Shown here one piece after another: positions 1 through 64,000 of a stretch of 64,000 bases of DNA (within the stretch, counting starts at the first letter, position 1; each line of letters begins with the position of its first letter). The translations under genes and the position numbers were made by a program. The stretch lies in assembly GCA_017893485.1 (NCBI GenBank), contig CM030366.1, positions 198,987,835 to 199,051,834 on the forward strand. The letters are read 5' to 3'. The stretch comes from Hemerocallis citrina (Eukaryota; Streptophyta; Magnoliopsida; Asparagales; Asphodelaceae). The notes beneath the pieces were generated by a model. It worked only from the letters and a program-made list of their open reading frames with translations, was not told the origin of the DNA and ran no database searches.

Positions 1-809
1 TTAGTTGAGAGTGTTAGTTCTTTAGTTGATTTGCTGATATATATATAGAATTTACATTAGCAAGAGGGAGAAAGAATATATAAATGTGAAATTGTAGTAA
101 ATGTATGCAAAGAAATGAGGGAATTTATAAATGTTTGTGAATAACAACAACATGATCATTCTGTTACTTGAGGTCAAACATTTATCACGTTAGTGAAATC
201 AAGATTTCTCCATAAAATTAAACTAAAATGATTCAATGAAGTGTTCTAATGTTGGAATTCCTGATGAAATTGAAGAAAATTTTCATAAAATGATTTTACG
301 ACCATCCTTCATGTATGATTTTTTTTTTTGGGAAACTAGGAAACTATATATATATTGAAAACTACGAGAATGGTTATAAAGCTACAAGAGATAAGGGAGG
401 ATTGTATGTTGTTGGAGCAGCTAATGGTGAACAAAATGAACATGATTTAGGGCAATTTACTATGAACGAATAAATCTTACAGATATTCATGACTATAGGA
501 TGCAAAAGGAACACACCTCAAAGAGCCACATCAGGATATGTCCAAAGATTAAGAGATTGTGCAAGGGTGCTTTTCTTGAAGTTCCCCCACAGTACTAACG
601 GTTATTAATAATGGCTTATAAAAAACATATACACCCCTGTTTCATGGGACTGTTTTCTCTGTTTTCTGCATGAATTGAGATGTGATAATGATTCTTACAG
701 AGGAAAACAGCGTTGAATGGACTAAAAGGATAGATACTGCCAACCCATTTAGTTTAGAAATCCTTCTTACAAACTTCACATTTTGCTTGTGAAACAGCTT
801 TTAGATTTC
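1..809. other. AT-rich intergenic sequence, no gene seen
   Basis: No open frame of convincing length, no transposon ends and no RNA gene are visible. The stretch is AT-rich with short T and TA runs near 318 and 345. It ends at the left target-site copy of the LINE at 829. Confidence 0.5.
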
Positions 810-828
810 AATAATTAGCTTAGTCATA
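810..828. repeat. left target-site duplication of the LINE
   Basis: The 19-bp sequence aataattagcttagtcata is repeated exactly at 8908-8926 beside the A tail. This fixes the ends and orientation of the LINE. Confidence 0.93.
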
Positions 829-1737
829 ACAACTAGCGGATTCATAGTAGGCTCTCTCTCTTTCTGGCGACTTCCAACCCCCCTCCCCTCTATCACTGAA
901 CGCTCAGATCCGGCGCCCCCCCTCCCCGTCTCCATCCCCTCCTTTCTTTAAAGTTGATCGTCTCCTCGAGATCTCCAAACCCTTTTCCGCTTTAGGCCTT
1001 CCCCCCTTTTTTCGTCCCTTCCTTTTTCCCTCTCATCCGGGAAGTCCCCTTAGCGGCGATTGTCTGCGGTGACTTTCTAGCATTTAGGCGATCCCTGGTG
1101 CTGCTCTCGCCTTCCACGCGGAATCCATCGGTCGGACGAGCCGGCGTCTTTCCCCTTACTCCCTTCTCGTCACCTGCAGGCCTCTCCCGCTCCTAGGCCG
1201 AGCTCTTTTCTCAACGAGGGCCCATCCTCTGTCTCTCAGTCAGCACACTCGCCTTCAGCCTCCGCCCACCCCCTGCCCGCCGTCCTCCCAGTGCCGTCTC
1301 CTCGGAGGTTTTTGACTTAGTTGCTGCCTCTAATCCCTAACCCATCGCTGTAAGTTGTTTTTTGCTGTTTATGTTCATTCCAGCGCTGGTGGAGTTTATT
1401 ATTATTTTCCTTTGTGGTATTGGTGTTTTTATTGGTCTTTGTGACCCTTGCCGTCAGCTTTACCTTCTAATTTCCGATCTCCTCTACCCACATAGTTGGG
1501 ACATTTCTTCCCTCTTGAATTGGGTCCTTTCCACTCTCTTTAGTTAACACCTTCCTCTTCCCCTCATCTCTTGTGTGGCATCTGGATTTGTGATCTTTAA
1601 GATCCTCCAGTAAACCCATTGCTTGAGGGATCCTGCACTAGCTCGAAGTCTCCGTTGCTAGTCTCGTGGCTCCCCTCTATTGGGCCTTACCTCAGTGGTG
1701 CTTTTTTGTTGGGCCCATGTAACTTTCGTGGGTTGAA
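829..1737 (+). promoter_or_regulatory. LINE 5' untranslated leader / internal promoter region
   Basis: About 0.9 kb of C-rich, comparatively GC-rich DNA precedes ORF1, unlike the AT-rich flanks. Plant LINEs carry their promoter inside this leader because transcription must begin at the first base of the element. No long ORF is present. It ends at an AAT-type microsatellite (1743-1768). Confidence 0.55.
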
Positions 1738-4064
1738 GTGGTAAATAATAATAATAATAATAATAATCTCCAAAAAATTAGCAATGGTCTCTCCTCTCAC
1801 TCTGGGCCGTTGTCTTCTAGGCCCCCCAGGCCCATCTTCGAGAAGATTCCTGGGTATTCTAGGGCTACCTATTCCCGCCAATTCTCTCCATCTACCTCTT
1901 CAACTTCTCTTGCTCCTCATTCTAATCCTCTCCGAGCTCCCCTTACCTGTTATCAGTGCCTTCAGACTGGCCACTTAAAGAAATACTATACGTTCAAAAT
2001 GAAATGCTTATTCTGCCTCAAGTCTGGGCACGCGCGTCATCACTGCTTCGCGCTTCAGAAGATGTTGGGCCTCACCCTGGGAGCTCCCATTTCGGAGCAG
2101 GTTCTTGCTGCTCTCGACTTTCCCTCCTTACAACGCAAGCTTGCGGAGGATCAAGCATACAAAACCAAAAAGCAGAAATTATCCTCGAAGTCTCCCTTAC
2201 TTCCTACTCCTATCTCTAGCCGATTATCTGACAGCAATCCTCCTCCTGCTCTGACTACTCCACACAACCTCCTGCCCAAGCCGATCATGACACATGTTTT
2301 CATCCCGGATATGGAACTGTCTGATAGGTTGAAATTCTTTGACACCTATGGCGCTATTTCATTTAGCGGAGGTTCGATTCCCTTCTTCACTTTAAACTCA
2401 TTTCTCAGCATTTCATGCAATGTTAAAGAATGGGATTGGGTCCTTAACACCTGTTCGAATGGTGATGTGGTCATCCGCTGTCCATCCCCCAAAATTCTTG
2501 AAGAACTGATCGACAACTCATCCCTTTCTATAGGGGCTATTACCATTTCTATTAGGAAATGGGTTCAGATCAGCCCTCCAACGCAGGCCTTCAGCACTTC
2601 AACCACCAAGGTCACTCTCTTAGGACTTCCTCCTTTTTGTGAGTCGTTGCGACTAGTTGGTGAAATGTCCAAAATCATCGGAGTGATTATAAGCATTTCC
2701 TCCTCTGCCATGTTAGCCTCGGGGTGTCTGCAGGTGGACGCTCTGTTTCGAGTTTCTAAGCATCAAGACCGTATTGAGGTTTACTACTTGACAGATGGTA
2801 AATCTTCCTTCACGGTTTCTGTGCAATATCACGACTTGGTTAGCCTTAGTGGCCCTTCACCTCTGCCATCCACTGGTACTCCGAAGCCAGTCTTTAAGCC
2901 TGCTTCTTCCTCCTCCCCCTTCCATCCTGGCTCTTCCTCTCTGTCTAAGCTGGAATCGGCCAATTTGAAAGGAGTTCAAAAGGCTTCAGCCAGGAAAAAG
3001 TTTCTTCCCAACAAGAGATTAGCTTCCCCGAGCAGCAAAAAGTTCTCGCCCTCCAAAGCGCCGAACCTAGTTTGGATCAATGCCGATATCTCTTCTCTCT
3101 AAGCTGGGAAGGTGTCTGCTCCGCCCTCTTCCTTCTCGGCTGGCCTGCATCCTCTCCCCCCACTCTTCGGACCTCCTAAGTCCTCTCCGTTGGAGAGGCA
3201 CCCCACCGTACTTCCCTCCTCCTCCTCTCCCCCCTCTCCCAAGATGCAGGCTTCGGATTCTCACTGACCCTCTTGGGAAGTCAATCCCCATTATGCCTCT
3301 GCTTGGGGAAGAGGAATCAGAACTGAATCTCGAGCATTCACTCAAACAGGTATACCCCAAACTTACCTCTGTTTCTTCACATCTATATGTTATTAATGTC
3401 GATGCTTGGCAGCAAGTGATTTCTTTGAGTTTTAGCGTTTTTCCTTTTCACTCTCTCCGAGCCTCTCTTTCCCCGTTCTCGTTTTTGCGAAACTCGCTTG
3501 GTTTTTCCCTTGCTTGGCGGTTTTGATTGGAGCAAGCTCGGGTGATTCGACACCCAGAGGTTGCTCCACAGACCTTCAAATACCTGTGTCTCAGTCTCGG
3601 GTGGAACTTTCGCATTCTCTCCCTTCGATAGCTTCCTCTCCTCATCCACCATTCTCGTATATCGACTCTGTCGATATCCCGCATCATTTCCCTCCTCTTA
3701 AGGAGGAAGGATGCTTCGCTTTTAAGCAGTCTCCGACTTGTAAGCCCCCTATCCGTCTCATTAGATCAAGCGCCCGAATTAAGGCGAAAAAACAGTGCTT
3801 GTGATCTCAACGCTTCCGATTGGGTCATTGCCGCAAGCAATGGATCTCTCTGGCATCAACCTAGGCCACCCCCATCCCCACTCTGACCAAAAATTACTAG
3901 GATCCATTTTTCAGCTTCAGTTTGACTCTTTGTCAGATAAAGATATGGCTGTCCTCGCCCAAGATATGGGATTTTTGGTCAATTCTGCTAATTCGCCGCT
4001 GTTTAATACCATTAGGCAGATAGAACGTTATAGAGTTCGGGAGCATCTAACTCTTAATGATTAG
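1738..4064 (+). pseudogene. LINE ORF1 (gag-like nucleic-acid-binding protein), broken
   Basis: ORF1 proteins of plant LINEs bind the element RNA. The longest open part, 1738-3102, reads 454 residues from a GTG; no in-frame ATG lies upstream before a stop at 1720, so the true start has probably been lost near the AAT microsatellite. About 75-105 residues in, two cysteine clusters of CxxC...H...C type (CYQCLQTGH, then CLFCLKSGHARHHC) form the zinc-knuckle region. A TAA at 3100 ends the frame, but the same frame continues as a Pro/Ser-rich linker with further stops. Later pieces (3514-3804 and 3795-4064, different frames) look like the C-terminus. The last stop overlaps the ORF2 start by 8 bases. 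Confidence 0.8.
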
Positions 4065-7000
4065 CATCTTTTGGAACATCCGGGGTCTTAATTGCCCCGT
4101 TAAACAAAGGGCGATTTACCAGCTAATAGCTTCCTCTCACTGTGATCTTATTTCTATCCAAGAATCGAAGATTGATTCACCCTCCCCGACTATCTATCGC
4201 GCGATAGGTGGATCCATTATCTCTAAATGGATCTCCTTAGACGCGATAGGATCTAGGGGAGGTATCCTATTCGGCTTCAAAGAGTCGGTCTTTTCTCTTA
4301 TCGCGGTTCGACGTCTTAACTTTTTCCTTATCGTCCAACTGCATTGGACGGTTCTCAACTGCACTCTCTCGGTGATTTCAGTTTATGGACCTCCTCTTCA
4401 GATAGGCGCAGTTTACTTCGGAACGAATTTCTTTCGCTTCACAATTACACTGACGGCCTCTATTTTTTCTGTGGGGACTTTAATGTCACCAGGTTCTCCC
4501 ACGAAAGGTCATCCCCGTCTTCCTCCAATTATCCCTCCAACGTTTTTAACGATTGTATCCAAGCTTTGCAGTTGACCGATCTTCCACTTAACGGTAGATC
4601 TTTTACCTGGTTTAACCTTCGTCAATCCCCGACGATGGCCAAACTCGACCGTTTCCTTGTTTCCCAAAGCTGGATTAACCAGTTTCATAACACTTTCTCC
4701 AAAGCCTTACCCAATCACTCCTCTGACCACGTTCCCATTGCCCTTCACTCTAATTTCCGCTTCACTCATCATCATAAATTTCGTTTCGAAAAATTTTGGT
4801 TACAAGACCAACTGTTCGTCAATCTTATTGTGGAATGCCTTTCGTCAGTTACCTATTCTTCTGGTCTGGGTAGCATCCTCCTTAAACTTCACGCCATTAA
4901 ATTCGGTTGTAAGATTTGGCGTTACGAAAGACAGAATAACACCGTTTTCCTTAAAAACTTTCTCCTAGCTTCCATCGAGTCCTTCGATAAGCTGGAGGAG
5001 TTGGGCCCCCTTTCTGATTCCTTTCGTTCTAAACGACTCTCGTGCAAGCGAGATTACGCCGACATCCTTCATCAGGACCATATTAAATGGGCTCAAAGAG
5101 CCAGATTTAAATGGTTGAAGGAGGGTGACGACAATACTGCTTTCTTTCATAGTTATGCTTCGCACAGGCAACGTTGCAATCGGATTTCTTCGATCAGTGA
5201 CAACGGTGTCGATCTTAGCTCCGATCAGGAGATCCATCGTGCTTTCCTTTCTTTCTACAAAAACCTTATTGGCTCGTACAAACAGCGCTCTATTAGCCTT
5301 GATTGGAACCACCTTTATGGGGCTCAGTCTCAGGACCTCTCTGCTCTTGAGGCCCCTTTCTCTATGGAAAAGATTAAATCGGCTGTTTTCTCTTTAAAAA
5401 ACGAATCAGTGTCGGGACCGGATGGATTCCCCGCCTTCTTTTTCCAAAAATTCTGGCATTTGCTCCAAGACGATCTTTTCCGTATGTTTACGGAACTTCA
5501 TCAGGGTTCCTTTTCTTTCGACCGTATTAATTATGCGCACATTGTGCTCATTCCCAAAATGGTGGGAGCGCACTCTGTGGCGCACTTTAGGCCTATTAGC
5601 CTGATCAACACCTCCTTCAAAATCATTATGAAAGTTCTTTCCGCAAGGCTCAGCGCGGTCTTATCTCCCCTCATTGACCCCACCCAATCGGGCTTCATTA
5701 AAAACCGTTTTATCCTTGACAGTGTTGCCTCGGCTCAAGAGATCATCTCTCATTGTCACTACTCTAACGCCGAAGGTATCCTTCTCAAACTCGACTTCCA
5801 AAAAGCTTACGATAACGTTAGCTGGGATTTCCTGTTCGAAATTCTTATTAATAGGGGATTCGGTCCAAAATGGATTGCTTGGATTAAATCCAGTCTCTTC
5901 TCTGGTACTTCTTCCATCATTATCAATGGTTCTGAAGGTCACAAATTTAAAATTAAATGTGGACTCCGCCAAGGAGATCCACTTTCATCCCTTCTATTTT
6001 TCCTTGTTGCAGATGTTTTTAGTAAACTTCTTCGCAATGCATGGGAAGCCCAGGTCATTAAAGGCCTAGGTGACTCACGCCTTTTTCATGGTGTTCTTAA
6101 CCTGCAATATGCTGATGATACTATCATCTTCGCCAAACCGAATTCTCACTCTCCGTAACCTAAAATTTCTGCTATACTGTTTTGAATTAGCTTCAGGACT
6201 ATCGATCAATTTTCAAAAATCTTTTGTTCTCTAGCTTGAAGGATCACCTAATCGCCAGCATGAGATCTCTAACTTCTTAAACTGTCCTATTGCCTCTTTT
6301 CCCATTACGTATTTGGGTATTCCCCTACGATGGGGTAAACTGCATAAAGCTGACTGGTTGCCCATGGTGGATAAGGTAGAATCTAGGCTTAACGTTTGGG
6401 CAGGGAAACTCCTCTCCCGTGATGGTAGATTAATCCTTCTTAACTCGGTCCTCTCCTCCATCTCCCTTTATATGATGTCATTCTATTATGTCCCCTCTTG
6501 GGTCATCAAGCGGATAGACCAAATCAGAAGTAATTTTTTCTGGTCAGGTTCCTCCACTCTCAAGCCAGGCTCGCACCTTAGCAACTGGCAACTGGTCTGC
6601 TCTTCCAAAGCGGCTGGGGGTTTAGGGGTATTGAACCTCAGACACCAAAATATCGCGTTATTGGGTAAATGGCTTTGGAGATTTTTAAAATTTGATCTCT
6701 TACCTTGGATCCAAAGTATCAAGGTTAACTGCTTTTCCAATCGACATCTGTGGGAATTTCCTCCCAGTATTCATCGTAACGCTTCCCCGTTCTGAAAGGG
6801 GGTATGGAAAGCGGCCGCAGCATTCCAATGCGGCATCTTCCATGACTGTTTCGACAGATCCAAGACCAAGTTCTGGTCCGATCACTGGATTGGTAACACC
6901 AAACTCACCTCTTTCCCGGCACTCTTCCGCCTGGCCTCCAATCCCCTTTCCACGGTGGCAGATTCTTTCACCATTATTAATTCGCAAAGGCATTGGGTCA

Positions 7001-7695
7001 TCCCTTTCTCGACCGATCTTCCTTCACACCTTACTTCTGATCTTAACGACCTCCTTTTTTTCCTTAACCATTTCGTTTGGCGCCCAAAAGAAGATTTTAT
7101 TTGGCGTTGGAACTCGGCGGGGATCTTCACTGTTAAATCGTTCTATAACTTTCTTAACTTTCGAGGTATCCACTCCCCTTTTGCTGATTTCATTTGGAAT
7201 ACCTGTGCCCCTCTGAAGGTTAAAATCCTCACTTGGCTCGCCTTCAACAACACGCTGCTCACTGTCGAAATCCTCAACAAAAGGAATTTGGCATGGGGAC
7301 AATTGTGCCCCCTTTGCTCTAATAATTTTGAAGACGTGGATCACCAATTTGTTGGATGTGAATTCATTCGCCCCTTATGGAAAATTAGTTCTCTAGCCTG
7401 GGAATTCCCTTCTATCCCCTCCAAGTTATCCTCGTGCTGGTCTCTTCATCCCACGAATAAAAGATTCAGCAGATCGTGGAATCTATCAGTTCAAATTATT
7501 ATTTGGATCACATGGTCGGAAAGAAATAAGCGGTTATTCCAGCACTGCGCTTCCCCAATCTTTCTTATTATTGAAGATTTTTTATTTCTTTTTAATTTCT
7601 GGTATTCGAGTTTAAAAACCGAAGCTAGAGATTCTCTTTCCAGTCGTAGACTAGACGACTCTTTACTTTGCCTCCATAACCTTAATGCTTTATAA
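4057..7695 (+). pseudogene. LINE ORF2 (endonuclease, reverse transcriptase, zf-RVT), broken
   Basis: ORF2 nicks the target and copies the element RNA. The ATG at 4057 opens an APE-type endonuclease (FWNIRGLN, then SIQESK, GDFNVTR, LDRFL, SDHVPI). The frame shifts by one base near 4392-4400. The reverse transcriptase follows: SGPDGFPAFFFQKFW, then LKLDFQKAYD (first catalytic Asp), GLRQGDPLSS, and YADD at about 6108-6119. A second frameshift and a TAG lie between 6155 and 6235. The thumb region resumes as YLGIPLRWGK and runs to an in-frame TGA at 6793. The same frame reopens into a zf-RVT domain (FIWRWNSAGIFTVKSFY, later CPLCSNNFEDVDHQFVGC) ending with TAA at 7693. All core motifs survive, so it is recently dead rather than ancient. 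Confidence 0.9.
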
Positions 7696-8907
7696 TTTTC
7701 TATGTTTCTAATCATCAAAAATTTCTTCTTGTTTGCCGCGATTATTTAGTCTCTGACTTTATTTCGCAGGGTTGAAGAAGTTACTGGATTTTCTCCTTTT
7801 GGTTGCTACTATCAGTGTGCTCCTCTTGACTTGCTTGTTTTATCCCGTGCTTGTAGCCCAGTGGAAATTTTCTCTTCTTTTTGCACCTCTGATCACAGGC
7901 CTTCATAATGTGATGTTTTTGTAGTCCTATATTGTGTATAAGCAAGGGATTATTTTGGTAGGCTTTTTACATTCCACTGTTGTACCCCAGGGTGCTCTTG
8001 GGTTGGCGTTTCTAGCTTTCCCCTCTGACTGTGATTGGTGTTTGTTTGCTTTGGTAGCATGCTTTTATTGTTCACTCTAATGGAACTTTTTTCTACTTGT
8101 CTTTTGGCTTTCTTGTGTTTGCTTGTCGGCCGATTCATGGCACGTTATGCATTGTGAGAGCGGAGGCCTTTTTGACGCTCGGCTTCCCAGTTGGCTGAGC
8201 ATGAAGGAACTTGATTCAGTGCACCTTATAGTTGTTTTGTGGTGCCCTATGTTTTTTCCATCCATTTTTTCTGTTATATGGATGTCTTCCGTCATATATT
8301 TCTACCTCTGCCCCCACAGGGCGTCTTTGATCGGTTTTGGGCCTTGGTGTTTCATCAGGACTTGTACCTTTTATTGTTGTTTGGCCTTGGTCAGGCTTCT
8401 TGTTTCCCTATCGGCACCAGGAACCTTTGTTTCCTTGCCCCTGACGACTATCTGCGATTGCTTGGCTTCGATCTTAGCTGCTTTTGCACTCTGTGGGTAG
8501 CGCTAGTTTCGCGCTACGGTCGTCGCTAGTTTCGCGCTACGGTCGTCGCTGACTGCCTACCTATTGTTTCTCATGATGGACGGAGCTAGTTTCATGGTGT
8601 CATCAGGGCGTGTCCTTTGCTATTGATGGTCTCTCCACTGCAGGGGGGACGAGAGCAACAGAGCATTCCTTCTCTCGCGTCTGGAGACTCCGACTTTTAG
8701 CCCGCTTGCAGTTTTGGTTTGCTAGCGACCGTGTTTTTGTAGCTATTGTCTTTTATTGCTTTACTTTTTTCTTCCTTCGGTGATTCGTTGTTCCTTATTC
8801 TGTTTCGATTGGATTTACGTCTTTTAAACCTTTATTGTACTACTTTCGATTTATATTATAGATTGTCTGGCTGGAGTCGTTTGACTCTATCCGTTTCATC
8901 AAAAAAA
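7696..8907 (+). other. LINE 3' UTR with a 23-bp tandem duplication
   Basis: Non-coding tail of the LINE, T-rich on the plus strand, ending in a short A run from 8901. At 8501-8546 a 23-bp unit beginning cgctagtttcgcgctacggt occurs twice in tandem without a mismatch. No protein is encoded here; open frames near 8123-8529 have no recognisable content. Confidence 0.75.
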
Positions 8908-8926
8908 AATAATTAGCTTAGTCATA
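8908..8926. repeat. right target-site duplication of the LINE
   Basis: Exact copy of the 19-bp repeat at 810-828. Its first one or two A residues overlap the A tail, so the true boundary may shift by a base or two. Confidence 0.93.
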
Positions 8927-9771
8927 GGGACCATTAATTTAAATGTAAATACCATACAAGATTATCATAAAAACTCTTGTATAATCGAAGATGTTACCCT
9001 ATGCATCAGTCATTTTTTCAAAAAATACCAAATTAGGGGTTTGTTTTCAAGAACACAACTATGAAGTTTGTGTATGTGGACAGAGGGCGCAGTCTAATGG
9101 CTCTTTTCTAAATATTAGCTTTATAAATAGAGTTATAGAACTTGAGGAGAAGTAGATGCAAATAATAGAGAATCTTCGTACACATGGGCATAACATGGAG
9201 AATATTTCCATAAGTAATTGATTACCTGGACTGAAGCTATGGACTCTTGCTACTGAATTACAAATATACATATGCAGTATAAAAATGGTAAAATTTTGGA
9301 AGGATGTCTGATGTATGTGATCTGTATCCTAATCTACACAATGTAATCTTTTTATGCTTAAGTGGCTAAAAAACGTAAGCTCTGAGAATTGTGCTAAAAT
9401 TAAGCAAAAACAGCCTATTTAGCAGTCTGCCACTTTTTTTTTAATTTAATTTTAATTATAATTATTTTAATTTATTAAAGATGGCTGCTTAGGCTGCAGG
9501 AATCGCTTAAGCAGTTTCTTGTGATGGTTTTCTGAAAAAAAGAAAAACTACTTAAAACCCAAAACAGACCAAATATCCAACTTATAAGTTCTTTCAACCC
9601 GTAATTCTGCTACTTTCTCAAAAACTATTCAAGCTTGCTCTACAATTCTCCACATCTTCAACTTCTCTCCATGCCTTTGAATTGTATTAATGTATACATT
9701 TACTTCTATTTGAATTATTTTGTTATTTTTCTTCACTTTATAGCACTATTTTTAGACCCTCATACTTTTAA
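8927..9771. other. AT-rich non-coding sequence
   Basis: I see no gene, element end or RNA gene here. It is AT-rich unique-looking sequence between the LINE and the LTR element at 9777. Confidence 0.5.
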
Positions 9772-9776
9772 TTATA

Positions 9777-10841
9777 TGATGTAAAACTAACCATAAATAA
9801 AGAATTTCCAAGAATCTTAAAGGATTAATTTTACAACATGTAATGCAGATCAAAGTTAGAAATTTTCAACAGTTAATCGGTTTGATGGATTTTCAAGAAC
9901 TGAATCACGTTTAACAATATTTGAGAATTGGAAAGAGTGTACCGATTGTTCGAAGAACTCAACGTAGATCTCGGATTGACAGCAGCGAAGAGCACAGCAA
10001 TCAGCAACACAGAAAGAGAGAGACAGCAGCAAAAAATTAGCAATGGCAACAGCAAGGGCGATGGTGGCGGCGTCGCTGGATGAGGGCGGTGACGGGGGTC
10101 GACACAGTGAGGTGGATCGACGACGGCGTCGACGAAGTGAGGAGAGTCGTCGGGATTTAGGATTTTGGCTGTGGTGGGAATGAGTTCAGTTAAGGGGTTT
10201 GGGTTTCAGGGTTTCGACGAAGGAGAGGGGAGTTGACGGAGGCTATGAGGTGGGGCGGATTGGGGGCAAGTCGATGTTGTGGCGGATGTGAGAGGGGTGG
10301 TCGACGGGGGGGGGGGGGGGGGGCAACGACGGAGGAGGTAGGTCTGGGATGGGGCTAGGGTTTCGGTCAGAATTTGGTGGAGAAATAGACAGGGTTTTGG
10401 GATCGTGGATGGGTTTCGGGAATCGATGGGGGTGAGGAAGAAGATGAAGAGTAGTCAGGGTTTTGGATTTGGGGATTAGGGTTTGAGTTTAATTGATTTA
10501 AGGATTTGGAGGTAGTTTTAGAGTTTATCACAAATCCTAATTTTTTTTATTAGGATTTATCACAAACCCTAACAATTGGATCTTAATTGTATCACACAAA
10601 AAAGCGAGATGAGAAAAACTCAACACAATAATTTTCTAATCAAGAATGACATCTTTCTCATTAATTTCAAGGTCTAAAAATAGGCTCAAAACAAATCTTG
10701 ATACAAATCTCAAAATATTCTCAAAATCTCAAAAATATTCTAATGCATAAAAGAAAGATTACACATGGCTATAATTGCCAGAAACAAATATGGTACTGAA
10801 ATAAAATACTAAACTAAACAGAATAGATGTCCTCAACGTCA
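9777..10841 (-). repeat. 3' LTR of the internally deleted element
   Basis: Downstream LTR in element orientation, 1065 bp, TG...CA. It contains an 18-G run at 10306-10323 and GTCGAC-rich sequence. Compared with the other LTR it lacks the AT-rich stretch found at about 11429-11600 there; the join lies in the sequence tttaacaatatttgag near 9920. Confidence 0.85.
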
Positions 10842-11087
10842 ATCGTCACGAACATTCCCTTGAGGGATCTGACAATTGGCATGAAGCTCAGGGACAATGG
10901 TTTGATTTAATTTCACTTTTTCAAGCCTCTGATTGATATTGGCAAGAGTTGCTTGAATGACAGCTAGGGTAGCGGAGATATCAGAGTTGTCCATTTCAGG
11001 TCGGGGAAGTCCAGGGTTCCTAATTGGGTGATTTGGAAGGGATAAGAAAGGCTCTTCAGGATCTGTGATGGTGCTGCGAAGGCGCAT
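10839..11087 (-). pseudogene. gag N-terminal remnant (82 residues)
   Basis: A short frame starts MRLRST and contains a helical, coiled-coil-like stretch (ATLAVIQATLANINQRLEKV). It stops at a TGA formed by the first three bases of the 3' LTR, so the protein was cut by the internal deletion. It lies immediately after the 5' LTR and primer site, the normal gag position. No capsid or zinc knuckle remains. Confidence 0.6.
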
Positions 11088-11269
11088 TCACCAAAAGTAG
11101 AAACTAGGGGTCGTGTGTGTACTTTTTTAAATTTTATTTATTTATTTATTTATAAATAAATCTGAAATGACCTAAAATAAAGAAAGTAAAATAAAAGACT
11201 TCACAATCCTAACTGAATGCAAAAATGGATGCCTAAATAATGCAAGAACTAGGGTTTTAAGAACCTTCT

Positions 11270-11280
11270 CTCTGATACCA
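11270..11280 (-). promoter_or_regulatory. primer-binding site for initiator tRNA-Met
   Basis: Read on the minus strand this is TGGTATCAGAG, the complement of the 3' end of plant initiator tRNA-Met, the usual primer of plant LTR retrotransposons. It lies 3 bases inside the 5' LTR, as expected. Confidence 0.88.
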
Positions 11281-11283
11281 AAA

Positions 11284-12509
11284 TGATGTAAAACTAACCC
11301 TAAATAGAGAATTGCCAAGAATCTTAAAGGATTAATTTTACCAACATGTAATGCGGATCAAAGTTAGAAATTTTAAACAGTTAATCGGTTTGATGGATTT
11401 TCAAGAACTGAATCACGTTTAACAATCCCAATTAATAATTTAATTCTAACAATCAATAATTAAATCCCTAAGTATTTTTAACAAGTAAAAGATTCAATAT
11501 TGATTCGTACTCTAATCAAGCAAGTGGAGCGCTTAATCTCAATATTTGTGGTCGACAGTTTAATTGAATAATATAATAGAGATAATAAAGTAGTATAACA
11601 CAAATATTTGAGAATTGAAAAGAGTATACCGTTGGTTCGAAGAACTCAGCGTAGATCTCGGGTTGACAGCAGCGAAGAGCACAACAATCAGCAACATAGA
11701 AAGAGAGAAACATTAGCAACAAATCAGCAATGGCAACAGCTAGGGCGACGGTGGCTGCATCGCTGGACGAGGGTGGTGACGGGGGTCGACACAGTGAGGT
11801 GGGTCGACGACGGTGTCGACGAAGTGAGGAGAGTCGTCGGGATTCAGGATTTTGGTTGTGGTTGGAATGGGTTCAGTTCAGGGGTTTGGGTTTCAGGGTT
11901 TCGACGAAGGAGAGGGGAGTTGACGGAGGCTATGAGGTGGGGCGGATTGGGGACGAGTCAATGTTGTGGCGGACGTGAGAGGGGTGGTCGACAGGGGGTG
12001 ACGACGGAGGAGGTAGGTCGAGGATAGGGCTAGGGTTTCGGTCGGGATTTGGTGGAGAAACAGACAGGGTTTTGGGATCGTGGATGGGTTTCGGGAATCG
12101 ATGGGGGTGAGGAAGAAGATGAAGAGTGGTTAGGGTTTTGGATTTGGGGATTAGGGTTTGAGTTTAATTGATTTGGGGTAGTTTCAGAGTTTATAACAAA
12201 CCCTAATTTTTTATATATTAGGATTTATCACAAATTCTAATAATTGGATCTTAATTGTATCACACAAAAAAGAGAGAAGAAGAGAAAATTCAACACAATA
12301 ATTTTTTAATCAAGAATGACATATCTTTCTTATTAATCTCAAGGTCTATAAATAGGCTCAAAACAAATCTTGATACAAATCTCAAAATATTCTCAAAATC
12401 TCAAAAATATTCTAATGCATAAAAGAAAGATTACATGTGGCTATAATTGCCGAAACAAATATGGTACTGAAATAAAATACTAAACTAAACAGAATAGATG
12501 TCCTCATCA
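11284..12509 (-). repeat. 5' LTR of the internally deleted element
   Basis: Upstream LTR in element orientation, 1226 bp, TG...CA. It matches the 9777-10841 copy along its length except for an additional AT-rich block of roughly 175 bp near 11429-11600. The open frames inside it (for example 11608-12027) have no conserved domain and are chance frames in GC-rich LTR DNA. Confidence 0.85.
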
Positions 12510-12514
12510 TTATA

Positions 12515-12970
12515 TCAATGTAAACATCAAGAATTGTTTTGGTATTTTTCTTCCCTTTTAGCATTATTTATTGCATATTCCTCCAAATTTTAGGATTCCA
12601 TGAAATTTGCAAATTTTTTCCTGCATTTTACAATATTTATTTCATTCGGCAACAGTTTCTATTGTTTTCTTCATATTCTAGTATTCTAAAGAATTATCCT
12701 TCATGTTCTTTTGGAATTTCCTACATTTTTAAAATAATTAGAAGGTCTATTAAAGGTAGCAATTAATCATGTGCTTAATCCCACTTGAGCGCTAAGAAGT
12801 CATACAGCGTTTAAGTACGCTTTTAGGGCTTTTAAAAAACCTTGTTGTCCACATTAAATTCATTTGTGGTTAACGTTCCTGTTAACACCTATAATCAACA
12901 TTGAGCTTGTTTATAATCTTAGTGTAGAGTATAGACTTTTACCAGAATAAAAGATATAATTATGATTCTC
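12515..12970. other. AT-rich non-coding sequence
   Basis: Between the LTR element and the duplicated block at 12971 I see no gene or element end. A 75-codon frame at 12539 is T-rich and carries no recognisable motif. Confidence 0.45.
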
Positions 12971-13899
12971 TTCCTTAAAAGCTGACCAAAACTGGGTATT
13001 CTTAGGATATATTTTTGCATCCAAAAGCAGCCTAAATAGACATTTAAGTCATTGTTATCAGAAATTTATGATTAGTATTCTCAAATTTATCCCAAATTTT
13101 GTATTTGGATACATGAATCTTTTTTCTCTAAACTGTGTCAAGAGCTGCATCTGTGAATTTGCCGAAGTCTTATTTTTAGTGTGCCTGTGTTTTGATATTT
13201 GTCAGTCGTAATTGTTTCTATTTTTTTGCCACATAAAATTTTAATTTTTTTGCTGGATAAGACATCTGAATTAATATATATATATGCCACATAAAATTTT
13301 ACTATTTCATACGCTTATGCCACATAAATATTTACTATAACTTTTTCTGCAACTGTAGATAGTTATTTTTCCTGCTTATAATGTTAATTCTCTGAAATGT
13401 CTATCTATACTGTTGTGATGTGCATTTACTCAGACCTTAGAGGCTTAGAGATGACAACTGTTTATTTTCTGGTTTAATCATATTTATGACTTTTATTTTC
13501 TCATACCTAATTGTTCAGGAAATTGTATGGTGAAGAGGAATACTATCAGTTAGTTAATGCAGATCGTCCTTTGTATTGATATGCCTTCTACCTCAATGAA
13601 CGATTGCTAAATATACTCTACTTAACAGGACAACTCAGGTATCTCATTTACTGTGCGATATTAAAATTGAACAAAATCATTTGATTTACTTTATTCTTAA
13701 AAATTTTCAAAATTTTGCAGTACTTGCTATTGATTGTGAACTGATAGTCATATTTTCGTTAGTAATTCAGTTATAAAAGATTGATAGAAGTTGACTATGA
13801 GAGCTAGAGAAGAAGTCATTTGTAATAAATGATTTGATGTGATTATTAGTTAGAGTTCCTTGCTTATATTATCAGTTATCTACTTTCTCAGGTATAAAC
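12971..13899 (+). repeat. paralogous block A, duplicated at the right window end
   Basis: 12971-13217 matches 63533-63777 with few substitutions (shared start ttccttaaaagctgacc), and 13685-13899 matches 63780-64000. The block here carries about 467 bp extra in the middle (13218-13684), which includes the candidate exon at 13519. The sequence looks like intron or gene-flank DNA of a low-copy gene rather than a transposon. The shared end, ctttctcaggt, resembles a splice acceptor. Confidence 0.85.
13519..13579 (+). pseudogene. possible terminal coding exon of an unrecognised gene
   Basis: A splice-acceptor-like ttgttcag ends at 13518. It is followed by an open stretch reading KLYGEEEYYQLVNADRPLY and then TGA at 13577. 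The composition (charged and aromatic, no low complexity) is protein-like, unlike its AT-rich surroundings. No upstream exon is recognisable; the LTR element at 9777 may have separated it from the rest. I do not recognise the family. It could also be a chance frame. Confidence 0.3.
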
Positions 13900-15237
13900 C
13901 ATATATACTTTAATCCTAATATAGCATGATATAAGGGAAATAAAAAATCTATAGACATTTAACTCAATGCTAAAGAGGCAATTAAATATTACTAGATGCT
14001 AAAAAATAAAGAAATAGCTGACATAAAATTGGGAAAATGCAAATGGTTAGAAGTTGGTCAAGGTGACTGCAGATTTGAGATCCTTTGGCTGATGACAAAG
14101 AATATAAGTTCTCTCTAATTCGGTGAAATTTGGTGGCTGATGACAAAGAATATAAGTTCTCTCTAATTCGGTGAAATTTGGTGAATTTTATTGAAGAAGA
14201 TTCCCTTTTTCTCAAGGGTTGGACGGTTGGACCCCTATATTTAGGCATCTTGGCTAGGACAAGTGACACTAACATCCTAGTTTGTTAGTTGCGTAGTCTG
14301 CTTAGTCTGACTGGTAAGGTATGTCGTGCCACTAAAGTTTTGTAAGCCCCTACATAAAGCGCAAATAGTTATTTTTTTCCGAAAACAGGGTTGACATCTT
14401 TGCAGCACAAGGCCGTCTTGGTTTGTGTATTGTGCAATACATTGATTAAACTAAGGGTTAGTAGTTCTGGTGTCGGCTAATAACTTCATATGAAGTACTA
14501 GTACAAGATTACATATCAAACCAAGAGGCTAGAGAAGTTGTAACTCTTACTTCGCTATGTGCTTTAAACAATAAATCTCTACCTTTTTCTTTCTCGAGTA
14601 TTGCTGGTATTTGATGTTACTGCAGTGTGGACATGATAAATACATGCATTCTCAAATTTTTAGATATTTAGTCAATTCTAAAGAGTATTCCCTTTGTACT
14701 ACCTCAAAGTCACTGATCTCTATATTATTTATAGGATCTTATACACAGGGACACTACTGATGCAACATCATTTCTGCAAGTAAACAATGCTTGCTTCTCA
14801 GCGCGATGATACTCTTCGAACTCCTGACCTGCTGTTATTCAACTGCTCAGTTTTGTGGGATTGTTGTAGGTTATTTATCATCCATCTCACCAATTCTTTT
14901 CAATATACTGTACACTTTACAAATGCTCATTCATCTGTAACTTGCCATACATTGAACCCTTCAATATAGTATACAGTATACAGTATGTAACTTCGATGGA
15001 CAAAAAATTAAACCAATTTATTCTAGTGGTCGGGCTTAACTGTCTGCCTGTATTTATTCCAAAATTGATTGATATTCTTTATGGGGGAAGCTTGGGCATT
15101 ATTATATGATGATGGGCTATTATTAACTATTTATTTCTGAAGTTCTGAATTCAAAAAGATGACAAGTTATTTAGTAATGTTCTGTTTGTTTTAGATTCTC
15201 ATGTTTATCCTTTGTAAACCATCATCTTTACCATTTG
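13580..15237. other. AT-rich sequence with one short tandem repeat
   Basis: Apart from the second half of the duplicated block (to 13899) and the 48-bp duplication at 14087, no gene or transposon end is visible. A frame at 14787-14969 reads 60 residues without a known motif. Confidence 0.45.
14087..14182. repeat. 48-bp unit in two perfect tandem copies
   Basis: The unit starting ggctgatgacaaagaatata occurs at 14087 and again at 14135 without a visible mismatch. Because 48 is a multiple of three, a minus-strand frame stays open across it, but the encoded repeat has no known meaning. Confidence 0.85.
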
Positions 15238-15248
15238 GATTTGATATT

Positions 15249-17067
15249 TTTTTTTGAGAAAAAGGTTACCTCGCCACCACTTTATTAATAAAAAAATAAT
15301 GATACAAGTCTATCTGTTTCTAAACGGAACAAAACAAAATAGTGGAGAACAAATATAAAGCAAAACCTACACTCTTAACTAGTTCCTCTCTTGCTAAACT
15401 TGTAAACGCTGCCTCTGCATCCAGTTTTTCAACCTATCTCTCCCAGATATAATTTGACTTCTGCAAAAGTCCAATTTGGAATTCATAAACCTCCGAGATA
15501 ACACTCCACCCCTAAAACTCTTACGTTTCCCCAAACGTCCACATTGTCAACAACCACAGTCACTATCTTTTGCTGGCAGACTTGCTCCTCTCCCCATGAC
15601 GTTGCTATTGTGTATTCGTCAATCCAACCCTACCACGACGTTGTCTTTCGATTGCGTCAAATACAGTTCTCAACAGTAGCCATTGTTCTCAACCGAAACT
15701 TAGACACTTGAAGTCGTCGAACTCACCACTTTATGTATTTTGAATTTCAGCTTTGAAATCCAAATTACACTAACACTCTCCTCATACTCCTTACCTAAAA
15801 TTTAAATTTCAAAAATCTATATTGAAATGCAAAATTCAAGGAAACTCCCCCTCCTCACCTTCAATTCAAATTTGAATTTCAATACCCTAACTCAAAAATC
15901 AAATTTGAGCCTCAGAACCCTACTGCGAAATTCAAAATTTGAATTTCAAATATGACTCCCCATCCCCTCTCCGACTCCACCTCGCCCATCATCGTTCTCA
16001 TGCACACCCCCACTCCTCCAAGAATTCTCGTCGTACGCGTCCGCCACTCATCCGCTCCTCCTTAAGAATTCTCGTCGTACGCGTCCGCCACTCATCCGCT
16101 CCTCTTTGCCATCAACTACCCAAACGAACAACACACCCTTCGTTAGCCCTGTTGCATCCTCGATGATGCCACTCTAGTCATCACCAAACCGAACCTCCCG
16201 ACACAACGACGCTCTCTGTGCCCTCCGTCGATCCTGGTCCGACTCCTCACCTAATCGAGCCTAACCCTATTTGGGATCTCGACAAGCCAAAGCACAACCA
16301 CCGACTATCCACAAAATTGCATTACTCCGACGAACCCCAGTAAGAATCTTGATGTGCACTACCCCGACAATAACAGCCCACCATTGTCCCCCATAACACT
16401 CCCTCCCCTAATAGTCTTAGGGAATTTCGAAATCTAAGTAGAAATTCCTCAAACACGATAATTTCTCCCTTTCCGAATCTCAAAACGATCTTGAAAATTG
16501 AACTCAAAGACCATTCCAGATCCAACCCACAACTCCGACCACTCCTCGACCACCGTCGCCCTTCTCCACACATCAGCCTTATTGTCGAGCCACCTCTACT
16601 CCAACAGTCCCTACCAACTCCAACCACCCCGCCAACTCCAACAACTCCAACCAAACCTTCACAATCGAGCCCTCCCTGCCTTCGCACCCTCGACGACGAT
16701 CTCACCCTGATGTGTTGCCGGCTCCTCCAACCCGTACGAGATCAGATCGTCTGCCGTCGACAGCCTTCTTTGCCGCTTCGACGAAGCCTCAGCTTCCCCT
16801 AATAGCTCTCCTCCCTCGCCACGTCAGCCACACGACACACCGTCATTTCCGCCTCAACTTCGCCGACCGAGTCGCCAAACCCTAAGATCGCGAAACCCTA
16901 GAAAGGTCTCCAACCTCTTCTACACCGCTCCGAAGCGGGAATGGGGGGGGGGGAGGAGGAGGAAGGGATGGTGAAGGACTCCTCCCCCCTCCCCGATCAA
17001 AACCGTCGTCGCCGCCTGACTGCTGAAGATTTGATTTTGGGAGTTTCTCTCTCTAGAAAATAAATTA
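15249..17067 (-). mobile_element. poly(A) retroposon, minus strand, LINE-like
   Basis: An 11-bp direct repeat, gatttgatatt, lies at 15238-15248 and 17068-17078. Directly inside the left copy is a T run (to 15255), the reverse of an A tail, so the element reads on the minus strand. Its 3' end (rc of gagaaaaaggttacctcgcc) resembles plant LINE 3' ends. The 5' portion (about 17030-15940) is GC-rich like a LINE leader. A minus frame at 16705-16322 contains KIVLRFGKGEIIVFEEFLLR, possibly the start of ORF1. No RT is present. It is either an internally deleted LINE or a retroposed transcript. Confidence 0.6.
16021..16104. repeat. 44-bp tandem duplication
   Basis: A 40-bp block beginning agaattctcgtcgtacgcgt occurs at 16021 and again at 16065 with a 4-bp spacer, within the minus-strand retroposon. 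Confidence 0.85.
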
Positions 17068-17128
17068 GATTTGATATTAGAGATAATAATTTTATCTTTC
17101 ATGTGCGTCGCAAATAATTCTCCCTTAA

Positions 17129-17522
17129 CAAGGATTTTTTCCACACAGGTCCCCAGCAATCATTGAAATTCCACATTAGTTGCTATTTAGTCTCTTGATT
17201 GACTCCAAAATTGAATAATTTGTGTCTCAATTGTAACATCAAGAAAATTTGAATCCTTTACATATACTTTCAAGATATACTCTTAAGTGGAAGGGTTAAA
17301 TTATTTCAAAATAGTCTTTCTTTTCTTGCAATTTTATTCTCTTCTGGACCATTCTGCATAAGCCTTTTTCCCAAAATTGATCCAATGATTCATAACTTTC
17401 ATAATGTCTCCTAAATTGATCAAATTTTGAAATCGACTGAGGGACTAATATGGAATTTTCGAGTGGTGAGGAACTAATGTGAAATTTTAATATTTGTTCG
17501 GCACCTGTGTGGAAAAATCCTT
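17129..17522. mobile_element. MITE-like inverted-repeat element
   Basis: The left end (aaggattttttccacacagg) is the inverse of the right end (cctgtgtggaaaaatcctt), and the similarity continues inward for roughly 100 bp, including the inverted acattagtt blocks. There is no coding capacity. A clean target duplication was not resolved, so the family is open. Confidence 0.55.
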
Positions 17523-20313
17523 CTAACAAACTTAGATGATTCGTAAATAAATAAATTATGAGGTGATTAAAAAATAGGGAAGGCGCCTGATGTTGCTTGT
17601 TTTTTTGTGTGGGGACAACATGTGTGAGTTCTTGTAATTTGTGAAGTGGAAGGGACTAATCTCGATCTCGGCTCAAGTCTGCTCCTTGAGGTCGGCTCGA
17701 AAGAGAGGCGGGTAGCTAGGTCGGGAGGCTTGGAGCTCGGTCGGCCGGAGTACCTGCAAAAGGCATAGAAACACCGAGAGAAGTCCCGGTGACAGTGTAA
17801 AACCCTAGAATTTGAAATTATGATTTTGTAATTAATAAATGAATTAAAGTGAATTTGGTGATTTAATAAACTTTTTTGTGAAATTTACTTTTTTTTCACG
17901 TGCAAAACACGTGCAAATATTTTCTTGGAAATACAAAGTCAAAAATTTCGTATTGGAGGACCTAATACTTGTTAGTGAATAACAATTGCAAATTTTCTGG
18001 ATTATATAAATCACTATTGGTATTTTCGCAAATATTGCTAAATGAAGTGGTCTTTTTGCAAAAAGTGTTACTTGGAGGCAAATTTTGAAAAGTCGATTTT
18101 CTAGGGGTTTCAATTTGAGGCCGGCCAGATCTGGAGGGATTTGAGGGATTTATATCCTACCTCATTTGGTTTATTTAACTACCTAATATGATAAGACTAT
18201 ATATGCAAAGATATCTCTTAAAAGAATATTTTGTAAATCTTCTCAAAAACCATAGAAGAGCATCCCGGCCTATATTTAGAGAGCAGCAGCCGCCCACTGT
18301 TGTGAACTCAAAAACTCTACTTTGCATTATTATTTTGGTGTTGGATCTTAAAGCTTTGCAAAAGGGAGGAGGAGAAAGCTTTCTTATTGCTTTTGTTTCT
18401 TCAAATTAATCTTCCTAAAAGGTGAGTGATAATTTTATTTTGTTCTATGTTTGTTGAGTATGATGGCTTGTCTAGCAGGATGCATGCTAGAAGATTGTAT
18501 GCTTGATGTAGTAAACAATTAGATGAATGAATAGTCGAAAGAAGATATTCATGAACAAAAATGCAAATCAATGTATGAACATTAATGTATAGTTGGTTGG
18601 AAAATTGTAATTTCACAAAGATCCTAAATTTTTACACCATGCTTGATTGATCATGGTTGAATTGATGTGGGATGTGTACGAGACTTGTAGAAACTGACAT
18701 CTAGTCGGTAAAGATCAATAATATGAATGGGGAATGATTGTATGTGAAAGAATTGATTAAGAATGATTAGAGACTTGGTAAAGATTTTGCTCTAAGTTTG
18801 TTTAATCATATGAAGATTATTTGTTCATCAAGACTTATGCAAAATTAGTATGCATGTGTGTTCACTGTTTTCCTTGATATGCTCTGTTTGATTTATGAAT
18901 TGGGGAAAACTTGACCATTGATTGAATTAGAGACAAAGAAGTAGGAGAAATGGATCTAACAAGAATGTGGCTGTGTATAATGAATTGCAAAGAAAAGATT
19001 TTGGGTTAAAAAGATCAAGTTAAAGTGAGATTTGAAGTTTCGGACCTGTATAGTGCAGGCCGAACTTGAACATTTGAGATTTTTGTGAAATTTTCAATGA
19101 ATTTGATTTGTATTGGGACTGAGATGGATTGATCAAACATACAACTCATATATGATGAATTCTGTTAGGCATTTACTGATGTTTTCAAGAACTTTATGAA
19201 AAAGTCTTCTTTATAACTTTTGTTCAATATTGTGATTTGGAAATTGAGATTTTGTGAAGTTATGAAAAGATTTGATTTATGTATGAGCTGAGATAGATTT
19301 GGCCAAGATTGTGCCTATTATATTCTAGATTTCGTTATAAGAAACCACAGATTTATACTTACATATATCAGTTTTGTGAGAATTGTAAATTTTTTGCGAC
19401 AGCAGACCACCTGACAGTCGACTGCAGCGTTTAATGCCGCATCCGTTAGTCGACTTTCAAGTCTCTGACTGCACCATTTAAATACCGACAGTCAATCGAA
19501 GCGATTTGTATTGCGCTTGACGGTCGACTGCCAAGTTCTTTTTTTTGGGTTTATTGTTCTTTGAGCACTGTCGGTCAACCACAGTAGTTTTCCACTATGG
19601 TTGTTGGTTGATTGACATAGCTTGATTTTTTCTGTTTGCTGCAAATTTTCGTTTCTTCACCGATTGTTTATTTAACTTTTATAAATGTTAATTCCCTGTT
19701 TTCCAGTGTGTTTAGATTCAGATTGCTTGTTATTTCGGAGAGTATGTATTCTCAATTCGATTAAGTATTTAACTTCTACTTTTGTGGTTTTAAAAGAGTA
19801 TGTGTTTTCAAATTTGTAGAGTATTCTATTATGAGTTATCTTCCACTATTTGCTTCAGTTTTAATTCAGATTGTTTCAGTTTTATCGAGTAAATTATATG
19901 GTTATGGCTACACATGGAAGTGCTTGGTTTGGCTGTTGGATTTTTTGGGAAAATTTTCATAACTTATTAAATGAATTTGAATGATTAGAGGTGTGTGATA
20001 ACCTCGGGATTTTTGAGACTTTAGAGGTTGAGTGGGACCCTAGTATGCCGGCAGATGGGATTTTGTGGTTCTGGCCAGTTGGGGCCTTGATGTTGAATAG
20101 TTGAGTTAAGCCCGGTAGGATACACTAACTCTAGGGAATTGTGATTAATTAAATAAACTTAATAAATATAAGGATATGCACTAGATGGTGATATGATGAA
20201 ACAGGAGCAAACGTGAGTTATGTTTTCCAGGATGATCTGCGAGTGAGACATTCCCCAATATTTTGGGACAATAGATGAAATAGGCCACAGAATGATCACG
20301 GAGGGGATTGGTC

Positions 20314-23300
20314 TGTTGATTCTTGATTTTGATGATTACAACACAATGCAAAGTTGTTGTGCTACTTCTTAGATATTACAGGATGTACACAAAGGCAAAA
20401 TGTTCAAACAAGCTCTCAAAGCAAGTTGATCAAGCAAAGCTACAAACACAGCTCTCAAAGCTAACTGATCAAGAAAGCTACAAGGTTGCTAGCTTCAAAG
20501 ATAAAAACAAAGGCTAAAGCTCCATCACAAGACTCAAGACTCGAGACAAGACCTATGCTTAAATGTATTGTATTAAGTGTCTTGTAACAGTTGTAACTCT
20601 TTTATTTCTTTGAGTCTTAGAATGCTGTAATAGCCTTGTCACACACACTCACACATATCTTTAAATAATTGAGTGTTTTACAAAACTTAAAAAAATCGAA
20701 ACAAGCTTGAATAAGCTCAGCTGTTAAGTACCAGTCGACCGCTATTTGGCACCAGTTGACTGTCTAGTACGAAACTGTCTGAACTCATTCAAACTCTGAC
20801 CAATCGACTCATTATGGCAACCCAGTCGGCTGTTCAAGCCGTTTCGACAGTTTTCTGTTTTTAAACTTGTTTTTCAAAATCAAATCTTTACTGCCGTTGT
20901 ATGGCAGTTGGGACTCAACCTTCCAACGGTCAAACGTCTCTAACTCTATAAAAAGAGTACAGAGATCTTTGACAAAGGTTAACAACTTTTTCCAAGCATT
21001 TTTTTCTCATGTTCTCAAGCTTTTGGTTTTGACAAGAAAAAGCTTTCTAAAAGCATTCACTTTCTAAGTCTTGGTTCTCTGAAATCAGTCTAGTATAACA
21101 GTGATTTCGTTTTAGACTGATTTCGGAAGTTGACCTAATAGCCTGTTGTGCTAATCTAGGTACCTAAATATATAGATAAAACTAGACACAAATTATAAAA
21201 CCTCGCAAGTGCACGAATCGTTAGAAAAGCGTAGCAATAGCAAGGGTCGATCCCACAGAGATTGTAGACTTCAACTTACTAATCAATAAAACTAATAATA
21301 AAAATGAATAAGAGTTGTTATAATATTCTAAAAGAACTAAAAGATTAAAACTAAGATGAGAGGTGTTGAATCACAAATATCTCTTGAATAGTTGGGTTGT
21401 TGATCTCCACCAATAGTTAGTAATGCTAAGTTGCCTTCTGAATTTACTTCTAATTACTCATGTTTGTTCACTTCAAGGGCATGGTATCTACTCCTTAAAG
21501 TATTGTTTCCCTAAGCCAAGAATTAGGCATGGTATCTACTCTAATTCGTTTCTTCCCCTAAGTATTTTAGCATGGTATCTACTAAGTTATACTTAACAAA
21601 AGCATAAGCACAATGGAAACGAACAAACACTTAAAGTCCTAGAAATTGGTATCAGATCTAGATCCTTTAAGTTGATTGAACCAAGAATCCTAAAGATTCC
21701 CTTGTTACAAGTTACGAGCACGAGATACGGATCGTCTCAATATGCTCATATAACAGATTCAGATTTCTAACTCACAGACTTGATAATATCAGATTCTGTA
21801 TGGCAGTCGACTGGCTCTCACCTTCAGTCGACTGTACTTATAACTCCTGAACAAGTTTGACTGTTATCAATCTCTATCAATTCAATTAGATTCAATCAAT
21901 AAGTAAAATAAAAGGATTCAGAAGAACACAGCACTACATAACTACGGCTTCGATCTACCCAACTATGAAGTTAGTTCCACATAATAATAACTTTATTGCT
22001 TAACAAGTTCAAGTACATGATCAACATAAAAGAATAAAGAGAGAAGAAATAAACTAATGGATTCCGGCAATAAGGTCGACTGTCTGTCACACAGTTGACT
22101 GCCTTCTGGTTGCTGTGTCTCCTCTCTCCTTCTTCGATGATGATGGAGTGATGCGCACGGTTGATGACTTGATGGTTGGGAACTCTGTGATTAAGTTGCG
22201 TCCAAGAGATAGATGCCTCCTTGCTACAGATGATCTTTTCTGATATTTATAGAGTACCGCTGAGAATTAGGGTTTCCCCTTTTTTAAGGGAAAAATCTTC
22301 TTGATTTGATGATTTATGTCTTTCTCTTTTCTTCTTTCCTTTCTTATCTGTTCACCACGTGCTTTTGCCAATTTCCAGTCTCTAGATTTGATTCGTTGCA
22401 TAAGATCTGGATTTAAATAGATTTGAAATTAGATTTGGGTGAATCTTCGAATATCTTATCTGTTTACTCCGCCGCAGACCAGTCGACTTATCTTCGAACC
22501 AGTCGACTGAGTCGAGACTCCTGAAGATTTCATAATTGTTCAGACCAGTCGACTGTCTTTTGGGAGTGAGTTGACTGTGTCGAGAGTTGTGGAAAATCAG
22601 CTTCTCTTGTCCAGTCGCCTGTGTTGGGGAACCAGTCGACTGATCCTCTGCAGTTTGCTGTGTATTATCCTTGAAGTCCTAAATTTGCTTCGTATTTCTG
22701 TTATAAGCTGTTTCCTATGGAAAAGAGAAAATAGGAGTTAAATACCACATATAGCGCTTTTAAATGTCTAATTATAACAAGATTATTGCTCTAGAAAGTG
22801 AATAATATTGTGTTCATCATAGCCATGCACAAAATCACATTCACAACAAGGTTATAGGTTGATTGTAAATATTTTGTTGTTGTTCTTCACTCTCGGTTGT
22901 GAGAGTGGTTCCTCTCGGTCGGAGAGTAGGGCTCTAGGGTGTAGAGTCAGGTTTTCACTCTTGGTGGAAGAGTGGGGTGCTCTCTCTAGTGGTGAGAGAG
23001 GACTACGGGTTGGACAAGGTTGTTGTCTAACGCCGTAGGGTATTCTTGTAATTTTTCAGGAATAGTGGAAAATCTCAAGTAGGTTGCTTGGGGACTGGAT
23101 GTAGGTCGGGAGGACTGAACTAGGATACATCGTGTGTACTCTGTGGTTGTATTTCTCCGAACTTGCATTTCATTTACTTGCTTTTTAAGTTCTCTGTGAA
23201 ACTTGTCTGGACAGTTGACTATGTCACTTTTTAAGTCGACTGGTCCGACTTGTACTACATTCTCTCTGAAAACTTGTCTGGTAAGTCGACTGGTTCTTCT

Positions 23301-23474
23301 ACAAGTCGACTGATCAGACTCATCTTAAAATACTCTTCTTAACTATCACCCCAGTCGACTGGTTTCTCTTTTCCAGTCGACTGGACCGAAGAAAAAGTTC
23401 AATTCCACAATTATTTTTATAAAACACTATTCACCCCCCTCTAGTATTTCTTGCCTTGCCTACAGGATCCAACA
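20314..23474 (+). mobile_element. nested level 2: Sirevirus-like (Ty1/copia) solo LTR
   Basis: It begins TGTTGATTCTTGATTTTGATGATTAC and ends GGATCCAACA, with a perfect 5-bp duplication tggtc at 20309-20313 and 23475-23479. The start with a TTTTGATGAT block and the C-run near the end (tattcacccccctc, about 23405) are typical of Sirevirus/Maximus LTRs. A TATA box (tataaaaag) lies near 20947. Without the level-3 insertion the LTR is about 1.48 kb, a normal Sirevirus size. No internal region is left, so it arose by LTR-LTR recombination. Many CAGTCGACTG-like palindromes are present. Confidence 0.82.
21144..22819. mobile_element. nested level 3: 1.68-kb TG...CA element
   Basis: It begins TGTTGTGCTAATCTAGG and ends GTGTTCATCA, with a perfect 5-bp duplication tagcc at 21139-21143 and 22820-22824. 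Inside is a block of the type cctcgcaagtgcacgaatcg...gggtcgatcccacag that recurs in a common plant LTR family. There are no internal direct repeats and no coding region, so it is probably another solo LTR. It too contains CAGTCGACTG palindromes (for example 21803, 21824, 22500, 22631). Confidence 0.75.
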
Positions 23475-24719
23475 TGGTCTCCAGTATTCCAAGGACGAGA
23501 GCGACGCTCATAATATTTGTGCAATAAGGGTTCCAGGATAACCTGCAGAGTGAGACATTCCTCAATATTCCGGGACGATGGATGAAATAGGCCACAGAAT
23601 GTTCCACGGAGGGGATTGGTCTCCAGTATTCCAAGGGCGAAAGCCGATACTTACAAAATGTCTAAATCTCGTAGCAGTCATTGTAGTAGGATAGTTGGAT
23701 ATCGTGGGATTGAACCCTATGATGTAGAGAACGATAAGGGCTTGCACCGGACCTATGTATTGTGGGATGCATAGAATCCGACAAGTATGCATTAGTAATC
23801 ATCATAAGCACTGTGTTTTCTTGACTTGTATTATGCATGCTTGTTTTCTTTGTTTTCCTTACACTTGACACTTACCCTAGTTTCACTCGGTGATTTATGT
23901 TTCATTTATCGTTATTTCATATTTCATTTGTTATCACCCTGTTAATATGTTGACTATGATTTTGTTTCTATGTCTCATTATGTTGTATTTCTTTTGAATA
24001 TCACTCACACCGTTATGGCTGACCCCTATAGTTTTGGAGGTTAAAGTTATCTCTAGCCTCATATTTTACACGTGAATACCATTAGCATGGAGTTGGGAGC
24101 ATGTGGTAATAGTAAATGTTTATGCAAATTTTGGTAAAGAGACTGATTGTAAAGAGAAAATTGTAATTCAAGGTGTTTAATTTTCGCTGTGCTTTGTAAA
24201 AGAGATGGTGTAATAAAATTTTTAAAATATTCCTGTGTTTATACTATGTTTATGATTACAATTGAGGTTGATGCTAGGAATTGAGCCACGTATTTCTAAG
24301 TTTATTTATTGAAAATTCGGGGCACTACAGACAAGCCCTCCGACAATCTAGTCAGTCACTGCAAAAAGGACTCATTACCTTTGAAAGTAAGGAGGGGGTC
24401 TGGTATTTATAGGCAGGGACAAACAGGTCTGGGACCCTAACGGGCCGGGTCGGACCCTTTTACCTGTGGGTCTGAGTTGGCAGAAGCCCGTTGGACTTTG
24501 TTGACTTGATGATCTGGGGTGAGCGTAATCTGAGGAGATCTGAAGGCCCTGATTAGGCAACATATCTATACCACATCATAAGTCCCCACTCCTGGAGGGC
24601 TATGTAAACCAGCCGTGGAGGAGTAGTTTGTCTCTGTGGGAAGAGCGGAGGGGTGTATTTGGCGAAGATAAGTTTTTGAGTCCCTGAGGAATGACTGAAG
24701 TTGGCACTGAGTCGATCAC

Positions 24720-26190
24720 AATATAGCTTGTGCCGGGAGCCAAGCTCGAATGGTCGGTGCTGAGCATCGAGCCTAGAGGGTCGGCGCCGAGCGCCTGGAG
24801 TGAGACATTTAATGAAAGAATCTGTATGGTGGCTCAAAGTCCATGCCAAGCTCTGAGCTAGGAGGGTCGGCGCCGAGGCATTTTGTGAGAAGCTGTGTGG
24901 AGGCTCGAAGTCCATGTCGAGCTCCGAGCTAGGAGGGTCGGTGCCGAGCACCTCGAGTGAGGCATTTTATGAAATAGGCAGTGTGGACGCTCGAAGACCA
25001 TGCCAAGCTCCGAGCTAGGAGGGTTGGCGCCGAGCACCTCGAGTGAGGCATTTAGTGAAATAAGCTGTGTGGATGCTCGAAGTCCATGCCGAGCTCTGAG
25101 CTAGGAGGGTCGGCACCGAGCACCTCGAGTGAGGCAGTTTGTGAAATAAGCTGTGTGGAGGCTCGAAGTCCATGCCGAGCTCTGATCTAGGAGGGTCGGC
25201 ACCGAGCGCCTCGAATTGAGGCATTTTGAGAAAGAAGCTGTGTGGAGGCTCGAAGTCCATGCCGAGCTTCGAGCTAGGAGGGTCAGCGCCGAGCACCTCA
25301 AGTGAGGCATTTAGTGAAATAAGCTGTGTGGAGGCTCGAAATCCATACCGAGCTCCGATCTAGGAGGGTCGGCGCCGAACGCCTATAATTAAGGCATTTT
25401 GTGGCATAAGTTGTGTGGAGGCTCCAAGTCCATGCTGAGCTCCGAGCTAGGAGGGTCGGCGCCGAGCACCTCGAGTGAGGCATTTTGTGAAATAGGCTAT
25501 GTGGATACTAGAAGTCCATGCCGAGCTCCGAGCTAGGAAGGTCGGCTCCGAGCGCCTCGAGTGAGGCATTTAGTGACATAGTGGTGTGGAGGCTCGAAGT
25601 CCATGCCAAGCTCTTAGCTAGGAGTGTCGGGGCTGAGTGCCTCAAGTGAGGCATTTTTTGAAACAGCCTGTGTGGAGACTAAAAGTCCATGTTGAGCTCC
25701 GAGATAGGAGGGTCAGCGTCGAGCACCTCAAGTGAGGCATTTAGTGAAAAAAGCTATGTGGAGGCTCGAAGTCCATGCCGAGCTCCGAGGCAGAAGGCCT
25801 TGAGCTGTGAGGCCATTTTCTACAAAAGCTAGGGTGATGCTCGAGATCCATGCCGAGCATCGAGCTAGAAGGCCTTAAGTTGTGAGGCCATTTTGTGGAA
25901 AAGCTAGGGTGAGGCTCGAGATCCATGCCGAGCGTCGAGCCTGAAGGCCTTGAGCTGTGAGGCCATTTTCTGCAAAAGCTAGGGTGATGCTCGAGATCCA
26001 TGTCGAGCATTGAGCCAGAAGGCCTGGAGCTGTGAGGCCATTTTATGGAAAAGCTAAGGTGAGGCTAAAGATCCATGCCGAGCGTCGAGCCAGAAGGCCT
26101 TGAGTTGTGAGGCCATTTTCTGCAAAAGCTAGGGTGATGCTCGAGATCCATGCCGAGCGTCGAGCCAGAAGGCCTTGAGCTGTAAGACCA
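24720..26190. repeat. two adjoining families of degenerate tandem repeats in the Tat element
   Basis: From about 24720 to 25780, roughly a dozen copies of an 85-94-bp unit contain gaggctcgaagtccatgccg and gagggtcggcgccgagc. From about 25790 to 26190, about five copies of a related ~86-bp unit contain ggccttgagctgtgaggcc and atgctcgagatccatgccg. They lie between the Tat 3' LTR and the antisense ORF. The minus-strand frames crossing them are by-products of the repeat and have no known domain. Confidence 0.85.
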
Positions 26191-26343
26191 CTTTTTGGCC
26201 AGAGCCTTGCTTTGGTGTTTGGCGTGTCTGAAGTGCACAGTGGACCCCGAGCATTTGGGACTTGAGAATTTGGGCCGTATGTGGGCCAACAAGGCAGTGA
26301 CATGTCATGTTTTTTGAGGGTTTCGAGGAGTCGCTGGTTTCAC

Positions 26344-26350
26344 TATATAT
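26344..26350 (+). promoter_or_regulatory. TATA-like box upstream of the antisense ORF
   Basis: TATATAT followed by C-rich sequence and a CT-rich leader lies 139 bp before the ATG at 26489, on the same strand as the antisense ORF. This suggests that the extra ORF had its own promoter rather than using the LTR. Confidence 0.4.
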
Positions 26351-26488
26351 CCCCCACTCTTCTCCTCATTTTTCACATTTGCTTTCTTTCTCCAAGTTCC
26401 CAAATTTTCTCTTCTAGCACAGCTCAGTCACCGGCGGCGAGTTTTACGACCACCTTCCAGTACTTCGAACAGATTAGTTTTTTCCATT

Positions 26489-29486
26489 ATGTCAAGGGAT
26501 CAGTCTAGTTCGTCCGCCACCACCTCGTATCGGGATGAAGGCCCAAGCCTCTCCAACTCAATGTCATGGGAGTTAGAGGAGAAGATCTATGACGTTGCGC
26601 CACTACGCACCAGGAAGCCTCTAGTAGAGTCGTGCGACTCAGAAGGGAATGCGCACATGATAGAGGGTGACGAAGAGGTGGAGGTCGTTGAGGGAGACGA
26701 AGTCGTCCAGGGGGGCGATTAGGAGGTTCAAGTCATCGAGGGGGACGACATTGTTCAAGGGGGCGATGAGGAGGTTGAAGTGGTCAAGGGGGACGAGGAA
26801 AGGAGGGATGATGCTTCGACAGAGGAAAAAGATCTGGCTCCTTTGGCGACGCCTTCTCCCCCGAGGGGTCATCGAGTCCGACGGAGGAAAACTAAGTGGA
26901 TCCAACCGGACAGCCCGGACGAGACGGCTCCTGAAATTAACTTTGAGGTCCCGTTCTTAGTTCAGCCGTGCTCTTTTAGAATGTATCCGGACGATGTTGA
27001 GAGTTGGTTCGATATGGAGGCGGTGTTGACGATGATGTGCAGGCATCCTCGCCCGGTAGGAAGAAGATATTGATGGACATGACGCCAAATGTTCTAACCG
27101 CGGACGACCTTCCTGTTATCTGATCTAGTTACTTTATCGGTCAGGAGTACGAGCTACTAATCCCCAGCCCCGAGGTCCACCCCATGGAAAAATTGGCGCC
27201 CCTGCTTTTGTGTGTTCCCGGTGGACGCCTTTTGCTCAGGTTTGCGATTGCCGCTCCACCCGTTTATTAAGGAAGTTCTAAATTGGGCGACGTTGAGCTC
27301 GATGCAATAGGGGCCCAAAACCTGGAAGCAGCTTATGTGCTTCATGCTTCTTTGCGAGGAGCGGGGGGTTCCCCTGAGGCTGAAGTACTTCCAAGTGATC
27401 CTGCGGCTTAGCTCGTCTGGCGAGTATGAAGGGATCTACTACATCTTGCTACGCCGAAGGAGGAAGGTTGTACACGGGCATCTGGACTCTATCAAAAGGG
27501 TGGAAGGAGAAATACTTTGTTGTTTGGAGCCTGACCTCCTGGGTGATACCCACGACTTGGAGATTTTATAAACCCAACCTTAAGGGTCCCCGTAAGTTTG
27601 TATGACGTCTGAGGAGTGGTTGAACGTTGAGCGGATATATTCGGGCAATAGCATTGGTTGGCCAAATGTTACATAGAGGCACCTGGCTAGAATCGGACTG
27701 AGCCCCACTTCTATTAGTATGTCTTTTGTCTAATTTTCTTTTAAGTGTTTTTCCTCGTCTCATGAGATTCTCATTTTTGCAGATATGGACAACGCGGAGA
27801 TCTTCGAGAGGAGGGCGCTGATGAAGAAAAGGAAGGCTAAGAAGAGTGATCGGGCTAAGCACGGGAGGCACGGGAGATTCCCCTCCGAGGGGATTGCCGA
27901 TGAACTCCCTCGCTCGACGCCGAAAAAGCACAAGGTATATAAATCGAGCCCCAGCTCCAATAGCCAGAGGGTTACAAAAGTGGTGAGGGGCGGCCTCCCA
28001 CCCGTCGCTCCAACGGCCGAGGAGATCGTGAGTAAGGAGGGGCTTCGGCCATGGGCCCCGAACTGGGCCGTTAACACTTTGTCAGATGGAGCCGTGGCAA
28101 TCGAGATGGTTGAGAAGCTCGCTCCACCTCGGGACCGGAAGGCCCGGTAGTGTGACATCGTCGAGTCCAGCTATATGAAGTGGGCTCTGGCGAGCGTGCA
28201 GGTAACCTTCATTTGGCAATGATTCTTTTGTAGCTTGTTGGTTGTGTTATAGCCTAAGTCTGGTTCCCTCGGTTATAGGCCTGCGTGGAGGGTGCTCAGC
28301 TGATGAAGCTGCAAGAGGAGGAGCTGAGGAAGGAGGTGAGGAACGCTCAGCGCTATGAGCGAGAGATGAAAGATCTCAAAATAGCGCAGCTGGCGCTTGA
28401 GGGACAAAACCAGGCTCTTCGGGTGGAGCTAGCGAACCAGGCCGATGCCCACATGAAGCAGATGGCCGAGCTATGGAAAGTGGCCGACCGGCAGTTGAAG
28501 AAGATGAAGCAGGCCGGGATGGATAAGGCCATCGAGGCCCATGACGAAGTTTACGCCTTGGCGATGCGGCATGTTAAGTGCCACCACTCGGAGTTGGACC
28601 TGAGCAACTTCCATTACGACATGGAGGTGCCCGAACACCCCCCGACTCCCAGGAGTGGTGGCGATGACGATGCTGCGGGGGGCGACCCCAACGCTGAGCT
28701 GCCGGCCGAGGAAGTGGTTGGACCACAATATACTTGCTATTTTCTTTTCCACCTCTTATTTTTGTTTGCTTTTTTGTAATCGTTGGACTGCCCACCGCAT
28801 TTTTGTGAACTCACTTTTTGAGCAATGAAAATAGTTTTAACCGAACCTCTTGACTTAAATGAATTATGGATTTTGGACTTGATTTTTAGCCAAGTGTAAT
28901 GGCTCGGAGTAATATTTCCATGTTTCCTTGCCAGATAGATGCGACCCCGAGGGTAGACCTCGGCCGTGCTGAGATGAGCCGGCTGAGAGGTAAGATCTCG
29001 GCCCTGGAGTCTGCTTTGATCCAATGCCATAAGGAGGCTCGCGACTGAGAGGTTGCCATCTAATACTTTATGGACAAGTCGAAGGGACTTAGCCTGGAAC
29101 TGGCGCGTTTCAAGAAGCTGATAGCCGACTGTGACTGGGACAGTACAGGAGTCCTATTTTCGATGGCTAGTGTTTCCGCTCGGCGGCCATCGTCTGAATC
29201 TTTTCTTTGCGAGGTCATTATGGAGAAGGAGCTGGAGGTGCAACGGTATAAGATAATGCTAGGAATGTCTGGGTCCCTATCCGTTTCCTTTGGGGGTGCT
29301 CGTCCTTCAACCGGAGCTTCATTGCCGACCCCAAGGATTGGGCCAGCAAAGCCTTGCGATGCGCAAAGCTCGGTCGTAGGTATGTCTACCTTGGCAATAC
29401 CAGGTGATCCAGCGAAGGACCCAACTCGCTCGGCTGGCCTTGAACTTGTTTGTACCAACCCTGCGGCTCCGATAGCGGAGCCCTAG
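26489..29486 (+). pseudogene. antisense extra ORF of the Tat element (putative gypsy-type transposon family)
   Basis: It reads on the plus strand, opposite to the Tat gag-pol. From ATG 26489 (MSRDQSSSSATTSY) a Ser-rich start leads into an acidic repeat of about 17 residues in three copies (EVEVVEGDEVVQGGD and variants), crossing a TAG at 26720. After 27074 the frame is broken. The central region (GLRLPLHPFIKEVLN, then TWKQLMCFMLLCEERGVPL) matches the Transposase_28 / putative gypsy-type transposon proteins as I remember them. A basic linker (27785-28150) and a long coiled coil (28285-28740, for example LRKEVRNAQRYEREMKDLK) follow, separated by a GT...AG intron (about 28201-28278), with a last coiled-coil piece to 29486. 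Function unknown; it is often found in Tat elements. Confidence 0.6.
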
Positions 29487-29832
29487 GCCGAGTTTGAACG
29501 ATGTAATAACATCTTCCTTTGTAACGACATTTTCTTTAGTTGAAATAATAATGAGAATACAATTGTATTGCTTTGACTGGTTCTTTTGCCGTGTGCTTAC
29601 TTCCGATCTTTGAGGATAGGTCATCGGCGTCAGGGCCGAGGGAGGGGTTCGAGCCGAAGGGTGATGACGAGAGTGAGGGATCCTGAAAGCCTGGTGATGG
29701 AGGACATTTTGTCTTCTAATGTCATTAATGGCAATCAGAAATTTCGACTTCCCATGTCATAAATGCGCATCACCTGAGGGCTATGTAACCCTCACCCCCT
29801 CATCAGATTTTTCTCACTTCACTGTGAGTTCT

Positions 29833-30150
29833 CGTCACCGGTGGCTCTCCTGCCACCCTCTAACAATTGGGGGTAACGGCGATGAGTGTTGTTTTATCCC
29901 CAGTTGCCAGCGGGTGAAAGGTGGGTCGACCTCGGTGTGCGGGGATCGGGGTGCTTGCCGAAGGCGAGTGCCCTAAATGAAACTTTTGTCCGAGAATCCG
30001 GTGACCAGTGGCTCTCCTGCCACCCTCGGAAAGTTAGGGGTAGTACCGACAAAGGCTGCCTTACCCCTGGCTGTCTGCGGGTGAAAGGCGAGTCGACTCG
30101 TTGTCCGGGTCTCGGTGGTTCTCGCCGTTGGCGAGGGCTGTAAATATAAA
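29833..30150. repeat. ~170-bp tandem duplication in the Tat element
   Basis: The pattern gtggctctcctgccaccctc ... cgggtgaaaggyg ... ggcgagkgc occurs twice (start about 29838 and 30007) with clear divergence. It is non-coding, between the antisense ORF and the 108-bp repeat array. Confidence 0.7.
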
Positions 30151-30227
30151 TGAAAATTTTGAGTAAGTGATTAGCTGAAGTCCAAGCCGATGGTTTACGA
30201 CTTGATTGTTTGACGAAACCCTCATAG

Positions 30228-30850
30228 GTGTTCGAAGTCCAAGCCGAGCGGCGAGTTTGTTAGGGGTTGAAGAACCTCTCGTAGGTGAGTCTGAGCCGAG
30301 GGCTAGGAGTTTAGGGATTGAGAAATCCATCACAGGTGTTCGAAGTCCAAGCCGAGCGACGAGGATGTGAGGGGTTGAAGAACCCCTCGTAGGTGAGTTC
30401 GAGCCAAGGGCTAGGAGTTGAGGGATTGAGAAATCCCTCACAGGTGTTCGAAGTCCAAGTCGAGTGGCAAAGACGTGAGGGGATGAAGAACCTATCGTAG
30501 GTGAGTCCAAGCCGAGGGCTAGGAGTCGAGGGATTGAGAAATCCCTCATAAGTGTTCGAAGTCTAAGCTGAGTGGCGAGGACGTAAGGGTTCGAAGAACC
30601 CCTCGTAGGCGAGTCTGAGCCGAGGGCTAGGAGTTGAGGGATTGAGAAATCCCTCACAGGTGTTCGAAGTCCATGCCGAGCGGCAAGGACGTGAGGGGTT
30701 GAAGAACCCCTCGTAGGTGAGTCCAAGCCGAGGGCTAGGAGTTAAGGGATTGGGAAATCCCTCACAGGTGTTCGAAGTCCAAGCCTAGCGGCGAGGACTT
30801 GATGGGTTCAAGAACCCCTCGTTGGTGTTCGAAGTCCATGCCAGGCGGCG
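30228..30850. repeat. 108-bp tandem repeat array (about 6 units)
   Basis: gtgttcgaagtcc begins units at 30228, 30336, 30444, 30552, 30660 and 30768, exactly 108 bp apart; a shortened copy starts at 30825. Since 108 is 36 codons, a minus-strand frame of 221 residues (30726-30061) stays open and encodes a 36-residue repeat (for example DSPTRGSSTPHVLAARLGLR). There is no evidence that it is translated. Confidence 0.9.
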
Positions 30851-30919
30851 ATGACGTGGGTGACTGAGAAGTTGACATTTTCGATTTGTTAAACAAAAAT
30901 CTCCCGCTTTTATATCATG

Positions 30920-31496
30920 TCTGTTTGTTTACATGATGTAAAGCCTCTCAACTCGTTGCTGATATATGGGTCGTCGGATAGTGGATCTTTCCCGTACCTC
31001 ATCAATGAGGTCCAGGTTCGCCCTGATGTCGCTTGAGTTTGATTCCCTATCAAAGCCCATGTACCTCGGCAATGGGAGGCCGACTTCCAGAGGGATGATA
31101 GCCTCGGTCCCGTATGCCATATTGAACGGGGACTCGTCGGTCGGAATTCTCTTGGTAGTTCGGTGTGACCAAAGGACGCTTGATAACTCTTCGACCCATA
31201 AACCCTTGGGGGATTGGACTCGCCGATCGGAATTTGGCGGTTGGTGTTTTCTACTTGGCCATTCGATTGGGGTGAGAGATTGACGAGAAGCATTGCTGAA
31301 TGCCGAGGTCTTCACAAAACTTTAGAAAAATTTTGCCGACGAAAGTTCCGTTATCGGTGAGTAGCACGCGAGGGATCCTGAATCGACAGATGATGTGCTT
31401 CCAGAAGAATTGTTGGGCTTGATGCTCCGTGATCGCGGCCAAGGGTTTCACCTCGACCCACTTGTAAAGTAGTCGACGGCCACGATGAGGAATCCC
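30920..31496 (-). pseudogene. Tat integrase core and C-terminal half
   Basis: Integrase joins the element cDNA to the host chromosome. On the minus strand the core resumes at its first catalytic Asp (VAVDYFT), with a 1-base loss just after it, then WVEVKPLAAITEHQ, and the second Asp in TDNG; the residue normally following DNG is missing. A frameshift precedes NGQVENTNR, which holds the catalytic Glu. The tail reads LWSHRTTKRIPTDESPFNMAY and stops near 30920. The N-terminal half lies at 44854-45270, 13 kb away across the Mutator composite. Confidence 0.85.
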
Positions 31497-32430
31497 AAGT
31501 TGTAGAAGTGAGTTTCGATTCACGGTTCGAGAGATACGGCCGTGTATCGCTTTTGGTTGAAAAAACCAAGTAAAGCGGTACCCGGCCGTATCTCGCAAAC
31601 CGTGAGTCGAAACTCACTTCTACAAGTTCGGGTGGCTTGTGCTACGTGAATTCGACCAAGTTGGAAAGTTTTATAAATTTTGGATGCCGTTTGTGCAGTT
31701 TTCTCACGTTCCTTGCATTAGAAGTTAATGACTTAGAATATTTTTAGTGCGGTTAGAGTTGAAAACCTTGCAAACGGCCTCCAAAAAATACGAAACTTTG
31801 TGAGTAGGTTGATCTCACGCAGCACAAGCCACCCCAACTTGTAGAAGTGGGTTTCAATTCACGGTTCGAGATGTAAGGCCGTGTATCGCTTTCGGTTGAA
31901 AAAAAGCCAAATAAAGTGATACACGGCCGTATCTCGCAAACCGTAAGTCAAAACTCACTTCTACAAGTTTCGGTGGCTTTCGCTACGTGAATTCAGGCAA
32001 GGTGCAAAGTTTTATAAATTTTGGATACCGTTTGTACAGTTTTGTCACGTTCCTCGCATTAGAAGTTAGTGACTTAGAATTTTTTAAGTGCGGTTAGATT
32101 AGAAAACCCTTCAAATGACATCCAAAAAATACGAAATTTTGCGAGTAGGATGGTCGCATGTAGCACAAGCAACCCGGACTTATATAAGTCAATTTCGACT
32201 CACGGTTAGAGAGATACGGTCGTGTATCGCTTTCGATTGAAAAAAACACAAATAAAGTGATACACGGCTGTATGTCTCGAACCGTTAGTCGAAACTCACT
32301 TGTACAAGTTGTGATGGCTTGCGCTACGTGAATTAAATCTAGGTGCAACCTTTTATAAATTGTGGTTGCCGTTTTGTGGGGTTTTGTGATGTTTCTCTAA
32401 TAATATGTAAATAAAGTTAGAAAGTTATCA
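31497..32430 (+). repeat. left terminal array of the 340-bp palindromic unit
   Basis: Units start with aa(c/g)ttgtagaagtgrgttt at 31497, about 31836 and about 32177 (periods 339 and 341). Each unit contains its own inverse: acttgtagaagtgagttt...aaactcacttctacaagt over about 135 bp, then ggtggcttgtgctrcgtga...tcacgcagcacaagccacc over about 200 bp. The array is therefore alternating inverted copies of a ~170-bp monomer. The third unit is more diverged. Confidence 0.85.
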
Positions 32431-32487
32431 TCACATTCCGTAACGGATTTAGTAGCCCTAATTGTTATCCTTTTCACGCTTTCTTAG

Positions 32488-34812
32488 GTATAGAAAGTTT
32501 TGAAGGAAGTTCTGTTGCCGGAGAGAAATTTGTTCGAGCACAACAAATTGGCAAGTTTCTTCCTCATGTTGACGAGCACCTAAAACCAAATATTGGTATG
32601 ACATTTCCACTCTAGAGGAAGCAGAAAAATTTTATTCATCGTACTACAAATGTACGGGATTCTCTATGAGTAAAGGTGGAAATAAATACATGGAAAACGA
32701 TGTAGTGGATAAATCATATATTTGTAATAAAGCCGGGGAGTCACCGAATAATCAGAATGAAGCTAGACGAGGAACAACTTCTAGAATGGGTTGCAAAGCT
32801 TTCGTTCGTGTCAAACTAAACCCACAAAGTAATTCGTGGACTCTTTATTCATTTAATGAACCATACAATCACGAATTTACTTCACCCGGTAGACGTCACT
32901 TGCTACCTCGAAACCGTGAATTGACAAATACAGAGAAAAAAGTAATTGGTCAACTTACCGAAACTAATGTCCCTGTATGCAAACAAATACTATTCTTTGA
33001 AGGTGCAAGTGGAGGTAATGAAAAAATTGGTTTCACTGAAATCGATGTCAGATATCTCAGGAGAGATGAGATGGAAGGTTTAAAAGGACATGACGGGCAA
33101 ATGCTACTTGAGTTCTTTGAATCCAAAAAGGAGATCGATCCTTTATTCTATTATGATTACCAATGAGATCCCGAAGGGCGATTGTCCCATTGTGTCTGGA
33201 TAGATGGTATTGCTAGAAAGAATTATGAAGTGTTTGGGGATGTTCTTTGGTTTGATGCTACCTACAACACAAACCAATACGGAATGTGGTTTGTACCATT
33301 TGTTAGAATCAATCATCATTGGCAATCAATATTCTTAAGTTGTGGGTTCATCCAAAATGAGAAGGCATCCTCATTTGAGTGGTTCTTTGAAAAGTGGCAA
33401 GGAGCAATGACTCACGATCCGATGAACATCGTGACAGATGAGGATCGTGGAATAACTTCTGCATTTTCTAAAGTTTTCTCAACCACGTCACATAGATATT
33501 GCATTTGGCATATTTTGGATAAGTTACCGCATGAAGTGTGTATGCCGAATAACATTGACGGGTTTAGGGATGCTTTGAAGACTATCATTTATATGGTGGA
33601 ATATAAAACTGAATTTGAACAGAAGTGAAAATTTTTGATTTCCCAATACAAACTTGAGAATAACAAATGGTTGAAGGAAATATTTGAGATTCACGAGAAA
33701 TGGGCTTCCGTGTACGCAAGAGACTCATTTTGGGGCGGCATGTTGAGTACCCAACGTAGCGAATCACTACATTCATCCTTGAAGCACCATACTCATAAGA
33801 AGTACTCATTATATGAATTTGCCGTCATCTCTGACCGAGTCTTAGTAAAACAAAGACACGATGAACTTAAAGAAACACATAGTAATCGCGAGGTGAGGCC
33901 AAAATTGAAGACCGAATGGGCGTTGGAGTCACAAATGGCGGGAACATACACACTGAAGATTTTCTACAAATTCCAACAAGAAGTCGTAAAAAGCTTATTA
34001 CTTAATGTGAGTTTAATTGCGAGTATGGATACACCGGATAGTGCAGCTTATTCTGTAACCATTTGTGGAAATTCAAAACCGGGGAGGGTGATTTCTTATT
34101 GTAAAATTAGTCAAATTGCTAAATGCCCTTGTGCCATGTATGACTTCGTAGGCATTCCCTGCAAACATCTATTGGCAGTTATTCGGTTCACAGATCACAC
34201 CGCACTATCCGAGCAATATATTTGTAGGCGATGGACCAGGGATCAACTGACAATAAGCAGTACACCGGTTCCCAGTAGTATGGGCGACAATTTTATCTCT
34301 CGTTATTGTGAACTGACTATGCACTCAAGATATTTGGTCGATCTTGGTTATTCTTCAGAGCGAGGGTACAAGTACATGCTCGACCACATGCTCAAGGGAA
34401 TCGAAGGCTTTGCTCGCATTGAATCCGAGAATAGCAGACCACACGAAGGTAGAGCACAATCGGAGAGTGGTGGACATGCACATGCACAAGTAGGGGACCC
34501 CGTGTAGTGCACCACAAAAGGGAGGCCTAAAGGGAAAAGGTTGAAGTCTATCAGAGAATTCCAAAAAACGAAGAGGCCAAGACTTTGCAGGACATGCCTT
34601 CGTGTCGTATGTCACGATTCACGAAATTGCCCAAAAAATATGGCAAGGTAATATATCAGAGACTAATTATTTGTTAATTGGACTCAATGAATCTAAACTT
34701 ATTGTAGTCGATACTAACCCTTTGTTCTCCCTTATTTAGTGGATCGGTAGGGTATGAAGAAGCTCCAAATACTGGGGAGAGTGAGGATGATGAAGGTGAA
34801 GGTTCGTGCTAA
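32488..34812 (+). pseudogene. FAR1-type MULE transposase (MURA-like), broken
   Basis: MULE transposases cut and join Mutator-like DNA; FAR1/FHY3 regulators descend from them. The N-terminal FAR1 DNA-binding region reads KPNIGMTFP, then after a 1-base loss LEEAEKFYSSYYKCTGFSMS, with a CKAF...HEF zinc-ligand pattern. In-frame TGA codons at 33164 and 33626 interrupt the MULE catalytic domain (LWFDATYNTNQYGM with its Asp, TDEDRG, HRYCIWHIL). The SWIM finger follows (CPCAMYDFVGIPCKHLL). A TAG at 34505 precedes an AT-hook-like GRPKGKR and a zinc knuckle. A GT...AG intron at 34648-34739 leads to a last acidic exon ending TAA at 34810. An acceptor-like ag at 32486-32487 suggests a lost upstream exon. 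Confidence 0.88.
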
Positions 34813-35285
34813 GGGGTTTTTCGTGTTATGTATATCATATTTTATGATAAACACCGAATAATTGCCTACATTTGTCTTTCGATGTGAATAGAATTATTAA
34901 TTTCAACTTGATTATTAACCTTTTTTTTTTTGGGTGCATGACCGGAATGAAACAAAATCATGCCCATGGAAAGAATCAATGCATTGAAAACTTCCATACT
35001 TTTGATTGTATATATGTGGTTAATTGAACGTTTCTTTGTAATTGAGTTTTTGTAATTGATACTTCCATACTTCCAAATTTTTGTTGTAATTGATTTTTTT
35101 TGGATGCCGATGTGTACAAAATTATTATTTGTGTTGACGGTTGTGAGTGAATTTTATGTATTTGTGCAGACTGTGTTTTTCTGCAATATATCTATGCTAT
35201 TGGATTTTTTTAAAATTTGTGGAAAATTGTGAAAATTTATGGAAACTTACATTTTGAAGATAAAATACTGCAAAATCGGATAAAC
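34813..35285. other. AT-rich spacer after the transposase gene
   Basis: Presumed 3' UTR and spacer, with a T run at 34920-34931. No gene is seen before the first hairpin array. Confidence 0.5.
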
Positions 35286-35628
35286 CTAGCCCGTTATTGG
35301 AGATAACAGGTTAAAATAACTTAACCCGTTATTGAGGAGAATAGGTTAAGTAGATTGATATTGGCAGGACCTCATACCATACAGACCAAGTATTGATAAA
35401 ATACTGCCAATTTCTCTCTGCTTAACCCGTTATCGGGGATAACGGGTTAAGATCACTTAACCCGTTATCTTAAATAACGTGTTAAGTAGATAGATATTGG
35501 TAGTAGTTTATCAATACTTGGTCTGTAGGAGATGAAGTCCTGCCAATATCTCTTTACTTAACCCGTTATTGGTGATGACGGGTTAAGATCACCTAACCCG
35601 TCATCGTCAATAACGGGTTAAGTAGAGA
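35286..35628. repeat. hairpin array A (AACCCGTTAT palindromes)
   Basis: Pairs of short palindromes, ttaacccgttatngnngataacgggttaa, are separated by atca or similar. The pairs are joined by a longer inverted sequence, gatattggcagtact...agtcctgccaatatc. Three pairs are visible. The downstream flank (35640-35720, containing cttttgttgatacacataca) is repeated after array C (39680-39740). Confidence 0.88.
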
Positions 35629-36014
35629 CTTTTTTACAGAACTTTCGTCTGTGTAGGCTCTATGTGCTTTTGTTGATACACATACAACTTCACAAAATTT
35701 GTTCATTCACAACAACTTCTACAGATGATAATTTGTTCATTCAGCAATTCACATCAATCTTGGGATACTTAACCCGTTAAGTTGATTGATATTTGCAGTG
35801 TCTTCGCCTTTGTGGTACAACTCTTTAAATTTCCAAAATAAAGTTCGGAGAATATAGGGATACAGACTATATCTTATAACAGCTTTGTACATCAAACATT
35901 ACAAACTGGGAAATACATGTAAATTGAACATACATAGAATGCATACATAACTCAAGCGAATTGATATTACAAAGTCATTCTTTGACACTTTTACCAAAAT
36001 TTGCAATTAATTTA

Positions 36015-36512
36015 GTGTACAAGTACATGCTGGATTTCTTCTCAAAGAGGTAGGAAGAACTGCTGAACTGCCTTTTTTTGAATGCATAAGTAGCAGTTAT
36101 CCCTCCTGCATACAATTTAGTTCACTACTATTACACAGAGGCAGCAATTCTCTGGTTTGTGGGATATAGTAGTAGTGGGTGTAACCGTATATTCAAAGTA
36201 CTTGACAACTTCTTAACACGTACTCCTCATATTCGTACTATTTGTTGTATGATTGTGAGGTGTGCATGCCAAGAAGTTGAAAAGTACCATGAATACATTG
36301 TGACACCCACCACTACTCCGTCCTACGAAACCAGAGAATTTTTGCACGCTGTGTAACAATAGGGAACGAATGTGTATGAAGGGAGGAGAATTTCTACTTA
36401 AGCATTCATTCAAAAATCCCCAAAAAGAAGAGTAAGGGGAATGAAGAAAAAAAAAGGCAGAGTCAGGAGTCCTTCCTACCCCTTGAGAGAAACCCAGCAT
36501 GCACTTTGTACG
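36015..36512. repeat. ~0.5-kb imperfect foldback (long hairpin)
   Basis: The left arm, from about 36024 to 36240, is the imperfect inverse of the right arm from about 36245 to 36505. Landmarks are acatgctggatttc with gaaacccagcatgc, tttttgaatgcataagtag with cttaagcattcattcaaaaa, ttacacag with ctgtgtaa, and ttctctggttt with aaaccagagaa. RNA from it would form a hairpin with mismatched arms of about 230 nt, the shape of a young plant MIRNA or hairpin-siRNA locus. It could also simply be an inverted duplication within the transposon. Confidence 0.75.
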
Positions 36513-36689
36513 CTAAAGTAGACATGCATCTGTCACTCTACTTCTGCATCTTCAGCTTCTTTCTGAAACAATGTTATGAAGAACTCAGTTGAAGGAGACT
36601 CTATTTGAACTCAGGTTTTTTTTGAACTCAAACTTCTTCCCCTTTCAGCATCTGTCTCCTCCCTTTTTTTTTCTTTCTTTTCTTCATCT

Positions 36690-37185
36690 TATGTATTTTC
36701 TTTATTGAACTCAAGAGGCATATTTATAGGGAAATGAAGAAGAAAGAATTGAAGTGCAAGAAAATAAGAAGGAAATAATGAAGACAAGAAGAAAAGATTG
36801 GCAAGAAAACAATAAGGAATTGAGTGTGATTTGGAATGTTGAATGAAGAACACAAGAAAACAAGAAGGAAATGAAGAAGGCAATAAAAGATTGGGAAGAA
36901 AACAAGAAGGCAATGAGTGTGATCCTGAAATGTTGAATGAAGATTGGCAAGAAAACAAGAAGGAAATGAAGAAGGCAAGAAAAGATTGGCAAGAAAATAA
37001 GAAGGCATTCATGATGATTCTGAAATGTTGATACACTTCTCAATACATTGATACACTTCTCAATACTTTGTTGAATGAAGAAGGCATGAAAACAAGAAGG
37101 AAATGATAAAGGCAAGAAAAGATTGGCAAGAAAACAAGCATGAACATCAATATGATACACTTCTCAAAATGCAGCAACAACGACA
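36690..37185. repeat. purine-rich degenerate repeat
   Basis: The plus strand is A/G-rich with repeated aagaaaagattggcaagaaaa, aaacaagaaggaaatgaa and gtgtgatcctgaaatgttgaatgaa blocks. Frames on both strands (for example Phe/Leu-rich frames on the minus strand) are low-complexity consequences of this composition and are not called as genes. Confidence 0.75.
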
Positions 37186-37199
37186 GTAATATACCGACC

Positions 37200-37585
37200 A
37201 AGTATTCATAAACTTCTGCTAATATATCTCTACTTAACCCATTATTACCCGTCATCACCAACAACGGGTTAAGTAGACAAATATATGCAGTACTTCATGC
37301 ATACTTGGTCTGTAGATGATGAAGCACTGCCAATATATTATCTACTTAACCCGTTATTAAGGATGACGGGTTAAGTGCACTTAACCCGTTATCACCAACA
37401 ACGGGTTAAGTAGACATATATTGGCAGTACTTTTTGCAAACTTGGTCTGTAGATGATGAAGCACTGTCAATATATGTCTACTTAACCCGTTATTGGCGGT
37501 GACGGGTTAAGTGCACTTAACCCGTTATCCTTAATAACGGGTTAAGTATAGTTATATTGACAGTACTTGACATATATTGGCAGTA
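37200..37585. repeat. hairpin array B (AACCCGTTAT palindromes)
   Basis: Same design as array A: cttaacccgttat(c/t)...ataacgggttaag pairs separated by tgca, alternating with tatattggcagtact...agcactgccaatata. The spacer cttggtctgtagatgatgaa is also shared with array A. Confidence 0.88.
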
Positions 37586-38149
37586 CTAATAATTTTAACA
37601 TTGTTTGAAAAAAAAAATATCAAAATGTTTGTGAATACAATAAATAATGTAGTTCAATAAATGAAAACAATTTATTATAAATTATTCAAACACTACTGTA
37701 ACCCTACTAAAACTCTCTAACCCTAGTACGTTACAAAAAAACTCTTCATAAAAAATTATATAATCACCTATCCACAGAAGTTCGTTACACAATTTGAACT
37801 TTTAAAGTAAACAAATAAATTTTTATAACAATTACATACATTCAACGAATTCGGTTTAAAACATACAGTGTCAACGGGTTACGGCTAGGGTTACAGCGTT
37901 ATTGTAGGGTTATTGTAGGGTTAGAGTAGTTCTTAGGGTAAAAATAGGGTTACGGGTTATGTAAAATCAAGCTTCTTAAAACTTTGAGTGTTGAAAATGA
38001 TGAAATATAAAAAAAAAAAACTCAAATTAGAGGAACTTGGTTCACAACAAATAAATATAGGGTTAGAGTAATTTTAAACATTATGAAAATTTGATAATAT
38101 AGTTGAAAATTTGAAAAAAGTTTATTAAAAATGAATCTAACCCTACGAA

Positions 38150-38880
38150 CTACTCAAACCCTAATGTAACCCAACTATTCTAACCCTAGCCGTAACCATA
38201 CTGTAACCCTACTCTCACCCAAGCTGTAACCCTTCCCTAAGGTTAGAGTAAGTTTTAGAGTAGGGTTAGGACACGTTTGTTGATATTAGAAAGGGTTAGA
38301 GATAAGGTTAGAGGAGGGTAGAGTAGGTTAGAGATAAGGTTAGAGTAGGTTAGAGTAGTTCGTAGGGTTAGAGTAGGGTTGGATAGTTAAAGTAGGGTTA
38401 TAGTAGGGTTAGAGTAATTTTAAACATTCTGAAATTAAATAATATAGTTGAAAATATAAATTTTTTTTTATTAAAAATGAAAATTATTAAAAAATATATT
38501 AAAAAATACATGTTTATGAATGTCACTAAATGGAAATTATTAAAAAATAAATGGAAATTATTACGTGGCAATAAATGGAAATTAATAAAAAGCATAAAAT
38601 TGCATAAGTAAAACTCCACATGTAGAACCCATGTAGAACCACATGTAGAACCACATCAGATTATACTCCCCACATGTGGATGATCACATGTAGAACCCAA
38701 TAATGCAAAAATTTCAGTGCGTTTTAGACCGGAGAGCTACAAATATTAACCTAATTAATCAAAACAAAAAACAACCACTTACTACTAACCCTTAACCCTA
38801 GCTTACCCTAACCCTAGCTTACCCTAACCCTAACCCTACACTAACCCCTAACCCTAACCCTACGCTAGTTATCAAATTTT
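38150..38880. repeat. telomere-like degenerate repeats
   Basis: Blocks of taaccctaacccta (minus G-strand ggttagggtt) occur at 38150-38250 and 38780-38870, and ggttagagtagggttaga-type variants occur at 38240-38420 (also about 37860-37960). The repeat is closest to CCCTAA rather than the common plant CCCTAAA. It is internal to the Mutator composite, so it is not a chromosome end. Confidence 0.7.
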
Positions 38881-39059
38881 ATTTTTTAAACTTTTACACC
38901 ACCTTTAATGTTAACGATTTTATATTGGTTAGTTACGTGGCAATAAATGGAAATTAATAAAAAACATAAACAATTATTGGCATATGAATGTCACTTTGCA
39001 GAGTTCAGGAGACAATATTCGCAAAGGATGTAGAGAAAGTTGTAGAAAGCATAAAAATA

Positions 39060-39665
39060 TCTTTCTACTTAACCCGTTATTGTGAATAACGGGTTAAATG
39101 ATCTTAACCCGTTATTCACAAGAACGGATTAAGTAGATAGATATTGGCAGTATATTATGAAATTTAACCTGGAGAAGTCCTGCTAATATCTATCTACTTA
39201 ACTCGTTGTTGTGGATAACGGGTTAAGCAAACTTAACCCGTTAACCCCAATAACGGATTAAGTGGAGAGATATTGGCAGTCCATTATGATGACTTTATAT
39301 GTAGAAGGATAAAGTACTACCAATATCGCTCTACTTAACCCATTATTGTGAACAACGGGTTAAGATCACTTAACCCGTTATTCACAATAACAGGTTAAGT
39401 AGAGCAATATTGGCAGTACTTTGGTCTGTAGGGGATAAAGGACTGCTAATATCGCTCTTCTTAACCCGTTGTTGTGAATAACGGGTTAAGTGATCTTAAC
39501 CTGTTGTTCACAATAACGGGTTAAGAAGAGCGATATTGGTAGTACTTTATTAAGACTTGGTCTGTAGGCTTCTAAAGGACTGCCAATATCTCTCTATTTA
39601 ACCCATCATCATGAATGACGGGCTAAACTCAATTAACCCATTATTGTCAATAACGGGTTAAGTAT
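39060..39665. repeat. hairpin array C (AACCCGTTAT palindromes)
   Basis: The longest array, with five paired-palindrome blocks. Typical is cttaacccgttattgtgaataacgggttaa: 13-base arms around a short loop. The blocks alternate with gagcgatattggcagtact...agtactrccaatatcgctc. Base changes often occur in both arms, for example gttattgtgaataac and gttgttgtgaataac, though not always compensating. Confidence 0.88.
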
Positions 39666-40068
39666 AAAGATTTGTGCAGCACTTTTGTCTCTATTTGGCT
39701 GTATACATTTTTGTTGATACAAATACAACTTCACCAAATTTTGTTCACAAATTCACATCACATCAATGTATATAATACAACAGATAACTTCACAAGAATT
39801 TTAAAGCATACAAATGTACAATGTCAACCAAATCACATAATTAATTCAAATCAATACAATTATCCAAAATTTACATAAAAATTATACATATAAAGTTACA
39901 CATGTTCAAAATAAAAAAAATATTGATAAAGGCGTTCTTCACGTTGGCTTGCACAGCATGCCCGGTATTTACCTACAACAATTTATCAACATAGAAACAA
40001 ACTATTCATTAGTTATTGGAATAACAAAATCAACAACCAAATGCTAAACTACTAAAGAGTATTAGATA

Positions 40069-42321
40069 CTACTGTTTATGGCCACGCGGCTTGCGACCGC
40101 TTGGTGTGAATTGATCGGGCGGGTTCCGCTTCCTTTGAGAATTTCGCCATCTGCCTTGTGTCCTGGGGGATTCAGGGTCATCCGACCACTGCTCCATTTC
40201 AACTTCTTCGGAATTTTGCTGTTGTTGCAGTTGTTGTGGCTCGGCAATGTGAATTCCCTGCCTTGTCACGCTCTTTCGCCTAGAACCCGTTGCTGGCACG
40301 TTGGCTTTCAAATACGCCTTAAGTTGCGGACCTTCACCCGTGTCCTCAAGAGTACGACGGCACGGCATTAGCATCTCCCGCCTTATCTCCTTAAAGCTCT
40401 CGGGTACCTTACTCTTCAAGACGCGAGCAGCTGTTCGAACGTTCTCCCATGTGTTTTCAATCTACATTTGGTTGAAATTTTCAATTTAAACAACATGCAT
40501 ACTTAACACATCACCTACCTCAAATTACGGTACATGCATACTAACTATATGAAATTTGACTAATAATTTTTCGATATGTCTCAGCCTTTGGTTGGTACAT
40601 CGGCTGGGAGGAGGAATATGTCTGAGCTGGTTCTGCATGGGTTGGGGGAATCGAAATCTGTACATCGGCTGGTACAGCAGCCTTTGGGGAAACATACAAC
40701 CGTGTTATCCGCTTGTACCACATCATGTATGCCTATTGGAGGGAGCCATCATACGGTATCGTGACGAACATCATATTCGGTGTCATTTGACGCCACATGG
40801 TGTTCCAGTTGGCTACATGGTAACGATGGTAATCAGCCCAATCGAAATTGGGCACTCATCCCGTTTCCCTCACCTCGTGCAACTTTTTATCATAACACCT
40901 GACATCGAGAATCTTTTGTTGATATTCAAATTGCCGAATCACTCTATCAGGATACTGGAACTGACAACTCCAAAATTCACAAGTGGTACAACCGTCAATC
41001 AAAGGGCACTGTCTAAAAGGACCGGTGGAACCCTTTGCAACCTGGCGGTCGAGTACGGTTCCCAATTGATGAACTCGTCCCGCAGGTTATCTAACTCATC
41101 TCTATAGTAGGTTAAAGATTGGTGTGGGTTATCGACCCACGTGTGCCACCCCGCCCAATATGCTCCTAGAGGAGGTAACAACTCCGGCATCCCCGGATCG
41201 ACCAACCAATCCGGTGTAACCTCAATAATACGGGGACGTCCGATGTGGATGCGTTCCCAACTCCAGATCTGCAGTAGCACCATTGGGCCACCCATTTGTA
41301 TGGCACCTAAAGAACATGTGCACAAATTCCTATATAGTAGCGCTAGTGCCGCACTCCCCCAACTGAAACGGCCCGCATAACGAAAATCTTCCAACAACCG
41401 TAGGTACATTAGGGGTATGGTTGATCCGGATGAGTTCGGGAAGATCACTCCCCCTATCATACTAAAAATGTATGCACGTGCATAGTAGGTTAGGGTTTGC
41501 TCGTCCGAATCGGGGGCCAAATAATCCACCTCGAACTGAAATTTCAACCAACTGATGTACAGTGATTTACCATCGAAAGTTTCATCCATAACTTCAGCTT
41601 TCGCTTTATCTTTCGCAGCTTCTATTTGTTCATACAATGAATCTTCATCAATATCTGCAGGAACATTATCGAGGATTTCTTTTTCAACGGCCTCTCTTCT
41701 TTATAGAACTATCAACTGGAGATCGATACCATGCAAATCACGAACAACTTCAACTCGATCGAAGTCCATATTCTCCGTCACGGCGACCCCATCTATTAGT
41801 AACCCAGTTATCATTGCCACATCTTGGAGGATCACAGTCATCTTACCCACTGGTAGGTGGAATGTGTGGGTCTTCGGCCTCCATCGCTCGACAAGAGCTG
41901 TAAGTAGCGGCCGATCTAGCTTCACTGAACCCATGAATTTTGCTCTGTAGAAACTGGCCTCCACTAAGTACAGCGTGATACGGGGGTCAAAAGGAAGAAC
42001 TATGTGGTTCCGGAAGTTACATTTCTTATCGGACCCATTCCACACGGCTTCGGATCAGTATTTGGGTTGCAAGGTGAGTAAGTTTGTGTCCACGGGTCCA
42101 GATGATGTAATGGGAATCGAGGATGATGGACCTGCCTCAGCAAATGTAGATTGACGGCCACCAACCTACACGAATGAAGATAATAAATGTTATTACTGAG
42201 ATAATATTACATATTCGTATTTAAAACCAATAATAATAATCAATCTTACCTCAGTAGTTGGTGCGCGGCGTGCGCCACTAGTGGTATCGGACGGGCTTCT
42301 CAGTTGCCTTGTTCTAGCCAT
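40069..42321 (-). pseudogene. plant mobile domain (PMD, MAIN-like) gene, broken
   Basis: PMD proteins (MAIN/MAIL1 family) are plant nuclear proteins linked to silencing, and related genes sit on transposons. Exon 1 (42321-42250) reads MARTRQLRSPSDTTSG and ends in GAG|GTAAG. Exon 2 starts after tgtag at 42166. A TGA near 42046 precedes SEAVWNGSDK. The PMD core follows (LLTALVERWRPKTHTFHLPV, then LQDVAMITGLLIDG). A TAA at 41701 and a frameshift near 41010 interrupt it; matching parts continue as GSAALALLYRNLC, WSWERIHIGRP, QFQYPDRVIRQFEYQ and MMWYKRITRLY. The last exon (40461-40069) is Arg/Gln-rich and ends in SGRKPRGHKQ and TAG. It is convergent with the transposase gene. Confidence 0.85.
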
Positions 42322-42394
42322 TTATCTATGTACCAAAAAATTTAAATATGGTTGGTACGCGTTACATCCAGTTATTTATCATCAATGAACATAC

Positions 42395-44085
42395 CGAGAT
42401 TGTGGGAAAAAACGCACAAATGACAACAAAAAAAAGCAGTAAAAGTCAACTTGGTCGGATTCACGTAGCACAAGTCACCCCAACTTGTGGAAGTGAGTTT
42501 CAACTCTCGGTTGGAGAGATACGGGCGTGTACCGCTTTTGGTTGTAAAAAAACCCAAATAAACGATACACGGTCGTATATTTTGAACCGTGAATCGAAAC
42601 CCACTTCTACATATTGGGGTGGGTTGTGTTGCGTGAGATAAGTTTACTCACAAAGTTTCGTATTTTTTGAAGGCCGTTTGTAAGGTTTTCAACTCTAACC
42701 GCACTAAAAATATTCTAAGTCATTAACTTCTAATGCGAGGAACGTGAGAAAACCACACAAACGACATCCAAAATTTATAAAACTTTCCAACTTGGTCGAA
42801 TTCACGTAGCGCAAGCCACCCGAACTTGTAGAAGTGAGTTTCGACTCACGGTTTGCGAGATACGTCCGTATACTGCTTTATTAGGTTTTTTTAACCAAAA
42901 GTGATACACGGCCTTATATCTCGAAACGTGAATCAAAACCCACTTCTACAAGTTGGGGTGGCTTGTGCTGTGTGAGATCAACCTACTCGCAAAGTTTCAT
43001 ATTTTTTGGAGGCCGTTCGCAAGGTTTTCAACTCTAACCGCACTAAAAATATTCTAAATCATTAACTTCTAATGCGAGGAACGTGAGAAAACTGTACAAA
43101 CGACATCCAAAATTTATAAAACATTTCAACTTGATCGAATTCACGTAGCGCAAGCCACCCGAACTTGTACAAGTGAGTTTCGACTCACGGTTTGCGAGAT
43201 ACGTCCGCATACCACTTTATTAGGTTTTTTTTAAACCAAAAGCGATACACGACCTTATATCTCGAACCGTGAATCAAAACCCACTTCTACAAGTTGGGGT
43301 GGCTTGTGCTGCGTGAGATCAACCTACTCGCAAAATTTCCTATTTTTTGGAGGCCGTTTGCAAGGTTTTCGACTCTAACCGCACTAAAAATATTCTAAGT
43401 CAGTAACTTCTAATGCGAGGAACGTGAGAAAACCGCACAAATGGCATTCAAAATTTATAAAACTTTTCAACTTGGTCGAATTCACGTAGCGCAAGCCACC
43501 CAAACTTGTAGAAGTGAGTTTCGACTCACGGTTTGCGAGATACGGCCGTATACCGCTTTATTAGCTTTTTTCAACCGAAAGCGATACACGGCCTTATATC
43601 TCGAACCGTGAATCGAAACCCACTTCTACAAGTTGGGGTGGCTTGTACTGCGTGAGATCAACCTACTCGCAATATTTCGTATTTTTTGGAGGCCGTTTGC
43701 AAGGTTTTCAACTCTAACCGTACTAAAAATATTCTAAGTCATTAACTTCTAATGCGAGGAACGTGAGAAAACCGCACAAACGGCATCCAAAATTTATAAA
43801 ACTTTTCAACTTGGTCGAATTCACGTAGCGCAAGCCACCCGAACTTGTAGAAGTGAGTTTCGATTCACGGTTTGCGAGATACGGCCGGGTACCGCTTTAC
43901 TTGGTTTTTTTCAACCAAATGCGATACGCGGCCGTATCTCTCGAACCGTGAGTCAAAACTCACTTCTACAACTTGGGGTGGCTTGTACTACGTGAGACCA
44001 ACCTACTAGCAAAGTTTCGTATTTTTTTACGGTCGTTTGCAGGGTTTTCAACCATAACTGCACTGAAAAGTTTCTAAATAATTTC
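42395..44085 (-). repeat. right terminal array of the 340-bp palindromic unit
   Basis: Units start at 42482, 42823, 43162, 43503 and 43842, 339 or 341 bp apart, with the same two nested palindromes as the left array. Copies 2-5 are more alike than the left units. The array would form the right terminal inverted repeat of the Mutator element; because each unit is itself palindromic, direct and inverted repeat orientation cannot be told apart. Confidence 0.85.
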
Positions 44086-44299
44086 GTATATACAATTCTA
44101 GTTCTACAAATTACTAAGGCAAAAAAAAAGTTTGGCAATTGAATATATTAAAAGTCTTCCCAATTCTACATCTACAAATTACTAAGGCAAATAATTTTTT
44201 GCTCACTTTCTAAATAATTTAGAATACACAAATTGAAAAATAAACACAAATATATCTACTGAGGTAAAGAAATAGTCAATACCTTACAAAATAAGTCCA

Positions 44300-44562
44300 A
44301 ATTTAGCCAATGGTTCAATTTGGGGCCGAACTAGGGTTTCGATTTGCTTTCGAAGAGGGGATGAGAGAGTTGGATTTCAATGTTTGGAGTAGATATTGGG
44401 AGAGAGGAGGGGGAGCGGACGGAGGGGGACAAGTTTGTGTTTAGATCAAGAATTAAGGTTTTCGTCACTTTGGGTTCGGTGAAGAAACGAGAGAGAGAGT
44501 GGGAGAGAGTCGTTGAAGAAGATGATCTGTATGCAGATCTAAATGAATTTAGAGTGCCTTAA
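44300..44562 (+). other. purine-rich segment beside the right array
   Basis: A 60-residue frame (44380-44562) rich in Glu and Arg reads through it, but the composition is low-complexity and no domain is visible. It may be the leader of a transposon gene. It ends directly at hairpin unit D. Confidence 0.35.
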
Positions 44563-44658
44563 CCAGTTCTTGGGAATGACGGGTTAAGGCTAAATTTTTT
44601 TATAATATTTTGCCTTAACCCGTCGTTCCCAACGACGGGTTAAGGCAAAATATTATAA
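44563..44658. repeat. hairpin unit D with a perfect 28-bp-arm palindrome
   Basis: 44600-44627 and 44631-44658 are perfect inverse copies around the loop ccc, centred on gccttaacccgtcgtt. A second ccagttcttgggaatgacggg copy precedes it. The motif is that of arrays A-C with GTCGTT in place of GTTATT. This places the hairpin family outside the right 340-bp array. Confidence 0.9.
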
Positions 44659-44751
44659 GAAAATATATGGGCCGTCGGATCAAAGATCCAACGGCCCAGA
44701 TTAAAGTTCGCACGGGTCTGTGCACACAGACCCGTTTGCAACGAAAGGAGG

Positions 44752-44754
<3 letters not shown>

Positions 44755-44822
<68 letters not shown>
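44755..44822. repeat. (TA)n microsatellite
   Basis: A run of about 33 TA dinucleotides. Flanked on the left by an 11-bp-arm palindrome (acgggtctgtg/cacagacccgt, 44712-44735) and on the right by an LTR-like terminus. Confidence 0.95.
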
Positions 44823-44826
<4 letters not shown>

Positions 44827-44853
44827 CTCCTTCGAAATTTACGGGGTGTTACA

Positions 44854-45270
44854 AAAAGGACCGGCAAGGTCCATCTCTCACATGGCAAATAGGGTAGGGC
44901 TGGCAAGCAACTACAGCTCGGCTTGGGGGAGCATCTAATGGGAGAAAACCGTTGGCAGGGGCCGCACCATCTTACGAGGTCCTTAGCATCTTGTAGCATA
45001 GTAGGCCAGTAGTAGCCGTGGTTGAGTACTTTTCGGGCCAGCGACCTGCTGCCCATGTGGCATCCCTCAATCCCTTCGTGTAGCTCTTCTAAGGCGTACT
45101 TAGCCTCGTCTGGTGTCAGACAGCGGAGATAGGGTCTCGCGTCTGACTTGGTGTAGGAGCGCTTGAAGAGTACGTCCCCAATTAAGGCAAACCTTTCTTA
45201 CCGGATCCTTGTAGTTCGTGCCGCGGCATGGTCCTATGGTAGCTCTCTGTTGGTCAGGAATTTTTGTACG
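44854..45270 (-). pseudogene. Tat integrase N-terminal zinc-binding domain
   Basis: On the minus strand the linker (FLTNRELP, then a TAG) leads to DVLFKRSYTKS, YLRCLTPDEAKYALEELHEG, and the HHCC zinc domain, H...H ... CGPCQRF (residues of MGSRSLARKVLNHGYYWPTM). It continues to CEMDLAGPF and ends abruptly at 44854, where the Mutator composite begins. The catalytic core continues at 31496. The other side is cut at 45270 by LTR-like DNA. Confidence 0.87.
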
Positions 45271-45504
45271 TGTAACCCCTGTTCCCGTAAATACGTATTT
45301 CCCGAATATAATCTGTATTTCGATTATTATTTGTTAAAATTGTTTTGAATCTTCCAATTAAAATCTTTTCTGAACGAAAATTATGTTATTTCAAATAATA
45401 GTGTATTTTAACTTCACTTTCCATTTTTGATCGACTATATATATATTCCTGTTGGATTATTTTAATATAAAGTAGATAAGACAAATTTTTATTTTGTTGT
45501 ATAA

Positions 45505-45562
<58 letters not shown>

Positions 45563-45606
45563 TCTATTGTTATTATTATTATTATTATTATTGTTGTTGT
45601 TGTTGT
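45505..45606. repeat. (ATT)n / (GTT)n microsatellite
   Basis: About 30 ATT units with a few GTT units at the right end. The Asn-rich minus-strand frame over it is an artefact of the repeat. Confidence 0.95.
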
Positions 45607-46499
45607 TAAAGTCCATTAGTTTTGATCTATATTATATTATTTAATTATTTAAATTGAAGCCCATCATCTAAAGCCCAAATTTTATATTCATTTTTGCATT
45701 ATTTGTTTATATATAACATGAGCCCAACCCAAGCCCATCTCCTATTGGATTCTAAACCAAACCCACATCTTGTTAAATCCCAAACTCAAATCCAATAACC
45801 CATTTCTCCCCTAATCTGTTTTGACCAGATCAACCCCACATCTTCTCGTATCCCCCTAGAATTACTCCTTACAATTCCCCATATCTCCACAATCCCCCAC
45901 TCTCTCTCTCTCTCCTCTTAACCACATACAGCCAAACCCTTCAACCCCCAATACTGTTCACACCCTAACCCTTCACCCTCCACTGTGCAAGCCCTGGAGC
46001 TCTTCACCTTCCCCGACCTCTCACATCCTACAGCATCCCCGTCGCCATCCCAACACCTTCGTTGACTGAAGCAACCTCACCGCCCTATGCCTCCGCTGCC
46101 ATGTCGTCGCTGCCTGTCAAACACCTTCGACCCCGACTGCTTGTCTCCTACCTCCCGCCTAACCCACCGTCTCCTTCGAGCCACCGACGCTACACCCGTT
46201 GCTCCTCGACCACCTCCTCCGTTCGCAGGACCTCGAGCACCCCCGCCTGAGACCACCGACGACCTCCATCTTCTTCCTCCCTCGACCTCCTCGTCGCATC
46301 GACTGTGCCCTCGTCGACCGCGACCCTCATCGTATCACCATCAAAGTCCCCAATCACCATCGTCAACCTCCTAGTCCACCTCCCTTACCGTCGCTGCCCT
46401 CAGCACTACTGTCGATGTCGCCTCCCCAGTCGCGACCGCCCCTACCTCCGACCATCACTGCACCCAAGCTCCTCTATTCTTGGGTTCAGCCAATTGTGC

Positions 46500-46800
46500 T
46501 TGATCAAGCTCAGCGGTCCGATCCTTCATTTGATCATCACGATCATGATCACCATCAATGGGGATTCTTGATCCTTTGATCTTGGTCGTTGGATTTGCGT
46601 TGATCATCATCACTATCATCATCATCGTCATCGTCATCAAGATCTTGATCTCGACTGTCGGATCTTTCTTGATCATCGATATTGTGACCATCATCTTGAT
46701 CTTGATTTTGATCTTGATCTTCGATCTCAACCATCCGATCATTCGATCTTGATCCCCATCAAGATCCATGCCCGATCGTGATCATCGTGATCGTTTGCTC
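46500..46800. repeat. GATC/ATC-rich simple sequence
   Basis: Dense gatcttgatc, catcatcatcgtc and gatcatga words in 300 bp, with no perfect period. Ile- and Asp/Met-rich frames on both strands come from this composition. It lies inside the LTR-like insertion. Confidence 0.7.
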
Positions 46801-47640
46801 GTCGCCGTGTCGCCGGGATTCCGATCCCATTATTTTTCGCACATTCGGATCTAATCTTCATCTAAAGGCAAGTCCACGTGGACTCATTTATTACTCTAGT
46901 TCAAGATTATTGATCTCCGCAAGTAATTCTCTTTCGATTATCGTAATATTGTATTGTGTACCTTCCGTTGGGGATATCGAGGGTTTACACGAGCTAACCC
47001 GAAGTATCCTTGACTTCGTGCCAAATATCCATTGATTCATATCCAAACTTGCTTGCACACACGACATGAACAAATTGACTAAAAACTTGTATATAGAAAT
47101 GTATAGTGATTGAATACATATTGATTGATTGAGATCTCGTAAATTGAATCATGACATGATAACTTGGCTTTGTACGCTGTAAAAGTCCGTCCTAATTGAT
47201 GTACATTAATGTTAATGCATTCCATGATACAAGAACATGTAGATTATTCAATTTGACGAATGTATATGATGGCATTTTATTATTTCTTGCTGCCTGTTCT
47301 GTTTTGCACTAAGGTTTCGACCATGTTACAATAAGAATCAACCAAAACTACATAAAAATGAATTGTAGCTTAATGAATCTAGTTTTCATAAAATCTTATG
47401 GATCTAGATTCTGATCTGTAAGCTGTGAGATATTACAGTTTTAGTCACTCTGGTCTGTATTTCCAAAGTGCAAATTAGTGAAATACCAACACAACTTTCA
47501 GTTGAAACACCATGATAATAGTAGTGTAATGACATGAAACTCTCCAGAAACTTAGTAGACATGCTTAGGATTCATTTTCTAAATTTTTAGATTTTTATAT
47601 TGAGTTTACATCTTGATTCAATTAAACACCATGATAATAG

Positions 47641-48071
47641 AGGGAACGGATCTTTTGGACAGGCCTTATTGAGGTCCGTGAAGTCTATGCAGATCCTCCA
47701 TTTCCCGCTCGTTTTTTTGACCATCACCACATTGGTCAGCCACTCCGGGTAGCTGACTTCCTGGATAAACCATGCCGAGAGGAGTTTGCCTAATTCTTCC
47801 CTCACCGCCTGCTGCCTGTCGGGAGCGAACTTGCATCGCTTCTGTTGGACCAGCTTCGAGTCTGAACGGACGCTTAGTCAGTGCATTATAACGTCTTCAA
47901 AAATCTCCGACATGTCGGACGACGTCCAGGTGAAGAGGTCAAAATTTTGGCTGATGCATTCGATGATTTCCAGCTTGCGGTCCGAGGCCAGAGATTGGCT
48001 TACCCGGAACCACTTGGACATGTCTCCCTCGGAGAAAGGGACATCCTCCAGCATGTCTACGGGCTCCGAAC
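47641..48071 (-). pseudogene. Tat reverse transcriptase, N-terminal part only
   Basis: On the minus strand, NFDLFTWTSSDMSEI leads to VIMH and a TGA, then VQQKRCKFAPDRQQAVREE, SYPEWLTNVVMVKK, and SGKWRICIDFTDLNKACPKD before PFPL at the break (47641). These are the first RT blocks, including the Asp of the first catalytic block's neighbourhood. The YxDD block, the rest of RT and RNase H are missing. This wording is typical of Tat-lineage Ty3/gypsy elements. Confidence 0.88.
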
Positions 48072-48542
48072 CTAGCTCGGAAATGGAGTTCTACCGCATC
48101 GAGGGGAAAGACTCTGCCCCCCCCCCCCCACTGCGGTCATGTAACACGAACGTGCTGATTCCTGATTGCCTCGAACTACACCGACCCCATGATCGGTGGG
48201 AAACTTTAGCTTCAAGTGGTAGGTAAAGGGAACCACCTGGAGCGTGCAAAGGCCAGGTCTACCGAGAATAGCATCGTAGACTGCCTTGATGTTGACCACC
48301 ATGAAATCCATTGCTTCGGTCCGAATGGTTGGGTCCGTGCTGGCCGTCACGTCAAGTGTGACAATTCCCTCAATTTGGATGGGGAAGCCAGAGAACCCAT
48401 GAACCGTGTACCCTGTCGGCTTCAACCTTTCATGGGAGAGCTTAAGTCTTTTGAACGTGGTTAGAAATAGAATATTGATCGAACTCTTGTTGTTTACAGG
48501 GATACGTCGGACCTCATGGTTCGCCATACCGAGGTTGATCAC
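48072..48542 (-). pseudogene. Tat aspartic protease region, catalytic Asp lost
   Basis: The frame of 156 residues contains VRRIPVNNKSSINILFL. Relatives have D-N-G-S-S-like residues there, so the catalytic Asp is replaced by Asn and the Gly by Lys. It continues with LKPTGYTVHGFSGF and AVYDAILGRPGLCTLQVVP, the conserved linker between protease and RT. It sits between gag and RT in the expected order. Confidence 0.83.
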
Positions 48543-48963
48543 TAGAGCATCACAATGGGAAAGTCGGACGCCTTCAAGATCCTCGTTGGAGAAGGTGACT
48601 TCTAACCTCTAGTCCACAGGGGGAGGATAGTTCTGGACCGAGTTCACTTCTCGAACGAAATCTTTGTGGGATTTGTTCAATTCTCCCCCATAGGCCCTCC
48701 ATGGATGGTGTGAAGGATGGCTGATGCACCGGTATCCTCGAGCTCAGGCTCGGTCTCGGGCCGCCTGCTAATCGTCTGAGGAGGAGGTGACGGCCGTGGA
48801 TCCCTCTGGTCCCTGGTGGTGGTTCGAGTGAACTCCCTCAAGTACCCCTCTGGATGAGGGCTTCAATTTCATCTTTGAGGGCGTGATAATTATCGGTCTC
48901 ATGCCCATTGTCTCGATGGAAGTGACAGTAGAATCTCCGGCCCCTCTTCTTGCTGCAGTTAGG
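48543..48963 (-). other. gag-protease linker of the Tat element, no open frame kept
   Basis: The sequence continues the Tat element (for example minus-strand GAPPSSDD-like and Pro-rich words), but all frames are broken. No domain can be assigned. Confidence 0.5.
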
Positions 48964-50112
48964 TCAGGGAGGAAGGCGGACGATGCCCTTGTCCTCGATT
49001 TCCAAGAGGATGGCCAACACGTTTTGTGTCAGCGGAGTGTACCTCTCAAAATGGGGGACCGACAGGGAGCGCTTCTGGGCGGATAGATCCTTGTGGGCCT
49101 TCTTCAGACGTTCTGGTTCTTCGGCCTTCTTCTTCCCCTTTCCTAGGGTTTCTTTCAGGCCTTTGGGATGCAGGGCCTCCTCGGTCCGGATGTACTTCTC
49201 GACCCTGTTGAGGAGGTCGGGAAAGTCTAGGGGCGGTTTCTTAGCCATGGAGGCCTTCAGCTGGCCGTGGTGAACATTATACCGATAGGACGCCGAGGCG
49301 ACGCTGGCATCGAAGAACGCGACCGCCCTTGCTTCCGTTTTGAATCTCCTCACAAATTTGCGGAGGGTCTCTCCTTCCTTCTGTTTGAGGTCCAAGAGGG
49401 ATGCGCTCGTCTTCTCTACCTTCCGACTGGTGACGAAGTGGGCGAGAATGTTTGCTTCGAATTGGTCGACCGAGAAAACCGACCCAGGGAGGAGCTTCGA
49501 GAACCATTCTCGAGCCGGCCCGCGCAGGGTGGCAGGAAAGGCGCGTCATAGGAGAGGATCTGATGCGTTGAGCATCCTTATGAGGGTTTTGAATCCTTCC
49601 ATGTGATCAGCTGGATCACTCTCGCCATTGTAGGTCTCGAACTGAGGCGGCCTGAAATTCCTGGGAATCTCGGCATCAAGAATTTGGGGGGAGAACGGAG
49701 GTCGGCTCAGCTGATGAGCCTGGCCTGTTTGTGGCCCTCCTTTATTGATGCAGGCGAGGCGATTCTCCATCTCCTGGAGGTGGTGGAGGACGGCTTCGTT
49801 TGGCTGGGACGACCCGTGAGACACGGGACCCTGGCTCTCTTTGCGCCTTGGGTCGGCGATTTGTTATTCGAACTCGGGACCGCCCCCAAGGCCCCGGAGG
49901 ATCTCGTTCCCGAACTCTCGGAACTCGGCTCTCGTGACTGGAGCTTGTTCGTCCGGACGGGGCAGAGGTGAACCTCCCCTGGGGGAGCGGCTACGGTTGT
50001 TTCGGGATGGAGGGGTCGGAGCTGGGTCAGAAGGGACTGCCTTCCTCCGTGAGCGGCTGAGCTGGAGCAAAAGATCAATTAGGGGCTGCCGATTGCTGAT
50101 GACATGTCGTAA
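48964..50112 (-). pseudogene. Tat gag, broken
   Basis: Gag forms the particle that carries element RNA. The minus-strand frames from about 50112 contain VISNRQPLIDLLLQLSRSRR and an Arg/Pro-rich head. 49824-49546 reads IPRNFRPPQFETYNGESDP, the start of the retrotransposon gag domain. 49395-48964 reads DLKQKEGETLRKFVRRFKTE and DFPDLLNRVEKYI, its end. At least three frame changes are needed to connect them. A C-terminal zinc knuckle was not found. Similarity to the family stops near 50112, where AT-rich unrelated DNA starts. Confidence 0.85.
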
Positions 50113-50836
50113 GTCATAAAAATGTACAAACATGAATACCATGAGTACAAGAATAATACGATTTTAAGTCCTATATTTCATTTCCTCAAGGAAAAATATA
50201 AGACAAAATGTTAATTACTATCTTATTTTTGTATCGACCAAAACAATTTAAGGGCTAATTTTAATTCCGACTTTTTTCATGAATAAATTTTCTAGATCAT
50301 AAATTTTAAGATTTTTATTGATAATCATAAAATTTAAAATTTGGCATAAGATGAAGTTGACATTTCTAATCAAATTCTTTAACAATTTCCCTGAAACACT
50401 TTGTTAATTTCCAACTTTAAAACAAATTTTTTTTAATGAATATTGGGTTTTTCCTTATCAAATGGTTTAAAAATCATTATTAAAAAAATAATGAAAGAAA
50501 TGCTTAGTCAAGATGCAGCTCTAATCAAGTCAGCTAAGGTAGATATATAAAATATATAATTAAAACAAATAATTCGAGCCTGATTTATAAAACGATTCAT
50601 ATGTAAATTTTATTCTTGTTTAGAATTGAGGATTATGTAACCAAATTAATTAAGTCCACTGAAAAAATTTTGGTAAGATTTGGTTAGATTTGGACTCAAT
50701 TAAATAAGACTCTAACTTAGGAAATCATAGTAATTGATTTTGTTTACCAGATTTGGCTGGATGTGCGCCAGCTGGATTTGAAGGGGATTTAATTTGTAAT
50801 TGGTAATTAGTAAATCCGACTTCTAATTAGTAATGA
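50113..50836. other. AT-rich spacer between the Tat remnant and the Helitron district
   Basis: No gene, LTR or primer-binding site is seen where the Tat 5' LTR should be. A truncation or further insertion removed it. Confidence 0.5.
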
Positions 50837-50867
50837 CTAGTAATATGCACGTGCGATGCACGTTTTT

Positions 50868-51030
50868 TTAAATATGTAGGAACAGAGCAAGTTCCACTGG
50901 CAACCTCTTTTTTGAACAACTCCAAAGCAGTGATGGGTGATTCTAAAGTAACAAAGCTCTCCAATTCTCTACTCCAGTTCATTAGCAGGTCAGTCATATT
51001 TTGAATAAATGCAAGGCACTTCTCCGGTCT
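50868..51030 (-). pseudogene. possible third captured exon, family not recognised
   Basis: A minus-strand stretch of about 50 codons without stops reads KCLAFIQNMTDLLMNWSREL, then LESPITALELFKKEVASG. Composition is protein-like and it lies in the same orientation as the other captured exons, close to the Helitron 3' end. I do not recognise it. It could be a chance frame. Confidence 0.35.
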
Positions 51031-51634
51031 TTACCTCGCCCTTGTGTTATATATTGAACCCATTCACCCGATACCATTGTGCATGATCTGCCATCTAGTG
51101 CTGCTTCATTTTATAAGTTTCTTGGTGTTTGCAACTTATATCAAATTCCTAGTTGTTAATTCAACTGTATATTCTGTTCGGATATTAATGCAATTGACAC
51201 ATATGACCCTAACATAGTAACATTACATAACTATAAACGTTCGTGATGCATACGTCGATATAACTAAAAACATAAAAAAATATTGTAGCAATATTCATGC
51301 ATTCAATCTAAGTAATTGTTATATAAACTTGTCACATAAACTTAAATAAGATTACAAAATTCATTTAAAAACCCCATAAATTCATTGCTAAAGAAGAGTC
51401 AGAAAGATACCTGAAGTACCATCGAAAAGAAGAGTCGTGAAGTACCATTGAATTCACGACAAATACCCATCAAGTTCCTTCACCTACTAAAGAACACGAC
51501 AAATACCCATCTCTATTCTTATGTACAAATGCTACCATTCTCATCGAATAAATTGAAATTTAAAGAAGAAAAAAAAGAAGAAAAAACCTACGTTTAAATT
51601 CTAGAAATTAATAGTAATTTGGTGAAGTCCAGAC

Positions 51635-51705
51635 CTGTTAATCCTGGAAGGAACATTCTTAGATGACATGATGACAACAGGTAAATCTTTGAAGGACTGT
51701 GACTC
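51635..51705 (-). pseudogene. captured type-A response regulator exon 2
   Basis: Between a gaatcag acceptor and AG|GTCTGG donor the minus strand reads SFKDLPVVIMSSKNVPSRIN. PVVIMSSEN(V)xxRI is the conserved beta4/alpha4 region of the receiver domain. It is 71 nt, phase-compatible with the preceding exon across a 131-bp intron. The beta5 Lys region is not seen further on. Confidence 0.85.
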
Positions 51706-51836
51706 CTGATTCAATTATCAAACCATCCCCATAAATCTCTTGAAAAAATAATTACCACACAAAATACAACCCAATAAGATTATGTTTCCTCACTTGAAAT
51801 TATATAATATAATTTTTTCAAAAAAATTAAATGTAC

Positions 51837-51914
51837 CTTAATCTTCTTTAGCAGATCATACTCAGTCATTCCAGGCATGCAGTAGTCTGTGATGACAAAA
51901 TACACCACAATTTC
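51837..51914 (-). pseudogene. captured type-A response regulator exon 1 (receiver domain core)
   Basis: An exon of exactly 26 codons between tttttcag and AAG|GTACAT reads [20 protein letters not shown], then KKIK. This is the phospho-acceptor block of plant cytokinin response regulators: the Asp of [10 protein letters not shown] is the phosphorylation site (here the Gly after MT is Glu). Exon borders match those I know for type-A ARR genes. It is followed by a second captured exon at 51705-51635. Confidence 0.85.
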
Positions 51915-52618
51915 CTGAAAAATGAATTCCACAACTAAACAATCCAAAAACTGGAAGTTTAAAAAAAAAACATTGGAAACAGAGGAGCTAGCAAGAGTAT
52001 GTCGTTCCAAGGTCGATTTCGATCGCTTGGCCCTCGTTGCCATTTCCTGCCACCTCCTTTGCTTTCTCTTCTATTTCTATCCAACTATTGGATGTGCAAA
52101 CTGAAATGTGGTTCCATGGTTCTACTTATACTTTTAAAGTGACTTATCCTCTTCCAGAGATCCCAACCACATTCTCCATGGAGACCTCTCATCTCTTCCT
52201 TCTCCAAGCTCTTGATGTAGAAATTGACATAATATTGCTATAAACATAAATCCAAACAACACTCACTACAACATCAGAGATCTAGTCACTCACTACAACA
52301 TCAGAGATCTAGTCTATTCGCCGGAAGGTATTTTTTTCACATTGTATCAGAGTTTCATGGGTTCACTTCCCATGAGGCACTGACCATGTCATCTCTCAAC
52401 CTCGAGTTCTTCGTCTTTACATTTATTTTCGTCAACCTTTTAACACTAAATTCTAAACCATCAACCTATACTTCGCGATCAAACTCTCTCCACGCATAAC
52501 TTCACAATCGTTGCATCCAAGCCAATCCAGCCACAGCCTTATATAACTTATGTATACCGAATTGATTCAATACCAAATCAATTATTCCAATTCAAGAAAC
52601 TTTGAGATTTTGACTTAC

Positions 52619-52747
52619 ATTTAGCGATTTTGGCAAGTTTTTGAGATGTCTGATGGATGCCAAGCCCAATCTTGGAAGCCCTCTTGTTGAATTCTGACTG
52701 AATCTTGACGCCAGCGCCACCGAATCTCGCTTCTTCTCCGCATTCGC
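52619..52747 (-). pseudogene. captured syntaxin fragment (SYP3 / Sed5-type Qa-SNARE)
   Basis: After a ttttcag acceptor (to 52748), the minus strand reads IQSEFNKRASKIGLGIHQTS and QKLAKIAK before an AT|GTAAGT donor at 52618. The N-terminal part of Golgi syntaxins SYP31/SYP32 has EFNK(K/R)AS(K/R)IG...TSQK in this place. Only this exon is present, without the SNARE helix or membrane anchor, so it is a captured fragment rather than a working syntaxin. Upstream, a longer frame (to 52940) may be chance. Confidence 0.7.
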
Positions 52748-55224
52748 CTGAAAAGAAAACGATCAAGAAGCCTCTCCTCATCCTCCTCTCTCCCTCCACT
52801 CTCCTCCTTCGACCCAGAAGCCAAGCCCTCGGCCTCGTCGCCGCCTCCCAGGCCAACTTCATGCGCGTCATCGTCCACTCCTCAAGAAGATCAAGTGGCG
52901 GGTTCGTGGGGTCCGTGGACTGGGTGGAGAGGAGCGGCACAATCGAGGACGTGTTTGAGAGGGATTCCGAGGTAAGCGATGAGGAGAGAGAGAGAGGTGT
53001 TGGGGATTTTGAGAGAGACGGAGAGGAATGGACGGGGTGGGGGATTTTTTTTTTTTAGAGAGAGAAAGAGAGTTTGATTTGGGTGAAAATTACGGTTGTG
53101 ACCTTCTTTTGTGTATTGTTCAGGGGTAAAATTTGACAAATTTAACCCTACATTATTTTATTGGTGTGTTATGTATATGAGGGCATGATAGTAAAAAGCC
53201 GCTAAAATAGACTTTTGCTTAATAATAGTATAGATAATGATTTATCAGATACCAGCTCTTTCTTTATCTGGATATACTAGTAATTTGCACGTCTTATGTA
53301 CAAGTCTTAATAGATATATCTCTAATATTATAATCTCTAATATATATATACTTGTAATTTGCACGTGCAATGCATTCCGTAATATATTATTTTTATAAAG
53401 TAAATATTAAGACTTAATCTTGCCTCGAATTTAAGACATCTTTTTACTTATCAAATACTATTTACAAATTACTCCTAGCAGCAACTTTTATTTTATATGA
53501 GTGATATTTTTGTAAATAATTATGTTGTAAATAAATTTAAACTTTGAGGGTATTATGGTGACTAACAACAGTTGAGTAAATAAATGGTTAATATAACTCC
53601 ACTTAAAATTGAATGGTTGAGATTAGATGGTTGAATACCTACAAATTACAGGTTGTCTACAAATGGAAACCCCAACTCTCCCATTATAATAGTATAGTAT
53701 AATGTACGTGCGATGCACGCCTACAAAAAAATTTGATAGATAGGAGGCGCGATCGATCTGAATTTTTTTTGGGGAGAGAGAGGGAGTTTCAGGAGAGATT
53801 GAGAGGAGGGTGGGTTTGTTTATTTATTTAAATAATTAATTGGAGTTTAATTAGGTTGGGGTGAGATTAGGATGTGTGATTTAGAATTAGTTAGTTTAGG
53901 GTTAGATCTAATTGTGTGGTGTAGATTTAATTGAGAGATTTAGTTAGATTAGGGTTATATCTAATCTAATTGTGTGTTGTAGATTTAATTGAGGTTGAAT
54001 GCATACAAATCACAGGTTTTTAATTGTGTGGTGTAGATTTAATTGAGGTTGAATGCATACAAATCACAGGTTGTCTACAAATGACAACTCTCCCATTATA
54101 ATATTAGAGATCAGAGATAATGTACGTGCGATGCACGTCTAAAAAAAGTAAAATAATCAAATTAAATGAATATCTATTGAATAAAAAAAAATAGTTTATA
54201 TTTGAATGTTTTGATTTGGGCTACACGTGTGGTGCACATTTATATTTGTTAGATATAGTTTGGACATGTATTATACGTGTTTATATAGTTACAAAATTAA
54301 GATTTGTTTGTCACAAACCCCAACTCTCCCATTAAAATAGTAAGTAGAGATTACTCAATTGTAAATAATATGTTCTTCCAATTACTTATACCTAAAATTT
54401 ACCAAAGTTGCCACAATATTAATCTTTTTTGTACCAAAGTTACCAAAATGTGTGGTTTAGATTTAGTTAGGTTAGGGTTAGATCTAATTGTGTGGTGTAG
54501 ACTTAATTGAAAGATTTAGTTAGATTAAGGTTAGATCTAATCTAATTGTGTGGTGTAGATTTAATTAAGGTTGAATGCATACAAATCACAGGTTGTCTAC
54601 AAATGACAACTCTCCCATTATAATATTAGAGATTATAAGTAATTTACACGTGCGATGCACGTTCTATTTTATAAAAAAATATATGGTAAATAATATGACT
54701 TAATCTGGCCTCGAAGAGATATCCCGTTACTCATCACATACTTTTTACAAATTACTCCTAGTGGCACAAACTTTTATTTTATATGAATGACACTTTGAGG
54801 GTATTATGTTAACTAACAACAGTTAAGTAAATGAATGGTTAATATAACTCTCACTTAAAATTGAATGGTTTAGATTAGATGGTTGAATGAATGTCTACAA
54901 TACAGATTGTCTACAAATGACAACCCCAACTCTCCCATTATAATATTAAACTAGTAATTTGCACGTGCTATGCACGTCCTAATATATATGTTTTTTAAAA
55001 GCAAAAATTTCGATATTATATGGCATCGAATCTAAGACCTCTTTTATATTAGTTATGCACATGTTTGTTTAGTTACACAACTCCAACTCTCTCATTAAAA
55101 TATTAGATTTTTAGAGATTACAGATTATTACTAGTAATCTGCACGTGCAATGCACGTTCTCTTTTTTATAGTAAATAATAAGACGTAATCTGGCCTCTAA
55201 CCTGAGACCTCCCTTTACTCATCA

Positions 55225-55459
55225 CTAGTATAATGTACGTGCGATGCACGTCTAAAAAAAGTAAAGTCATCAAATTAAATGAATATATATTGAATAAGAA
55301 AAAATAGTTCATATTTGAATGTTTTGATTTGGGCTACACGTGCGGTGCACATTTATATTTGTTAAATATAGTTTAGACGTGTATTATACGTGTTTATATA
55401 GATACAAAGTTAGGGTTGGTTTGTTACAAACCCCAACTCTCCCATTAAAATAGTAGAGA
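55225..55459 (-). mobile_element. 235-bp Helitron nested in another Helitron
   Basis: It has CTAG at 55225-55228 and a TCTCTAC 5' end (minus) at 55459. The outer sequence reads ...tttactcatcA on the left and Tatactctttac on the right. Joining these gives the continuous body seen in sister copies (for example near 56608 and 58670). It shows precise A|T insertion. Confidence 0.8.
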
Positions 55460-56901
55460 TATACTCTTTACAAATTACCCCCTACTGACACAAACTTTTA
55501 TTTTATATGAGTGACACTTTTGTAAATAATTATGTTATAAATAAATTTGAACTTTGAGGGTATTATGGTAACTAACAACAGTTGAATAAATGAATGGTTA
55601 ATATAACTCCCATTTAAAAATTAATGGTTGAGATTATATGGTTGAATGTCTACAAATGACAACCCCAACTCTTCCATTATAATATTAGAGATTAGAGATT
55701 AGATTATTAGATTCGATTAGATTAGATAGTAATCTGCACGCGCGATGCACATTCTAATTATTATTTTTAATATAGTAAGTAATAAGAAGTAATATGGTCT
55801 CAAACCTGAGACATCCCTTTACTCATCACATAATCTTTATCTTCACAAATTACCGACAGTGGCACAAATATTTATTTTATATGAGTAACATTTTTGTAAA
55901 TAATTATGTCGTAAATAAATTTAAACTTTGAGGATATTATGGTAACTAACAACAGTTGAGTAAATGAATGGTTAATATAATTTCCACTTAAAATGAATGG
56001 TTAAGATTAGATGGTTGAATGTTTACAAATTACAGGTTGTTTACAAATGACAACCCCAACTCTCCCATTATATATACTAGTAATATACACGTGTGATGCA
56101 CGTATAAATTTATTTTAAAAATTTAAAATAAGAACTCTGATTTACACGTGCGATGCATACCTTAATAAATAGGATTATATATATTTTTAAAAGTAAATGT
56201 GAAGACTATAATGGGTGAGTTGGAGTTGCACGTGTGTTGCATGTAAGTAGGTAGATTTACAACTACAATTCTTCCATTAATAGTTATTATATATATTATA
56301 TATTATATTATAGATAGATAGATAGATACATAGATAGTAATTTACACGTGTGATGCACATTTAATATATTAAAAATTTTTAAAGTAAAAAATCTAACGTA
56401 GTGAGGACTCGAACCTGAGACCTCATTCACATTAGTTATGCACATGCAATGCACACGTTGGTAGATTTACAAATGACACTAAGGCCTTCTCCCATCATAA
56501 TATTAGAGACTAGTAACCTGCACGTGCGATGCATGTTCTAATCAACTTTTTATTTATTTTATAAAGTAAATAATAAGACATGATATGACCTCGAACCTAA
56601 GACCTCCCTTTACTCATACATACTCTTTACAAATTACCCTTAATGGGACAAACTTTTATTTTATATGTGTAGCAATTTTGTAAATAATTATGTCGTAAAT
56701 AAATTTGAACTTTGAGGGTATTATAGTAATTAACAACAGCTAAGTAAAAGAATGGTTAATATAACTCCCACTTATAAAAATGAATGGTTGAGATTAGATG
56801 GTTGAATGTCTACAAATTACAGATTATCTACAAATGACAAACCCAACTCTCCCATTATATATATATAAATAAAGACATGCACTGCACGTGTAAATTACTT
56901 G

Positions 56902-57226
56902 TCTCTAATAATGGGAGAGTTGGGGTTGTCATTTGTAGACAATCAACCATCTAATCTCAACTATTTATTTTTTAGTGGGAGTTGTATTAACCATTCATTT
57001 ACTCAACTGTTGTTAGTTGCCATAATACCCTTAAAGTTCAAATTTATTTATGACATAATTATTTATAAAAGTTCCGCTCATATAAAATAAAAGATGATGC
57101 TACTAGGGGTAATTTGTAAAGAGTATGTAATGAATAAATGGTGATTCCAGGATTGAGGTCAGATTACGCCATAGTATTTTTTTAAAAAATAAAATTAGAA
57201 AGTGCATCGCACGTGCAGATTACTAG
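56902..57226 (+). mobile_element. 325-bp Helitron in plus orientation
   Basis: It starts TCTCTAATAATGGGAGAGTT and ends AAGTGCATCGCACGTGCAGATTACTAG followed by T, with the same body as its minus-strand neighbours read backwards. The preceding base is G rather than A because it is joined to another Helitron end (acgtgtaaattacttg). Confidence 0.78.

Positions 57227-57230
<4 letters not shown>

Positions 57231-57279
<49 letters not shown>
57231..57279. repeat. (TA)n microsatellite
   Basis: About 24 TA units directly right of the plus-strand Helitron end. Confidence 0.95.
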
Positions 57280-57280
<1 letters not shown>

Positions 57281-57289
57281 CTTCTCCCC

Positions 57290-58640
57290 CATCTTTTCCT
57301 ATTTTTCCATCACATCCAAATCAAAGGGTGCAATATAAAGGTGCAAATCTTGGATTGGGATTAAATACGGCTTATGTGCGCCTGCACGTCCTGCAGACAC
57401 GAATGTCGAACCAACCTGAAGTAACAGCCAAATAAATGCTGCGAACATTTCTCTACTATTGAATAGTCTATCAAAAAGATAATAGCACATTCTGCATTCA
57501 TTGGCATGTTTCCCTCATAAAGCTTTTGTAATGGACAAATCAATGCAAAATTAACGGCAACAAGTTTATTTTGCTTTCATTGATCTGTTTCCCCATGAAG
57601 TTTATAAATTAATGCATCTTCTTCTGGTTCCACACACCCGAAATTATGATGTGAATGTTTCTCTTCCACTAAACAGTCGGTCCATCGAATCAATGCAAAA
57701 AATAGCAGCAAAACGTTTATCTTGCATTCATTGGCATGTTTCCCCCATAAATCTTTTGTAACAGACGAATAAATGCAAAATTAACAGCAAAATGTTTATT
57801 TTGCATTCATTAGCCTATTGCCCCCATGAAGTCTATAAATTGATGCATCTTCTTTTGATTCCACTCACCTGAAAATATCCAACCAGAATTTCTTCGTTGC
57901 ATTCCTTTAGCACCTAGCGAGGAGGCAAATCTATTTTAAGGACATGCATGACACATAAGACTCGGTTTGCTCTTTTCTTTCTGTTTTCTTAATTTCACTA
58001 TAGATTTTCATAATGTTTTCACTGTTATCTTCTTAATTCGTTGAATTTTTGCCTCTACCCCCAAAGTATTTTCTTACAGTTCATCCATGTTGGTACAACC
58101 AAGGAGGGTTAGGGCACGAGTAGGTATAGCCCAGGAGGCCAAGGCACAAGTCGAGGGAACTAAGTCGGACTAAGTTGGGTGATAGTGTAGCTCATAGGGT
58201 TTATGCGCTAAATGGAGACAACTTGATTAATGTTGGTTAGGGCACTGAGGTAATGGCAGTTGTTGAAGCTTGGTGGATTAGTTGACATGCAACCATGGTA
58301 GATTTTGGTAACGTTTGACCCATGCCTCGTGATAGTGTAGCTCATGGGGTTTATGCGCTAAATGGAGACAACTTGATTAATGTTGGTTAGGGCACTGAGG
58401 TAATGGCAGTTGTTGAAGCTTGGTGGATTAGTTGACATGCAACCATGGTAGAGTTTTGTAATGTTCGACCCATGCCTCGTGGTTGTAGAAATTTCCGTTG
58501 AGCTTGTAATAGTGACATGAAAACTGTAGATAATGCTAGCAATAGGTGTTGTGTTCCTCATACGAGACTTGGTGGAGTAGGGAAATGAGCTACTCATCTC
58601 CTCTTTCAAACTTTGCTTCGGATAGGACATTCGTCATAGT
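57290..58640 (+). repeat. segmental duplication, copy 1
   Basis: It aligns with 58905-60600 over most of its length: aaatcaaagggtgcaatataaaggtg, tgctgcgaacatttct, ttggcatgtttccccc, gttggtacaaccaagg and ttagttgacatgc blocks occur in the same order. No conserved coding region is seen. Contains an internal 150-bp tandem duplication at 58179-58485. The gaggattaagg-like G-rich sections resemble transcribed non-coding sequence but I cannot assign them. Confidence 0.8.
58179..58485. repeat. 150-bp tandem duplication
   Basis: The unit starting gtgatagtgtagctcat occurs at 58179 and 58329 with very few differences. It exists only in copy 1 of the segmental duplication, so it arose after the larger duplication. 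Confidence 0.9.
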
Positions 58641-58870
58641 GATACAAACTTTTATTCATACATACTTTTTACTCATACATACTCTTTACAAATTACCCAT
58701 AGTGATACAAACTTTTATTTTATATGAGTGACACTTTTGTAAATAATTATACCGTAAATAAATTTGAACTTTGAGGGTATTATGGTAACTAACAACAGTT
58801 GAGTAAATGAATGGTTAATATAACTCACTTAAAAATAAATGGTTGAGATTAGATGGTTGGTTGTCTATAA
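58640..58870 (-). mobile_element. truncated Helitron of the common body type
   Basis: Contains tactctttacaaattaccc, ttttattttatatgagtgaca and gagggtattatggtaactaa in the same order as the chain at 53277-57226, but lacks the CTAG hairpin end and the TCTCTAAT end. It lies at the junction between the two segmental copies. Confidence 0.7.
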
Positions 58871-58904
58871 ATGCTTTTGAAATTGGTTCATCCAACAACT
58901 GATC

Positions 58905-60600
58905 TTGTCCTCTCCTATTTTCCCTGACATACAAATCAAAGGGTGCAATATAAAGGTGAAGATGATTTTGCCCTTGGGTTTTATAGACTGGTGGAAGGGA
59001 TTCCCAGCGAATTTGATATCATGGTTGGGATGGCCTGCCGAATTTGTCGCCGTGGTGAGGATGACATGTGGCTTGTGTGCGCCCGCACGTCCTGCGGACA
59101 CGAATGTCGGACCAAACTAAAGTAATAGCCAAATAAATGCTGCGAACATTTCTTTGCTATTGAATAGTCTATCCAAAAAATAGCAGCAAAACAGTTATTC
59201 TGCATTCTTTGGCATGTTTCCCCCATAAATCTTTTGTAACAGATGCATAAATGCAAAATTAACAGCAAAACGTTTATTTTGCATTCATTTTCCTATTCCC
59301 CCATGAAGTCTATAAATTGATGCATCTTCTTCTGATTCCACACACCCGAAAATATCCAACCAGAATTCCTTCGTTGCATTCCTCTAGCATCTGGCGAAGA
59401 GGTGAATCTGATTTAAGGACATTGTGTGACACACAAGACTCAGTTTAGCTTTTCTTTAGGCTTTCTTAATTTTTCTACATATTTCCATAATGTTTTCACT
59501 ATCCTCTTCTTAATTTGTTGTATTTGTTGTATACGTACCTTTGCCTCAAAATATTTTCTTACAGTTCGTAAATGTTGGTACAACCAAGGAGGGTTAGAGC
59601 ACAAGTAGGTGCAACCCAGGAGGCTAAGGCACAAGTCGGGTCGAACTGTTCAATATTAGCTGAACCAAGGAAAGCTAGGGCACTAAATTAGGGGTTTTGG
59701 TGAATGTTGATGTAGCCATGGAGTGGAGGGTATTAAGTCGGACTAAATTGGGTGATAGTGTAGCTCATGGGCATGGCTGGCCCCACCCTTCAGGCTGGTC
59801 AGGCGGCCGCCTCAGGCCCCTGGATAATTTGCAATTTTAAAGGCCCTCAAATTTGTACTACCCTTATAAATATATGCACATATTTTGCGCGTAAAAAAAT
59901 ATTATTATTAGGGGCCCCCAAAAATAAATATTCGGGCCTTTAAAGTTTTGTTTAAATTATTTGGGTTTGGACTTAATTGAATTTGAGGCTTTAAATTTGG
60001 GTGATTTAAAAACAAATCCACATTTAAATCAACAGAAACTCAAACCCGAAACCCACATTCAAATTCAAACCCAAAATCCTTACCCTCAACCCGAAAACCG
60101 AAACTCACATTTAAAACAAATCCTCTTTGGCTCTTTCTTCTTAGTTATTCGACGATATATATTTTGCATATTTTGCTTTAAAAATGTGCCAATTTTTTGT
60201 ATACATGTATTTTTTGTTTTTTCTATTTGAAAAATGTTTGGGTGGGCCCATTTCGGAAGTTCGCCTCGAGCCCCCGGGAACTCAGAGCCAGCCTTGCTAT
60301 GGGGTTTTTGCGCTAAATTGGGACAACTTGATCAATATTGGTGCAACCAAGGAAGGTTAGGACCCTGATGTGAGGGTAGTTGTTGGAGCTTAGCGGATTA
60401 GTTGACATGCTACCAGGGTAGATTTTGGTGACGTTTGACCCATGCCTCGTGGTTGTAGAAATTTTCATTGAGCTTGTAATAGTGGCATAAAAACTGCAAA
60501 TGATTTGTGTTGCTCATATGAGACTTGGTGGAGTAGGAAATGAGCTACTCATCTTTTTTTTCAAACTTTGCTTCGGGTAGGACATTCATCCCTTCGAAGT
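58905..60600 (+). repeat. segmental duplication, copy 2
   Basis: Diverged copy of 57290-58640, longer because of a hAT-like insertion at 59772-60296 and an additional segment at about 58965-59065 (trailing tggtggaagggattcccagc). Both copies end in the gtaggacattcrtc region. Confidence 0.8.
59772..60296. mobile_element. hAT-like non-autonomous element (525 bp)
   Basis: The ends are CATGGCTGGCCCC on the left and the inverse of CAAGGCTGGCTCTGAG on the right. 8-bp flanks ctcatggg and ctatgggg are a plausible hAT target duplication with changes. The sister copy at 58339-58352 reads tagctcatggggttta without interruption, which is the empty site. Between the ends is AT-rich sequence with aggcccctgg and ggggcccccaaaa blocks; no transposase. 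Confidence 0.7.
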
Positions 60601-60929
60601 TTGAGATTTGATTTACTAAGGTGTTGGCATAACAAATAAGTGGATGTATAAATCTTGGTAGATTAAATATGGGAGTGGCTACAAATTACTTGTACTTGTC
60701 GATGTGCCAAAGATATATTTGAGTTGGGACTTAGTTTATTGTACAAGTACAAAACCTTGGATTGTATTCTTCATTATACTTTGGTTATTTGTTTTGTTAA
60801 TTTCTTACCGGGGGCCCACATTTTTAATCAAAAAAATTTCTCCATCATATTTTCTCTCCTCTTCATCATGCATTTTGATCTCCAATTCTAATACCAATTG
60901 TTTTAGTGATCTTTGGATATCTGTAGTTT
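60601..60929. other. AT-rich spacer
   Basis: No gene or element end seen. It ends at the left target copy of the retroposon at 60946. Confidence 0.4.
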
Positions 60930-60945
60930 AACTATTTTGCATTTC

Positions 60946-61494
60946 CAACAAGCAAACATCGGTGATTAAGTTGATTGCTAATACTAAGTTCTGGTTTTCT
61001 CAATGGCTAGATTCAAATGATGCTTCAAAGAAGAAGACCAGAATCATGGAGGAGTTGGGAAGGACAGGTGACAGTGATCTTATGCGGCCTGCTCAAGGGG
61101 GTACATCCGGCGGAAATGCAACTTAAAGTCTTCGGTTGCACTTGTTTTCAGCTTTTGTGTTTATAACTGTATTTTGGGACTGATCCAGTATGTAGACTTG
61201 CACTCTGTTTAGCTTTATCTCCTGACCTGTTTTACTGCTCGGGGATTGAATGGCTCGGATGATTGTAAGGGAGGGGAAGGGGGATGAGATCATGATGGTG
61301 GCCCTAGTTGAGGTGTACGACAGACGTCCGCTGCCCTCTCTACGGTCCACTGCCATGCCATCTCGAACTCAACTCCTCTCATATCCTGAGCATCACCCTA
61401 TAGCAGTTTTTTGTATTATATACTTTGTCTTATATATATATATTTTCTTGAGGTAGGCTTGTCCTACCTTTTCCAGTCAAAAAAAAAAAAAAAA
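60946..61494 (+). mobile_element. 5'-truncated retroposon with A tail
   Basis: A 16-bp direct repeat, aactattttgcatttc, lies at 60930-60945 and 61495-61510. The right copy directly follows a tail of about 17 A, the signature of LINE-driven retroposition. The 5' part has an open frame without an ATG start: SVIKLIANTKFWFSQWLDSN, ending in GGTSGGNAT and TAA at about 61124. The remainder is 3' UTR-like. I do not recognise the protein; it may be the end of a LINE ORF2 or of a host mRNA. Confidence 0.8.
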
Positions 61495-61555
61495 AACTAT
61501 TTTGCATTTCGGTTTGTTTGTTTACCCTTCTAGGGTTATTTTGTTCCTTATTATA

Positions 61556-62316
61556 TCTATATATTATACTAATAGGAGAGAGCCCCACTTATTTCTCTAT
61601 TTTAAAATAGAGCAAGGAGATGAAAAGAAGGAGTTCACACGTGTAAACTGCACGTTTTAATATTAAAAAAAAACAAAAAAACCTAAAAACCTCGGCCACA
61701 ATCTCTTCATCTCCTAATTTATCTAAATCCTACCAGACCCTGTGTTGCCTCCCTGTCAATGCACGCCACCCACCGCCCACCATCGTTGCCTCCCTGTACC
61801 CCCCCCCCCCCCCTCCCCTATAACCACCCAACACCTACTGCCATCGCCTCCCTGTCGCCGCCTGCCGCCTCATATTTTACAAGACAAGAAGAAGAAGAAG
61901 AAGACTAAATCTCACCCATACCCTCGAATTTCTTCAATATTATTCATTCACTTACTTTCATTATTTTGTTGAAAATTATAATCGAATCAGAATTTTTTTC
62001 AATTTATTTTATTTCTATTTTTCTGATTCATGCAATTGGCTCAGGTTAAATTTCTTCTGATTAGTAGTCATGTGTGATGAAATTTTATTAACTACACTCT
62101 AATCCGCACGATTTCTCACAACAACACTGCCAAGCTCAATATAGGTGAACGTCATCCAAATGTCGTGCAATCTCCATCACTGTTATGAATTTATGCGCCG
62201 GATCTTGAAGAAGTAATTTCTCTCAATTCTCTCACACTTTTTGTGAGTTTTATATAATTTTCTGAGTCCCTCAAAATTATTTTTTAGTCTGTGCAATTTG
62301 CACAGGGTAGCACTAG
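61556..62316 (+). mobile_element. non-autonomous Helitron (761 bp)
   Basis: It begins A|TCTATATATTATACTAAT at 61556. It ends with a strong hairpin, ctgtgca-att-tgcacag (62288-62304), then GGTAGCACTAG|T at 62316. The A|TC...CTAG|T rule is met at both ends. The body has a C-rich part (61735-61870, including a run of 14 C at about 61800) and no coding domain. It is a different family from the chain at 53-57 kb, whose hairpin is GTGCATCGCAC. Confidence 0.82.
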
Positions 62317-62706
62317 TCATTAATGAAACTAGGATGCGATACTCTTACCAAATTTTTTTTCATCAATACAAAAACTAAGACTAGCAAATTAAATCAACTA
62401 CATGAAAATAAATAGGGAAATGGTTTATGTATATCCATGTCATGTTGAAGTAACTAGTACTCATTCCAAACTTAAAAACACATTTGATATTTGGTGAGTA
62501 AATATATTTTTTCTCAACCCTGAAGAAAAAGTATAAGTAAAATATATTGGACTCATTTGCAACATGTAACACTCTAATTAGATTAGGGTTGAGTCAGACC
62601 AGTTAAGCTCAAGTTCCGCCATTCGAATATTTGATACATTAATTAGTCACAAAGTAATTGTTATGATATATATATATTAATTACAGCCAGCTCATCATAT
62701 ATATAC
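62317..62706. other. AT-rich upstream region of the 62857 gene
   Basis: No element end or coding region. Likely contains the promoter-distal part of the downstream gene. Confidence 0.4.
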
Positions 62707-62760
62707 ATGATTTATACTTACTACATCCCAATTCACCGCCTTATTCTCATCTCATATACC

Positions 62761-62768
62761 TATAAATA
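62761..62768 (+). promoter_or_regulatory. TATA box of the 62857 gene
   Basis: TATAAATA at 62761, 96 bp before the ATG. A plant TSS about 30 bp downstream would leave a 5' UTR of about 65 bases. The upstream in-frame ATG at 62707 lies before this box, which favours 62857 as the start. Confidence 0.6.
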
Positions 62769-62856
62769 CAATACCACGCTGTGCCCTAAATCACATCTTT
62801 TTAAAAATTTTACTAATTGCAAACCTCGTGGTGTTCTTTTTGAAGCCCTAGTAATT

Positions 62857-63393
62857 ATGGATGTTGCTGCTTTACATAAGATTTCCGATACCATTTTATG
62901 CCGTTCTTCCTCGTCTTGCCTTCTCTGTCACTTTCGGCGTGATCGATTCAACGACCAGAAAACGATGAGAAGGAGGATATTGTCACGTGTGGTGAAGGAG
63001 GCAGAGGAGGTGGAGGCAGAGCACAAGTTAATGATGATGGAGTTGCGGAACGCCGAGTTGCTGGCCTTGAAATCTGATGGTGAGGAGGACAAGAAAGACA
63101 CGGATGAGTGGCGTGCACGGATGAAGCGGAAGAGGAAGGAGGAAGAGGAGAGAGAGTTCAAGAGGAGGCGCGATTGTCTGTTGGCTTACATGGAATCACT
63201 AGATCAGGAAGAGGAGCAGAGGAAGAGGATCAAGTCTATACAGTCCTTGATAGCATCTTTTCCTGCAGAAGCAGAAGCAGAAGCAGATGATGCAGACGAA
63301 GACGAAGAAGTAGAAGAATATGAAGAATTGGAGTATCATTACGGCGAAGAAGAGGAAGAGGAGGAAGAGGATATTCTTGAGATTTATGACTAG
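62857..63393 (+). CDS. acidic coiled-coil protein of unknown function (178 aa)
   Basis: An intact single-exon frame from ATG 62857 to TAG at 63391. The N-terminus, MDVAALHKISDTILCRSSSS, includes a C..C pair (CLLCHFRRDRF). The centre (about residues 45-140) is highly charged and helical (RVVKEAEEVEAEHKLMMMEL, then basic KRKRKEEEEREFKRRRD), likely a coiled coil with nuclear-localisation-like basic clusters. The last 40 residues are almost all Asp/Glu (EEEEEEEEDILEIYD end). I do not recognise a family. The TATA box, codon-like composition and absence of lesions make it the best host-gene candidate in the window. It could be lineage-specific, and the acidic tail may have grown by GAA/GAG repeat expansion. 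Confidence 0.65.
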   Translation: MDVAALHKISDTILCRSSSSCLLCHFRRDRFNDQKTMRRRILSRVVKEAEEVEAEHKLMMMELRNAELLALKSDGEEDKKDTDEWRARMKRKRKEEEEREFKRRRDCLLAYMESLDQEEEQRKRIKSIQSLIASFPAEAEAEADDADEDEEVEEYEELEYHYGEEEEEEEEDILEIYD

Positions 63394-63532
63394 GGTTTTT
63401 TTCTTTGTTGTTTTCTTGTTTATTTACTGTGAAAAAAAATTGTCAATGTGATTCGATCTAGGGTTTATTGATGTTTCCGTTCTAATTGAATTGGCCATGC
63501 TAATTAATGGTAATTCTTAGGATATGTTTCTG
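63394..63532 (+). other. presumed 3' UTR of the 62857 gene
   Basis: T-rich sequence after the stop, with an A run at 63434; no clear AATAAA. The duplicated block begins at 63533. Confidence 0.45.
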
Positions 63533-64000
63533 TTCCTTAAAAGCTGACCAAAACTGGGTATTCTTGGGATATATTTTTGCATCCAAAAGCAGCCTAAATA
63601 GAGATTTAATTCATTGTTATCAGAAATTTATGATTAGTATTCTCAAATTTATCCCAAATTTTGTGTTTGGATACATGAATCTTTTTTCGTTCTCTAAACT
63701 GTGACAAGAGCTGCTTCTGTGAATTTGACGAAGTCTTGTTTACAGTGTGTCTGTGTTTTGATATTTGTCAATCGTAATTGATTTATTTTATTCTTAAAAA
63801 AATTTCAAAATTTTGTAGTACTTGCTATTGATTGTGAACTGAACTGATAGTCATATTTTCGTTAGTAATTCAGTTATAAAAGATTGATAGAAGTTGACTA
63901 TGAGAGCTAGAGAAGAAGTCATTTGTAATAAATGATTTGATCGATGTGATTATTAGTTAGAGTTCCTTGCTTATATTATCAGTTATATACTTTCTCAGGT
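63533..64000 (+). repeat. paralogous block B (copy of 12971-13899)
   Basis: 63533-63777 matches 12971-13217, and 63780-64000 matches 13685-13899, joined directly where block A has about 467 bp more. The window ends inside ctttctcaggt, so the match may continue beyond it. Confidence 0.85.

Follow-up and report, generated by a model that had tools for sequence, protein, structure and literature searches.

A FAR1-type Mutator-like element family in Hemerocallis citrina that carries a plant mobile domain gene, a possible VANC-like anti-silencing factor

The window, which is the whole 64,000-nucleotide stretch of Hemerocallis citrina DNA that was analyzed (on contig C9 of the 3.78-Gb genome that was searched), contained a block that was a decayed Mutator-like element (MULE) from a large and recently active family with a FAR1-type transposase gene and a plant mobile domain (PMD) gene in convergent orientation. 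Taken as a whole, we lean modestly toward the statement that this is a two-gene MULE whose PMD protein is a VANC-like anti-silencing factor. The first-pass annotation, which was made from the letters alone, had described the block as a composite in which a plus-strand FAR1/MULE/SWIM transposase was paired with a minus-strand PMD gene. Pfam confirmed both genes, and each one started just inside a long terminal inverted repeat of 341-bp tandem units; what had been called a composite was one two-gene element instead.

TRF confirmed the tandem arrays of a ~340-bp (341-bp) unit at 31494-32374 (2.6 copies) and 42446-44077 (4.8 copies). The two arrays were mutually inverted, with 85 to 89% identity over ~850 to 900 bp in the three best alignments. 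The matching arrays said to bound the block were real, but they formed the inner portion of the long terminal inverted repeats, with the element extending beyond them, and were not its ends. The single 341-bp unit that was tested by DNA folding was predicted to form a long hairpin, which was far stabler than shuffled sequences (z -8.7). The features of the locus were as follows.

30929-31493, minus strand: downstream part of a Ty3/Gypsy integrase split by the element, i.e., the sequence hosting the insertion (Pfam rve in the open frame 31251-31613).
31494-32374, plus strand: truncated left terminal inverted repeat, with 2.6 copies of the 341-bp unit and without the outer part (TRF, inverted match to the right array, and comparison with the copy el2).
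32573-34507, plus strand: transposase gene encoding FAR1, MULE, and SWIM domains and interrupted by in-frame stops (Pfam; aligned codons).
34508-40068, no strand: non-coding spacer; its tandem repeats have units of 35, 126, and 137 bp, and it also contains imperfect palindromes around TTAACCCGTTATT (sequence).
40072-40461, minus strand: putative exon 3 of the PMD gene, with a basic C-terminal tail and inferred splice sites (corresponding open frames in the copies el1 and el2).
40568-42165, minus strand: exon 2 of the PMD gene (Pfam PF10536), with stops, a frameshift, and putative ends (Pfam, aligned codons, and el1/el2 frames).
42250-42321, minus strand: putative exon 1 of the PMD gene, starting with ATG (MARTRQ...), with a putative GT-AG intron to exon 2 (sequence).
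42446-44077, minus strand: array portion of the right terminal inverted repeat, in which the 341-bp unit occurs 4.8 times (TRF).
44078-44754, minus strand: right terminal inverted repeat, outer part, ending in a terminus with the core TTGCAAACGGG (alignment with el2).
44755-44826, no strand: TA microsatellite abutting the right end, the probable insertion target (TRF and end comparison).
44640-45197, minus strand: open frame that crosses the right element end into the neighboring Ty3/Gypsy integrase part, which has a zinc-binding domain (Pfam Integrase_H2C2).

The right end of the element was located at 44754, where the TA microsatellite starts. The left repeat was cut off at 31494; ~0.8 kb of outer part was missing relative to el2 (C5:72.72-72.74 Mb), and the outer part of the el2 repeat was not found on the left side of the block. 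The element was located inside a Ty3/Gypsy integrase, since Pfam placed the rve domain at 31251-31613 and the zinc-binding domain in the minus-strand frame 44640-45197, in which the integrase sequence started at ~44855. A second copy, 240 kb away, matched this one in its flanking sequence and in the truncation of its left end (L001/L006, 93.6%; L004/L003, 96.2%), and we therefore rejected it as an independent insertion and regarded it as a segmental duplication.

Several other repeats were observed in the window. The Ty3/Gypsy element holding the MULE was on the minus strand and was represented by gag and integrase pieces (48967-49545, 44640-45197, and 30929-31613). Just beyond the TA tract, at ~44842-44853 on the minus strand, was a TGTAACACCCCG stretch, which we take to be a common LTR start; its position outside the tract suggests a further nested insertion plus a deletion. 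A LINE-like element occupied 1723-7692 on the plus strand (RVT_1 in 4320-6155, zf-RVT in 6796-7692, and DUF4283, below the cut-off, in 1723-3099), and arrays of 86-, 75-, and 108-bp tandem units were found at 25000-26195 and 30210-30827.

When ends were compared across the family, TA repeats of ~5 to 33 units adjoined eight of the nine distinct ends that were read: the right end in the window, the right end of el1, both ends of el2, and the ends in L002, L005, L008, and L067 (L003, a duplicate, was excluded). No flanking TA repeats were seen at the ninth end, which was in L007. The core TTGCAAACGGG was common to the ends, with a one-base difference in L002. Based on these ends, the element appears to insert mostly at TA microsatellites. 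Because the ends mostly abut such tracts, a target-site duplication of 8 to 11 bp was indistinguishable. The terminal inverted repeats of el2 were 2.35 kb long and 89.8% identical, and those of el1 showed 84.6% identity over 2.1 kb, with the outermost left end lying beyond the sequence that was read. The el1 spacer (~15.55-17.78 kb; L040:8552-10000 and L063:1-782) also contained a 558-bp unit repeated four times with 99% matches, which represents a recent tandem expansion within the element.

In the transposase gene, Pfam identified FAR1 (E 8.3e-16), MULE (2.2e-25), and SWIM (1.4e-5) domains across three successive open stretches (32573-34507); FAR1 and SWIM both scored above cut-off. The copy el1 (C1:422.05-422.07 Mb) had an open transposase frame of 803 codons; its product likewise contained a MULE domain (1.1e-27), with FAR1 above cut-off and SWIM below it (16.7 versus 19.6 bits). 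The best homologue was a FAR1-RELATED SEQUENCE 5-like protein of Asparagus, with 50% identity over 72%. The MULE-type DDE transposase and the terminal inverted repeats place the element among the MULEs, and its N-terminal FAR1 domain, SWIM finger, and best homologue fit the FAR1/Jittery type.

The PMD domain was detected in two minus-strand stretches at 40999-42054 (7.1e-35 and 8.6e-21, both above cut-off). In el1, an open PMD frame of 547 codons was convergent to the transposase, with inverted arrays on both sides, and its product scored 263.6 bits against a PF10536 gathering score of 34.9. The gene had the same organization in the window, el1, and el2, with splice sites inferred from sequence: a short exon 1 (MARTRQ...), a putative GT-AG intron, a long PMD exon, and a putative exon 3 encoding a basic tail. 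The el2 gene had a frameshift close to the end of exon 2. Both genes of the block were dead, as the first-pass annotation had stated (five in-frame stops in 702 aligned transposase codons and three in 422 aligned PMD codons), and the intact relatives that it had anticipated were found, since many copies, e.g., el1, lacked stops. The element PMD was 27 to 44% identical to 62 aligned PMD proteins, and identity was at least 32% for 57 of them. In a PMD tree without labelled PMD-A or PMD-B members, el1 joined a group whose named members were eudicot proteins (support 0.47). Two Actinidia database proteins (P0054 and P0095) contained MULE/SWIM or SWIM sequence and PMD sequence in one chain, as either a fusion or a gene-model artefact.

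Recurrence of the FAR1-transposase/PMD pair was close to certain. In a first count, the proteins of the window and el2 were used as queries, yielding 159 transposase and 202 PMD places. Twenty-four transposase-PMD pairs (the window's own included) lay within 25 kb, versus 0.43 expected by chance, and 21 of the 24 were convergent with the PMD gene downstream. The 341-bp unit was present within 1.5 kb upstream of the PMD gene in all 30 PMD loci that were fetched, window included. When el1 was the query, a convergent PMD gene was located within 30 kb of 46 of the 56 transposase places among the matches listed. Of the remaining 10, two had a contig start 11 to 13 kb away in the direction of the PMD gene. 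At the expected place for the other eight, 3.5 kb was read: four held PMD sequence (split between frames in three of these), one showed the right end of the element, and nothing of the element was seen in the other three. Convergent pairing thus totaled 50 of 56 among the best el1 matches listed, and the question of whether the two genes recur together was answered by tens of other copies. From the PMD side, 46 of 79 places paired with a transposase place listed for el1, 4 more paired with places in other lists, and 29 had no partner among the matches listed; we tentatively read these last as transposase matches missing from the lists rather than as PMD genes without a transposase.

The spacer is long and repeat-rich, and the counts come from the matches listed, which might favor an accidental pairing in which the PMD gene would be part of another element, nested and with ends of its own. 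The convergent pair in 50 of 56 young copies among the matches listed and the array unit directly upstream of the PMD gene in 30 of 30 loci refuted this idea, whose probability we regard as negligible.

The copies found with el1 were also young. Among its best matches listed, 50 of 56 transposase frames and 73 of 79 PMD frames had no stop, and 38 transposases and 27 PMD proteins, on many contigs, had 100% protein identity to el1 after rounding. The DNA of the four PMD-bearing stretches described above was 99.2 to 99.6% identical to el1. The presence of near-identical open copies on many contigs indicated that the family moved recently.

Both genes showed signs of purifying selection. Across 12 paired elements (66 pairs for each gene), the median pairwise dN/dS was 0.50 for the transposase (0.25 to 1.09) and 0.42 for PMD (0.27 to 0.71); the PMD ratio, a check proposed by the first-pass annotation, was therefore below 1. 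A codon model of 13 paired copies, with kappa taken from a grid, gave omega values of 0.54 for the transposase and 0.62 for PMD, and an omega of 1 was worse by ~50 and ~25, respectively, in twice the log-likelihood. Most of the change is expected to have occurred after insertion, which would push omega up. When el1 was compared to 12 others, the median dN/dS was 0.30 for the transposase and 0.39 for PMD. Values below 1 indicated that both genes had been kept functional, although in the codon model and the el1 comparison, PMD was under slightly weaker constraint than the transposase. Synonymous divergence in the paired set was about twofold higher for PMD (0.119 versus 0.054), which could be due to exchange between elements or to selection bias of the lists, and the two halves of the element may not always travel together.

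These data also bear on whether the PMD gene is a captured host gene and a passenger that is useless to the element. MULEs capture host genes, and the available text of Ikeda et al. (PMC5418596) infers capture of PMD-C by MULEs twice. However, the PMD dN/dS was below 1, 73 of the 79 young PMD places among the best matches listed had no stop, and the pairing was kept from the older lineage of the window to the young subfamily. The passenger reading was already disfavored, and we consider it improbable.

The predicted structure of the element PMD protein had a single PDB fold match, which was VANC21 (9lnj), and VANC21 was likewise the single match of a MAIN-LIKE-2-like plant protein (P0033). The PMD-VANC21 superposition was loose (rmsd 4.2 and 12% identity in VIA-align), and Foldseek TM-scores were only 0.30/0.42 for el1 and 0.36/0.58 for the olive protein, with rmsd values of 14.1 and 9.3. 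A PMD profile search of the PDB, with E up to 10, missed VANC21, indicating no sequence-level similarity to VANC. The anti-silencing guess of the first-pass annotation was strengthened by the predicted VANC21-like fold together with purifying selection. We propose that the PMD protein would fold as a sequence-specific DNA-binding protein and work like the VANC proteins of VANDAL elements. Its targets would be short motifs repeated in the non-coding DNA of the element; TTAACCCGTTATT is the best candidate, and a site within the 341-bp units is another. Binding would remove or block silencing there, the transposase would then be made, and new copies would stay active. In the spacer of the window, AACCCGTT occurred 26 times in 34801-40060, on both strands.

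Several observations count against a VANC-like role. A fold in common does not show a function in common, and the spacer motif might have a structural role or be used by the transposase. Host MAIN and MAIL1 promote silencing, which is the opposite effect (PMC5418596, available text). The weaker constraint on PMD, its higher synonymous divergence, and the PMD places without a partner among the matches listed also point away from it.

Maize MuDR has a long terminal inverted repeat at each end with a gene starting inside it; the two genes are convergent, and the function of the second is undefined. By layout, the element described here is likened to MuDR, and its PMD protein might be a transposition co-factor like mudrB, which would assist the transposase in end binding or integration without affecting silencing. 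The catalogue in PMC6446971, in its available text, describes mudrB as apparently required for integration. A predicted DNA-binding fold and repeats that lie at the ends would suit such a co-factor, but the structural match is an anti-silencing protein and the densest short motif is found both near the ends and in the spacer. We view a co-factor as fairly unlikely.

The PMD protein might instead act on the host rather than on element DNA, as a MAIN/MAIL mimic that competes in and poisons the MAIN-MAIL1-PP7L silencing complex. Together with PP7L, MAIN and MAIL1 function in transposon silencing and also in the expression of genes with a promoter motif (PMC7156037 and PMC9899485, available text), and the identity of the element PMD to the 62 PMD proteins and the fold match in common with the MAIN-LIKE-2-like protein are compatible with mimicry. 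However, a mimic would presumably release silencing everywhere and harm the host, and it would account for neither the DNA-binding VANC fold nor the element-specific motif arrays. We judge a mimic to be unlikely.

Returning to the VANC-like reading, a broader proposal is that PMD and VANC form one superfamily of sequence-specific DNA-binding proteins used by transposons against silencing, that the PMD of this family opens its own repeat-marked copies, and that host MAIN/MAIL proteins have this fold too, as members that were domesticated or counter-deployed. We offer this proposal tentatively, as possible but doubtful. PMD proteins have been puzzling: those of the host silence transposons, transposons carry PMD genes, and no biochemical role is known for the domain. 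Based on the predicted folds, host silencing factors (MAIN/MAIL) and transposon anti-silencing factors (VANC) may have a common origin. With VANC21, whose role is proven, as a predicted structural relative, there is a concrete prediction: sequence-specific binding of PMD to its own motif arrays. The many near-identical copies with open genes make the anti-silencing prediction testable, and if the superfamily reading is true, the element would be a live, high-copy system for testing PMD action.

The presence of PMD genes in MULEs and the anti-silencing idea are already in print (PMC5418596, PMC6446971, and PMC8616336). In the available text of these sources, Table 1 of PMC6446971 (Dupeyron et al. 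2019) lists PMD genes, often in antisense orientation, next to MULE transposases; PMD-C fused to MULE transposases is described in grasses and Amborella, with an anti-silencing use proposed in 2017 (Ikeda et al., PMC5418596); and the idea is repeated in 2021, where PMD is called a domain of unknown function (PMC8616336). The element resembles the MUDR, MUDRAVI2, MDR, MULE-Monocots, and MULE-Solanaceae_1 groups of PMC6446971 in having a MULE transposase with a SWIM zinc finger and a PMD gene in opposite orientation, but its transposase is FAR1-type. The plant FAR1 groups there (36, Jittery, dicots, and monocots; 35 in half of its members) have one open reading frame and no PMD entry in the available text. 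Terminal repeats of 14 to 500 bp are given in that text, and up to 640 bp in its table rows, versus ~2.3 kb, mostly tandem units, for el2. Like the PMD-C fusions (PMC5418596, available text), the PMD is carried by a MULE, but here it is a separate convergent gene with its own putative exons. In the available portions of the literature searched, we found no PMD in a FAR1-type MULE, no PMD-bearing MULE with terminal repeats of this size and build, and no structural link between PMD and VANC, although the paper behind 9lnj may discuss PMD.

The long modular foldback ends and TA-microsatellite insertion are also features of MuTAnT and of foldback MULEs such as FARE1 (PMC4486113, available text). 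MuTAnTs, however, are short, and AutoMuTAnT has a single Jittery-like open reading frame, with no PMD seen in that text. VANDAL21 (Hiun) differs in its motif, the element here has long inverted repeats, VANC21 is missed by the PMD sequence profile, and anti-silencing activity here is predicted; a 2021 meeting report referred to the VANC21 structure as unpublished (PMC8756742, available text). Nevertheless, both VANDAL21 with VANC21 (PMC5735166; PDB 9lnj) and the family described here consist of a MULE and an accessory protein of predicted same fold, and in both, a short motif is repeated in non-coding DNA, partly in tandem arrays.
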